Positions 1 to 46,055 of a stretch of 46,055 nt of DNA are shown here, piece after piece (positions within the stretch are counted from its first letter, which is position 1; each line of letters begins with the position of its first letter). The DNA comes from Verrucomicrobiota bacterium (GTDB lineage Bacteria; Verrucomicrobiota; Verrucomicrobiia; Opitutales; Opitutaceae). The notes under the pieces were generated by a model. The model was not told the DNA's origin, searched no databases, and was given only the letters and a program-made list of their open reading frames with translations. The translations under genes and the position numbers were made by a program. The stretch spans positions 1 to 46,055 of the forward strand of contig CANIWJ010000016.1 in assembly GCA_947471035.1 (NCBI GenBank), in the 5' to 3' direction.

Positions 1-60
1 GGTGGCGAGGTTGTTCGAAGCGACCGTAGCCGCGTAGTTGGTGTTGATGATGACTGACAT
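1..60 (-). CDS. fliC: Flagellin, N-terminal 20 codons only (runs off the window)
   Basis: Read on the minus strand, the first residues are MSVIINTNYAATVASNNLA. This is the classic flagellin D0 start (M-x-x-I-N-T-N-x-x-x-x-x-x-x-N-L). The ATG is preceded by a Shine-Dalgarno-like AAGGAAG at 67-73, six bases upstream, and farther up by a sigma-28-type promoter. Only 20 codons are in the window, so length and glycosylation sites cannot be judged. Its position right after two SPINDLY-type glycosyltransferase genes makes it the obvious acceptor of the glycans built by the neighbouring cluster. The family call is firm; whether this is the major flagellin or one of several is unknown. Confidence 0.85.
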   Translation of the reverse strand, partial: MSVIINTNYAATVASNNLAT

Positions 61-159
61 GGGAATCTTCCTTGATTAATACTACCCTGTCCGTAGGGCG
101 ACGGGCCAGAAGGGGATCTGGGCCAATCCGGCTGAGATATTAACCTCAGTTACTTTATT
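61..159 (-). promoter_or_regulatory. Flagellin leader with Shine-Dalgarno and two possible hairpins
   Basis: The leader between the promoter and the flagellin ATG has an SD-like AAGGAAG at 67-73, a short CCCT/AGGG hairpin at 85-98, and a GGCC(C)AGA/TCTGGCC hairpin at 104-124. A structured 5' leader of this size is common for highly expressed flagellin mRNAs. I do not recognise a known riboswitch class in it. Confidence 0.4.
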
Positions 160-186
160 AGTACGGCTCCCCGAAAAAAAACTTTA
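160..186 (-). promoter_or_regulatory. Sigma-28 (FliA) type promoter for flagellin
   Basis: On the minus strand: TAAAGTTT (186-179), 11 bases, GCCGTACT (167-160). The -35 is a perfect match to the sigma-28 consensus TAAAGTTT. The -10 keeps the diagnostic GCCG of GCCGATAA, and the spacing is the canonical 11. It lies about 100 bases upstream of the flagellin ATG and 24 bases past the stop of the preceding glycosyltransferase gene. Confidence 0.7.
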
Positions 187-209
187 ACCGCTTTTCTAGA
201 AAATTCCGG

Positions 210-2192
210 TCAAATGCCCTGATGCTGTGCACGCACTTCTTCGTAGCACGCCCGCAATGCTCGGGAAAACGCCTTCGCCTGCCCCGCGTAATTAAATAAA
301 GGCCCGGAAGCCAACTCGCTGCGTAATCCCGCAGAAATCCGCGCCAGACCAGCCCGATCTGCCGCCAGAGCCGAAGCCACCTGCACATATTCCGCCGCGC
401 TCGCCACCGCCCACTCAGGATGGCCCGCCGCCCGGAGCAAAGAAGCCCCGACCCGGCTGCGATGCTCCTTCCCGATCAAGGAAACCACCGGCCTTCCCAT
501 CCACATCGCCTCACAAGTCGTTGTCGTTCCATGATAAGGAAATGGGTCTAACGCAACATCCACCCGTTGATAAAGCGCCAGATGATCGCCCGAACCCGAT
601 GTGCGACCCATCAAATCCAGCCGCGAGACATCCATTCCGGCCACCACACACCGCTGTTCCAATTCGCGCCGCCGCGCCGCTGTTTCCAACCCGTGACCCT
701 TCAACAAAAGCCGCGTCCCCGGCGTCGCCGCCAGAACCTCCGCCCATAAACGCAGGGTAAAATCCGTGAGTTTCGCCGGGTTGTTAAAAGATCCGAACAC
801 CACCGGTCGATCCGGATCCGTCGCCGCCTGCGGAATACTCACTTCCGGCGCACTCGCCGAAGGCCGAAAACTCCACGCGCAGGGCGCGAAACGCACCAGC
901 TTCTCAGTGTAATATGGATCGGTCAGCCCCACTGGATCCGCGTGCTCATCCGTGAACCGATAATCCATCTCCGCCAAACCGCTGGTGTTCGGATAACCCA
1001 GATACGTGATCTGCACCGGAGCCAGACGACGCGCGAACAGCGGCAGACGATTCCGTCCGGTGTGCCCGGAAAGATCGATCAACACGTCAGGCGCATCCGC
1101 GCGCAACTGTGCCTCCACGCGTTCACTTGCCAGTCCCGCCACGTGACGCCATCGCCGGGCCAGCGTCTGCAAGCGCTTGCTCACCTCATCCACCACTGCG
1201 TGGTCATGATAGAGCCAAACCTCCAGCTCCGCCGGATCGAAATGCTCCAGCAAAGGCTCGAAAAACGCCGCCACCGCGTGCCTGCGGAAATCCTGCGAAA
1301 GCACCGCCACCCGCAAGGGCCCATGGACCTCGCTCGGACGAAGGACCGCCGGCTTCACCACCGCCTGCGCCCGTCCATAGTCCACATGCGCCGCAAATAA
1401 CTCCTCCGCCGTGCGCTCCTCCAGATAGTTTAAGCACAACAATCGCGCGCTGCCTGCCTCCGCATGCTTTGGTTCAAGCCGCAGTGCCTCTTCATACGCA
1501 GTCAAGGCCTCGCGCACTCGAAAAGCTTCTTGCAACGCCAGCCCACGCCCCACCCGGGCGAGGTTCAATTTTCCATCCAGCGCCAATGCCTTATCCAGCG
1601 CCACCAAGGCCGCGTCCGGTTCGTGCAAGGTCGCCAGCGCGATGCCGTAATTCTGCCAGGAAACCGCATGGTCCGGCCAGCGCCGCGTCGCCTCCGCAAA
1701 CAGGCTGTGCGCCACTCCCATGCCGCGCACCTCCACCGTCAAAGTCGCCACCCGGTCAAACGCCTCAGCGCTCCCCGGCTTGAGTTCCGATACCTTGACC
1801 GCCGCCGCCAACGCTCCCGCCATCTGCCCCACCCGCTGGCACAGCGAAGACAGGTGTTCCCACGCCTCCACCAGCTTGGGATCGAACTCAAGCGCCTTTT
1901 GCACCGCCACCAGCGCCGCTTCCAGCTCGCCCCGTGCCGCGCGCACCACTCCGAGGCGGAAATGAGCCAGCGCCGAACGCGGGCTCAGTTGCACCGCCCG
2001 GACCAGCAGGGGCAGCGCCTCCTCTGCCCGCCCCGCCTGAAACAAGGCCAGACCACCCAGATGCCATGCGTCAAACGACTGCGGCGCCAGTTGCCGGGCC
2101 TGCGCATACAACACCGCCGCCGGTGCGAAACGCCCCGCCTGATGATGGGTCAAGGCCTGCTTAAGCAATACAGCGGGATTAGGCGGTGGCAT
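210..2192 (-). CDS. SPINDLY-type TPR / O-GlcNAc-transferase-like glycosyltransferase (GT41)
   Basis: 660 aa. The N-terminal ~280 residues are tandem TPR repeats (helical pairs with W/L/G/Y/A/P spacing). The C-terminal ~370 residues are a GT41 (O-GlcNAc transferase, SPINDLY/COG3914) catalytic region. Visible motifs are the acceptor/UDP-site block APVQITYLGYPNTSG, FGSFNNPAKL, and the nucleotide-binding HGTTTTCEA at about residues 554-562 followed by MWMGRPVVSL. The family transfers a sugar from a nucleotide donor to Ser/Thr hydroxyls of proteins in the cytoplasm. The gene overlaps the preceding homologue by 14 bases and sits immediately upstream of flagellin, so flagellin O-glycosylation is the likely role (inference). 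No signal peptide is seen, as expected for cytoplasmic modification before export. Confidence 0.88.
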   Translation of the reverse strand: MPPPNPAVLLKQALTHHQAGRFAPAAVLYAQARQLAPQSFDAWHLGGLALFQAGRAEEALPLLVRAVQLSPRSALAHFRLGVVRAARGELEAALVAVQKALEFDPKLVEAWEHLSSLCQRVGQMAGALAAAVKVSELKPGSAEAFDRVATLTVEVRGMGVAHSLFAEATRRWPDHAVSWQNYGIALATLHEPDAALVALDKALALDGKLNLARVGRGLALQEAFRVREALTAYEEALRLEPKHAEAGSARLLCLNYLEERTAEELFAAHVDYGRAQAVVKPAVLRPSEVHGPLRVAVLSQDFRRHAVAAFFEPLLEHFDPAELEVWLYHDHAVVDEVSKRLQTLARRWRHVAGLASERVEAQLRADAPDVLIDLSGHTGRNRLPLFARRLAPVQITYLGYPNTSGLAEMDYRFTDEHADPVGLTDPYYTEKLVRFAPCAWSFRPSASAPEVSIPQAATDPDRPVVFGSFNNPAKLTDFTLRLWAEVLAATPGTRLLLKGHGLETAARRRELEQRCVVAGMDVSRLDLMGRTSGSGDHLALYQRVDVALDPFPYHGTTTTCEAMWMGRPVVSLIGKEHRSRVGASLLRAAGHPEWAVASAAEYVQVASALAADRAGLARISAGLRSELASGPLFNYAGQAKAFSRALRACYEEVRAQHQGI

Positions 2193-4050
2193 GGGGATCG
2201 TTACCGCTTAGCCAGCAAGCACGCAACGCATCGGCAAAACGCCGCGCCTGCCCCGCATGGTCAAGCAAAGGCCCGGCCGTCATCCGCGCGCGCAGGCCCG
2301 CCGACCGCGCCGCGAGACCGGCGGGATCGCCCACTAGAGCCGCCGCCCGCGCCACATAATCCTCCGGCGTCGTGGCGATGCAGTCGGCCTGCCCCGCCGC
2401 GCTCAAAAGCGACACCCCCACCCGCCGCACATGCCGGTCTCCGGCCAGCGTGACCACGGGCCGCCCCATCCACAGCGCCTCGCACGTCGTCGTCGTGCCG
2501 TGGTAAGGCAAGGGATCCAGCGCCACATCGATCCGCGCATAGGTCGCCAAATGCTCGGCCAGCCCGGTCGTGGGCGGAAGAATATCCAGGCGATCCGGTG
2601 CGATTCCCGCCTCCGCCGCCCGCCGCGCCACAACCGAGTCCGCCTCCTGCCCTTTCAACAAAAGCTTCGCCCCCGGAACCGCCTCCAGCAATCGCGCCCA
2701 AAGTCGCAGGGTGGCGGGCGATAACTTGCTGAAGTTATTGAACGAGCCAAACACCGGCGCCGCACCATGCACACACGGCGGCACCACCACCGCAGGGGCC
2801 GAACGCGGCGGCTGGTAACACCATGCGGTCGGCGAAAATCGCACCAAGCGCTCGGTGTGCAACCCGTCGGCCTCCCCGGTGGGGTCGGCCCATTCATCCG
2901 TAAAACGAAAATCCATCGCCCGCACCCCCGTCGTATCCGGATAACCGAGATACGTCACCTGCACCGGGGCGAGTCGGCGCGCCAGCAAGGACTGGCGATT
3001 GAAGCCGGTATGCCCGGCCACATCCACCAACACGTCAGGCGCGTCGGCCCGCACCATGCGCTCCACCCAGGCGTCGTCACGGCCGCCGAACTCCCGCCAA
3101 ATCTCCGCCCGCGAACGCAGCCGGGCGCTGGTTTCGTCGCGGCAAAAATGATCGTGATACAGCACGATCTCGATTTCCGCCTTGGGCAGATGCTCCAGCA
3201 ACGGTTCCAAGAAAAACGCCACCGAATGGGTGCGCAAATCGGGCGACAAAAACGCCACCCTCAGCCGCTTCGCCGGATCGCGCCCCGCCACGCCCTCAAG
3301 TTTCAACCCTGCGGGCGAAGGGCAACGCCGGCCGAAAGCCCGGTGCTCCTCCGCGATTTGTTCGCGCGACAAATCGTCGAGGTAGTGTAGCGTCATCAGC
3401 CGGTAGCTCGCCGCCTGAAAATCGCCGGGATCGAGCGCCAGCGCCCGCTCGAACTCGACCCTCGCTTCATCGATGCGATGACACCCGTAAAGCGCCTGCG
3501 CCCGCGCGGTGTGCGCGTCGGCTACTTTCGGTGCCAGGGCCACGGCGCGATCCTGTCGGGCCAGCGCCTCGACCGGTCGCGCCAGGGCCAGTAAAACCCG
3601 CCCGAGCAGCCGCAGCGGCGCGGCCACGTCCGGCTTGAGCTTCACTGCGCGCTCCAAGGCTTCCAGGGCCTCAACCGCCTGTCCGCCGTTGAGTAAAAAC
3701 AGGGCGTAGTTCGTCCACACCTCCACGTTGCCCGCATCGAGTTTGATCGCTTCGCGAAAACGCGCCGCCGCCGCATCGCGCCGGTCGCACTGGGCCAGCG
3801 CCAACGCCAGGCACATCTGGGTGGCGCCCATCCTGGGGTTTACTCGCGCCGCTGACTCCAGCCACTCCGCCGCCTCGGCCGCCTGCCCGAGTTGCAACAA
3901 AACCGTGCCGCCTAGATGCAGCAGACGAAAATCCTTCGGATACTTCGGCCGCAGCCGCCGGTAATGGGCCAGCGCCTCCGCGCCGCGTCCGGCGCGTTGC
4001 AGGGCGATGGCGGCGTCCAGAGGTGTCGATTGCGAGGCGGCAGGGGGCAC
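2179..4050 (-). CDS. Second SPINDLY-type TPR / O-GlcNAc-transferase-like glycosyltransferase (GT41)
   Basis: About 623 aa if translation starts at the GTG at 4050. The frame stays open to an ATG at 4230, but that would overlap the upstream gene by 150 bases and add an Arg-rich, non-TPR leader, so the GTG is preferred, though no clear ribosome binding site is seen. The architecture matches the next gene: TPR repeats, then GT41 with LAPVQVTYLGYPDTTG, FGSFNNFSKL and HGTTTTCEALWMGRPVVTL. The catalytic motifs are intact. It is a tandem paralogue of the 210-2192 gene but clearly diverged, which suggests different acceptor sites or donors. Likely role: cytoplasmic O-glycosylation of flagellin. Confidence 0.85.
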   Translation of the reverse strand: MPPAASQSTPLDAAIALQRAGRGAEALAHYRRLRPKYPKDFRLLHLGGTVLLQLGQAAEAAEWLESAARVNPRMGATQMCLALALAQCDRRDAAAARFREAIKLDAGNVEVWTNYALFLLNGGQAVEALEALERAVKLKPDVAAPLRLLGRVLLALARPVEALARQDRAVALAPKVADAHTARAQALYGCHRIDEARVEFERALALDPGDFQAASYRLMTLHYLDDLSREQIAEEHRAFGRRCPSPAGLKLEGVAGRDPAKRLRVAFLSPDLRTHSVAFFLEPLLEHLPKAEIEIVLYHDHFCRDETSARLRSRAEIWREFGGRDDAWVERMVRADAPDVLVDVAGHTGFNRQSLLARRLAPVQVTYLGYPDTTGVRAMDFRFTDEWADPTGEADGLHTERLVRFSPTAWCYQPPRSAPAVVVPPCVHGAAPVFGSFNNFSKLSPATLRLWARLLEAVPGAKLLLKGQEADSVVARRAAEAGIAPDRLDILPPTTGLAEHLATYARIDVALDPLPYHGTTTTCEALWMGRPVVTLAGDRHVRRVGVSLLSAAGQADCIATTPEDYVARAAALVGDPAGLAARSAGLRARMTAGPLLDHAGQARRFADALRACWLSGNDPHATA

Positions 4051-4078
4051 AGGATAACGGGAAAATGCAGACCCAGCC

Positions 4079-5158
4079 CTAGGCGCGAGCCAACACTTCC
4101 GCAAGCGCGGCGGACAAAACCGGCCCCACCGTCTCATAACGGTTAAAGTGTTCGTAGATCCGCCGCCGCTCCGCGGTCGTCGCCGCCAGCGCCGCCTCGG
4201 CGGCTTCGCGCAACTGCGCCAGATCCCCATGCGCGTAGCGCCGGATCAAACCCTCCGCCGCCAGCTCGTCCAGTCTTCCGCCTTGCACGGAGTTTTCCGA
4301 GACCGGCACCAGCCCCATGCACCCGCACCAGAACGCCCGGTCGGTGTGCGCTCGCGCCATCGCCGGGGTGGCAAACTTGCGCCCTTCCGGACACAGGCCG
4401 GCGATGTAGCGGTTCAAAGCCGCCCGACCGCCCACACTCACCGAGTGGTCGTGGCTGGCCACGAAGCGGTCCTTGAAGGTTTTGGTCAGAAAATCGATTT
4501 GCCGCTGCCGGTGCGGAGTCAGCCCAAGCTGAGAACCCAAGAACAAGATTTTCCGCTCTGGCTCCTCGTTAAACGGCACCTCAAAGGGACGCACGTTGGC
4601 CACCCAGCTGCGATGCCGGATCAGACAATCCGCGCGCAACTTTCCCCCCGCCGGGCCGAGCGGGAATTCGTCATGTAGCAAAACGTCGAGATGCGGAGCC
4701 AGCGCGGGAAAACAGGCCATCTCGCGGCTGGCCTCATCGAACGCGTAGTAGGCGATGCGCACGCCGTGCTTGCGCAAGAAGGCGCAGAGCGGCCCCAGCG
4801 ACGCGCCAACGTGCGCGGGCTGTTGTCCCATGAACACCAGCCACCACGCCTCGTCGGCGGGTTTGCGCGCAGCCTTTTCGGCCAGCGCGGCGAAGCCTTT
4901 CACTCCGAGCGTCCAGGCGGGAGCCAGGGTCAAACCGGCGGGCGCGGGCATCTCCGCAAAACACCGCACACACTCGCCATGCCAGTCGCAATCCAGCCGC
5001 GCCATGCGCCGCAAGCGCTCGTCCGCGTCAGGCGGCAAACGTCCGGAGTAGTCGTAGTCCGGCAGCCGCGCCAAATAGTCCGGGGCAGGCTCCAGCTCGC
5101 CCGCCCATTGACTGTAGGCGACAATCCGCAGCGAGGACACGGGCGGTGAAGAAGTCAT
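4079..5158 (-). CDS. Putative glycosyltransferase (GT-B-like, unassigned family)
   Basis: 359 aa with no signal peptide or membrane helix. There is a central Rossmann-like stretch (WWLVFMGQQPAHVGASLG, then RIAYYAFDEASREM and LDVLLHDEFPLG) and a C-terminal half with KILFLGSQLGLTPHRQRQID, FWCGCMGLVPVSENSV and a final helix RRRIYEHFNRYETVGPVL. The tail resembles the ends of CgeB/GT1-like glycosyltransferases, where a late glycine/proline-rich loop and a YE-type helix close the donor site. It sits between the GT fusion gene and the SPINDLY genes, on the same strand. The assignment as a glycosyltransferase rests on fold impression and context, not on a diagnostic motif. Confidence 0.5.
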   Translation of the reverse strand: MTSSPPVSSLRIVAYSQWAGELEPAPDYLARLPDYDYSGRLPPDADERLRRMARLDCDWHGECVRCFAEMPAPAGLTLAPAWTLGVKGFAALAEKAARKPADEAWWLVFMGQQPAHVGASLGPLCAFLRKHGVRIAYYAFDEASREMACFPALAPHLDVLLHDEFPLGPAGGKLRADCLIRHRSWVANVRPFEVPFNEEPERKILFLGSQLGLTPHRQRQIDFLTKTFKDRFVASHDHSVSVGGRAALNRYIAGLCPEGRKFATPAMARAHTDRAFWCGCMGLVPVSENSVQGGRLDELAAEGLIRRYAHGDLAQLREAAEAALAATTAERRRIYEHFNRYETVGPVLSAALAEVLARA

Positions 5159-5190
5159 GCGTGATTCTAGTTCGCGTTTAAATTTAGTTA

Positions 5191-5256
5191 AATTGGCCGG
5201 GGACGGCCAACTCTACATCCGACGCTTGGTGTAGCGTTGGCCGTCCCCGGCCAATT
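5191..5256. repeat. REP-like long inverted repeat (27-bp arms, 12-bp loop)
   Basis: The arms 5191-5217 and 5230-5256 are reverse complements at 26 of 27 positions. The outer part is AATTGGCCGGGGACGGCCAA and the inner part CTACA/TGTAG, around the 12-base loop 5218-5229. Each outer arm is itself partly palindromic (GGCCGGGGACGGCC). It lies alone in the 186-base gap between two minus-strand genes. It looks like a dispersed REP/REPIN-type palindrome or a transcription-attenuating hairpin. No poly-T follows on either strand, so it is not a standard terminator. Confidence 0.7.
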
Positions 5257-5344
5257 CCGGCTCCAGCATCAACGTGATCGCCAATTGGAGTCATCCTGTA
5301 ATCCGTGATTAAAAACACCATTTCCGAAACTGGGGCTCCGCTGT

Positions 5345-8300
5345 TTAAGCCGGGAAGCTGGTATCGAAGAATTTTTCGATCCGTCGCACTGACTCGCCGG
5401 TGGTGAAACGATAAGCGTCGGCCTGGCCTTGCGAGGCGAGCTGCGCCCAGCGCTCGGGATCGCGCGGCAACGACTGCAACTGCCTCGCCAGATCGGCCGC
5501 ATCCTTGGATTTGAACAGCAGCCCGTTCACCTGATGTTTCACGATCTCGCCCGTGCCGCCCGTGCCGCTGGACACGACCGCCAGACCCGCCGCCATCGCC
5601 TCGATCTGGGTTTTTCCAAAAGGCTCCTCAAACACGCTGGGGAAAACCAGTGTGTTACACCGGCTGAACATGGACGCAAGCCCGGCGCGGTTGATGAAGC
5701 CGTGCCAGCGCACCCGCTCGGCGAAACCGCCGCGCCGGGCCAGTTGCTCGCACTGCGTCTTAAAGACAGGATCGGGCTGCTCCCCCGCGCACTCCAGGGT
5801 GAAATCGACTCCCGCCCGGGCCAGATGCACCAGCGCCTCGAAGAGAATATGCGGGCCCTTGAAGGGCGCGAAAATGCTGGCGTAGCATATCCGCAACCGG
5901 TCGAAACGCGGCGGAAACGCACGGTAGTAATGCTCCAGCGGCGAGCCCGGATAAACTACCGCCCAGTTGCCGCACTTGTAGCCCTTTTCCTGCAAACGCC
6001 GGTTCAGCCACTCGGTGTTGCCCGCCAGACAGAAATACGGGCTCTCCAGCGAGCTGTCGGGCGGATAACCGGTCTCGCCGTTGCCCAGGCGATGCAGCAC
6101 CGGAATTTTTTTCTCCAAGCATTCACGAATGAACTCGTAGCCGACAAAATCCAGATTGCCCGCGATCACCCGATCCGGCCGGAAAGCCGTCACTGCGGCG
6201 CGAATCCGCTTGGTGTTGGCCAAGGCGATGCGGCCGACCTCGGACCGGTCGCCATTCAGCACCGCGCCGCCGCCTTTCCATGTGCCGAAAAGTCCGAGAC
6301 TGCGTTCGACCAAGGCTTCTAGGCGATCCATGCCCGGATCGGAGGCTCGCGCCCATTCCGTGCTGTCCGAAGTGAGCACCTTCACCTCGTGTCCGCGCCG
6401 CACAAGCCGGTCGCAGAATTCCCACATGGTGCGTCCGTAGCCGCCCAACTCCTGCGGCGGGAAGAGATTCGTAACGACCAGGATGCGATGCGGCTTCTCG
6501 ACGCGCCCGACCTCACCCTCGCCCACCTGATCGCGGTAAGTGCGGGCCAACTCCGATGCACCCGCCTCGCCTTTGGCCAAGGCTTCCAACCGGGCCGTGG
6601 CGTCGCCGCCCAGACCGCCCAGACGGCGGCCTTCTCGATAACACAAATACGCCCCGGGCTCATCACCGGCACCCTGCAACAAATCACCGAGCCGCTCGTA
6701 AGCGTCGGTTTCCGCCCGATCCAGCCCGAGCAAGCCCTGCAACGCCGACGCCTCGGCCTCAACGTCCCCGGCGCTGCGCGACTGCGCCACCGCGCCGCGC
6801 GCCTGCTGCAATTCATCCGCCAAGCGCACCTCAACGCCCGGACGCACGGCCTCGGCCACGGAGCCGGACACCGACTCCGCCGCCTCGGCAAGGAGGTGCT
6901 GCAAACGCTCGATGCAGACCTTGCGCGAGAACTGCGCCACCACCCGCTCCCGATACGCCGCGCCCAGCCGCGCGGCCAATTCCGGATCGCGCGCCAATCG
7001 CAGCATCGCCGCCGCCATGCCAGCCACATCGCCCTCGGCCACCAAGTAGCCGTGCTCGCCCTCGACCACCGCATCGGGAATACCCGCGTGCCGGGTCGAG
7101 ACCACCGGTAGCCCAAGCGCCCCGGCCTCCAGAATAGCAACCGGCAAGCCTTCGCTATCACCATTACTGGCAATTATACTATGTTGTACAAATGCCCGCG
7201 AAGCCAACATACGCGCCGCCACTTCTGGTCGTGACAAGAATCCGGTAAACTCAACGGCAGAAGATATCCCATTTTCCCTTACCCACTTTTTGCACTCCTC
7301 CAACAAGGGACCATCTCCAACCATAATCAAGTTTGCCTCAGGCTCCTCGCGATGAACCAGCGCAAATGCTTTTATTGTATTGAGCGGTGCCTTCTTCTCC
7401 ACAAATCGGCCGACAGCAATGTACTGCGGCCGCGCAAGCGCAGGCTTTGCCAGATTCGGCAACTGCACAGAAACCCCGCAAGGGATACGAAGAACCTTTT
7501 CCGAATTCGCCCCCAAAGAAATCAATTGTTCTCTCATCGCCTCCGAAACTCCAACCACACGGTGCGAACTTAAAAAGAACTTACGATAATGCGGCAGCCA
7601 ACGCTCCAGAATATCACGACCAAAAGCATCCACCCCAAAAAAATGAACCACAAAGGGCACCCGGGCCGACGTGCAAGATTCATGCAGAAACGAGCCCATC
7701 AAACCTGATTCCAACAAGGCAACCCGTACTCCGCTCTTACGTATAAAATCAGTCAGATCATGTATATAAGCGTGCCAGATTTCCGCCGTGATTTTCGTCC
7801 CGCCAATAACTGCCTGAATAGCCTTCTCAGTTTTGGAATTCAGGACACTCTGTCCTCCTCGTAACAGACGCGGGAACGGCCAACCGTAGAGCAAGGTAGG
7901 TTGCTTGGTTAAATACTTTATATGATCCTCTAAAAAGGTCTCAGAATGGTTAAACTCATGCGAACGAACGATCAACACCGGTAGGTCAATGGGATTGACC
8001 TCGGCAGGTTGCGTTGCGTCGTTCAGCAAAGTCGAGGCATCCAGCACTGATTGGGCCGCGCCATCAGACGGCGCGTAAGCCAATCCAGTCCAGCCTGTCG
8101 TCAACGTATTACCGGCATGATCATTAACCGGTAATTCATCGGTCTTAACCAAATCCAGATAAATTGGCCATAATTGCCTCGCCATTTTATTACGTGCTTC
8201 GGCTGACATGGGGGCGCGCTTTAGCCACAATCCCATGACCTGGGCAAAACTGGCATTCCAACCACTCATCGCACGTACTTTATAATTTATAAAACCCGCT

Positions 8301-8821
8301 TCAGTAAGCAGCTTTTCAAGGGCAAACGGAGTATAACGGAAAAAATCATAGGGCGCGTCGTGCAGCGGCCAGATGAAAGGCACGGTGAAAAAGAAAACTC
8401 CACCGGGTTTAAGCACGCGCCGGGCCTCTTTAAGTACGACCAAGGGTTCGGGACAGTGCTCCAGCACCTCCGTGGCCATGGCACAGTCAACCGAGCCGTC
8501 GGGCAGAGGGATTGTCTTCCCATCCCAACGTAAATCGACCTCGGCATGGTAAATCTCGGAGCCGGCCAAATCCAACCCGAGGTATTTAGACACCCGCGAC
8601 GGAGCCGATGTGATCAAGCCCTTGTAAGGCATCACGCCGCAACCGATATCAAGGAAGGTACCGTGGAAGTGCGGAAGCGCATCCTTGACCGCGCGCAGGA
8701 TAGAATTGCGCACCACATAAATATCGGCGTTATTAAGTTCCAAAGCGGGGTTCAAAAATGGATGGGATTCGGTTTTCACAGGAACTACAGTTGGGACGGG
8801 GCGTGCTGAAAGATCTGGCAA
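5345..8821 (-). CDS. Methyltransferase - glycosyltransferase (GT4) - TPR - glycosyltransferase (GT4) fusion protein
   Basis: 1158 aa from a TTG at 8821; a GTG at 8779 is an alternative start 14 codons in. Domains in order: SAM-dependent methyltransferase at ~30-240 (GTFLDIGCGVMPYKG, then a late LEHCPEPLVVLKEARRVL block); first GT4-like glycosyltransferase at ~280-650 (YIAVGRFVEKKAPLNTIKAF, ANLIMVGDGPLLEECKKW, GDSEGLPVAILEAGALGLPV, the EX7E region); a short TPR-like helical segment at ~690-770; second GT4 at ~795-1155 (ILVVTNLFPPQELGGYGRTM, FEEPFGKTQIEAMAAGLAVV). Probable role: builds and methylates the flagellar glycan in the cytoplasm. The 5' half is distinctly poorer in GC than the 3' half, with an abrupt switch near 7140, inside the GT4-a EX7E region. 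The start codon is uncertain. Confidence 0.85.
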   Translation of the reverse strand: MPDLSARPVPTVVPVKTESHPFLNPALELNNADIYVVRNSILRAVKDALPHFHGTFLDIGCGVMPYKGLITSAPSRVSKYLGLDLAGSEIYHAEVDLRWDGKTIPLPDGSVDCAMATEVLEHCPEPLVVLKEARRVLKPGGVFFFTVPFIWPLHDAPYDFFRYTPFALEKLLTEAGFINYKVRAMSGWNASFAQVMGLWLKRAPMSAEARNKMARQLWPIYLDLVKTDELPVNDHAGNTLTTGWTGLAYAPSDGAAQSVLDASTLLNDATQPAEVNPIDLPVLIVRSHEFNHSETFLEDHIKYLTKQPTLLYGWPFPRLLRGGQSVLNSKTEKAIQAVIGGTKITAEIWHAYIHDLTDFIRKSGVRVALLESGLMGSFLHESCTSARVPFVVHFFGVDAFGRDILERWLPHYRKFFLSSHRVVGVSEAMREQLISLGANSEKVLRIPCGVSVQLPNLAKPALARPQYIAVGRFVEKKAPLNTIKAFALVHREEPEANLIMVGDGPLLEECKKWVRENGISSAVEFTGFLSRPEVAARMLASRAFVQHSIIASNGDSEGLPVAILEAGALGLPVVSTRHAGIPDAVVEGEHGYLVAEGDVAGMAAAMLRLARDPELAARLGAAYRERVVAQFSRKVCIERLQHLLAEAAESVSGSVAEAVRPGVEVRLADELQQARGAVAQSRSAGDVEAEASALQGLLGLDRAETDAYERLGDLLQGAGDEPGAYLCYREGRRLGGLGGDATARLEALAKGEAGASELARTYRDQVGEGEVGRVEKPHRILVVTNLFPPQELGGYGRTMWEFCDRLVRRGHEVKVLTSDSTEWARASDPGMDRLEALVERSLGLFGTWKGGGAVLNGDRSEVGRIALANTKRIRAAVTAFRPDRVIAGNLDFVGYEFIRECLEKKIPVLHRLGNGETGYPPDSSLESPYFCLAGNTEWLNRRLQEKGYKCGNWAVVYPGSPLEHYYRAFPPRFDRLRICYASIFAPFKGPHILFEALVHLARAGVDFTLECAGEQPDPVFKTQCEQLARRGGFAERVRWHGFINRAGLASMFSRCNTLVFPSVFEEPFGKTQIEAMAAGLAVVSSGTGGTGEIVKHQVNGLLFKSKDAADLARQLQSLPRDPERWAQLASQGQADAYRFTTGESVRRIEKFFDTSFPA

Positions 8822-9015
8822 AGTTGTTGGCGTTTATACTCAAGCCGATTAGACGCTAAACTTCGCTTATAAAATACGGTTGCGAAGCAATTTAGCCAGC
8901 GAATCAGGCCATTGATTTGATTACGCCCATTTGCGATTAACAAGGGACACGCCAAAAGAGGTGCTCGCTTCAAATACATGGCCCCGGGTATATTTAAAAT
9001 TACGGGCATTCGTTA

Positions 9016-11412
9016 TTACGGCGTAAACGCCCCTAGGCCATCCGGTGAAAGGTTTTGTACACGGCTATATTTTTTGGCTTCATCCATCAAAACCGTACTT
9101 TTTTTCGGCTCCAATGACTTAAGCGCTTCTGCCACACCAAACAAGACCTCAGCGACCGCGTAAGGATCTTTGTATGCTACCGCACCCTGCGCCGCACGAA
9201 TGAGGGCTCGAATTGCGTCGTTTTTCTTTCCCGCACGCACAAGTGCGAAAGCCTGTGCGGCAATTTTATTAAAATTATCGAGTGCTTGAATGTAAACGGC
9301 ATGCGGATGGCCTTCCGTCTTCCAAGTAGCGTAAATTGAATCGTAATCAGGCTTGGAGAATTTACAGGGAGCACTTCCTAACATTTCGGCAACTCTGCTA
9401 TATATGTCACGCGCTGCGTTTTCCAAGGAATGCAAGGCGCGAGCGTGCTGAACAGATGCTTCCGCCGCTTTAGTGGCCAACCCCGGATTGATCAGCAATG
9501 CGTGTACATATTCAGCCATCGCCGTAATATCAATATAAGGCACGTTTTTACAAAACGCGGCCTCAGTTTCTGATGCTCCGGGAATAATAAATTTTACGAC
9601 AGGTCTTGCCATGGCGGCGGCTTCGATCGCGGGTAAGGTCAGATTATCACGCCGCGAGGCTAAACAAAAAACATCGGCGGCAGCGATCAGCGTCTGCGCT
9701 TTGGCATGTTCACCGACAAACTGCCCCATCCGTTCCAACCCCATAATCCGTAAATCACGGTTTAGAACCGATTCGTGCTCAGCCGAAGTGAACCCACCTA
9801 TCCACACGCAGCTCAAGGCACGATCCGGCCCCATCCGATCGCGAAGCGCGCGCACAAACTGTGGAAACAAATCGGCTCCGCCGACAAGATCCGGCACATC
9901 ACAAAAGACCACTAATGCCGCATCCGGCGCTATACCTAACGATGACCGCAATTCATTAACATCATTTACATTAGAAGCTTCCTTCAGCCGGACTAAGTCA
10001 ACCAACCCGGCAGGCCACGAATCAACGACACAAGTATCGACTGCGTACCGATTCACAAGGGCTTCGCGCAAAACAGGCTCACTCACCAGTAATCGCTGAC
10101 TCGACCCGAGCACGCGGGCCAGCGCACGCGCCGGTGTGTTATCAAGCGATTTAAGCGAATCCGATAGATAAGTCCAAACCGGCAAATCACTGATACCCAG
10201 CTTATCAAGCAGGGCCATGCCGTTCAGGGTATGAACCAACACCAAACGATATGAGCTGGAACGAGCCGGCGTGATCGAAGCACCACCGGCTATAAATATG
10301 GTGCTCACTTTATGAAACTCCTGGTGCAACACCCCGGGCTTTCCCACCACGATATCAAAAGACAGGGAGCGTTCGCGTTTTAGCCATCGTAATAAAGTCA
10401 GAATCTCAAGATTGGCATTGGTCCGATTCGTGTCAGGCAGCACACATAATAATCGCCCCGGAGGAGGCTCGTTTTTCTCCAAAGGCTTGGGATCTATCAA
10501 TAAACGCAGCACTTCGCGCATTTCATCGGGGCTTATTTTACTATTAGCTCCGACCAAGTAATCACCCATGTCTTGATCTGCCACCGCATCAGTCGGGAGC
10601 ACCCTGAGTTTCTTTAAAAAATCCCATTTAGCGTTTACGGATTCAGAAGATAACGCTTGTTGGAGGCCGATCGGATTGTTGCGCCAACTGGAATCCAACA
10701 TGAAATCCGCCAGCGTAGGCATGGGAAAAGTGCCGTATATAGACACCTTACAACCAAAGGTCAGCGCATAGGCGACATGACTTCCCCAATCATTGGTAGT
10801 CACGGTCTCGAACTGCTCGAAAAGTGATCGCATTCGAGGAAGCGAATTCAAGTCGTCCGGTTGCGCACCATAGATCACCTCGATGCCCACCGAGGTGAAT
10901 TCCTGCACCCAGAGACCGTTTTTTTTGCAATTAGGATGTACACAGGCGACAACCCGATCAAAGCGACCCGCAACCGCCTTGATCTCGTTGGCATAGGCCA
11001 GGTAGAGCGAACGATCCGCCGGCCTGGCGCCGTTGAGCGTATGGCACGGCATCACCAACAGGCTGCGCGGCACACGGGGCAGGCCGGAAGCGGGTGCGTA
11101 TAAAATCGGCAAACTGATCGCTCGCGCGTGCCCATACCCATCGGCCTTAAGTTGCTCCGCCTGATCTTCGCGCGCGGTGTAGACCGGCAGGCTGCGCGTG
11201 AAAGAAGCTCCGTAAATCCACATCTTCGGCGTGGTCGCATACCAAGGCCCGTCACAACCATGAACCCACACCCCACGAATAGAATAGGGCTCGCTAATTT
11301 CTAGACCGGCGTATTTCGCGGCGATGCGAAAAGCGCTATAGTTGTCCGACCAACCGTTGTCCGAGTGGTTTATTAATTGGACGGTTTGAACCGGGTGCGT
11401 TTGCAGATTCAT
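9016..11412 (-). CDS. Large glycosyltransferase-like protein with central GT4 domain
   Basis: About 798 aa from the ATG at 11412; the frame is open to 11529, but that leader looks non-coding. Residues ~1-330 form a Rossmann-like region (LINHSDNGWSDNYSAFR, RSLLVMPCHTLNG, FDRVVACVHPNCK, VTTNDWGSHVAYALTFGCKV) reminiscent of capsule or sialyl-type transferases. Residues ~370-690 look like a GT-B/GT4 core (LLCVLPDTNRTNANLEILTL, VFCDVPDLVGGADLFPQFVR, VFCLASRRDNLTLPAIEAAA, the donor-site E region). The last ~110 residues are helical. It is a good candidate for the transferase that handles the nonulosonate, but no direct motif proves this. Most of the gene is ~45-50% GC, unlike the ~65-70% of its neighbours. 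Confidence 0.65.
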   Translation of the reverse strand: MNLQTHPVQTVQLINHSDNGWSDNYSAFRIAAKYAGLEISEPYSIRGVWVHGCDGPWYATTPKMWIYGASFTRSLPVYTAREDQAEQLKADGYGHARAISLPILYAPASGLPRVPRSLLVMPCHTLNGARPADRSLYLAYANEIKAVAGRFDRVVACVHPNCKKNGLWVQEFTSVGIEVIYGAQPDDLNSLPRMRSLFEQFETVTTNDWGSHVAYALTFGCKVSIYGTFPMPTLADFMLDSSWRNNPIGLQQALSSESVNAKWDFLKKLRVLPTDAVADQDMGDYLVGANSKISPDEMREVLRLLIDPKPLEKNEPPPGRLLCVLPDTNRTNANLEILTLLRWLKRERSLSFDIVVGKPGVLHQEFHKVSTIFIAGGASITPARSSSYRLVLVHTLNGMALLDKLGISDLPVWTYLSDSLKSLDNTPARALARVLGSSQRLLVSEPVLREALVNRYAVDTCVVDSWPAGLVDLVRLKEASNVNDVNELRSSLGIAPDAALVVFCDVPDLVGGADLFPQFVRALRDRMGPDRALSCVWIGGFTSAEHESVLNRDLRIMGLERMGQFVGEHAKAQTLIAAADVFCLASRRDNLTLPAIEAAAMARPVVKFIIPGASETEAAFCKNVPYIDITAMAEYVHALLINPGLATKAAEASVQHARALHSLENAARDIYSRVAEMLGSAPCKFSKPDYDSIYATWKTEGHPHAVYIQALDNFNKIAAQAFALVRAGKKNDAIRALIRAAQGAVAYKDPYAVAEVLFGVAEALKSLEPKKSTVLMDEAKKYSRVQNLSPDGLGAFTP

Positions 11413-11744
11413 CGGTGAGCGGGCCGGACGGCGCTTTTCAGAATCCGATCGCAGCAAGTGGGATAAATGTTGGTCGGTCGGGGTTTGAACATACTCGGCT
11501 GGCCAATGAGCAAATACCAAACCATACAAACACCCACTCCCTCAACCCGTTGTTAACCTGTATTTTATCAGGTGAATTATCGCGAAAACAGAAAATCTCC
11601 CGCCTGCAAAAAAGACTGAGGCATGCACCCGGCAAATCCTTCCCCCTGGGCCTATTGCGGCGTTTCGCGGGAGACCGGAAAGCAGGTTCAGGCAAACTCT
11701 CCCCATACAGTCTTAAAACAAAACCCTGAACAAAACGGACTTAT
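11413..11744. other. Intergenic stretch without a recognised gene
   Basis: I see no convincing coding sequence, RNA gene or terminator here. Short open frames exist on both strands but lack protein-like composition and any recognisable motif. The stretch separates the amidotransferase/HisHF genes from the glycosyltransferase genes, so it may hold a promoter for the latter. No convincing sigma-28 or sigma-54 motif was found. Confidence 0.4.
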
Positions 11745-11838
11745 TTTAACGCAAAGTCGCCAAGCCGCTAAGTGCGCAAAGACTAGGAAATGAAGGGTTT
11801 TGTTGCGTTTCTCTGCGCCCTTGCGCCTTTGCGTTAAA
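11745..11838. repeat. Palindromic intergenic repeat with 12-bp perfect terminal inverted repeats
   Basis: TTTAACGCAAAG (11745-11756) and CTTTGCGTTAAA (11827-11838) are perfect inverted repeats. The adjoining bases also match imperfectly, as degenerate CGCAAAG-type units point inward from both ends. Such CGCAAAG-rich palindromes occur as dispersed intergenic elements in many genomes (general knowledge). It lies just downstream of the stop of the 11880-13082 gene, where it could also end transcription. It has no coding capacity. Confidence 0.6.
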
Positions 11839-11879
11839 GTTTGAATCCGAGGGGTAATGGGTATGAACCGGCCATCCGC

Positions 11880-13082
11880 TCAAAGCGATAAGCCCTTGCC
11901 AAACAGGATGTAGGGTTCCGCGCCAGTCACCGGTTCGTGATTGACCCGGTAGGAATCGACAAAGGCTTGCTGGGCGGCATTGAGTGGTGTCGGGCTGACT
12001 GGCGGGGGTGGGCTGAGCTTGTGCAGCAGCCAGTCGAAACCCTCGGGCGCGAGTCCCAGCCAGCGGGCAAACTCGGCGACGCCCTCCTCCACCGGTTGCG
12101 CCGCGTAGTGGGCGGCGATGATCTCGGCGTCGGCGCGGCTGACGCGGCCAAACCGGATCTCGCGGCAAAGCTGATCCACGACCCGCGAGTAACCCAGGCG
12201 GCTCTGCTTCAAAAGGTCGTGGACCGTCATGTAGGTGGCGTCGTCGATCCGGTCGTAGGTATCGAAGGTGCGGGGCTGGCGGGCGCAGCGGGCTCCAAAA
12301 CGATTAACCATCTCCTCGGAGTAGCGGCGGGTGTCCCACGGATAGTAGTTGGAGAGGTAAAGGCCACGGATGCCGTGCTCCAGCAGCTCGGCGTCGGCGG
12401 GATACTCCAAGTCCTCGATATCATTGGGCTGTAACAGACTGGACGTGGTGACGAGTTCGTCGGGCTCCCAGCCAAGCAGATCATAACAATGACGGGAACG
12501 GCGGCTCATCTCCGGTTCCTCCACGTAAGAATGCGTGCCGGTCTGTTCGGTCGGTTGGTGCACCGGCCAGATAACCAGCGGGATGCCCTTGTCGGCGGCG
12601 ACGCGGACCGGGAACTGGGTTTCCCCGGCCAGAAAGGGCCAGCGCAGCGAGCGAAAACGGGCCAGCGACTCGCGAACGAGTTTTTTGTAAATGACCGGAT
12701 TGGACGTGTGCAGCCGGAAATCCACGTCGAAAACCTCGCGCAGCAGATCGATGTTTGCGATGCCCGCCGGGGTGTGAAACTGGCAGTTGTAGGCCACGAC
12801 TAGGGGGTTCAGGCCGAGTTCGTTTTTGACGATGTCGAGCACCTTGAACGACTCGGGCGAGCCGCGCACCGGCACGACGCAGTCGTAGTCGCCCCGGCGG
12901 CGTCCGATGATCGAGGGAATGACGACCTCGCGCAGACGGGCGGCGCGGGCGGCCCAGTCCAGGGAGGTTTTTTCCTCATGGACGCGGCAGCCGGAACAAA
13001 CGCCCTCGTGATCAAGGGTGAGGCCGAAAGGGTGATCCACCGGGTAAAGGCAGCGAGAGCAGGTCGGGCGTGGGCGGTTCAT
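11880..13082 (-). CDS. N-acetyl sugar amidotransferase paralogue (WbpG/PseA family) with degenerate PP-loop
   Basis: 400 aa. The N-terminus has four Cys (8, 11, 29, 32) as in the zinc-binding knuckle of WbpG/PseA amidotransferases. At the place where the family carries the ATP PP-loop SGGxDS, this protein reads RGSPES (residues 73-78). The rest of the domain is retained (LVVAYNCQFHTPAGIANIDLL, FLAGETQFPVRVAADKGIPL). The family, with glutaminase HisH and a HisF-like partner, converts an acetamido group of a sugar to acetamidino. Loss of the PP-loop suggests it does not activate its substrate with ATP and may be a partner subunit of the intact paralogue at 14477-15613. It starts at an ATGA overlap with the HisF-like gene. 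Confidence 0.8.
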   Translation of the reverse strand: MNRPRPTCSRCLYPVDHPFGLTLDHEGVCSGCRVHEEKTSLDWAARAARLREVVIPSIIGRRRGDYDCVVPVRGSPESFKVLDIVKNELGLNPLVVAYNCQFHTPAGIANIDLLREVFDVDFRLHTSNPVIYKKLVRESLARFRSLRWPFLAGETQFPVRVAADKGIPLVIWPVHQPTEQTGTHSYVEEPEMSRRSRHCYDLLGWEPDELVTTSSLLQPNDIEDLEYPADAELLEHGIRGLYLSNYYPWDTRRYSEEMVNRFGARCARQPRTFDTYDRIDDATYMTVHDLLKQSRLGYSRVVDQLCREIRFGRVSRADAEIIAAHYAAQPVEEGVAEFARWLGLAPEGFDWLLHKLSPPPPVSPTPLNAAQQAFVDSYRVNHEPVTGAEPYILFGKGLSL

Positions 13083-13864
13083 TTGCGGAGGGTGCGGACG
13101 CGACGAAGTGGAGCGGGTGGACGGGAGCGCAGGAGCGCCTCGCGCAAAAGGGGGAGCGCGAGTTCCTTTTCCAGAAAGGGATTCCCCAGAGCCACGGCGG
13201 CGGTAACCGGGGCGGCGAGACAGGCGGCGGCCGACGCCTGGTCAAGACCGCCAAACCAGAGGACGGAATGTTCGGGCAACGCGGAGCAGGCGGCGACGAG
13301 CTCAATCGGGAAAGTCCCGGCGCGACCCTCGGCCTCGGCGGCGATCAGCAGATATTCGGATACGGGGCTGCGCCGGAGAAACTCCAGCGTGGCGTCCAGC
13401 GTGGCCGGCACCGGGCCGAGACGGGGAACCGAAGCCGGAGGCAGCGAGGGAGCCCATTCGCCACCCGCACCCAGTCGAAGCGGAACGGAGCCGATCAAAG
13501 CCTGGCGGCCGACGAGGTCGGCGAGTTGCGCCAATTCGCGACCGGGCGAGAAAAGCAGTGATTCCACGACAAAGCGGTCGCAGCCCAACTCCATGAGTCG
13601 GAGCACATCGTCGCGGGAGCGGATTCCGCCGCCGTAGGCCAGAGGGGTGGAAATCTCCGCGCGGCCGATGGCATCCAGCACGACGGGGTCGAGTCCGGGT
13701 CGGCGGGAAATATCAAGGACGAGGATTTCGTCGGCCGACCAGCGGTCGAGGTTGCGCAAGGCGGTGCGCAAGTCGCCGGCGGGTCGGTCGGCGGTGTAGC
13801 CGTAAGATTTGACCAGCCGGCCGTCGCGGACGGTGAGCGCGGCGATGAGGCGTTTAGAAGCCAT
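13079..13864 (-). CDS. HisF-like (beta/alpha)8 barrel, partner of the amidotransferase
   Basis: 261 aa. The HisF/HisA barrel is recognisable from KRLIAALTVRDGRLVKSYGY at the start, LVLDISRR, and the phosphate-binding PLAYGGGIRSRDDVLRLMEL. True HisF has a catalytic Asp in the first strand (CLDVKDG); here the equivalent reads ALTVRDG, so that Asp is replaced by Thr. The second catalytic Asp region also looks changed (IGSVPLRLG). This matches HisF2-type paralogues of O-antigen and flagellar clusters, thought to carry ammonia from HisH to the amidotransferase rather than make imidazole-glycerol phosphate. It overlaps hisH by 11 bases. Histidine biosynthesis is unlikely. Confidence 0.82.
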   Translation of the reverse strand: MASKRLIAALTVRDGRLVKSYGYTADRPAGDLRTALRNLDRWSADEILVLDISRRPGLDPVVLDAIGRAEISTPLAYGGGIRSRDDVLRLMELGCDRFVVESLLFSPGRELAQLADLVGRQALIGSVPLRLGAGGEWAPSLPPASVPRLGPVPATLDATLEFLRRSPVSEYLLIAAEAEGRAGTFPIELVAACSALPEHSVLWFGGLDQASAAACLAAPVTAAVALGNPFLEKELALPLLREALLRSRPPAPLRRVRTLRK

Positions 13865-14471
13865 AATGATCCTCCAGAATATTGCGCACGAGCAGACGGC
13901 CCTGGCCCTGGCTCTTTTCCGGGTGGAACTGAATGCCGACCAGATGGCCGGCGAGATACAGGGCCGGGACCTGGGGCAACGCGGCCACGGGAACGTGACG
14001 AGGCGCGCCGGCGGGCGGACAGACGTATTGATGGTTGAAAAAGAAGGCGTCGGCCGGGCGCAGCGCCCGGGCCAATCCGAGGGCGACGAGTCGCTCGTGG
14101 TCGAGCGAACTCCAACCGGTGTGAAACGACGGCGAACCGGTCAGCGGAGCCACCCGCCCGGGCAGTAAACCGAGCCCGGCGGCGTCGTTGGCTTCGGCAA
14201 GATGGGAAAAGAGCAATTGCGCGCCGAGGCAGATGCCGAGGATGGGCTGACCGGCGGCGTGGCGCGCGCGAAGCGGCTCCAGCAAAGAGAGCGCATGGAT
14301 ACGTTCCAACGCGGTGACGGCGGAGCCGACGCCGGGCAAAAGCAGCAGAGGCGTGGACGCGATTTGCTCGGGCCGGGTGGCGCGCACGACGCTCAAGCCC
14401 AGCGAGCGAAAGAGGCGGTTGAGCGAGCCGATGTTGCCTACGCCGTAATCAAGGATGTGGATCGTGGACAT
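13854..14471 (-). CDS. hisH: HisH-type glutamine amidotransferase (glutaminase subunit)
   Basis: 205 aa, the normal length for HisH. The start IHILDYGVGNIGSLNRLF is typical. The nucleophile Cys81 lies in GICLGAQLLF, and the His183/Glu185 pair in IQFHPEKS completes the class I glutaminase triad. It hydrolyses glutamine and passes ammonia to a HisF-type partner. Because it lies between a HisF-like protein and a WbpG/PseA-type enzyme, it most likely supplies nitrogen for an acetamidino sugar (as HisH2 of Pseudomonas O-antigen loci) rather than for histidine. The preceding gene ends five bases upstream. Confidence 0.9.
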   Translation of the reverse strand: MSTIHILDYGVGNIGSLNRLFRSLGLSVVRATRPEQIASTPLLLLPGVGSAVTALERIHALSLLEPLRARHAAGQPILGICLGAQLLFSHLAEANDAAGLGLLPGRVAPLTGSPSFHTGWSSLDHERLVALGLARALRPADAFFFNHQYVCPPAGAPRHVPVAALPQVPALYLAGHLVGIQFHPEKSQGQGRLLVRNILEDHYGF

Positions 14472-14476
14472 GGCGA

Positions 14477-15613
14477 TTAGGCGATTAGCCCGTGGCCCGG
14501 GCGGAAGCGACGGACGGGACGCGGACCGGAGACGTCGAAAAGCACGGGGTGGGCGAATTTCTTCACATGGGCCCAGAACTCGGCTTCGGTTATGCCGATG
14601 TAGCGGCAGAAAGAGGCGAGGTATTCAGGGGCGCAGGCCTCGTCGTAGTTGTCCGCGTAGGGTATGCCCTCTTCCCGGGTGATCGTGCCGGCGCGGATGA
14701 GCTCGTTGGCGGCCTCGGTGCCGCGCGAAAACCCCAGTTTGTAGTATTTCAGGAGCATGTTCACCACGATCCAGTCCTCGTCGATCATGCTGGTGCCAAA
14801 GAGATCGCCGGTGGCCTCCGGTCCTGCGGGCCGGTGGGTCAAACCGTGGGCGATGGCCAGGGAGGAGTTGTTCGGCATCGACCAGTCCTCCCAAGCGGGC
14901 CCTAGAAAAACGGTCTGGACGCGGGCGCGGCGCAGCGACTCGCGCGAAGGAAATTTGTAAGGCGAAAGCCGCCGGTCGGTGCCCGCCACCTCGGTAAACC
15001 AGGAGAGGTCGCCGCCGGCGAGGGTGTTGGAATTGACCAGATTCTGGCCGTCCCAAATCGAAGAGCCCAGCGTGCCCATGTCGCCCACCTGCAGGGCGGG
15101 ATTTTCGCCCCAAAGAATGAGGGGAATCTTGCGTTCGATCGCAATCTGCGGGACGCCCGAAAACAGCGCCATTTCCGTAGCCTTGCACCAGTTGGCGAAG
15201 CGAAAGAAAGCGGCGCGCACCAACTCCTTGGATAGACGCGGTGCAGGGCCCAAAACCAAAGTGTCAAAGCCCAGTGAAACCAAATTCGCGAGATTGGCGG
15301 CTCCGATATGCGACAAATGGCGCGGGGGATAGGCGACGGAGACCAGCAAAGGCCGCAGACCAAGCTTGTCGCGGACCCAAAGCGCTTGACGGGTGGAATC
15401 TTTTCCACCGGAGACACCGACAATGCAATTGTGACGACGCTCCCGGTTGGTGCGGGTCTTTTCCTTTACGATCGCGGTGAGTTCATGGAAGCGGGCGAGG
15501 TAGTTAACATCGCGAGTCCGAGAGGTAAATTCGCACGCCGGACAGACCCCGTCGGCGTTAAAACGTCCGTTGGGCCGGGTGTTGGGCGTCAGACATCGGC
15601 GGCAATAAATCAT
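14477..15613 (-). CDS. N-acetyl sugar amidotransferase (WbpG/PseA family), intact PP-loop
   Basis: 378 aa. It has paired zinc-knuckle Cys at 4, 7, 24 and 27, then the PP-loop ATP-binding motif SGGKDS at residues 68-73 in CIVGVSGGKDSTRQALWVRD. Further family blocks include LILWGENPALQ and FLGPAWEDW. The enzyme activates the acetamido carbonyl with ATP and, with ammonia from HisH/HisF, forms the acetamidino group found on pseudaminic acid derivatives of Campylobacter flagellin (PseA) or on Pseudomonas O-antigen (WbpG). It starts at an ATGA overlap with the upstream methyltransferase gene. The exact sugar substrate is inferred from the pse genes of the cluster. Confidence 0.88.
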   Translation of the reverse strand: MIYCRRCLTPNTRPNGRFNADGVCPACEFTSRTRDVNYLARFHELTAIVKEKTRTNRERRHNCIVGVSGGKDSTRQALWVRDKLGLRPLLVSVAYPPRHLSHIGAANLANLVSLGFDTLVLGPAPRLSKELVRAAFFRFANWCKATEMALFSGVPQIAIERKIPLILWGENPALQVGDMGTLGSSIWDGQNLVNSNTLAGGDLSWFTEVAGTDRRLSPYKFPSRESLRRARVQTVFLGPAWEDWSMPNNSSLAIAHGLTHRPAGPEATGDLFGTSMIDEDWIVVNMLLKYYKLGFSRGTEAANELIRAGTITREEGIPYADNYDEACAPEYLASFCRYIGITEAEFWAHVKKFAHPVLFDVSGPRPVRRFRPGHGLIA

Positions 15614-16536
15614 GATTTAATCCCAGCAGTTACGATCTTCGACGCCATCACCGCGTGTTGCGTCCTAAGTAGCGGGATGCCTCGTAATATCGGATACGCC
15701 ATGCCCGTAAGCGGGGAAAAACAAACATCGGCCTCCCGAACCAAAGGCGTGTTTGTTAACGGACAACGAAACGCGAGCGCAGGCGAAACCGCCGAGGTCG
15801 GATTCTTTTCCACGATCACGACACCGCTAGGGTTCAATGGGTTAGTGGTGTAAGGCAACAAGCGACATTCCTTCACCTGCGCCCCAATTCCGCGAAATGT
15901 ATCGGCCAGCCCACGGACGTATCCGTGCTGCCGCATGCGTGCCTGCGCTTCACTACTACCGAGTTCATAGATGGGTTCGCACAAAACCACTGCGCGTCGG
16001 GCAACGCGAAGAAGCTCGCGCAGTGCGTCAGTTTCGCGCCCCCCGTTTGGCTCCAAGGAATGGGAGGTATACACGACATCCACACTATCATCAGCCAGCG
16101 GGATTGAGAAAAGGTCTCCCACGAAAACCTCCGCCTTGATGCCCTCTTCTTGAAGCCAATCGCGGGCCACGCTGCAACGCGACCAACTTAAATCAAAACC
16201 CAGCACGGTGGCAGGAGCAGGTGACAATAGACGCGAGACGGTGGAAAGCGTGGTGGCCTCGCCGACGCCCACCTCAAGCAAACTTCCGCCAGCGGGGAAC
16301 AAAGGACGCAAAACGTCCGCCAGCTGACTACACCAGCGAAGATTGTCCGCGCGTGTTTCGCGCACCACCGCCGTATAGCTTCCGGCCTGCAGGTCATAAG
16401 CGATCAAGGTGGCGTCTGAGGTGTTTTGTGCGGTGCCGAGGACTGCCCGGGCATGAGCCATGGCATTCTCCCCGCGTGCGTAGGCTGCGCGCATGCCGAT
16501 GATCAAAGGGCCCAATACATCCGGGGTAAGGTTCAT
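15610..16536 (-). CDS. SAM-dependent methyltransferase with C-terminal Trm112-like segment
   Basis: 308 aa. Motif I is LLEVGVGEATTLSTVSRLL near residues 85-103, followed by an acidic strand end (VLGFDLSW) and the post-motif DDSVDVVYTSHSLEPNGG. This is the class I methyltransferase pattern (Methyltransf_11/25). The C-terminal ~50 residues (FRCPLTNTPLVREADVCFSP, then YPILRGIPLL) resemble a Trm112/zinc-ribbon-like domain. Substrate unknown; the setting points to the flagellar glycan or its precursor. It overlaps the next gene by ATGA. Its GC content is somewhat below that of its neighbours. Confidence 0.75.
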   Translation of the reverse strand: MNLTPDVLGPLIIGMRAAYARGENAMAHARAVLGTAQNTSDATLIAYDLQAGSYTAVVRETRADNLRWCSQLADVLRPLFPAGGSLLEVGVGEATTLSTVSRLLSPAPATVLGFDLSWSRCSVARDWLQEEGIKAEVFVGDLFSIPLADDSVDVVYTSHSLEPNGGRETDALRELLRVARRAVVLCEPIYELGSSEAQARMRQHGYVRGLADTFRGIGAQVKECRLLPYTTNPLNPSGVVIVEKNPTSAVSPALAFRCPLTNTPLVREADVCFSPLTGMAYPILRGIPLLRTQHAVMASKIVTAGIKS

Positions 16537-16577
16537 GTTTTTGATTTTTCGAATGGAAAAGAAACCTGCGAAAACAG

Positions 16578-17807
16578 TCAGGGCTCGACGTGGAATTGGA
16601 TGGACGCGTTGACCTCGCGGGCGCGGGCCTCGGCCTCGGCGCGGGTGGGCGCGGTGACGATAAACACGCCAGCGCGATCAGCGTGGCAACGGATGACGGG
16701 CAGGGTGTCGCCGGGACGTCGCCAAATCTCCAGTTTATGCAGCCAGGGTTTGCCCTCCACCCGCTCCAGGCCGGTGATCGCCCGCAGCCGTCCGGGCGGC
16801 GGAAAAAAATACTGGTTGATCACGGCGTGGTCGCGGGTCGGAACAAGCGCGGCCGGATCGACCGGACGGCCCATGGCGCGGAGTATCGCGACCCGAATAA
16901 TGTCCACCCCGGTGCCGAGCGGGATGAGCGTCGCCGAAAAATCCCCGCCGCTCAGGCGCAAAGCGACCTCTATAACGGCGGGCCCGTCGGGACCGATGAC
17001 GATGTCGCCCTTGATGACGCCGTTGCGCACGCCGAGGGCGCGGGCGCAGGCCGAGATCAAATCCTCGACCGCGGCGCGCTGGGCCGGGGTGCAAGCGGTG
17101 GGAACGAAACCGCCGTTTTCAATGATGTTAGGGGCAAAGGTCGCGAGGTGCTCGTAGTTGCGGTCGGCCCAACCCGGAGTGTGGACGACTCCGTCGATCA
17201 CAAGGGATTCGGTGCTGAGCTGGGGGCCGGGAGTGAAGGCTTCGACGATCAGCCGGCCGCACAGCGACTCGCGCAGCGAGGCGGCGTGAAGCGCGGCGAG
17301 ATCGCACCCTTCGGTCAACAAATACACCCCGCGCGCGCCGGAGCGATCCACGGGCTTCAAGACGAGGGGAAACCCGCGTTCGGAGACCACGGTCTGGAGC
17401 TCTTCCAGCGAGGTGACGGCGCGAAACCAAGGCACCGGGATGCCATGCGCACGGAAATGCTCCTTCATGCGGAGCTTGTCGGTGGCGATCATGGCAGCCT
17501 CCAAGGGGATGGAAGGCAACCCGAGGTGAAGGGCGAGTTCGGCGCCGATCTGCGGAATATCGGTTCCCTGGACCAAGACGCCGCCGATGCGCTTGCCCGA
17601 AGCTTGGAACCGGTCGGCGAACGCCTTGAGCGCGGGAACGTCGCGCGTGCTCACCACGGCGTGGGCGTCGGCGTGGGCGAAGCCGGGCGAGGCGGGGTTG
17701 GCATCCACCGTCACGACCGGGATGCCCAGCGCGCGCGCGGCGTGAATGCTGCAAAGCTGATCGGCGCTGGCACCGAGCAACAAAAGGTAATCGCCGGGAT
17801 CGGACAT
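16578..17807 (-). CDS. ATP-grasp ligase
   Basis: 409 aa. The N-terminal pre-ATP-grasp Rossmann domain begins YLLLLGASADQLCSIHAARA. The ATP-grasp core shows DKLRMKEHFRAHGIPVPWFR, FPLVLKPVDRSGARGVYLL and the metal-binding end VIEVALRLSGGDF. The C-terminal domain (~330-409) is like that of carboxylate-amine ligases. The family makes an acyl-phosphate from a carboxylic acid with ATP and joins it to an amine or other nucleophile. Beside an SDR and a DXS-like enzyme it may attach an unusual acyl group to an amino sugar (inference). It lies 36 bases after the SDR gene. Confidence 0.8.
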   Translation of the reverse strand: MSDPGDYLLLLGASADQLCSIHAARALGIPVVTVDANPASPGFAHADAHAVVSTRDVPALKAFADRFQASGKRIGGVLVQGTDIPQIGAELALHLGLPSIPLEAAMIATDKLRMKEHFRAHGIPVPWFRAVTSLEELQTVVSERGFPLVLKPVDRSGARGVYLLTEGCDLAALHAASLRESLCGRLIVEAFTPGPQLSTESLVIDGVVHTPGWADRNYEHLATFAPNIIENGGFVPTACTPAQRAAVEDLISACARALGVRNGVIKGDIVIGPDGPAVIEVALRLSGGDFSATLIPLGTGVDIIRVAILRAMGRPVDPAALVPTRDHAVINQYFFPPPGRLRAITGLERVEGKPWLHKLEIWRRPGDTLPVIRCHADRAGVFIVTAPTRAEAEARAREVNASIQFHVEP

Positions 17808-17843
17808 GTTTAGGGGTAAATCGGTTACTGGAGAAAAGCCGGG

Positions 17844-18611
17844 TCAGCCGAGATACGCGCCGCCGCTCACGCTGATCACCTGGCCGGTGATGTAGCTTTG
17901 CTCTTCGGAGCAAAGCAGCAGACAGGCGGCGAGCACGTCGCCGGTCTGGCCGGGTTTTTTCAGCAAGGTGAGGTCGATGACGGCCTTTCCGGCCGGGGAG
18001 TCGAACTCGTCCGCAGTCTGGTCGGTGCGGATGAGGCCCGGCGCGACGGCGTTGACGATGATGTTGTGGGGGGCGCCGTAGCGGGCCACCACCTTGGTGA
18101 GGCTATTCAGACCGGCCTTGGAGACGGCGTAATGAACGGTTTTAGGCCCGTGATACTGGCCGGCCACGGAGGATATGTTTACGATACGCCCGCCGCCCTG
18201 GCGTTTCATATAAGGAAACACCTCCTGGGAAGCGATGAACGGGCCCTTGAGATTAACGCCGAGCACGCGGTCCCAGTCCTCATCGGTCAGCTCCTCGAAA
18301 AAGCAGCGCTGGTTGATGCCGGCGTTGTTGATCAAAATGTCGATGCGCCCGAATTTTTCGACCGTGGCGGCGAAGAGCGCGCGAACCTCGGCGCGATTGA
18401 CCACATCGGCCCGCATGCAACCGGCGCGACCGCCGGCGGCCTCGATCTCGGCCGCCACCTCGGCGGCAGCCTGCGCCGCTCCGACGTAGCAAAAAAACAC
18501 CGCCGCACCCTCCTTGGCGAAACCCAGAGCAAGCGCGCGGCCGATGCCGCGCGAGCCTCCGGTGATGACGGCTACCTTGCCCGCAAGTCTGCCCGTGGAA
18601 GAAGTGTTCAT
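17844..18611 (-). CDS. Short-chain dehydrogenase/reductase (FabG/PtmA-like)
   Basis: 255 aa from the ATG at 18611, which overlaps the stop of the preceding gene by ATGA; the frame is open farther upstream but that part is out-of-frame shadow of the DXS-like gene. Classic SDR: cofactor motif TGGSRGIG (~18-25), NNAG (~96-99), catalytic Ser in NISSVAG (~148), YAVSK with Tyr161/Lys165, and the C-terminal ITGQVISVSGGAYL. It reduces a ketone or oxidises an alcohol with NAD(P)H. Related reductases (for example PtmA) occur in flagellar glycan loci. Here it is sandwiched between a DXS-like carboligase and an ATP-grasp ligase, which suggests it acts on their product or substrate. Confidence 0.88.
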   Translation of the reverse strand: MNTSSTGRLAGKVAVITGGSRGIGRALALGFAKEGAAVFFCYVGAAQAAAEVAAEIEAAGGRAGCMRADVVNRAEVRALFAATVEKFGRIDILINNAGINQRCFFEELTDEDWDRVLGVNLKGPFIASQEVFPYMKRQGGGRIVNISSVAGQYHGPKTVHYAVSKAGLNSLTKVVARYGAPHNIIVNAVAPGLIRTDQTADEFDSPAGKAVIDLTLLKKPGQTGDVLAACLLLCSEEQSYITGQVISVSGGAYLG

Positions 18612-20383
18612 AAAGTATTCAGAAACGCGGACGACCGGCTCTTCAAGCGCCCGTAGATGGAGGGAACGTCCAAGCCCGCCTCCAGGGAGCAATCCGCGTT
18701 GCTGCCGGGCTGCACAAACATGTCCGGCACGCCGGCGCGAAAAACGGGAACGAGCACATCGTGATCGTGCAGGATTTCCAGCACGGCCGAACCGAAACCG
18801 CCCGGCAGATTGGATTCCTCCAGCGTGATCAGCCGGCGTTTGGAGCGCGCTTGGGCGAGAATCGCGTCGGCGGGCAAAGGCTTTAAGCGGCGCACCGCAA
18901 CCACGCCGTAGGCCGGGCCGCCCTCGGCCAGAATCTTTTCGCGGAGAGCGAGCGCCTTGGCCGCCTGATTGGGCACACAGAGAATCGCGCCCTGGTCGCC
19001 TTCGGCCACGGTGGTGGTGTCGCCCGGTTCGGAAGGAGCGGCCGCGGCGGCCGCCGAGAGCGGGTCGTAGGGATGCAGCAAGATGCACGGCCCCTTGGGG
19101 GCGGCAGCGCGCACGCGGAGGGCGTTGCGCATGTCTGCGGGGTTTTCAGGATAATAAATCTGGAGCCGGGGAATGGCGCGCAGATAGGGAATGTCGTAGA
19201 TGCCGTGGTGGGTGGCGGAATCGAAGCCGGCGAAACTGGAGCGCACCCCGAGCAAGGTGATCGGCAAATCCATGTAGGCGGCGTCGTGGATAAGTTGATC
19301 ATAGGCCCGCTGGAGGAAGGTGGTTTGCACGCAAACGATCGGATGCTTACCTTGGAGCGCCAGACCGCAGGCCAGGCCGACCGCGTGCTGTTCGGCCATT
19401 CCCACGTCGATCACCCGCGTGGGATAGCGGGCGGTGAGTTTGTCCAGATAGGAGGCATAGGGCGTGGCCGGGGTGATGAGCACCATTTCGGGATGCAGCG
19501 CCATGAGTTCGAGCAGCTCCTCGGCCGCGACCGAAGCGAAGGTGGTGCCCATCACGGTGGGCGAGGCGCCCTTGCCGGTGGCGACGTCGAAGGGCATGGA
19601 GAAGTGCATCTTGTAGGGATGGGCCGAGGCGCAGGACAGGCCGCGTCCCTTCTCCGTCTTGGCATGCACGATCCAAGGGCCGGGCGCGCCCTTGGCCTCG
19701 CACAGAGCTGCGGTGAGCGCGGCGAGATCGTGGCCATCGGGCACCGCTAGATAGTTGAAACCGAGGGCGCGGAAAAAGCCGCCGGCCTGCGCCTGCCAAT
19801 CCGGCCGGGTGCACATGTGGTGGATGCCACCCACGTTCGGCGCGATGGCCATGCCGTTGTCGTTGAGCACGACCACCAGATTGCGGCCGTTTACGGGCAG
19901 GAAATTCAAGGCCTCGAACGCGAGTCCTTCGACTAGCGAACCGTCCCCGATCACGGCCACGGTGTGGGCGGCGGGCGAGGGGGTTTCCTGCCAGGCCAGA
20001 CCGGCCGCGAGGGACAAGGACGTGCCCGCATGCGAGGCCTCGATCACGTCGGCCTCGTGCTCGGCGCGCGACAGAAACCGGCTCATGCCGCGATAGGTGT
20101 TGAGGGTGGCGAAGGCGTCGATACGACCAGTGAGCAGCTTGTGGGTGTAGCCCTGGTGGCCGGTGTCGAAAACAACCCGGTCAGAGGGCACATTAAAAAC
20201 ATGATGGATCGCGAGGGTGATCTCGATCGTGCCGAGGTTGGCCCCGATGTGGCCGCCGGTGCGGGCCACCGAATCAAGCAGGAAGGCGCGGATATTCCCG
20301 GCGAGGTCATTCAGACCGGCGGTGTCCAGCTGCCGCACGCCGGCGGCCAGTTGTTGGGGAAAGGTGCTGAGGGATGGGTTCAT
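18608..20383 (-). CDS. 1-deoxy-D-xylulose-5-phosphate synthase-like / transketolase-family enzyme
   Basis: 591 aa from the ATG at 20383 (ATGA overlap with the upstream methyltransferase gene). It is a full-length TPP enzyme similar to DXS (~620 aa). Visible features: TGHQGYTHKLLTGR, TPP/Mg motif GDGSLVEGLAFEALN...LNDN (~146-176), the catalytic AEQH of the Pyr domain, FLQRAYDQLIHDAAYMDLP, THHGIYD and the transketolase C domain. DXS joins a two-carbon unit from pyruvate to an aldehyde. A copy inside a glycan operon, coupled to an SDR and an ATP-grasp ligase, is unlikely to be the housekeeping isoprenoid enzyme. A carboligation to make a branched or extended sugar or a hydroxy-acyl precursor is my inference. 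Confidence 0.85.
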   Translation of the reverse strand: MNPSLSTFPQQLAAGVRQLDTAGLNDLAGNIRAFLLDSVARTGGHIGANLGTIEITLAIHHVFNVPSDRVVFDTGHQGYTHKLLTGRIDAFATLNTYRGMSRFLSRAEHEADVIEASHAGTSLSLAAGLAWQETPSPAAHTVAVIGDGSLVEGLAFEALNFLPVNGRNLVVVLNDNGMAIAPNVGGIHHMCTRPDWQAQAGGFFRALGFNYLAVPDGHDLAALTAALCEAKGAPGPWIVHAKTEKGRGLSCASAHPYKMHFSMPFDVATGKGASPTVMGTTFASVAAEELLELMALHPEMVLITPATPYASYLDKLTARYPTRVIDVGMAEQHAVGLACGLALQGKHPIVCVQTTFLQRAYDQLIHDAAYMDLPITLLGVRSSFAGFDSATHHGIYDIPYLRAIPRLQIYYPENPADMRNALRVRAAAPKGPCILLHPYDPLSAAAAAAPSEPGDTTTVAEGDQGAILCVPNQAAKALALREKILAEGGPAYGVVAVRRLKPLPADAILAQARSKRRLITLEESNLPGGFGSAVLEILHDHDVLVPVFRAGVPDMFVQPGSNADCSLEAGLDVPSIYGRLKSRSSAFLNTL

Positions 20384-21525
20384 AAGAAATCGGTGTAGTG
20401 GTAAATCCGGGTGAAGCCGTGTTGGCCCGCTTCCTGGCGAATCTCGTCCTGGTAGCCGTCCGAACAGATGACGACGGGCGTGTTCGCGGTCCGCGCTCCG
20501 AAAGCGCCGGGAGCGCAAACCGGCAAGCCGTGGACCTCGGAAAGGTAGCGGTGCAGAAACTTATCCACCAGACAGGAAACCAGGGAGGCGTCCAAACCGC
20601 CGATTTTCACCAACGCGTCGAAGATGCGCCCGCCGCCCCAGAAAACCGCCGGAGTCCCGGCCAGATCGCGCCGCATCGCCTCCACCCGACAGCGCAGAAC
20701 CGCGCGATTTTCCGCCAGCGCCATACGGTAGTGCTCCATGAAGCGGCGCGCGGTCTCCGCCTCGCGGTTCTCGTTGTCCGTGGAGCGCGCCGAGACCGGA
20801 GCGGGCGTCACCACGACTTCGATTTCGCTGTAGGGATTCACGGTGTTCTCAAACAGCACGGCCAGTCCGGCCTCCGCGAGCATCAGCCGGAAACTTCCCG
20901 GCGAGAAATGGAACGTGTGGGTGTCGATAAACAGCTCCACAAAACCGTCGGACGGAAAAACCGAGATGTTAGGCACGGCCAAAAACGCCCGCCCGCCCGG
21001 CTTCAGGGCCCGCCGCAATGCGGTCAAAAAAACACGGGCGCTGCGCAGGTGCTCCAAAGTGTGGGCGCAGTAAACGAGATCAAAACGCGCTTCGCCGAGA
21101 TCGAGCTCCTCCACTCTGCGTGCGATCGTGGTCAGTCGCGGGTCGGCGGGATATGCGGAGGTGACGGCGGCGTCCGACTCGACCGCCAGCACGGTGCGCA
21201 TCCCGGGCACGGCCAGCAGTCGGGCGAGCATGGAGCCGCGATTGGAGCCGATATCCGCCGAGTCCCGGGCCGTCGCCAATCCGGCGTGTTCCTCGAGCAG
21301 ACGCGAGTGCGCGTCCACGATGATGTCCTTGGTGTACTTGATACTAGCCCGGTCCGCGTCGCACGACATGCTGGGCGCGGGATGGGATTCATAGGCGACG
21401 GTGGAGACGCTCTGAATCAATCCGCAACGCTCGCAGGTAAACACCTGCATGCCGCGCCGGGTGCCGACCGGATGGTAGGGGTTGCGCAGAGGCGTCTGGC
21501 AATGATCGCAGCTTGGGGAAGGCAT
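20380..21525 (-). CDS. SAM-dependent methyltransferase with N-terminal zinc-binding motif (C-methyltransferase type)
   Basis: 381 aa. It starts with CDHCQTPL and CERCGLIQS, four Cys as in the zinc domain of sugar C-methyltransferases (Methyltransf_13-like). The class I methyltransferase core follows (DIGSNRGSMLARLLAVPG, LVYCAHTLEHL, ALKPGGRAFLAVPNI). The C-terminal ~130 residues include FWGGGRIFDALV, LVSCLVDKFLHRY and TPVVICSDGYQDEIR, a second Rossmann-like segment typical of Methyltransf_14. Such enzymes methylate carbon atoms of deoxy-keto sugars. It overlaps the DXS-like gene by ATGA, so it may act in the same step series. Confidence 0.78.
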   Translation of the reverse strand: MPSPSCDHCQTPLRNPYHPVGTRRGMQVFTCERCGLIQSVSTVAYESHPAPSMSCDADRASIKYTKDIIVDAHSRLLEEHAGLATARDSADIGSNRGSMLARLLAVPGMRTVLAVESDAAVTSAYPADPRLTTIARRVEELDLGEARFDLVYCAHTLEHLRSARVFLTALRRALKPGGRAFLAVPNISVFPSDGFVELFIDTHTFHFSPGSFRLMLAEAGLAVLFENTVNPYSEIEVVVTPAPVSARSTDNENREAETARRFMEHYRMALAENRAVLRCRVEAMRRDLAGTPAVFWGGGRIFDALVKIGGLDASLVSCLVDKFLHRYLSEVHGLPVCAPGAFGARTANTPVVICSDGYQDEIRQEAGQHGFTRIYHYTDFL

Positions 21526-21536
21526 CGCGGCGGGCG

Positions 21537-22361
21537 TCAGTATTTCACCACGTAGTCGCTCTCCAGATCATAGCCCAGGCGGGCCATCATGGGCGCGCAA
21601 ATCCGGGCGAAGACGGCCTCCTCCTCGACGGTAAGCGGGTAGGTCTTGGGTTCCGCGACGTTGGTGGGACGCTTGAAAAACTGGGCGACTTGCTCCGCCC
21701 CGTCGGCGGGCAGGGGGAAATTGGCCAGAAACCGGGCGCGCTCGGCGGGCTCGGCCAAGATGGCTTCAAAGTTATACAACTCCTGGCGGCCGGCGGCCGC
21801 TTTTTCCAAGGCCAGAACGGCCTGCTCGGTGGTGACCTGCCAGTAATAGCAAAGCCGCTCGAATCGACTGGCCTTGGCGAACCAGGCGTAATCCGGCGAG
21901 GCCGGCGTGGGCACCGGACGCCAATAGCGTTTCAGCGGCGGCGGCATGTCCGCCTCGCCGCGCAGGTAGGCATAGAGACGCTCGACGCAGTCGTCGGCAT
22001 ACATGTCCGCCTTGAACTTGTGGTAAAACGAGGAAACCACCCGTTTGCCGTGGCGCGCCACAAACACGAAACGGGCCTCCGGAACCAGCTCGGCCAGCGG
22101 CTCCACCAGCCAGGGCAACGCGTTGGAACAATCCACCCAGCAATCGCCGCGGGCCTGGGCGATGGCCGGCAGATAGTGCTCCCGCAAAAAGGCCTGCACC
22201 TCGGATTTCCCGATTTTGCCTTGGTGGTAGAGAATGGCCTGCTGCAAAACCGGCTCGAAGAGGTATTCGTGGTGCGCGATGATGCCGGGGAAAAGCGAAA
22301 GCGCCTGGGATATGGCGAGGGTGCCGGAACGCCCGGTGCCGATTACAAATACGATTTTCAT
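21537..22361 (-). CDS. Sulfotransferase (PAPS-dependent)
   Basis: 274 aa from the ATG at 22361 (MKIVFVIGTGRSGTLAISQA). The 5'-phosphosulfate loop is GTGRSGT near residues 8-14. The 3'-phosphate binding Arg/Ser region is FVFVARHGKRVVSSFYHKF. C-terminal features such as the helix EQVAQFFKRPTN fit a cytosolic sulfotransferase. It would transfer sulfate from PAPS to a glycan hydroxyl or amine. The location between pseG and the methyltransferase/DXS-like genes suggests sulfation of the flagellar glycan or its precursor, which is uncommon in described flagellar glycosylation. No transmembrane segment is seen. Confidence 0.8.
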   Translation of the reverse strand: MKIVFVIGTGRSGTLAISQALSLFPGIIAHHEYLFEPVLQQAILYHQGKIGKSEVQAFLREHYLPAIAQARGDCWVDCSNALPWLVEPLAELVPEARFVFVARHGKRVVSSFYHKFKADMYADDCVERLYAYLRGEADMPPPLKRYWRPVPTPASPDYAWFAKASRFERLCYYWQVTTEQAVLALEKAAAGRQELYNFEAILAEPAERARFLANFPLPADGAEQVAQFFKRPTNVAEPKTYPLTVEEEAVFARICAPMMARLGYDLESDYVVKY

Positions 22362-22414
22362 ACGGGGTAAGGGATAGGGTAACCGTTTAACTGGATAAGG
22401 GGTAAAATGTTCCG

Positions 22415-23473
22415 CTATGGCGAGACGCGAACGGCGGCGGGCGTTAAAACACTTTCCGCGAGGCACCGCGCGATCCGCATCGCCCCTTGGCCGTCGATCA
22501 CACGCTCCAATTCAAACTGCGGGACGCGGATGCGCCCGAGCCAGGCGCGAACCTCGGCGGCGATCTGTTCCGGCCCGACCTCGCCGTGTAATCCGAGGCT
22601 GGTCGCCTGGCCGGCCTCGACCAGCGATTGCGCGGCCGAGGCGTGCCCTTCGGTCAGACAAAGATGCACCGCCGGTACCCCGATCGCGGCGAGTTCGTAA
22701 GCGGTCATGCCAAAAGACGCCACCGCCAGATCCATCTCGCCCATGAGACCGGGCATATCCGTCACCGCGCGATGCAACACCGGAGCGAGTTTGGATTCAG
22801 CCAGAAACGCGGCAAGGGCCGCCTCGTGACAAAAGCCCCCGCCCAAAACAACCGCGACCTCCAGCTCGGCCGCGAGCGGTTCCAATCCGGCCAGGGCCTT
22901 GAGAGTCAGTCCGGCGGGGTCGCTGCCGCCCATGGCAACCAAGGTTCGCACCCGCCGCCCGTTCAACGCCCGGACCCGCCTGCGGACGCCGGAAAAGCCG
23001 GCGCGCAACACCAGCCAGTCCCAACCCACGAAGCGGCGTCCGCCAAACCCGACCCAATCCAGTCGCTCCACCTCGGACACGGGCGGGTAAAACGCCAGAT
23101 CGGCCGCCAACCGGCGCGGCGCTGGATCGTCGATCACCGCCACCAGCACGCCTAGATCCCGCACCGCCTCCAGCGCGGCCGGGGAAAGTCCGGTGCGCAC
23201 GTCGCAAACCAGCGCGTCCGCCCCGGTGCGCTTTACCAAGGACAACAACCACTCCCCTTCGTCGCTCTCCGCATCGGTAGCGCGATGGCAAACATGACCG
23301 GCGGCGGCGACCGCGCGGGCGGCGGCATCATCGCCCAGCACGGCGAACTCGGGTCGCAGATCACCCGCGCGCACCAGCGCCTCGGCCAGGGCCAGACACC
23401 GAACGAGGTGCCCGTGGCCCAGGGTCGGCGAAGCGTCGCAGCGGATGAGCACCCGTTTTTCCATCGAAATCAT
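22415..23473 (-). CDS. pseG: UDP-2,4-diacetamido-2,4,6-trideoxy-beta-L-altropyranose hydrolase
   Basis: 352 aa. GT-B fold with the PseG hallmark near the start: VLIRCDASPTLGHGHLVRCL (Gly/His-rich loop). Later come TLVAMGGSDPAGLTLKAL and ASFGMTAYELAAIGVPAVHL. PseG removes UDP from the diacetamido-altrose intermediate in CMP-pseudaminic acid synthesis. Its presence, rather than a NeuC/LegG epimerase, points to the pseudaminic (not legionaminic) branch. The start overlaps the pseF stop by ATGA, which supports 23473 over the in-frame Met three codons later. Confidence 0.88.
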   Translation of the reverse strand: MISMEKRVLIRCDASPTLGHGHLVRCLALAEALVRAGDLRPEFAVLGDDAAARAVAAAGHVCHRATDAESDEGEWLLSLVKRTGADALVCDVRTGLSPAALEAVRDLGVLVAVIDDPAPRRLAADLAFYPPVSEVERLDWVGFGGRRFVGWDWLVLRAGFSGVRRRVRALNGRRVRTLVAMGGSDPAGLTLKALAGLEPLAAELEVAVVLGGGFCHEAALAAFLAESKLAPVLHRAVTDMPGLMGEMDLAVASFGMTAYELAAIGVPAVHLCLTEGHASAAQSLVEAGQATSLGLHGEVGPEQIAAEVRAWLGRIRVPQFELERVIDGQGAMRIARCLAESVLTPAAVRVSP

Positions 23474-24261
23474 TCCTTGGTGCCGGACTCGGCGGGCTGC
23501 CAGATTTTGGCGTGGTTGGCCGAGCTGATATGGTGTGCGTTGCGCGAGGCTAGCTCGGGATGGGCGGAAAGAAAATCGAGCACATCCTGCATGCCAAAAA
23601 CGGAACCAGGGCGGTAAAGGGCGGCGTAAAGTTCCGCCACAACTTCGAAGTCCGCCTCGTAGTCCACCGTCCAGCGCAGGTGGGAATAATCGTGTTCCGA
23701 CTTGTGCACCCCGAGCCGGAAACGCTCCGGCTGCCGCCAGATGAAGGGCGTCACGTGCTCGCGATCAGTCGGCGCGACCGCCTCGCGCCATGCCGTCTCC
23801 AAGGCCGAGAAGCGTAAAAATTCGGCGTCCAGCCCGGCCGGAAACCGGCCTCCGGTCAGTTTGGCCGCGCCCGCTCCGGCGGCGACGCCGATATGATCCA
23901 GCCCGCCGGCTTCACCGGCGGCAATCACCGCGTCGATCAGCGCGGGGTCGGCCAGCGGGCAATCGGCGGTGATGCGCACCACCGGATCCGCGCGATGCAA
24001 AAGGGCGGTCTGGTAGAAACGGTCGAGCACGTCGCGCTCGCTGCCCGCGAAGCACGCGATGCCCTCCGCTGCACAGAAGGCGCGCAGGGGCTCGTCGCCG
24101 GGCAGATCGGACGTGGCCACAACCACTTTTCCCACCTTCTTGGCCGCGCCGACGCGGCGCACGATGTGGCCGAGCATCGGATAACCAAGCAGAGGACGAA
24201 GTACTTTGCCCGGCAGACGGGACGAACCCAGGCGGGCTTGAATGATGGCGACGGTGGGCAT
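23470..24261 (-). CDS. pseF: CMP-nonulosonate (pseudaminate) cytidylyltransferase, SpsF/PseF family
   Basis: 263 aa. Nucleotidyltransferase signature AIIQARLGSSRLPGKVL at the N-terminus, then VVVATSDLPGDEPL, ERDVLDRFYQTA and VRITADCPLADPALID. These are features of the SpsF/COG1861 cytidylyltransferases. The enzyme activates the nonulosonic acid with CTP to give the CMP-sugar donor. It is flanked by pseI (18 bases upstream) and pseG (4-base overlap). The exact sugar is inferred from those neighbours. Confidence 0.85.
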   Translation of the reverse strand: MPTVAIIQARLGSSRLPGKVLRPLLGYPMLGHIVRRVGAAKKVGKVVVATSDLPGDEPLRAFCAAEGIACFAGSERDVLDRFYQTALLHRADPVVRITADCPLADPALIDAVIAAGEAGGLDHIGVAAGAGAAKLTGGRFPAGLDAEFLRFSALETAWREAVAPTDREHVTPFIWRQPERFRLGVHKSEHDYSHLRWTVDYEADFEVVAELYAALYRPGSVFGMQDVLDFLSAHPELASRNAHHISSANHAKIWQPAESGTKE

Positions 24262-24279
24262 GGTGAAATTTTCGGGGAC

Positions 24280-25131
24280 TCAGGCGCGCCAGGTTTTGCG
24301 AACATGCAAAAACGGCCGCAATCCGTCGGAGGGATCCGCCCGCCATTCACGGTCGGGCAACTCGGCCGGCGTGGGCGCCTTGGTGCCGTCGCCGTCGGCC
24401 AACTCGGCGGTCTTGATGTCGGAGATCACCGCGCCGATTTGCCCCGGCAGCCAGCAATGCCCGGTCGCGGCCTCGGCCCCCTGCCCTTCCAGATCGAGGT
24501 GAAACTCGATCGCGGTCGCGCCCCAGCGATGGATCGCCCGCTGCAAAACCACCGGGGAAACCGTGTGGTCGGACCAGCCGACCGCGCACCCGAAGGCATC
24601 GCGGATGGTCTGGATCGCGGCCAGGTTGCAATCCGACGGCGGACAGGGATAGGCCGAGACGCAGTGCAAAAGGGTGAGGTCGCGGCAACCCGCCGCGCGC
24701 AGCACGCCCACCGCCTGCTGTATCTCTTCCAGCGTGGCCATGCCGGTGGAAAGAATCACGGGTTTGCCGGTTCGGGCGCAGGCCTCCAAGAGCGGAGACC
24801 AGAGCAACTCGTAAGAGGCGATTTTGTAGAAATCGACGTAGGGCAGGAGCTCCTCCACCGCCTCCAAGTAAAAGGGTGTGCAGCCAAAGGCGATTTGGTG
24901 TTCGCGGCAGGTGTCGCGCAGGGCGGGCAGGAACTCCAGCGGCAGTTCCCACTCTTTGCGCCGCCGGTGTTTTTCGCTTTGGGCCAGAATTTCGGGGGCG
25001 AAAAGCTCCTCGATCTTGAACAACTGGAATTTCACCGCGTCGCACCCGGCGGCCGCGGCGGCCCGAATGAACTCCCGCGCACGGGCGAGATCTTGGTTAT
25101 GGTTACTGGAAACTTCGGCGATAAAACGCAT
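24280..25131 (-). CDS. pseI: Nonulosonic acid synthase (PseI/NeuB family) lacking the SAF domain
   Basis: 283 aa against the usual ~340-370. The TIM-barrel condensing domain is clear: FIAEVSSNHNQDLARAREFI, AVKFQLFKIEELFAPEI, YKIASYELLW, VILSTGMATLEEI, LLHCVSAYPCP, VGWSDHTVS. The normal EKHFTLD block reads IEFHLDLEG. After the barrel the protein ends (REWRADPSDGLRPFLHVRK) with no antifreeze-like SAF domain, which in PseI/NeuB contributes to the active site of the partner subunit. It condenses a 6-deoxy-hexosamine with phosphoenolpyruvate. The stop is followed directly by pseF, so this is not a frameshift truncation within the gene. Confidence 0.85.
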   Translation of the reverse strand: MRFIAEVSSNHNQDLARAREFIRAAAAAGCDAVKFQLFKIEELFAPEILAQSEKHRRRKEWELPLEFLPALRDTCREHQIAFGCTPFYLEAVEELLPYVDFYKIASYELLWSPLLEACARTGKPVILSTGMATLEEIQQAVGVLRAAGCRDLTLLHCVSAYPCPPSDCNLAAIQTIRDAFGCAVGWSDHTVSPVVLQRAIHRWGATAIEFHLDLEGQGAEAATGHCWLPGQIGAVISDIKTAELADGDGTKAPTPAELPDREWRADPSDGLRPFLHVRKTWRA

Positions 25132-25223
25132 GGTGGAGGTGATTAATTGGTTGGTCGTTGCCCCGGGGAATACATGCTCCGGCGCGTGTTCGCTAAGGAA
25201 ACCCCAAGCTTAATGGAGCAAAT

Positions 25224-27182
25224 ATGTTGAATCTCTTCACGGTCTTTCACCTCAACCTGATGTATTCCTCGATCGAGGTGGCGGAGCGTCCCAAGGTGAT
25301 CCGGCAGGCCTACACGCCCTTGCTGGATATGATCGAACACGACGGTCTCCGGCTCGGCCTGGAGTTGCCTGCCCTTACCCTGGAACTGATCGCGGAGCTC
25401 GATCCGGAATGGGTGCGGCGGCTGGGAGCCTTGTGGGCGGCGGGCCGCTGCGAGGTGGTGGGCGCTGGCTACACGCAGATGATCGGACCGCTTTGGCCGT
25501 CCGCGCTGAACCTTAAAAACTACACCTACGGAATGGACGTGTATGAGCGTCTCCTCGGCAAACGCCCCGAGCTGGTGCTGTTCAACGAACAGGCCTACAG
25601 CAGCGCGCTTCTGCCCGCCTGCGCGGCGGCGGGTTTCAAGGGCGTGATCATGGAGTGGGACAACCCCGCGAGCCTGCACCCGACTTGGCGCAACGAGTGG
25701 CGCTACCATCCGCACTACGTGCAACACGGCCACGTCCGGCTGCCCTTGCTCTGGAACGCTTCGATCTGCTTTCAAAAGGTGCAGCGCTACGTCCACGAGG
25801 AAATCGCCCAGGCCGAATTGCTCGATTACCTCGTGCAACACCAGGCGCCCGCCGAACGTTTTCTCTGCCTCTACGGCGGCGACGCCGAGGTCTTCGACTA
25901 CCGCCCGGGCCGCTACCAAAACGAGGCCGTGCTCCAGGGCGGGGAGTGGCGCCGCATGGCCGAGGGTTTCAAGGCGGCGTGCGCCCTGCCCGACACCCGC
26001 ATGGTTTTGCCCTCCGAAGTCCTGGGCGACCTGAGCCACCCCATGGCCGGACAGAACCTGCGACTGGAAACCGCCGCCTGTCCCGTGCCGGTGAAAAAAC
26101 AGGAAAAATACAACATCAACCGCTGGGCCGTGACCGGCCGCAACGACCTCGACGCCAATACGCGCTGCCTGCGGATTTTTCACGCGCTGGAGAAAAAAGG
26201 ACTCCCCTGCGCGGCCGACCAATGGCGCGAACTGCTGTTTCTCTGCTCGAGCGATTTCCGGACCCACTGCAGGCCGGCGCGCTGGGCCGATTTTGAAAAC
26301 CGTCTGGCCGCGCTTGAGACCGCGCTCGGCCTGCCGGCCAAGCGGGAAAATTTGATCACTGCGCCCGCCTCCGGTCCGCGTCTTTCCGTGCGCCAGGAAC
26401 ACCGCTTCCTGATCGCAGAACAAGCCGGCGCGCGCCTCGTCCTGAACTGCCACCGGGGTCTGGCGGTGCAATCCTGCCACTACGATGCGGTCTCGCCGCG
26501 CTCCCTTTTCGGCACGGTGGACCACGGCTACTTCAGCCGGATTGATCTCTCGGCGGACTTCTACACCGGCAACGTCGTTGCCGAACTTCCCGCCCGTCCG
26601 AAAGTCACCGACCTCGGCCGCGTGGCCCCGGAAATCGGATCCGACGCCGAATGCCCCCTGGTGGTCACGGGCCAAATCGAAACCCCGCTCGGCCCGGTGC
26701 GCAAACAACTGCGCTGGCAACCCGACGAACGTTGGTTGGAAACCCGCTACGACATCCAATGGACGGAGCCCTTCATGGGTTCGCTGCGGCTCGGTCACCT
26801 CTTGCTCAATCCGGCGGCCTACGACCGAGACACCCTTTTTCACAACATGCACGGACACGACGGCGGTCCCGCCGCCCTCCGCCTGGCCGGACAGGGCAAC
26901 TTCGACCATGGCCGAGCCATCAATCCCCTGATTTCCGCCGCCCACGGTTTCGGCCTGCCCGAGGGCAAAACCTGCCTCGGCGACGATTCCATCCGCATAA
27001 ACGTCACGGTGGACACCGACCTGGCCCTGCCCCTCGGTCAAATCGCCTACTACGAGACCGGAACGGAGACCTTCACCCGTCTGTGTTTCTCGTTGAGCGA
27101 GATGGACGAGACCCGCCTGCTGGGCCCGCAGGCCCGCCCCGGCGGTTGGCAATTTGCGGTCAGGTATCACGTCGTTAATTAG
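25224..27182 (+). CDS. Glycoside hydrolase family 57-like protein
   Basis: 652 aa on the plus strand, opposite to all neighbours, with a good Shine-Dalgarno GGAG at 25215-25218. GH57-like features: RCEVVGAGYTQMIGPLWP (residues ~75-92), LVLFNEQAYSSALLP with Glu122 as possible nucleophile, GVIMEWDNP, and LYGGDAEVFDYRPGRY with Asp220 as possible acid/base. The usual N-terminal HxHQP motif is replaced by FHLNLMY, so substrate handling differs. The C-terminal ~300 residues look like the beta-rich domain of GH57/alpha-mannosidase-like enzymes. No signal peptide, so cytoplasmic. It splits pseC from pseI. Role unknown; perhaps trimming or transglycosylation of a glycan or storage glucan. Confidence 0.75.
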   Translation: MLNLFTVFHLNLMYSSIEVAERPKVIRQAYTPLLDMIEHDGLRLGLELPALTLELIAELDPEWVRRLGALWAAGRCEVVGAGYTQMIGPLWPSALNLKNYTYGMDVYERLLGKRPELVLFNEQAYSSALLPACAAAGFKGVIMEWDNPASLHPTWRNEWRYHPHYVQHGHVRLPLLWNASICFQKVQRYVHEEIAQAELLDYLVQHQAPAERFLCLYGGDAEVFDYRPGRYQNEAVLQGGEWRRMAEGFKAACALPDTRMVLPSEVLGDLSHPMAGQNLRLETAACPVPVKKQEKYNINRWAVTGRNDLDANTRCLRIFHALEKKGLPCAADQWRELLFLCSSDFRTHCRPARWADFENRLAALETALGLPAKRENLITAPASGPRLSVRQEHRFLIAEQAGARLVLNCHRGLAVQSCHYDAVSPRSLFGTVDHGYFSRIDLSADFYTGNVVAELPARPKVTDLGRVAPEIGSDAECPLVVTGQIETPLGPVRKQLRWQPDERWLETRYDIQWTEPFMGSLRLGHLLLNPAAYDRDTLFHNMHGHDGGPAALRLAGQGNFDHGRAINPLISAAHGFGLPEGKTCLGDDSIRINVTVDTDLALPLGQIAYYETGTETFTRLCFSLSEMDETRLLGPQARPGGWQFAVRYHVVN

Positions 27183-27206
27183 TGGATTCGAGGCTACGGT
27201 TTACAT

Positions 27207-28406
27207 TCACCGGACCAGGGATCGCACCGCCGCGATCACCTGGCCGACGTCTTGATCCGTCATGGCGGGGAAAAGCGGCAGACTCAGCGCCCTCGCGTAA
27301 AACGCCTCCGCCCTTGGGCATTTGCCGGGTGCGTAACCAAAGGTCTGGCGATACCAAGGCTGCAAATAGACCGGGATATAAAGCACCTGCGAGCCCACCC
27401 CGGCGGCCCGAAGCTCGGCCATAACTTCGGTGCGCGTCCGGCCCAAAACGGCAAAATCAATTTGGGCGGTATAAAGATGCCAGGACGCCGTCGCGGCGTC
27501 GGCGGCGTTTCTCAGGCCCGGGCGGGTGAACCAGGGTAGATCGGCGAAAGCGGTGTTGTAAGCGGCCACGATCTCGCGGCGACGCGCCACCATCGCATCC
27601 AACCGGTTGAGCTGCGAAAGCCCGAGCGCGCATTGCAGGTCGGTCAGGCGGTAGTTCCAGCCCAGTTCCTGCATTTCGTAAAACCAGGGGCCGCGCTCGG
27701 CCAGCAGGGGATTATCGTCGGTCGGCGGCGTCAAACGGGCCGCCTCGCGGACGATGCCATGCGACCGGAGCGTACGGGCGAGTTCGGCCCACTCCGCCCG
27801 ATCCGTAACCAACATGCCGCCTTCGCCGGTGGTGAGGGTTTTCACCGGGTGAAAACTGAAAGTCGTGATGTCCGCCCAGGGATTTCCACCCAAGGACCAG
27901 GCGCGGCCCGGCGCGACCTCGGTGTGAAAAGCACCGCCAATAGCGTGACAAGCATCGTCGATCACCACCGCCCCGTGAGCCCGCGCAACCCGCGCGATTT
28001 CGGGCATATCCGCCGCCTGCCCGGCGTAATCCACCGCCACCACCGCGCGGGTGTCGGCCTGCCAGGCGTCGGACAGGGCGGCGGGCGATAGCGTGTAGGA
28101 GACGGGGTCGATATCGGCAAAATCAGGCGTCGCGCCGACGTAAGCGGCCGCGTTCGCCGAGGCCAGAAACGTGATCGGTGAAGTCACCACGCGATCTCCG
28201 GCGCCAACTCCGGCCACCCGCAGCGCGAGGTGAAGGGCGGCGGTGGCGCTGTTGACCGCGACCGCGTATTTCGCGCCCACCCGCTCGGCAAAGCGCCGCT
28301 CAAAGGCTTCGATCTGCGGCCCTTGGGTCAAAAAATCCGACCGCAAAACCGCCGTGACGGCGGCAATGTCGTCCTCCGTGATGGTCTGGCGTCCGTAGGG
28401 AAGCAT
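27207..28406 (-). CDS. pseC: UDP-4-amino-4,6-dideoxy-N-acetyl-beta-L-altrosamine transaminase
   Basis: 399 aa, normal for the DegT/DnrJ/EryC1/StrS PLP aminotransferases. Start LPYGRQTITEDDIAAVTAVL is PseC-like. PLP contacts: VNSATAALHLAL, VDYAGQAADM, VIDDACHAIGG. The Schiff-base Lys189 sits in TFSFHPVKTLTTGEGGM. The late NYRLTDLQCALGLSQL and the substrate loop near YIPVYLQPWY are as in PseC. It aminates the 4-keto sugar made by PseB. It lies on the other side of the GH57 gene from pseI and ends 24 bases from the end of that convergent gene. Confidence 0.92.
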   Translation of the reverse strand: MLPYGRQTITEDDIAAVTAVLRSDFLTQGPQIEAFERRFAERVGAKYAVAVNSATAALHLALRVAGVGAGDRVVTSPITFLASANAAAYVGATPDFADIDPVSYTLSPAALSDAWQADTRAVVAVDYAGQAADMPEIARVARAHGAVVIDDACHAIGGAFHTEVAPGRAWSLGGNPWADITTFSFHPVKTLTTGEGGMLVTDRAEWAELARTLRSHGIVREAARLTPPTDDNPLLAERGPWFYEMQELGWNYRLTDLQCALGLSQLNRLDAMVARRREIVAAYNTAFADLPWFTRPGLRNAADAATASWHLYTAQIDFAVLGRTRTEVMAELRAAGVGSQVLYIPVYLQPWYRQTFGYAPGKCPRAEAFYARALSLPLFPAMTDQDVGQVIAAVRSLVR

Positions 28407-28425
28407 GCGGGGGAAGCGTTAAAAT

Positions 28426-29358
28426 TTAAGCGGTAGGAGAAGGGCAAGGCCGGCCGTACACCGTGCTCTCCCGACCCACCCCGAGGGTGTGCATGTGTTG
28501 ATACAAAGACCGTTTTATGTGCGACAGCCCGGCGGTGGCCAGGCCGGTCTCGAACAACATGCGTTTACGGTGAATGCTGCGGCCCACCTGGTCGTTGCCC
28601 GCGTAGTTGTCCCCCATGAGAAGGAACATCTCCACCGGGAACGTGGATTCACCCAGCACCACATCGAAGCCGCTTCGTTTCATGACGTTTTCCAACGACT
28701 TTGAATTGAAGTAGTTGATATGATGCGGCGGACACAGCCACCACGGCGTAGGCGGCTGCAGTTGCTGGTAGGCCAGGGTCTGGAAGGGGTTGTACTCGTT
28801 TGGCACCGTCACGCAGAGAATGCCATGCGGGGCCAACAGACTCTGGCAAAGCCGAAGGGTCTCGGCCGGATCCGGCAGATGCTCCAGCACGAGACTCAGG
28901 TGGATGACATCGAAGCGGCCGAGCTTGGGCGCGAGATCCCGGTCGAAAAACTCGGACAGCACCTCCAGCCCCAAGGACCGTGAATACTCGCAGGCCTGGC
29001 GCGAGGGCTCTATGCCCAACACGTCCCAGCCGCGCTCCTTGCCTCGCAACAAAAACAATCCGGGACCCGAGCCGATGTCCAACAAACGCCGGGAACCGGC
29101 GGGAACCATCTGCTCGAAACTGTCATACCGATCATTGTAAACGAGATCCCACCAAGGCCGGTCTTCTTTGTAGCGATCAATGTAAACGGGCTCCGTGGTG
29201 GCGTAAAACTCCTCCGCGTAGATTTTTTCCAACTGCTCGATGGTCGGCAAGGGCGTGATATGCGCGAAACCGCAGGCCTCGCAGTCGATGATATCGTAAC
29301 CATTCGCGGAGCTTAGGACGGGGCCTTTATGTTGTTCGCAAACAGGGGTGGTGGACAT
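28426..29358 (-). CDS. SAM-dependent methyltransferase with N-terminal Cys-rich start
   Basis: 310 aa. N-terminal CEQHKGPVLS...DCEACGF resembles the short zinc-type leader of Methyltransf_23 proteins in glycan clusters. Motif I is LLDIGSGPGLFLLRGKERGW. Later blocks are FDVIHLSLVLEHLPDPAETL and LLAPHGILCVTVPNEYNPF. The reading frame lies between pseB and pseC, so it most likely methylates a nonulosonate or glycan hydroxyl, but it could act after assembly. No acetyltransferase features are present, so it does not fill the PseH gap. Confidence 0.78.
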   Translation of the reverse strand: MSTTPVCEQHKGPVLSSANGYDIIDCEACGFAHITPLPTIEQLEKIYAEEFYATTEPVYIDRYKEDRPWWDLVYNDRYDSFEQMVPAGSRRLLDIGSGPGLFLLRGKERGWDVLGIEPSRQACEYSRSLGLEVLSEFFDRDLAPKLGRFDVIHLSLVLEHLPDPAETLRLCQSLLAPHGILCVTVPNEYNPFQTLAYQQLQPPTPWWLCPPHHINYFNSKSLENVMKRSGFDVVLGESTFPVEMFLLMGDNYAGNDQVGRSIHRKRMLFETGLATAGLSHIKRSLYQHMHTLGVGRESTVYGRPCPSPTA

Positions 29359-29457
29359 GCGTAAGGGGGAAACGGGGATGGTTACTTATCAGTCCAAAGG
29401 ATCGGCTCGCCGCCCGGTCGATACAAAGGACTGCGCGGGCATGTGCGAAGGTGCCGT

Positions 29458-30489
29458 TTAGGCTGCTGCCGTCGCAGGCTGGGTGCCGATCAACTCTCTC
29501 AGTTGTTCGACCGTGAGAAAATCTTCGTTCGTGCCGCTGTTGTAGCAAAAACCCTCGGGCACCGGACGGGCGCTGTGCTCGGCGCAATATTCTTCCCGCG
29601 TGTAAGCCGCCCCGGAGGGGAGGATAGCGTAGTACTTGCCCAAATCCACGGTGTGAAAGCTGTCGCTCGGAGTGATCATCTCCTCGTGGATTTTTTCACC
29701 GGGACGCACGCCGACAATGGGCTTGGCGCATTCGGGGCAGATCGCGTTGGCCAGATCCACGATGCGATAGGACGGAATCTTCGGCACCAGAATCTCGCCA
29801 CCGTGGGCGTTTTGTACGCTCCACAGCACCATATCCACCGCCTCTTGCAGGCTGATGTTGAAGCGCGTCATGGCCGGATCGGTGATGGGCAGGATACCGG
29901 TTTTTTTCTTCTCCAGGAAAAAAGGTATCACCGAGCCGCGGCTGCCCATCACGTTGCCATAGCGCACCACGCTGAAGCGCAGGTCGCGCAGACCCACGAT
30001 ATTGTTGGCGGCCACGAAGAGTTTGTCGGAGCAAAGTTTGGTCGCGCCGTAGAGATTGATCGGCGCGGCGGCCTTGTCGGTGGAGAGCGCCACCACGCGT
30101 TGGATGCCGGCATCGAGACAGGCTTCGATCACGTTTTGCGCGCCGAGCACGTTGGTCTTGATGCACTCGAAGGGATTGTATTCGGCGGCCGGCACCTGCT
30201 TGAGCGCGGCGGCGTGGATAACGATATCGATGCCTTCAAAGGCGCGTTTAAGCCGCGAGGGGTCGCGCACATCGCCGATAAAGTAGCGCAGGGCCTTGTG
30301 CTGCTTGCCGCAAAACTGCTGGGCCATCTCGAACTGTTTCAACTCGTCGCGGGACAACACCACCAGGCGGCCGATGTTAGGGTAGCGCTCGAGCACGGTT
30401 TTGACGAAGGCCTTGCCGAAGGATCCGGTGCCGCCGGTGACGAGGATGTTCGCTTCGGACAAATCCATATGGGTGGAAGACAGGGTCAT
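29458..30489 (-). CDS. pseB: UDP-N-acetylglucosamine 4,6-dehydratase (inverting)
   Basis: 343 aa. Rossmann dinucleotide motif ILVTGGTGSFGKAFV (residues ~15-29), then FIGDVRDPSRL and HAAALKQVPAAEYNP. The catalytic run STDKAAAPINLYGATK contains Asp138, Lys139 and Tyr147, the inverting PseB/FlaA1 signature. It catalyses 4,6-dehydration and C5 epimerisation of UDP-GlcNAc, the first step to pseudaminic acid. A second Met at residue 8 (position 30468) fits the usual PseB start better, so the true start may be there. Only 20 bases separate it from the GT41-like gene upstream, so the two are probably co-transcribed. Confidence 0.93.
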   Translation of the reverse strand: MTLSSTHMDLSEANILVTGGTGSFGKAFVKTVLERYPNIGRLVVLSRDELKQFEMAQQFCGKQHKALRYFIGDVRDPSRLKRAFEGIDIVIHAAALKQVPAAEYNPFECIKTNVLGAQNVIEACLDAGIQRVVALSTDKAAAPINLYGATKLCSDKLFVAANNIVGLRDLRFSVVRYGNVMGSRGSVIPFFLEKKKTGILPITDPAMTRFNISLQEAVDMVLWSVQNAHGGEILVPKIPSYRIVDLANAICPECAKPIVGVRPGEKIHEEMITPSDSFHTVDLGKYYAILPSGAAYTREEYCAEHSARPVPEGFCYNSGTNEDFLTVEQLRELIGTQPATAAA

Positions 30490-30509
30490 AGTAACTAGGG
30501 GTTGAGGGT

Positions 30510-32810
30510 TTAGGCTTGGCTGCCAGCAGGGGTGCGCACCTGGCCGAGTTTGCCACCGAGATTGAGCCGCAGGCCCTTGGGCGCAGCGGAGGCGCTGGCG
30601 GCGGTAAGTTGCGCGATCATCGCTCGGGCATCGTCGGCGAGCTCTGTCATGCCCACCGCGTCAGCCAGCTCGGCCAGCATGCGCCAGCCGTCGCGCATGC
30701 CTTCGTCGAGCCGGAGCGCGGACTCCAACGCCTGAATGGCGTCTTTGTTCTGGCCGTTGGCCCGCAGGGCGCGCGCCACGTCATACCAGAGGACGGCGGT
30801 GCCGTTGTCGTGGGCGAGCGCCGCCATCAGGTAATCGACGGCGCGGGCATTGTGGCCCGCATCGAGTAACTCGACACCGAGACGATGACGGGCAGGCCCG
30901 TCCAAAGCCAGTAAGGCATCCGGACGCAGCGGGGCGTTGCCCGACTTAAAGGCCGGCAAACCGCGCTCCACCACTTCGTCGAAGGCGTTTTCCAACACTG
31001 AGCCAAAGGCGTCGCTCCGCGCCAAGGTATCCACCAATAAAGGCATCTTCTCCATCGTAACCGTCAATTCGCTGGCCAGCTCCTGGCGGCGGTAAGCATC
31101 GCCTGCCAGCCCGGCCGCGATTTCCACGTAGGCGTTGGCGTCGTTCGCGATCAACGTGCTAAGCCCCGCCGCCCGTGCCAGCGCAGCCCCTGCCCGCGTG
31201 CGCAAAGTCGCTCCCTCGATGGCTACGACCGGCAAACCCGCCGTCAGCGCATGGGCCACGCCTTCCGCGTCGCTGCAAGGCACGCTGTCGAGATAGATTT
31301 CGCCCACTTGCAGCAGGCGGCGAACATCGGCACGATTGTCCAAGGGTAAGGTCGAGATCAGTACACGCTCCGAATCTATGCCGTGAGCGGCCAACTCCGC
31401 CTCGCAACGCAGAGCGAAACGCGTGGTCACCGCCTCCGCTGGCATTCCCTGGGTAAATGGCTGCAAGACCAGCCGGGCCTCGGGTGCGCGCAACAAGAGC
31501 TGTACCCAGGCCTGCCAGGTCTCGGGCGTGATCCGGCGATAATCCGCCGCCGAAGTGAAAACCACCGCCGAGTCCGGAATACCCAGCGAAGCCTTGTCCC
31601 AATCTTGCGTGGCCGCCGCTTGATCGGCCTCAAAGTTAAACACCTGCGCCGGTCCGGCCAAGAGCGCCAGCCGCTCGCGATAGCTCGCCACCGCGCCTTC
31701 CGGCTCACTCAGCTCGCCCGAGACCAACAGGTCCATTTCCGGCAAACCGGTGGTCGCCCCCGCCAGCTCGGTGCAGACCTGCAAGGCCGCCACCCGGTGC
31801 AACGCGAGCCGTCCCGCGCCCTCCGAGCGCATTTCCAGCGACCCGGCAAAAAGCGCCACATCCAGCTCGGCTGCCCGCAACTGCGCCAGACGGTCCTGCT
31901 GAGCGTAGGCCAGCTGTTCACTGCGCGCGGCTCGCGAACGCACATGCTGCTCGATCTTCGAGTTGCCCTCGCTGGCCGAGAAAAGCACCACCTCGAAACG
32001 TTCGGGGTCGAGATGCTCAAACAGCGGCAATACCCGATACGTGGCTGCGTGCGGCCCAAAATCCTCCGCCACCACGCCGACCCTCAAACGCCGCCCGGCC
32101 CGGGGCAACGGGAAGGGCGTGAAATCGCCCGGCTTTCCTCCAAAGCAACGGGTCAAAATCCGTGCGCGCGCCTCGGCCGCCGTCCTCAGGTTCAACGAAC
32201 TCAAGGCCAGCACCGCCGGATCAGCCACCGTCAGATAAGCCTCCACCGCCGCCTTCACCGCCGCCGAACCGGGATTGCGCTCCACCCAGCGCGCCAGCTC
32301 CACCACCCCACGCTCATGCACCCGGGCCAACGCATCCGCTTCGCCCGGGTGGGCAAACGCGCTCGGCGTCGCCAGAAGCCAGCTCGCATACGCACCCCAC
32401 CACTCGTCGGGAACATCCGCCAGAGGCGCGACCGTCGCCAGACGCCACGACGGGGTGGACAACAAGAGCGCGCCCAACTCGCCCCAAGACTTGAGCGAAA
32501 CCGGCGCGATCACTTCGACATTCGGAGCCAACTCCAACCAACCATGGGAAACGACCTGAACTACGACCGCCCGCACCTTGGCCCACAGCGGATGCTTTTT
32601 GTCCGGGCGAGCCCAGGCGCGCAGCGCCCGCACCACTTCGCCACGCGCGGTCTCGAATTGCTGCACGGCTTCCAAATTAGCCTCCACCGCCGCACCAGCG
32701 CTCGCCGACTCCAGTGCCTGCAAGGCTCCGCGCAACGCAGTCGGCACGACGCCAACCACGGATTCCACAACTTGATCAGCTAACGGGGGCTGGACGGTTT
32801 GGGTTAACAT
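30510..32810 (-). CDS. Divergent GT41 (SPINDLY-like) protein with C-terminal TPR
   Basis: 766 aa from the ATG at 32810, which has a good GGAG Shine-Dalgarno just upstream. The N-terminal ~250 residues are helical but only weakly TPR-like. The middle (~260-610) aligns by eye with GT41: RLRVGVVAEDFGPHAATYRV, VAALQVCTELAGATTGLPEM, VVFTSAADYRRI, and CSDAEGVAHALTAGLPVVAI where the active homologues have HGTTTTCEALWMGRPVV. C-terminal TPR units follow (HNARAVDYLMAALAHDNGTA, NQNKDAIQALESALRLD). Loss of the HGTTTTCE motif suggests altered donor or no transferase activity. It is the first gene of the minus-strand island and diverges from fliD. Confidence 0.7.
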   Translation of the reverse strand: MLTQTVQPPLADQVVESVVGVVPTALRGALQALESASAGAAVEANLEAVQQFETARGEVVRALRAWARPDKKHPLWAKVRAVVVQVVSHGWLELAPNVEVIAPVSLKSWGELGALLLSTPSWRLATVAPLADVPDEWWGAYASWLLATPSAFAHPGEADALARVHERGVVELARWVERNPGSAAVKAAVEAYLTVADPAVLALSSLNLRTAAEARARILTRCFGGKPGDFTPFPLPRAGRRLRVGVVAEDFGPHAATYRVLPLFEHLDPERFEVVLFSASEGNSKIEQHVRSRAARSEQLAYAQQDRLAQLRAAELDVALFAGSLEMRSEGAGRLALHRVAALQVCTELAGATTGLPEMDLLVSGELSEPEGAVASYRERLALLAGPAQVFNFEADQAAATQDWDKASLGIPDSAVVFTSAADYRRITPETWQAWVQLLLRAPEARLVLQPFTQGMPAEAVTTRFALRCEAELAAHGIDSERVLISTLPLDNRADVRRLLQVGEIYLDSVPCSDAEGVAHALTAGLPVVAIEGATLRTRAGAALARAAGLSTLIANDANAYVEIAAGLAGDAYRRQELASELTVTMEKMPLLVDTLARSDAFGSVLENAFDEVVERGLPAFKSGNAPLRPDALLALDGPARHRLGVELLDAGHNARAVDYLMAALAHDNGTAVLWYDVARALRANGQNKDAIQALESALRLDEGMRDGWRMLAELADAVGMTELADDARAMIAQLTAASASAAPKGLRLNLGGKLGQVRTPAGSQA

Positions 32811-33070
32811 ATTCTCCGTATATGCAAACACGGGGCCAACCAAAAATCCGACTACTTAAAATACTTAAATTGAGTAACTTAAATTAAGTTTTAGTTATTT
32901 ATAACCCTTAAACACCCTCACGCTTTTCTTATGGGGGAAAAAACTGCCGGGCAGTGCTTTAGCTCTGAATTAAAATACACCCGCTTAAGTACGCCCGCCG
33001 CGTGCCGTAGAATTATATCGAGGTCGTGTGCCCCCGCACCGGCCCCGTTAAACGTCGTCCCCCTCCTCCC
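32811..33070. promoter_or_regulatory. Divergent control region between the glycosylation island and the fliD operon
   Basis: 260 bases, much richer in A+T than the flanking genes. It holds a perfect 15-bp palindrome AACTTAA-A-TTAAGTT (32876-32890), three direct copies of ACTTAAA(T) at 32854, 32863 and 32877, and, on the plus strand, a sigma-28-type promoter for fliD. No convincing promoter consensus was found for the minus-strand gene. The palindrome and repeats are plausible operator sites. Confidence 0.5.
32985..33011 (+). promoter_or_regulatory. Sigma-28 (FliA) type promoter for the fliD operon
   Basis: TTAAGTAC (32985-32992), 11 bases, GCCGTAGA (33004-33011). The -10 shares GCCGTA with the flagellin promoter of this window, and the spacing is identical. 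Transcription would begin about 50 bases before the fliD ATG at 33071. The -35 is weaker (5 of 8). Confidence 0.5.
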
Positions 33071-34810
33071 ATGGCTGGCTTACAACTCTCAGGACTCGCC
33101 TCCGGTTTCGACTGGAAAACCTTCGTGGACAGTTTGATGGACCTAGAACGGGCCCCTGCTGTCCGCCTCCAGACCGAGATCAATACCAACACCAAGAAAA
33201 TCACTGCGCTCGGCGGCGTGGAATCACGCATCACCGAGCTGCGCGACGCCTCCGACGCACTCAACGACGACGGGGTTTTCGACGCCCGCTCCGCCACCGT
33301 CTCCGGCACCGGCTGGTCGGCCGCCGTCACCGCCAGCGCCACCATGGGTACCTACGCGTTTAACGTCACCCAGCGCGCCACCGCCGCCAAACTCGTCGGC
33401 GCGTCGGACCGAGGCACCGCCATCGCCTCCTCCAACGACGTCTCCGGCGTCACCCTCGCCGCCATGGGCACCGGCACCGCTGTCACCGCTGGCGACTTCA
33501 CCGTAAACGGAGCACGCGTCACCGTGGCCCTCACCGATTCACTCGCGGACGTTTTCACCAAAATCTCCGCCGCGACCGGCGGCACCGTAACCGGCGCCTA
33601 CAACGACACGACTGACAAAATCGAACTCACCGGCAGCTCCACCGTCGTGCTCGGCTCCACCACCGACACCTCCAACTTCCTTACCGCCGCCCGCCTCACC
33701 AACAACGGCACCGCCTCCGTGGCCAGCAGCGCCGCCCTCGGTGCCATTACCCCCACCGCCACCCTCGCCAACTCCCGCCTGCGCACCGCTCTCACCGGCC
33801 TGGATGGCAGCGGCAACGGCAGCTTCACCCTCAACGGCACCACCATCAGCTACAACGCCAACACCGATACCCTCAACAGCGTGATCTCCCGCATAAACGC
33901 CTCCGCCGCCGGAGTGAGCGCCTCCTTCGATGTAGCCGGCGACCGAGTCACGCTTACCAACACCTCCACCGGCGACCTCGGCTTCGGCATGACGGAGACC
34001 AGCGGCAATCTCCTCGCCGCCCTCGGCCTCACCACCGCCTCCGGTTCCAGCCTGACGCGCGGCCTCAACGCCCAGTTCACCGTCAACGGCGGCAGCACGC
34101 TCACCAGTATGAGCAACACGCTTACCGAGTCGTCGCACGGCATCTCCGGCCTCTCCGTCACCCCCGCCGCCATCGGCGGCACCGAGACCGTGACCGTGGG
34201 GTCCAACACCTCGGGCATGCGCACCAAGATCGATACCTTCATCACCAAGTTTAACGCGCTCCAAACCTACATCGACGACCAGACCAAGGTCACCAGCTCC
34301 AACAACAAAGTCTCCTCCTCCACCCTCAGCGAAAACCGCGAAGTCCAAAGCTGGGCCAGCCAGCTCCGTCGCAGCATTTTCACCACCGTGCCCGGGCTCA
34401 GCTCCTCGCTCTCCCGCCTGGACCATCTGGGCATCGATTTCACCGGCACCACCGCCACGCTCACCGTCAAAGACTCGGACAAACTCGACGCCGCGCTGGC
34501 TAATCGTCCAAGCGAAGTCTCCGCACTCTTCCGCCAAAGCAGCACCGGCATCGCCGCCACCCTGGACACCCTTTTCGACAGCTACGTGGGCAGCTTTGGC
34601 GGAGGCGGACTCCTAGCCGGCCAGACCACCAAGCTGACCAAAAACAATACCTCACTGACCAATCAGATCACCGAAATCGACCGCCGACTGGTGCAGCGCC
34701 GTTCCCAGCTCGAAGCCGGCTTTATCGCCATGGAAAAAGCCCAGTCGTTGATTCAACAAATGCAGACCCAGCTTACTAATTCCTTCGGTTCCAGCTCATC
34801 CAAGAAATGA
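33071..34810 (+). CDS. fliD: Flagellar hook-associated protein 2 (filament cap)
   Basis: 579 aa from the ATG at 33071 (MAGLQLSGLASGFDWKTFVD); an upstream in-frame ATG at 33026 gives a Pro/Arg-rich leader and is less likely. FliD_N spans ~5-105, including LMDLERAPAVRLQTEINTNT. The middle is Thr/Ser/Gly-rich and low in charge, as in surface-exposed cap domains. FliD_C follows (SGMRTKIDTFITKFNALQTY) and the C-terminal coiled coil includes DRRLVQRRSQLEAGFIAMEK. It caps the growing filament and promotes flagellin folding. The next gene starts at an ATGA overlap. First gene of the plus-strand late flagellar operon. Confidence 0.92.
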   Translation: MAGLQLSGLASGFDWKTFVDSLMDLERAPAVRLQTEINTNTKKITALGGVESRITELRDASDALNDDGVFDARSATVSGTGWSAAVTASATMGTYAFNVTQRATAAKLVGASDRGTAIASSNDVSGVTLAAMGTGTAVTAGDFTVNGARVTVALTDSLADVFTKISAATGGTVTGAYNDTTDKIELTGSSTVVLGSTTDTSNFLTAARLTNNGTASVASSAALGAITPTATLANSRLRTALTGLDGSGNGSFTLNGTTISYNANTDTLNSVISRINASAAGVSASFDVAGDRVTLTNTSTGDLGFGMTETSGNLLAALGLTTASGSSLTRGLNAQFTVNGGSTLTSMSNTLTESSHGISGLSVTPAAIGGTETVTVGSNTSGMRTKIDTFITKFNALQTYIDDQTKVTSSNNKVSSSTLSENREVQSWASQLRRSIFTTVPGLSSSLSRLDHLGIDFTGTTATLTVKDSDKLDAALANRPSEVSALFRQSSTGIAATLDTLFDSYVGSFGGGGLLAGQTTKLTKNNTSLTNQITEIDRRLVQRRSQLEAGFIAMEKAQSLIQQMQTQLTNSFGSSSSKK

Positions 34811-35535
34811 TCCCTCGCCCTTTTCGCTGCCTGTCCCTGGCCTTGGTTTTACTCCTCGGCGCGTGCTCCTCGGTCGATCCGCGCGGCCCCGACCACGGCC
34901 CGGTCTATACACCGCGCAACGTCCGCGGCCCCGAAGTCTGGCCGGAATCGGTGCGGCGTGTCGCGGTGCTGCCCGCTTACGATGCCACCAACCGCCTCAC
35001 CGCCGAATTCATCAACGGTTACGATTCCAGCTGGCGGCGCGCGCTCGATCATTCGCAACGCGCAGAATTCATCTCCCTCTCGCGCTCGACCATGACCACC
35101 TGGTTTACCCGCACCAGCTTCTCCAGCTCCGACCCGCTTCCCTTCGGCATGCTCGGTCGCATCGGCCGGGAAACGAGCGCCCAGGCGGTGCTGTTTCTCG
35201 ACATCACCCACTGCTCGCCATACCCGCCGCTCACCCTTTCCTACCGCGCTCGGCTGGTCGATCTGAAGAGTGGCGACATCATCTGGATGGCCGACGAAAT
35301 CGTGGACGCCGCCGACGCCGAAACCTCGCGCGGAGCGCGACGCTTCGCCCGCGAAAATTCTTCCCAGCCGGGCGACGCCGCCTACGGCGTGGTGCAAAGC
35401 CCCACCCGCTTCGCTGATTATGCGTTTCAAGCGGTCACCGCCGTGCTCCCGCCTCGCACCAATCCCATTTCGGACGACAACAAGAACAAGCTTGCCCCTA
35501 AAAAAAATCCGAATCGTGCCGATAACAACAAGTGA
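34807..35535 (+). CDS. Outer-membrane-type lipoprotein of the fliD operon
   Basis: 242 aa. Signal peptide with lipobox: PFRCLSLALVLLLGACSS, so Cys20 would be lipidated. The mature part contains RRVAVLPAYDATNRLTAEFI and QAVLFLDITHCSPYPPLTLS, strand patterns like those of GNA1162/CsgG-type or FlgO-like lipoproteins that bind outer-membrane assemblies. The tail is Asn/Lys-rich. It starts inside the fliD stop codon (ATGA), so translation is coupled to FliD. A role in flagellar outer-membrane structures is plausible but not shown by the sequence. Confidence 0.7.
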   Translation: MIPRPFRCLSLALVLLLGACSSVDPRGPDHGPVYTPRNVRGPEVWPESVRRVAVLPAYDATNRLTAEFINGYDSSWRRALDHSQRAEFISLSRSTMTTWFTRTSFSSSDPLPFGMLGRIGRETSAQAVLFLDITHCSPYPPLTLSYRARLVDLKSGDIIWMADEIVDAADAETSRGARRFARENSSQPGDAAYGVVQSPTRFADYAFQAVTAVLPPRTNPISDDNKNKLAPKKNPNRADNNK

Positions 35536-35598
35536 CAGTAACCAACGGCGTTCCCTCCCTCCTGATTCAGGGCTGACCGTGCAACCCACCGCATAGCC

Positions 35599-35886
35599 AT
35601 GATCACAAACACAAACAATGTCGGGTCTCCCCAGACCCACGCCTTAGACCCGAGACGCGAACGAGCGTCCTCCGCTGCGGCTTCGTCGCCACGCGAGGAC
35701 TCCTTATCTACTGCCAACGCGAACGACCTAAAGGCCGCGCTCGCCCGCACCGATACCGTGCGCCCCGAAGTGGTCGAACGCGCCAGCCACCTCGCGGTGG
35801 ATATGAACTATCCGCCGCGCCAAATCATCGAACAGGTCGCCAGCCTGCTCGCCGCCTCCCACGACCTTAGCGAAGAACAGGACTAA
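35599..35886 (+). CDS. FlgM-like anti-sigma-28 candidate
   Basis: 95 aa. The N-terminal half is Ser/Ala/Asn-rich and looks disordered. The C-terminal half carries VRPEVVERASHLAVDMNYPP followed by RQIIEQVASLL, which resembles the FlgM sigma-28-binding region (VRxEKVxxLKxAIxxGxY...IAxxLL). FlgM holds FliA until the hook is complete and is then exported. The setting between fliD and fliS, with sigma-28 promoters nearby, fits. The match is by eye over a short region, so it stays tentative. Confidence 0.5.
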   Translation: MITNTNNVGSPQTHALDPRRERASSAAASSPREDSLSTANANDLKAALARTDTVRPEVVERASHLAVDMNYPPRQIIEQVASLLAASHDLSEEQD

Positions 35887-35889
35887 GCC

Positions 35890-36297
35890 ATGCCTCCTGC
35901 CCATCCCTACGCCCGCGCCTATCAGTCGCAATCGATCCTGACCGCCAGCCCAGGTCAGCTCGTCTTGTTGATGTATGACGGGGCCCTCCGCTTCATGAAC
36001 CAGGCCCACGCCGCCTTCGAGCTGCCCGAGGATAACCCCCGCCGCATCGAGATGATCAATACCGCCTTGCTGCGCGCCCAGGCCATCATCGCAGAACTAC
36101 GCGCCAACCTCAACATTGAGGCCGGTGGCGAAGTCGCCGCGAATCTCGACCGCCTCTACGAATATCACCTGCGTCGGCTCTTCTACGCCAACATGCGCAA
36201 AGATGTTTCCGCCGTCATCGAGGTCGAGGGCCTGGTCCGCGTCCTGCGCGAATCCTGGGCCGAGATGCTGCACTCCAGCGAAGCCCGCGTCGCCTGA
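35890..36297 (+). CDS. fliS: Flagellin export chaperone
   Basis: 135 aa, the normal FliS length. Typical start AYQSQSILTASPGQLVLLMY followed by DGALRFMNQA, then LLRAQAIIAELRANLNIEAG and YEYHLRRLFYANMRKD. FliS binds the flagellin C-terminus in the cytoplasm and prevents premature polymerisation. It is translated right after the FlgM-like gene (3-base gap) and before a FliT-like gene, as in many fliDST operons. In this organism it should handle glycosylated flagellin. Confidence 0.92.
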   Translation: MPPAHPYARAYQSQSILTASPGQLVLLMYDGALRFMNQAHAAFELPEDNPRRIEMINTALLRAQAIIAELRANLNIEAGGEVAANLDRLYEYHLRRLFYANMRKDVSAVIEVEGLVRVLRESWAEMLHSSEARVA

Positions 36298-36315
36298 CGC
36301 GCTCCACCCGCCGTC

Positions 36316-36657
36316 ATGCACGCCACCGGCCCCACTCCCGCCACCCTGCGCCTTTTGGCCTGCGTGGAAGCCTTTTCCCACGAGGAGGAGGGCGCGGTCG
36401 GCCATGACGACTGGTCGGCGCTAGCCACGATTTTAGAACGCGAATTGGCGCTCCTCCAAAACCTGCCGGACGATCCCGCCCGCCACACCGACGCCGCGCT
36501 AGCCGCTCGCGCCCAGCTTTTACGCCAGCGCTACGCGGCTATGTCGGAGCGTATCGCCGCCGCCCGCGCCCGGGACGAAGCCGAATACACTACGCTACGC
36601 GAGACCTCGCGCCGCGTGCACGGCGTGCGCCACGCCTACATCCGGTCCGCCGCCTGA
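36316..36657 (+). CDS. FliT-like small helical protein
   Basis: 113 aa, almost entirely helical (ATILERELALLQNL, LAARAQLLRQRYAAMSERIA), with no signal peptide. Position directly after fliS and the general pattern fit the FliT/FlgN export chaperones, which are too diverged to recognise by motif. Last gene of the fliD operon, converging on the NtrC-type regulator gene with a 24-base gap. Confidence 0.5.
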   Translation: MHATGPTPATLRLLACVEAFSHEEEGAVGHDDWSALATILERELALLQNLPDDPARHTDAALAARAQLLRQRYAAMSERIAAARARDEAEYTTLRETSRRVHGVRHAYIRSAA

Positions 36658-36681
36658 GCTACGGCCGGCTTTACCCTGCCC

Positions 36682-38277
36682 TTACTTCGATGGCAGGCCC
36701 TCTTCGATCCGATACTCGGTGAGTTTATTGCGCAGCGTGCGGATCGAGATGCCGAGTAAATCGGCCGCCTTGGTGCGATTCCCCTGCGTGGAAACCAGAG
36801 TGTCGAGAATGGCCTTTTTCTCGATTTCACTGAGCGGTAAAATCTCCGCTGGCACACGGGCGGCGCTTTCCGCTCCAGCCGCCACAGCGACTTCCACCGT
36901 GCTCACCGCGACCGAAACCGGCGGGGCGGCCTCAAACACCGGCGCGGGCGGCGGCGCGTACGTAGGCACCGGAGCTGGAGTTGGCGCGGGCGGCGGAATA
37001 AACGGCGGCGGAGTAGCCAGTACGGGGTTCACCGCCACATAGGGAGAACCCATCGCCTGCTCGGAAACCAGACCGGCATGCGCCACCGGACGCCCCAAAT
37101 CGACCCGCGCGAGCGTCGGCAAATTCAAGGCCGCCGTCGTGACCGGGCGATGATCCTCGGAAAGAATGACCGCGCGCTCGATGGTGTTTTGTAACTCCCG
37201 CACATTACCCGGCCACGGATAGGTATGCAGTGAGACCAAGGCGTGATCGCTAAAACCGGGCAGTCGCAACCCGTGTTTGCGGGCAAAACGCCGCAGGAAA
37301 TTTTCCGCGAAAACATCGATGTCGTCCGGGCGTTCCCGCAGCGGCGGCACCGCGATGGGGAAAACATTTAAACGGTAATATAAATCGGAGCGGAATAGCC
37401 CGCGCTCCATGAAGTGCTGCAAATCACGATTCGAGGTGGCGAGGATGCGCACATTTACCTTGATCGTCTTGGTCCCGCCCACCCGCTCAAATTCGCGCTC
37501 CTGCAACACGCGCAATAATTTGGCCTGCAAGTTCAGCGGCAACTCGCTCACCTCGTCGAGCAGGAGGGTGCCGCGATTGGCCAATTCAAAACGCCCCTCG
37601 CGGCGCTCGATCGCTCCGGTGAACGCGCCCTTTTCGTGGCCGAACAGCTCGCTCTCGATCAACTGCTCGGAAAGGGCGGCGCAGTTGACCTTGATGTAAG
37701 GCTCGGCCCGACGCGGTGAATTCCGGAAAATTTCGTGCGCGACCATTTCCTTGCCCGAGCCATTCTCACCTGTGATCAGCACGGTGGCATCGGTCGGGGC
37801 CACGCGTTCGACCAACTGGCGCACCCGCAACATCGCCGGACTGCGCCCCAGCATGGGTTCGCCGTCGCCGCCGCTGCGCTCGCTAAAATAACGATTCACT
37901 TTGATCAGCTGGCTGTAGTTGTCGGCCTTGCGCAGGATCATGTCGATCTGCGCGGGCTGAAACGGCTTGATCACGTAATCAAAGGCCCCGGCACGCATAC
38001 AGCCGACCGCACTCTCAATCGTGCCGTGCCCGGTCATCATCACCACCAACGGATGCGTGGGCAGCGCCATGACCTGCTCCAAAAACCGCTGGCCGTCGCC
38101 GTCAGGCAGCCGCACATCCAGCATAACCAAGTCAAAACTCTCCTTGCCCAGCAAAGTCTCGGCGGCAGCAAGTGTGCCCGCGCTAGCTGTTTGCAAACGG
38201 CGGGCCTTGAAAATATCCTCCAATGAACGGCGCACCAAAGGCTCGTCGTCGATCACTAGAATTTTTTCGAGAGACAT
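36682..38277 (-). CDS. NtrC-family sigma-54-dependent response regulator (FlgR/FleR-like)
   Basis: 531 aa. REC domain (~1-120) with acidic pair Asp10/Asp11, phospho-acceptor Asp54 in LVMLDVRLPDGDG and Lys104 in YVIKPF. AAA+ domain (~140-380) with Walker A GENGSGKE (170-177), the sigma-54 contact loop GAFTGA (217-222) and Walker B LLLDE. A long Pro/Ala/Val-rich linker (~420-480) is unusual. A Fis-type helix-turn-helix closes the protein (GNRTKAADLLGISIRTLRNK). It activates sigma-54 promoters after phosphorylation. In a flagellar locus it is likely the middle-gene activator. No sigma-54 site was found in this window, so its targets lie elsewhere. Confidence 0.9.
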   Translation of the reverse strand: MSLEKILVIDDEPLVRRSLEDIFKARRLQTASAGTLAAAETLLGKESFDLVMLDVRLPDGDGQRFLEQVMALPTHPLVVMMTGHGTIESAVGCMRAGAFDYVIKPFQPAQIDMILRKADNYSQLIKVNRYFSERSGGDGEPMLGRSPAMLRVRQLVERVAPTDATVLITGENGSGKEMVAHEIFRNSPRRAEPYIKVNCAALSEQLIESELFGHEKGAFTGAIERREGRFELANRGTLLLDEVSELPLNLQAKLLRVLQEREFERVGGTKTIKVNVRILATSNRDLQHFMERGLFRSDLYYRLNVFPIAVPPLRERPDDIDVFAENFLRRFARKHGLRLPGFSDHALVSLHTYPWPGNVRELQNTIERAVILSEDHRPVTTAALNLPTLARVDLGRPVAHAGLVSEQAMGSPYVAVNPVLATPPPFIPPPAPTPAPVPTYAPPPAPVFEAAPPVSVAVSTVEVAVAAGAESAARVPAEILPLSEIEKKAILDTLVSTQGNRTKAADLLGISIRTLRNKLTEYRIEEGLPSK

Positions 38278-38374
38278 AGATGGGGTTCAGGGGATAACTA
38301 ATGAAGCACCTTAGCTAAATGCAGGTTCGCTCAATCGGAAAGCGGGAAAATTTTATCAATTTTTCGTTTAGGCC

Positions 38375-38401
38375 TAAATCCGTTACAGGAAAGACCGATA
38401 A
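38375..38401 (+). promoter_or_regulatory. Sigma-28 (FliA) type promoter for the 120-aa unknown gene
   Basis: TAAATCCG (38375-38382), 11 bases, ACCGATAA (38394-38401). The -10 matches GCCGATAA at 7 of 8 positions and spacing is canonical. The expected start site is about 20 bases before the ATG at 38430. Confidence 0.6.
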
Positions 38402-38429
38402 CCAAGGCTGTTACCCTACTATACCCATT

Positions 38430-38792
38430 ATGCGCCTGCTTTCATTTCTAAACCAGGTCGAGACCACCTTGGCCATGCTTCGTCCGGAAGAATCCACCGG
38501 TTGGAACCGACGGGCCGATTACCAGACTGGCGTGGCCACCTGGTGGCACCCTTCCCTCGGCTTGGTCTTGGGCCTGCGTTGCTGCGCCCTCGGTAACGAC
38601 CGCTACAGCATTCAGACCCGCTGGTCCGGCCCCACCGGCGCGGTGCTCCAAGATCGCACCTTTTTTTGCGGCTCTTCTTCATTCGAGTGGCAAACCGCCG
38701 CCGAAGCGGTCGCCGAAGCCATGCCCGAGGCCACCTTGAGTGATCCGGGCAGCCTCGGCCACTCCACCTCTCCGAATACCGCCACCGCCTAA
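38430..38792 (+). CDS. Conserved-looking hypothetical protein under a sigma-28 promoter
   Basis: 120 aa from the ATG at 38430. An upstream in-frame ATG at 38319 would place the promoter inside the gene and is rejected. The start MRLLSFLNQVETTLAMLRPE is helical. The middle is rich in Trp/Gly/Cys (GVATWWHPSLGLVLGLRCCA, YSIQTRWSGPTGAV) and strand-like. No signal peptide, metal motif or known family is recognised. It is monocistronic, between the regulator gene and cheX, with its own promoter and an overlapping terminator. The promoter suggests a motility or chemotaxis role. Confidence 0.65.
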   Translation: MRLLSFLNQVETTLAMLRPEESTGWNRRADYQTGVATWWHPSLGLVLGLRCCALGNDRYSIQTRWSGPTGAVLQDRTFFCGSSSFEWQTAAEAVAEAMPEATLSDPGSLGHSTSPNTATA

Positions 38793-38812
38793 GCTTACCG
38801 CTTAGGCTTTTT
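38787..38812 (+). terminator. Rho-independent terminator
   Basis: Perfect 8-bp stem GCCTAAGC/GCTTAGGC with loop TTACC followed by five T. It overlaps the stop codon of the 120-aa gene and ends its transcript before cheX. Confidence 0.75.
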
Positions 38813-38845
38813 CCAAACTCATCTCCCCAACGCGCCCCGATCCCC

Positions 38846-39364
38846 ATGCCCGCGACCAAAGATATTTCCGAAATCGTTTTCCAAGAAACCATCACCAGAG
38901 CAGTTAACGAAGTCTTCAACACCATGCTGGGGAAAAAAGCGACCCTCGTGCCGCTAGCCCCTGGCTCCCACTCCGCCAGCGAAAACGTGGACCTCGATCA
39001 ACCACATGTCGTCGGCACGGTGGGCTTCATCGGCACCATCAACGGCCTCATCTATCTCTACATGGACGTCGGCTTCGCCCAACACTGCGCCGCCTGCATG
39101 CTCGGCATGAGCGACTCCGAAATCGCCGAGGCCGGCGATGAAACCGTGAACGACGCCATCGGCGAGCTCACCAACATGACCGTGGGCACTTTCAAAAACC
39201 AACTAGCCGACCGCGGCTTCCCCTGCAAGCTCACCATCCCGTCCATTCTCCGCGGCAGTCACTTCCGCATCGAACCGATCAGCTCCGCCACCCGCCGCAT
39301 TTATCGCTTCGACATCGGCGGCCATCCGCTGACCGCCGATTTGCTCATGCAGCACGGCGATTAA
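38846..39364 (+). CDS. cheX: CheX-type CheY-P phosphatase
   Basis: 172 aa. The CheC/CheX/FliY active helix is seen in DAIGELTNMTVGTFKNQL: Glu107 and Asn110 of the ExxN pair that attacks CheY-phosphate. The rest shows the beta-alpha pattern of CheX (VVGTVGFIGTINGLIYLYM, YRFDIGGHPLTADLL). It dephosphorylates CheY-type regulators. The response regulator gene follows 59 bases later on the same strand and is the likely substrate or partner. No Shine-Dalgarno is visible before the ATG. Confidence 0.82.
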   Translation: MPATKDISEIVFQETITRAVNEVFNTMLGKKATLVPLAPGSHSASENVDLDQPHVVGTVGFIGTINGLIYLYMDVGFAQHCAACMLGMSDSEIAEAGDETVNDAIGELTNMTVGTFKNQLADRGFPCKLTIPSILRGSHFRIEPISSATRRIYRFDIGGHPLTADLLMQHGD

Positions 39365-39423
39365 TCACACCTGTCCCCAACCTTTTTTCATAAACCCTTT
39401 AACCACTTTTCTTAAAGCTCACT

Positions 39424-40566
39424 ATGCGCTATAAACTCCTCAGCGTGGACGATTCCAAAACCGTCCGTATCATCATCAAAAAAGCTTTTAAGCTCTACGA
39501 CGTGGAGATTTTTGAAGCCGCCAACGGCGTCGAAGGTCTTGCCCTCGCCGCCAAAGAAACTCCCGACGTGATCCTTCTCGACGTTACCATGCCCGTCATG
39601 GACGGCGTAGAGATGCTGACCAAACTCAAGGGCGACCCACGCCTCAAAGGCATTCCCGTCGTCATGCTGACCGCCGAAGGCGGCAAAGACCACGTGCTGA
39701 AAATCGCCAAGATCGGCGTGCGCGACTACATCGTAAAACCCTTCAAGGAAGAGGTCCTGGTTCAAAAAGTCGGCCGCATCATCGACCTCAAGCCCATCAG
39801 CGACGCCCCCGCCAAAGCCAAATCCATCTTCGATTCGGCCAACCTGCTTATCGTTGAAGACAAGCCCGCCATCGTCGCCCAAATCCAAGAAGGCCTCAAA
39901 CACACCCCTTGGCAGGTGCACGGCGTGGCCACCACTGGCGAAGCCATCGACTACTGCGGACGCAACACGGCGGATTTCATCATGATCTCCCTCTCCCTGG
40001 CCGACGACGCCGCCGCCACCCTCTTCCGCGTCCTCCGCGCCAACCTCAAAACCAAGTACACCCCCATCTTCGGACTCGCGGTCAAGACCGACAGCAACGC
40101 CCAACAACAGGCCCAACAAGTAGGCTTCACCGGCATCGCCACCAAGCCCATCGACATGGCCGACCTGGAAGCGAAAGTCGCCAAAGCCATGAACCTCGAC
40201 ACCTCGGAACGCTACTTTAGCACCGATGTTGACTTGCTGGTCATGAAACTCCCGGAATTCTGCACCCCCAACGTAGTCAACGAGATCACCGGTTACCTCA
40301 AGGGCAAGGTGGCCGACGCGGTGGATAGCGGCATCAACAAGGTCGTCTTCGATCTCCAGGAGGTGAAACGCCTCGACATGGTGATCATCAAACTCCTGCT
40401 CACCGCCATGCAGTCGTGCCGCGAAGTCGCGCTGCAATATACCCTCATGGGCAACGCCACCATCATTGCCGAATCCAAAGGCTACGAAGACACTCGTGGA
40501 TGGCAGTTCCACGAAAACATCGATGCTGCCCGCCAGAGCTTCCAGAAAGCGCCGGTCGGAGTCTAA
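39424..40566 (+). CDS. REC-REC-STAS-like response regulator
   Basis: 380 aa. REC1 (~1-122) is canonical: acidic pair Asp9/Asp10, phospho-acceptor Asp53 (ILLDVTMPVMDG), Thr83 and Lys105. REC2 (~139-258) keeps Glu145/Asp146 and Lys241 but has Ser near residue 189 where the acceptor Asp belongs (FIMISLSLADD), so it is probably a pseudo-receiver. The C-terminal ~110 residues (VVFDLQEVKRLDMVIIKLLL) look like a STAS/anti-sigma-antagonist fold. It sits between CheX and a strong terminator. The output is likely protein-protein rather than DNA binding. A role in motor or signalling control is inferred. Confidence 0.8.
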   Translation: MRYKLLSVDDSKTVRIIIKKAFKLYDVEIFEAANGVEGLALAAKETPDVILLDVTMPVMDGVEMLTKLKGDPRLKGIPVVMLTAEGGKDHVLKIAKIGVRDYIVKPFKEEVLVQKVGRIIDLKPISDAPAKAKSIFDSANLLIVEDKPAIVAQIQEGLKHTPWQVHGVATTGEAIDYCGRNTADFIMISLSLADDAAATLFRVLRANLKTKYTPIFGLAVKTDSNAQQQAQQVGFTGIATKPIDMADLEAKVAKAMNLDTSERYFSTDVDLLVMKLPEFCTPNVVNEITGYLKGKVADAVDSGINKVVFDLQEVKRLDMVIIKLLLTAMQSCREVALQYTLMGNATIIAESKGYEDTRGWQFHENIDAARQSFQKAPVGV

Positions 40567-40591
40567 GCCAATCGCTCCCCCGCTCCACCTG

Positions 40592-40622
40592 CCCGCGTTT
40601 CACCCGAAACGCGGGTTTTTTT
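40592..40622 (+). terminator. Rho-independent terminator
   Basis: Perfect 9-bp stem CCCGCGTTT/AAACGCGGG with loop CACCCG followed by seven T. It ends the cheX/REC-REC-STAS transcript, 25 bases past the stop codon, and insulates the sigma-28 promoter that follows. Confidence 0.92.
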
Positions 40623-40648
40623 ATGGATAAAAACCCCTACGACATCGC

Positions 40649-40676
40649 TAAAGAAACGCGCGTCCTGTGCCGATAG
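40649..40676 (+). promoter_or_regulatory. Sigma-28 (FliA) type promoter for the Pro-rich/TPR operon
   Basis: TAAAGAAA (40649-40656), 12 bases, GCCGATAG (40669-40676). The -10 matches GCCGATAA at 7 of 8 positions. The -35 keeps TAAAG, with spacing one base longer than the other sites of this window. The expected transcription start is about 50 bases before the ATG at 40736. Confidence 0.6.
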
Positions 40677-40735
40677 ACACCTCGGAACCTTACTCAGGAT
40701 GGCCCCGTGAACACCAATCACCGAACCATCTTACC

Positions 40736-41272
40736 ATGCCTGCCTCCCATTCGCCGCCCGGCGACCAAGTCTGTGTACGCACAGGCCTGCGTCGCATGGC
40801 CGCCCCCACCTCCTGCCTCCTGCTGATCCTCGCCGCCAATCAATCCGCCGCCCTCTCCGATGCATCCCTGCCCTATCTGGCGCAAGGTGCCCCGGAAGCC
40901 ATGCGTTTCGCCTCCGCGAAACCCATGGCTCCCCGGCCGGCCCGACCCGTGGCCTCCCTAAAGCCACCCGCGACCGATCTGCCCGCTGCAGTTACGCCCC
41001 AATCCAACTCAAAGCCCAAACCGGATACCGCCACCGCTACTTCGCCTCCGACGGCCAACCTGCCCGACAAGGCTAATTCGGCGGCTAACGGCTCCGACCC
41101 CGCATCAACCTCCAACCCGTCCGCCAATCCGAACGCCTCCCCGCCTGCGACCGGGGTGGAGCTCGTGCCCGACACCTACTCACCGCGCATCACCGTGCGG
41201 GTCGAAGACCTTTTACCATTCTTCGCTCCGCCCGGCCAGCCGGTCAGCAGTGCCACGTATGAAATGAAGTAA
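40736..41272 (+). CDS. Pro/Ala/Ser-rich exported protein of unknown function
   Basis: 178 aa from the ATG at 40736. A GTG at 40667 is in frame but lies inside the promoter, so it is rejected; an internal ATG at 40796 is also possible. A basic stretch and hydrophobic segment (RTGLRRMAAPTSCLLLILAA) look like a signal peptide. The mature part is a low-complexity Pro/Ala/Ser/Thr linker, then an ordered tail (GVELVPDTYSPRITVRVEDL). The C-terminal segment may be the functional part, with the linker spanning the periplasm or wall. The next gene starts at once after the stop (TAA-ATG). Family not recognised. Confidence 0.6.
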   Translation: MPASHSPPGDQVCVRTGLRRMAAPTSCLLLILAANQSAALSDASLPYLAQGAPEAMRFASAKPMAPRPARPVASLKPPATDLPAAVTPQSNSKPKPDTATATSPPTANLPDKANSAANGSDPASTSNPSANPNASPPATGVELVPDTYSPRITVRVEDLLPFFAPPGQPVSSATYEMK

Positions 41273-42595
41273 ATGAATCCGCGCTCCCCGCTACCTCCTC
41301 TGTTGCTTGCGCTGCTCCTCCCGGTGGCCGGTCCCAACCCGGCCACCGCGAATTCCGATCATGCACCAGCCTCCGCCACCACCGGCTCCATCGCCACCGA
41401 TGGACACGATGCTCTGGCGGAGGAGCGGGCCAGCCTCATGCGCATTGGCGAAGCCAAACTCGCCTCCGGCGACGCCACCTCCGCGCTCATCGCCTACCGC
41501 CAGGTCGCCACCTCGACCAACGAGGACGAAGAGGAAGCCAGCGCCCAAGCCCTCCTCGGCATGGCCCGCGCCTACCGCCTGGGCGGCAACGGCGTAAAAG
41601 CCGCCGCCACCTACGAACACCTCGTCGGCAACCACCCCACCTTCTCCGATCTGCCCACCGCGCTCCTCGAACTCGGCCGCACCCTGCGCGACCTGGGCAG
41701 CCCCAAGCTCGCCATCAACCGCTTTTACTCGGTCATCCACTCCACCCTGAAAATGCCCGAGGCCGAATCGGAGCGCTACCGCCGCGTCGTGCGCACCGCC
41801 CAATTCGAGATCGCCGAGACCCACCTCTACATCGGCAACTACGAGGAAGCCTCGCGCTTCTTCAAACGCCTCGACCTGCTCGACCTCGCCCCCGCCGACC
41901 GCGGCCGCGCCCGCTTCAAAGCCGCCTACTGCCTCGCTCTAAGCGGCGACCGCCAGGGCGCCGTCATCGCTTTTAACAAATTCATCAACCAGGACCCTCA
42001 GGACGAAAACAGCCCCGAAGCGCGTTTCCTTTTGGCTCAACTTCTCGCCGACCTCGGACGCAAGGAAGAGTCCCTGCGCGTCACCATCACCCTCCTGCAA
42101 AGTGAGTACGCCCGCGGCGACGCCACCGGCCGCTGGCGCATCTGGCAACGCCGCACCGGCAACCAGCTCGCAAACCAGTTTTACCAGCAAGCCGACTACG
42201 TCTCCGCCTTGATACTCTACCGCGCCCTCGATGCCCTCGACCCTGCGCCCGCCTGGCGCGTGCCCGTGCTCTACCAAATCGGCCTCTGCCAGGAACGCCT
42301 CCAGCAACCCGGCAATGCCGTGACCACCTACGATACCCTGAAAAAAATCGCCGGCGAAGAACCCAGCCCGGAGCTCGCCGACTTCACCCGCATGGCCGCC
42401 TGGCGCTCCGAACAAATTTCTTGGGTCTCCACCACGCGCGATGAGATCATCCACTTACGACCCACCGCGCCCGAACCCACCTCCGCCCCAGCTAACGCGT
42501 CTTCCCCTTCTTCCTCTTCCAACTCTTCAGCCGCCCTGAGCGTCCCCGGCGTGCCCAGCGCGCCCGGCGTGCCCAAAGCGCCCACCCCACTATGA
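41273..42595 (+). CDS. Periplasmic TPR-repeat protein
   Basis: 440 aa. N-terminal signal peptide (PLPPLLLALLLPVAGPNPAT). Residues ~50-390 contain helical TPR-like repeats (ALLGMARAYRLGGNGVKAAA, AQFEIAETHLYIGNYEEASR, VLYQIGLCQERLQQPGNAV). The C-terminal tail is Ser/Ala/Pro-rich. TPR proteins in the periplasm are protein scaffolds; PflA-type TPR proteins of Campylobacter build flagellar motor discs, which offers a speculative parallel. It lies in a sigma-28-promoted operon, and its stop overlaps the next start (ATGA). No homologue can be named from sequence alone. Confidence 0.75.
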   Translation: MNPRSPLPPLLLALLLPVAGPNPATANSDHAPASATTGSIATDGHDALAEERASLMRIGEAKLASGDATSALIAYRQVATSTNEDEEEASAQALLGMARAYRLGGNGVKAAATYEHLVGNHPTFSDLPTALLELGRTLRDLGSPKLAINRFYSVIHSTLKMPEAESERYRRVVRTAQFEIAETHLYIGNYEEASRFFKRLDLLDLAPADRGRARFKAAYCLALSGDRQGAVIAFNKFINQDPQDENSPEARFLLAQLLADLGRKEESLRVTITLLQSEYARGDATGRWRIWQRRTGNQLANQFYQQADYVSALILYRALDALDPAPAWRVPVLYQIGLCQERLQQPGNAVTTYDTLKKIAGEEPSPELADFTRMAAWRSEQISWVSTTRDEIIHLRPTAPEPTSAPANASSPSSSSNSSAALSVPGVPSAPGVPKAPTPL

Positions 42596-42963
42596 GTCTA
42601 GCCGATACGCTCGCCCGCCACCTCGCCCTGTGCGACGAGCTCCACCAACTCTGCCTCGAAGAAAACCGCATCCTGAAACAAGAGCGCCGCGCCCCCGACG
42701 CCGCCTGGCGCGAACGCAAGCAGGAGCTCGCCGCCCGCTTTGAAGTGAGCGTGCAGGAGATGCGCACCCGCCAGCCCCAGGCCGGCGACCACGGCGGCGA
42801 ACTGCTGGAGCGCGCCCGCCAACGCTCCCTGCAAATCCTGCATCTTGATCGGGAAAACGAGCAACTGCTCCTGCGTTGCAGCCTGGCCCCCGCCCGCCCC
42901 GACACGCCCCCTCCCCCGCCCTCCGCCGCCGGCGCCCTGCGCGCCTACGGCCGCAAGGCCTGA
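42592..42963 (+). CDS. FlgN-like small coiled-coil protein
   Basis: 123 aa. The first ~95 residues are long helices rich in Leu/Glu/Arg (LALCDELHQLCLEENRILKQ, ELLERARQRSLQILHLDREN), with a Pro-rich tail ending in AYGRK. FlgN-type chaperones of hook-associated proteins have this layout, LxELxxLLxxEnxxL near the start followed by a K/R-rich second helix. It is coupled to the TPR gene and is the last gene of the sigma-28-promoted operon. The FlgN assignment is tentative because such helices are weakly diagnostic. Confidence 0.5.
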   Translation: MSLADTLARHLALCDELHQLCLEENRILKQERRAPDAAWRERKQELAARFEVSVQEMRTRQPQAGDHGGELLERARQRSLQILHLDRENEQLLLRCSLAPARPDTPPPPPSAAGALRAYGRKA

Positions 42964-43200
42964 TGTTACCGCGGGTTTAGGTTAAGCCTGATTCCGCAGC
43001 TTGGTGAGGTTTGGATTAGCCCACCCTTCCCAAGTGCAAATGAAACCGCCTCCCCTCCAAGGCGGGGTTGCACTCCACCGGACGGAGCGACGCAAGGCGC
43101 GGAGGATGAAGCAGACGGCGTGCAGGCCCAGAGGCTCGGCGCCGGGCGGGCGCGACGTGTGCCGTTTGAGGATTGAGGCTTGCGGACCTTGTGCCCGCGT
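42964..43200. other. GC-rich intergenic stretch with compound hairpin; possible mobile-element remnant
   Basis: 237 bases between convergent genes. AGTGCAA (43033-43039) pairs with TTGCACT (43068-43074) around an inner CCGCC/GGCGG stem. A minus-strand open frame crosses it, but its composition is not protein-like, and no recognised transposase motif is left. The GC content drops sharply just past 43200, so this is the boundary with a different DNA segment. Confidence 0.35.
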
Positions 43201-44292
43201 TTACGGCGTCGGCGTTGCCGTCCTCGTTCTCGGTAGCGGATCTTTGATAATATCCTGCGTCGGGTCGTATTCCAAATTCCGGCTTCCCACCTTAGGATTA
43301 ATATACGCGCTAATATCAAAACCGGTATCTGACCTGTCAGAGTCGGTCATGAATTTTGCCTGAACCCGCGCATATAACCCCCGGCTTTTGAGATAAAAAG
43401 AGACCTCTTTATCGGCTGTCCATTTGGGGTCTTGTGCAGACATGGAGATGGTTAGCTTTGGTTGGTAGCCGGACTCTGGCGCACGATACATAAATTCATC
43501 ATTTGAGGCGATTACGCCGCCGTCAACCGCTTCGATGGTGGCTGTCCAATCGTATTTTTGTTGGCCTCTAATAATCTGCAAGGGAGTGCGCAGAAGCGTA
43601 ACCTTTACATCACCGCCCGCTGTCACTTTTCGCTCGGTCTGAAGATTAAAAATAACCGACGTTCCGTCATAAGGAATGCCTGTGCCGATACCTTTGCGCA
43701 AAAGCGGCTCTGCCCCTGCTAATTTCCACATGCGAAACGTCTCCGGATTGTCGGCGTTGGGTCTAAACTTCTTATCTTCATTCTCGTAATACCAATAATA
43801 ACGTATCGATTGGGGCGATGTTTCATAGCCTGTCTTTTCCAATGCTTTAACCCCAAGCAAAGCGCCTTTTTTGTTGGTCAACTGGAAGCGCCCGGCTTGG
43901 TTGGTTGTTAGGGTAAAACGGTCGGAGTTGTCGGTTGTTATGCCCGGCAGTAATTCGGAAGTCCGACGAACTCCCAGCGTGACTTTTACACCCGGAAGCG
44001 GCGCACCATCTTGATCAATAACAGTGCCATAAAAACTAATCGGCTGGTTCGCATCGTTCATCGCTCCCCGAACCTGCTCGATGCGTTTAATCACCTCCGC
44101 CGGAGGTCCTGCCAGTGGCGTCTTGGCGAGATCATCGGCGTGCGGCGCAGGTGAAGACGTTGGGCTTGTTACTTTTTGGGATTCAGTAACGGCGGGAGCA
44201 GTTTTTTCTAATCTTGGGCGAGACATGAGCAACAGCCACGCAATAATAAGCGCCAAGACTAACCCGATTATTATATAATATTTCTTTTTCAT
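43201..44292 (-). CDS. Membrane-anchored protein with carboxypeptidase-regulatory/CnaB-like domain
   Basis: 363 aa. One N-terminal membrane helix (YYIIIGLVLALIIAWLLLMS), then a Ser/Thr/Pro linker. Residues ~85-170 resemble a beta-sandwich of the carboxypeptidase regulatory/CnaB type (FYGTVIDQDGAPLPGVKVTL, FTLTTNQAGRFQLTNKKGAL). The rest is strand-rich, with no enzyme motif. Its start overlaps the stop of the upstream hydrolase gene (ATGA), so the pair forms one operon. GC content is far below that of the flagellar genes. Substrate or partner unknown. Confidence 0.7.
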   Translation of the reverse strand: MKKKYYIIIGLVLALIIAWLLLMSRPRLEKTAPAVTESQKVTSPTSSPAPHADDLAKTPLAGPPAEVIKRIEQVRGAMNDANQPISFYGTVIDQDGAPLPGVKVTLGVRRTSELLPGITTDNSDRFTLTTNQAGRFQLTNKKGALLGVKALEKTGYETSPQSIRYYWYYENEDKKFRPNADNPETFRMWKLAGAEPLLRKGIGTGIPYDGTSVIFNLQTERKVTAGGDVKVTLLRTPLQIIRGQQKYDWTATIEAVDGGVIASNDEFMYRAPESGYQPKLTISMSAQDPKWTADKEVSFYLKSRGLYARVQAKFMTDSDRSDTGFDISAYINPKVGSRNLEYDPTQDIIKDPLPRTRTATPTP

Positions 44293-46055
44293 GGTTTGCT
44301 CCTTGGACGCAAATTACAAGATTGTAAAAGCTGCTTCCAATATTGCCAGCGCTGGGCATAAAAGGATCTAAACTGACCGCTATGGTAAATATGTTCATCC
44401 GTAAAACCAAACGCAGTCTTTAAGTTTACCGTCTCTGTAAAGACGCCGCCGGTCTCGCGAGCACCCAAAGCCCTTGAGCGGGCTTCGGCACCGTAGGCAA
44501 AGACAAGGGACCTTTCATCAGGGAATCTCAGGTTTGAGGTCAGGCCGAACGGTGCAAAAGTAAACCCATCCGCAGTATTGTAATAAACGAACATAGAGAT
44601 ATCCGGTTTCAGTTTATTAGTTAGTTCCCAAGCCCCGTGATCAATGGCCGTCCCGGTGAGGGCATAGTCCACATCGTTATAGTAATTCACATACTTGCCC
44701 GCCGCTCCGCTCATGTAGGCGGGGGCCAGATAAGTGGGGTTGTTCTCGGGCCAGTTCTCCGGAAATCGGTCGGAAAAACCAGGCTTCCAGTATCTTGCGT
44801 AAACGTTGGGCGTGCCGTCGTCCATATACGACTGGAAAGGGAACAATTCCGCCTGAGGATTATAACAATGGCCCGGAATCGCCGCTTGAGAGGCGATATA
44901 CGTTGAGACGAGTCCGCTGCCCGGTCCGGCTTCGCGCAAGGCTTCGCCCATCACCACGTTGCCCTGGCTATGCGCCACAACATGCACGCGATAGCCCTGC
45001 GATTTTAATTCAGTGAGCAGATTTTTGAGCTGCACGCCCGACTGCCAAGCTCGTAATTCGCTTTGATCATACGGCAAAAAGGAATCCGAACACGGCCACG
45101 TAAACCCACCGACGCGGCCCTTGTAGCCAAGCCAATACAAGCGTTTATAAGTTGTTTCGATCCAGCGCTGTTTTTCAAATTCGTCCATATTGTAACCATG
45201 AACATAAAGCACCATATCCTTTTCCTCGTCTTTGGTCGGTGCTCCAAAGCTTCCTGATTTGGCCGTATCTAACTTATAGGTGGAAACATTTGCCAATGGG
45301 TCGTCGCCACTAGTCCAGCGTTGGATAAATTCATGCGGCTTTTTGATGTCCATCCATACGCCCGGACCTTCGCCAATTTCGGTATAATTTCCGTTTTCTT
45401 TCTTAAGGATCAAAAGTTTGAGCTGGCCATTGCCGGTGGTGCATCCCTCAAAAATAAACTTTAGCGTTGGATTTTCGGCCGATAAATAAGCCGATTGCAG
45501 TGTCGGTAAAACGAAGAAGTCGCCCGTGCCGATGATTGTAGGATATGAAACCCAATCTGGAGCCGAGGGGATATAAGATGCTTCCCGGCCATCTACAATG
45601 GCCGCTTCAGCCGTTTGGCGTTTGGCTGCACTCGGGTTATTCAAATAACCTGTTCCGCCGTCGGCATCCGTGGCTTTGTATAATTTTATGGCCGGATTAG
45701 TGCCGTTGGTATCTGTCCATTTAAAACCAAGATACAACTGGCCGTTTTTAAACGCGTCTTGCAGGCCGCCGACATATAAATTCAGCCGGGCAAAATCTTC
45801 TAGATCACGCGCCACATCTATAACATTATTTCGCCAGTCTTCCTTTTGTATATTTGTAATATTAAAATCATCCTCATCTTCATCTAGTGTGTCGTTGGTC
45901 CTTCCGTCATCATCGTCATTGGACCAAATAAATTCCAATGACCCCCGCTGATCTACGTGACTTTTCACCCCCAGCCGTGAGGCACGGCGACGGCTGGAAA
46001 GGAAGGACTTGCGGAAGGCGACCACGGGGCGGATGCAAGCGCCCGGCCTGCCCGA
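44289..46055 (-). CDS. Lipase-like alpha/beta hydrolase, N-terminal part outside the window
   Basis: The frame is open to the window edge; a GTG at 46025 is the only start candidate seen and is followed by an odd Arg/Ser-rich run, so the gene is probably longer or 5'-disrupted. An Asp-rich stretch (EFIWSNDDDDGRTN) is typical of large secreted proteins. The hydrolase part has MVLYVHGYNM (oxyanion side) and the nucleophile elbow VHVVAHSQGNVVMGEAL (AHSQG), with a likely catalytic His late in the protein (EHIYHSGQF or HGAWEL). It would cleave an ester. The composition is AT-richer than the flagellar region. Confidence 0.65.
   Translation of the reverse strand, partial: SGRPGACIRPVVAFRKSFLSSRRRASRLGVKSHVDQRGSLEFIWSNDDDDGRTNDTLDEDEDDFNITNIQKEDWRNNVIDVARDLEDFARLNLYVGGLQDAFKNGQLYLGFKWTDTNGTNPAIKLYKATDADGGTGYLNNPSAAKRQTAEAAIVDGREASYIPSAPDWVSYPTIIGTGDFFVLPTLQSAYLSAENPTLKFIFEGCTTGNGQLKLLILKKENGNYTEIGEGPGVWMDIKKPHEFIQRWTSGDDPLANVSTYKLDTAKSGSFGAPTKDEEKDMVLYVHGYNMDEFEKQRWIETTYKRLYWLGYKGRVGGFTWPCSDSFLPYDQSELRAWQSGVQLKNLLTELKSQGYRVHVVAHSQGNVVMGEALREAGPGSGLVSTYIASQAAIPGHCYNPQAELFPFQSYMDDGTPNVYARYWKPGFSDRFPENWPENNPTYLAPAYMSGAAGKYVNYYNDVDYALTGTAIDHGAWELTNKLKPDISMFVYYNTADGFTFAPFGLTSNLRFPDERSLVFAYGAEARSRALGARETGGVFTETVNLKTAFGFTDEHIYHSGQFRSFYAQRWQYWKQLLQSCNLRPRSKP

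What the first reader, a model, noticed from the sequence alone, without database searches (positions are those of the whole stretch)
16578..20383. DXS-like, SDR and ATP-grasp cassette inside a glycan operon
A full-length DXS/transketolase-type enzyme with intact TPP and AEQH motifs is translationally coupled to an SDR and followed by an ATP-grasp ligase. A C-methyltransferase-like gene precedes it, also by ATGA. DXS-type carboligation plus reduction plus acyl ligation could make a branched or acylated sugar. I know of no described flagellar pathway using this trio.
Basis: partly seen in the sequence, partly recalled or inferred. Interest (0 to 1): 0.72.

Follow-up and report, generated by a model that had tools for sequence, protein, structure and literature searches.

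The report
Repurposed DXS in flagellin-sugar cassette
Next to its flagellum genes this bacterium carries a relative of a vitamin/isoprenoid enzyme (DXS) whose normal substrate pocket is altered and which, in quite unrelated microbes, keeps company with a reductase and a ligase in flagellin-sugar gene clusters where other thiamine enzymes can take its place, so it probably helps build an unusual side group on the sugar that coats flagella.

Summary
In detail: DXS-like, SDR and ATP-grasp genes lie at 16578-20383, with ATGA overlaps at MTase/DXS and DXS/SDR, inside a pseudaminate-type flagellar glycan locus. The genome has a separate canonical dxs and dxr, so this is not the housekeeping gene.

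The gene belongs to a DXS-derived clade (21 sequences, one branch, SH-aLRT 99). It keeps catalytic residues but has R99->N, Y392->Q and R478->Y at the glyceraldehyde-3-phosphate site in 21 of 21. SDR and ATP-grasp homologues lie within 10 kb in 17 of 17 loci not found through the ATP-grasp, against 0 of 24 ordinary dxs loci. In Shewanella the same slot holds this enzyme, an acetolactate-synthase-like enzyme (S. oneidensis sfmABCDE, needed for flagellin glycosylation; Bubendorfer 2013) or a split transketolase.

Best reading: an sfm-type cassette whose exchangeable thiamine carboligase helps make a polyhydroxy acid that the ATP-grasp puts on the Pse precursor's free amine. Substrates are unproven. 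The milder MR-1 ATP-grasp mutant argues against the simplest order, and lack of PseH is not specific: the sister species without the trio has none over cut-off either. New variant of a known kind.

The parts
18608..20383 (-). DXS-derived ThDP enzyme (591 aa); H45, H76, D147, N176, H260, E331, R359, R381, D388 and H392 correspond to conserved DXS residues; GAP-site positions changed (Q353 = Ec Y392, Y439 = Ec R478, N at Ec R99)
17844..18611 (-). SDR reductase (255 aa), ATGA overlap with the DXS-like gene
16578..17807 (-). ATP-grasp ligase with L-amino-acid-ligase C-terminal domain (409 aa)
20380..21525 (-). SAM methyltransferase (Methyltransf_23) upstream, ATGA overlap with the DXS-like gene; homologue directly upstream of the DXS gene also in L042 and L051
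21537..22466 (-). sulfotransferase-like, also upstream of the cassette in L042 and L051 (3 of 21 loci with the window)
22415..23473 (-). divergent PseG-like (130.9 bits, cut-off 153.55)
23470..24261 (-). divergent PseF-like cytidylyltransferase (CTP_transf_3)
24280..25131 (-). short NeuB/PseI-like synthase without SAF match (283 aa), SfmA-like
25224..27182 (+). GH57-family-like protein, homologue within 10 kb of the DXS gene in 16 of 21 clade loci
27207..28406 (-). PseC aminotransferase (459.5 bits, cut-off 423.5); its product has a free 4-amine
   Evidence: product from pathway knowledge
28426..29358 (-). methyltransferase (MT29), homologue within 10 kb of the DXS gene in 18 of 21 clade loci
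29458..30489 (-). PseB dehydratase (512.1 bits, cut-off 407.75)
15610..16536 (-). methyltransferase downstream of the ATP-grasp gene
14477..15613 (-). WbuX/PseA-type N-acetyl sugar amidotransferase (237.4 bits, cut-off 203.2); followed by HisH 14471-13854 and a HisF-like gene 13864-13079
   Evidence: WbuX, HisH; the HisF name is from reading the translation, not from a family search

Best explanation
The trio is the core of an sfm-type flagellin-glycan cassette. PseB and PseC make UDP-4-amino-4,6-dideoxy-AltNAc with a free 4-amine. The DXS-derived ThDP enzyme decarboxylates a 2-oxo acid (most likely pyruvate) and transfers the C2 unit to an acceptor other than GAP, forming a ketol. The SDR reduces the keto group, neighbouring methyltransferases O-methylate the product, and the ATP-grasp ligase joins the resulting polyhydroxy carboxylic acid to the free amine, in place of acetylation by PseH. 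Divergent PseG, a short NeuB and PseF then turn the acylated sugar into a CMP-nonulosonate for flagellin. Shown: the genes, their linkage in several phyla, the altered acceptor site, and replacement of the ThDP enzyme at one locus. Inferred: substrates, products, order of steps and amide linkage.
For: A separate canonical dxs and dxr are in the genome. The clade is one branch, SH-aLRT 99, with R99->N, Y392->Q and R478->Y in 21 of 21, R420, D427 and H431 kept, and the 206-239 loop gone. In E. coli DXPS R420, R478 and Y392 form the GAP pocket and R478A has Km(GAP) 1400 uM (passages of PMC11019550). SDR plus ATP-grasp homologues are within 10 kb in 17 of 17 loci not found by ATP-grasp (14 within 1 kb) and 0 of 24 controls; NeuB-like is within 10 kb in 16 of all 21. 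In Shewanella the ThDP slot holds DXS-like, ALS-like or split transketolase among shared glycan genes. The DXS-type rows need one label change on the ATP-grasp tree (support 100) and on the SDR tree (86), 0 of 500 shuffles as low. Deletion of sfmA-D in S. oneidensis gives flagellin at the unmodified size; the glycan there is mono-N-acetyl Pse-like (274 Da) plus C9H16O7 with O-methyl variants. PseH: no match in this genome; 0 of 8 orthologue genomes, G234 and MR-1-like G558 over cut-off. The ATP-grasp's best solved relative is an L-amino acid ligase.
Against: In S. oneidensis the ATP-grasp deletion (sfmE) was milder than deletion of the ThDP enzyme, SDR or MTase: filaments and swimming stayed and the mass shift was smaller. 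If the ligase simply attached the acid made by the others, all should look alike. Missing PseH is not specific to trio genomes: near-sister G004, without the trio, has none over cut-off either (23.1 of 93.1 bits), and weak GNAT matches below cut-off occur in 8 of 8 orthologue genomes; this genome is 92.34% complete. SDR and ThDP types are not tightly matched: the DXS-type loci hold at least two separate SDR groups, and sister DXS rows L055 and L115 have different ones. No enzyme of this clade has, to my knowledge, been assayed. R420 is kept and the window protein passes the TIGR00204 cut-off by 9 bits. C9H16O7 also fits a glycosidic O-methyl-octose. The experiments concern the ALS-type variant.
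Confidence: 0.5

Rival explanations
1. The DXS-like enzyme builds a C-branched or chain-extended sugar unit (yersiniose/YerE-like chemistry, recalled) that is linked O-glycosidically to the nonulosonate, and the ATP-grasp enzyme adds a separate acyl or amino-acid group.
For: C9H16O7 fits an O-methyl-octose or a hydroxyethyl-branched heptose as well as a linear acid (formula, arithmetic mine). The milder sfmE phenotype fits a ligase that acts on a separate group. Some clade loci hold two or more ATP-grasp homologues (L046, L052, L053, L055).
Against: In S. oneidensis the Pse-like unit carries only one N-acetyl, leaving an amine for acylation. No separate nucleotide-sugar route beside the trio was recognised, but only matches to window genes plus two L043 proteins were sought in most loci.
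Confidence: 0.23
2. It is a second, pathway-dedicated DXP synthase that supplies DXP or 1-deoxy-xylulose as building block for the glycan.
For: Passes TIGR00204 (474.7 against 465.95); R420, D427, H431, H299 and H49 kept in 21 of 21.
Against: R478->Y, Y392->Q and R99->N in 21 of 21; R478A alone gives Km(GAP) 1400 uM in E. coli DXPS. ALS-like or transketolase enzymes occupy its slot, and neither would be expected to make DXP.
Confidence: 0.13
3. The ThDP enzyme only decarboxylates a 2-oxo acid, giving an aldehyde or acyl unit, or acts as a transketolase on a ketose donor, rather than performing a DXS-type acetyl transfer.
For: A split transketolase occupies the same slot in L117 and lies beside the DXS-like gene in G234. 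The 236 Da unit of S. oneidensis and the 176 Da unit implied by the 450.2 Da T. denticola glycan differ by C2H4O2, one ketol unit (arithmetic mine; T. denticola composition recalled, mass seen).
Against: The ALS-like alternative belongs to a family that normally uses pyruvate (recalled). The window protein scores far nearer DXS than transketolase profiles.
Confidence: 0.14

Closest known systems
S. oneidensis MR-1 sfmABCDE (SO_3261-SO_3265), flagellin modification operon
   Same: NeuB-like short synthase, ThDP enzyme, SDR, methyltransferase and ATP-grasp ligase in a flagellar Pse setting with PseB/PseC and, by the authors, without clear PseH, PseG, PseI or PseF orthologues. L121, whose five gene lengths match the published ones (290, 581 from an internal start, 255, 395, 412), also has GH57-like, MT29-like, MT401-like and MAF genes.
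   Different: The ThDP enzyme there is acetolactate-synthase-like (PF02776/PF00205/PF02775, below the ALS equivalog cut-offs), not DXS; its SDR and ATP-grasp lie on other branches. The window adds a sulfotransferase and WbuX/HisH/HisF genes.
[quoted passage not shown]
   Same: Domain order, ThDP site, catalytic His and Glu residues, R420/D427/H431.
   Different: 36.6% identical to E. coli DXS and 41% to the genome's own dxs; R99, Y392 and R478 replaced, loop 206-239 absent; glycan context.
PseH step of pseudaminic acid synthesis
   Same: Proposed to act on the same 4-amine of the PseC product.
   Different: PseH is a GNAT using acetyl-CoA (recalled); here an ATP-dependent carboxylate-amine ligase is proposed (inference).
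Treponema denticola 450.2 Da flagellar glycan
   Same: Pse-type unit with a large methoxylated polyhydroxy N-acyl group (structure recalled from Kurniyati 2017, which is not held; only the 450.2 Da mass was seen, in passages of PMC9481697).
   Different: Its acid-building genes were not examined here.

Membership tests
DXP synthase (DXS) | Family profile above curated cut-off | tested here: met
   TIGR00204 474.7 against 465.95
DXP synthase (DXS) | ThDP/catalytic residues (Ec H49, H80, D152, N181, H299, E370, D427, H431) | tested here: met
   21 of 21
DXP synthase (DXS) | GAP-pocket residues R420, R478, Y392 (and R99) | tested here: not met
   R420 kept; R478->Y, Y392->Q and R99->N in 21 of 21
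DXP synthase (DXS) | Makes DXP from pyruvate and D-GAP | not testable with these tools
   needs enzyme assay
sfm-type flagellin-modification cassette | NeuB-like short synthase + SDR + ATP-grasp, with methyltransferases, in a flagellar Pse locus | tested here: met
   window and 15 of the 20 other clade loci have a NeuB-like gene with SDR and ATP-grasp homologues within 10 kb; NeuB of the window and of L043 shows no SAF match; the window's flagellar genes were named from reading translations
sfm-type flagellin-modification cassette | ThDP enzyme of acetolactate-synthase type (SfmB) | tested here: not met
   window ThDP enzyme is DXS-type; ALS-like in L116, L118-L121
sfm-type flagellin-modification cassette | Flagellin carries 274 Da nonulosonate plus 236-264 Da moiety | not testable with these tools
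   needs mass spectrometry
Canonical pseudaminic acid pathway (PseB-C-H-G-I-F) | PseB and PseC | tested here: met
   512.1 and 459.5 bits, above cut-offs
Canonical pseudaminic acid pathway (PseB-C-H-G-I-F) | PseH acetyltransferase | tested here: not met
   no match at E<=0.001 in the genome; but sister G004 without the trio also has none over cut-off
Canonical pseudaminic acid pathway (PseB-C-H-G-I-F) | PseG, PseI and PseF above curated cut-offs | tested here: not met
   PseG 130.9/153.55, PseI 184.8/340.25, PseF 23.5/205.7; sister G004 passes for PseG and PseF, not for PseI (184.9)
L-amino acid ligase (ATP-grasp) | ATP-grasp plus LAL_C2 domain | tested here: met
   LAL_C2 72.4 bits against 29.4; best solved relative 3vot, 60.5 bits
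L-amino acid ligase (ATP-grasp) | Joins an acid and an amine at the cost of ATP | not testable with these tools
   needs assay

The most novel reading that the evidence does not exclude
Flagellin nonulosonates carry an N-acyl group built by a dedicated, exchangeable thiamine carboligase. The slot has been filled independently from three enzyme families (DXS, acetolactate synthase, split transketolase), beside an SDR and an ATP-grasp ligase. The DXS-derived clade has traded its GAP pocket for a new acceptor and spread across phyla, giving a C-C-bond-forming route to glycan diversity in place of the PseH acetylation step.
Probability: 0.42. Interest if true: 0.78.

Novelty: new variant of a known kind. 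Interest (0 to 1): 0.62.

Why it matters
It gives genetic handles on an unsolved structure, the 236-264 Da group on Shewanella flagellin, and predicts that thiamine-dependent C-C bond formation diversifies flagellar sugars. It also flags a recognisable set of DXS-like proteins (PYE or PYD in place of the PRG of YPRG in most members) of which the window protein passes the dxs annotation cut-off yet is probably not a DXP synthase.

Tried and rejected
Housekeeping dxs: rejected, because a second canonical dxs and dxr are present. Contaminating contig: unlikely although the assembly is rated 6.58% contaminated, because the regulator in the window is 97% identical to that of genome G004 and FliD, TPR and PseC in the same window are 92-97% identical to G004's. 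Vertical inheritance in the family: no orthologue of the DXS-like protein among 56 other genomes (E<=1e-60); the ATP-grasp in 1 of 120 family genomes, the window's own; the NeuB-like gene at best 41% identical elsewhere in 38 genomes. Plasmid searches gave only more distant proteins: 30 of 34 DXS records were listed, at 32-39% identity, and the best ATP-grasp was 42%. No AlphaFold model was made, since the tool gives no coordinates with which to test the pocket. Literature: one search returned no paper; one paper each, judged unrelated (50 from passages; 49 and 51 from listings only); two, one of them Bubendorfer 2013. The library is open-access only, so absence there is weak. The T. denticola structure paper is not held; its chemistry is recalled. 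L122 (G552) looks fragmentary at the ThDP position and was not classified. Near-copies L048-L050 and L113, plus L042 (SDR only a 141-aa frame) and L046 (ATP-grasp cut by the contig end), were left out of the SDR or ATP-grasp tree. The first linkage table used only longest non-overlapping frames, missed window genes and stopped with a script error; one search replaces it.
Full report
OBSERVATION. The three genes are real and in place: DXS-like 20383-18608, SDR 18611-17844, ATP-grasp 17807-16578, all on the - strand. The methyltransferase stop and DXS start overlap as ATGA, as do the DXS stop and SDR start; the ATP-grasp gene begins 36 bp after the SDR. The cassette lies in a pseudaminate-type locus: PseB and PseC pass their curated cut-offs (512.1 against 407.75; 459.5 against 423.5), while PseG (130.9 against 153.55), PseF (23.5 against 205.7) and the NeuB/PseI-like gene (184.8 against 340.25) do not. 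The NeuB-like protein shows no SAF match. The window's flagellar genes (FliD- and FliS-like and others) were named by reading translations.

NOT THE HOUSEKEEPING GENE. The genome has another dxs on contig C6, with 372.4 bits to PF13292; the window gene's best stretch scores 227.1 in the same search. The C6 gene has the canonical residues, is 98.5% identical to the dxs of G004 in the same genus, and dxr is present above its cut-off.

A DISTINCT CLADE. In 57 genomes (own included) hits at E<=1e-60 other than the window gene were 33-40% identical; those put in the tree fall with housekeeping dxs. Of 387 genomes of the phylum, seven including the window's own passed E<=1e-74 and one other (G234, 56%) is an orthologue (at most 3 candidates per genome were scored). 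A scan of genome contigs gave 39 loci: 15 at 44-55% identity (L042-L056) and 24 at 33-38% (L057-L080). The 15 are eight Shewanella, a Candidatus Anammoxibacter, an Omnitrophica, a MAG labelled Euryarchaeota, a Falkowbacteria, two Deltaproteobacteria and a Vampirovibrionales MAG. With the window, G234 and four more genomes of the Shewanella genus (L111, L113-L115), 21 sequences form one branch (SH-aLRT 99) on a quick tree of 49 rows. L056 has a long branch, so its place is unsure, and twelve of the 21 are Shewanella, so the rows are not independent.

ACCEPTOR SITE. On an alignment numbered by E. coli DXS (fetched), 21 of 21 clade members keep H49, H80, D152, N181, H299, E370, R398, R420, D427 and H431. 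All 21 have N for R99, Q for Y392 and Y for R478, and lack the 206-239 loop. The 24 dxs sequences that I chose as housekeeping reference (of the more than 50 found) have Y392 in 24, R478 as R in 21 and K in 3, R99 as R in 23 and K in 1. Four other short DXS-like proteins of the phylum (L037-L040) also lack the loop and vary at 392 and 478, with other residues, so losing this site is not unique to the clade. Passages of PMC11019550 name R420, R478 and Y392 as the GAP pocket and give Km(D-GAP) 1400 uM for R478A. I therefore do not file this as a DXP synthase, although it passes the TIGR00204 cut-off. It probably remains a ThDP carboligase with another acceptor (inference).

LINKAGE. Homologues (phmmer, 45 bits or more) of both SDR and ATP-grasp lie within 10 kb of the DXS-like gene in 21 of 21 loci, both within 1 kb in 18; exceptions are L054, L056 and G234. 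Four of these loci (L111, L113-L115) were found by the ATP-grasp itself, so the fair count is 17 of 17 within 10 kb and 14 within 1 kb, the window included. NeuB-like is within 10 kb in 16, GH57-like in 16, MT29 methyltransferase in 18 and PseC in 15 of 21; several loci end early. Of the 24 ordinary dxs loci L057-L080 from the same scan (a set that only partly overlaps the reference sequences above; several have short flanks), 2 have an SDR, none an ATP-grasp and none a Pse gene. SDRs are a very large superfamily, so the ATP-grasp and Pse links weigh more. In L042 and L051 the order sulfotransferase-MTase-DXS-SDR-ATP-grasp equals that of the window; in L042 the SDR shows only as a 141-aa frame.

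INTERCHANGEABLE ThDP ENZYMES. Of 97 genomes of the Shewanella genus searched, 19 have the ATP-grasp. By the gene in the ThDP slot: DXS-like in 12, acetolactate-synthase-like in 5 (L116, L118-L121), split transketolase in 1 (L117), one fragmentary (L122). The families rest on Pfam for three ALS-like proteins and both L117 halves and on NCBIfam for all five ALS-like proteins, below the ALS equivalog cut-offs, and both L117 halves; the DXS-like ones on similarity to the window protein. The surroundings are shared: PseF-like, GH57-like, short NeuB, where the stretch reaches PseB/PseC, and in several a MAF-like gene. G234 has the DXS-like gene and a split transketolase in one locus. On SDR and ATP-grasp trees of 22 rows each, the DXS-type rows need one label change (support 86 and 100), 0 of 500 shuffles as low; near-copies help this and long branches meet in the SDR tree. 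Against a tight SDR match: DXS-type loci fall in at least two SDR groups, and the sister DXS rows L055 and L115 carry different ones. The single transketolase-type ATP-grasp groups inside the ALS-type ones.

KNOWN COUNTERPART. S. oneidensis MR-1 sfmABCDE encodes NeuB-like, 'ilvB' ThDP enzyme, 3-oxoacyl-ACP-reductase-like SDR, MTase and ATP-grasp proteins of 290, 581, 255, 395 and 412 aa (PMC3765264: passages; abstract; sections 11-13). L121 has the same five lengths (581 from an internal start), so it is MR-1 or a near relative. Deletion of sfmA-D gave flagellins at the unmodified size and no motility on soft agar; the sfmC mutant kept a visible flagellum and some swimming; sfmE deletion was milder. 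The glycan is a mono-N-acetyl pseudaminate-like 274 Da unit plus C9H16O7, C10H18O7 or C11H20O7 with O-methyl groups. The authors say clear PseH, PseG, PseI and PseF orthologues are lacking. As an amide-linked group C9H16O7 corresponds to an acid C9H18O8 with one unsaturation, a linear polyhydroxy acid; an O-methyl-octose glycoside has the same formula. This arithmetic is mine.

MECHANISM. Proposed: PseB/PseC product with free amine; ThDP carboligation and SDR reduction build a hydroxy acid; MTases methylate; the ATP-grasp forms the amide in place of PseH; PseG-like, short NeuB and PseF-like enzymes finish. PseH has no match in the window's genome, and none over cut-off in any of 8 orthologue genomes (weak matches in all eight, best 53.1 of 93.1 bits), in G234 or in G558. 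But sister G004, without the trio, has none over cut-off either (23.1 bits), so this absence is only weak support. Against the simplest order is the mild sfmE phenotype. All chemistry is inferred.

RECENT SWAP. In the near-sister genome G004 the same flagellar locus (FliD 97%, TPR 92%, PseC 92% identical) continues instead with PseF and PseG above their cut-offs, a PIG-L deacetylase, a weak formyltransferase-like domain fused to PseG, and a NeuB with SAF domain. So the glycan block differs between close species, consistent with horizontal transfer; the ATP-grasp was found in 1 of 120 family genomes, the window's own.

VERDICT. Real and not housekeeping. The system is a new variant of the sfm-type flagellin-modification cassette. 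The new points are the DXS-derived clade with an altered GAP site and the three-way replacement of the thiamine enzyme at one locus; I found no report of them in the searches named, which cover open-access papers only.

Noticed in passing
window 11880-13082 (-): A second WbuX-like protein (named by reading) whose PP-loop region reads VPVRGSPES where the first has VGVSGGKDS, next to HisF- and HisH-like genes; no Pfam match. Possibly a non-catalytic partner.
   Followed up: no
window 25224-27182 (+): GH57-family-like protein on the opposite strand inside the Pse locus, homologue within 10 kb of the DXS-like gene in 16 of 21 clade loci and present in the ALS- and transketolase-type Shewanella loci; its role here is unknown.
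   Followed up: partly
L148 145-6943 (genome G004): Sister species carries a different glycan block at the same flagellar locus: PseF, PIG-L deacetylase, PseG fused to a weak formyltransferase-like domain, NeuB with SAF domain; no PseH over cut-off in that genome.
   Followed up: partly
L082 1263-2495, L115 8823-10046, L117 6496-7674: CsaB-like polysaccharide pyruvyl transferases lie near the ThDP genes in some variants.
   Followed up: no
L081 10851-11783 (G234): FabH-like ketoacyl-ACP synthase (below curated cut-offs) in the Pse locus, hinting at an ACP-linked acyl step in that variant.
   Followed up: no
L081 12980-14773 and L043 2984-4681: Cytidylyltransferase-PseG fusion in G234; the long PseF-like protein of Shewanella may be a similar fusion, which could explain loci without a separate PseG.
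   Followed up: no
L037-L041: Other short DXS-like proteins of the phylum (34-37% identical); the four aligned (L037-L040) have yet other acceptor-site residues, so further DXS paralogues of unknown function may exist.
   Followed up: no
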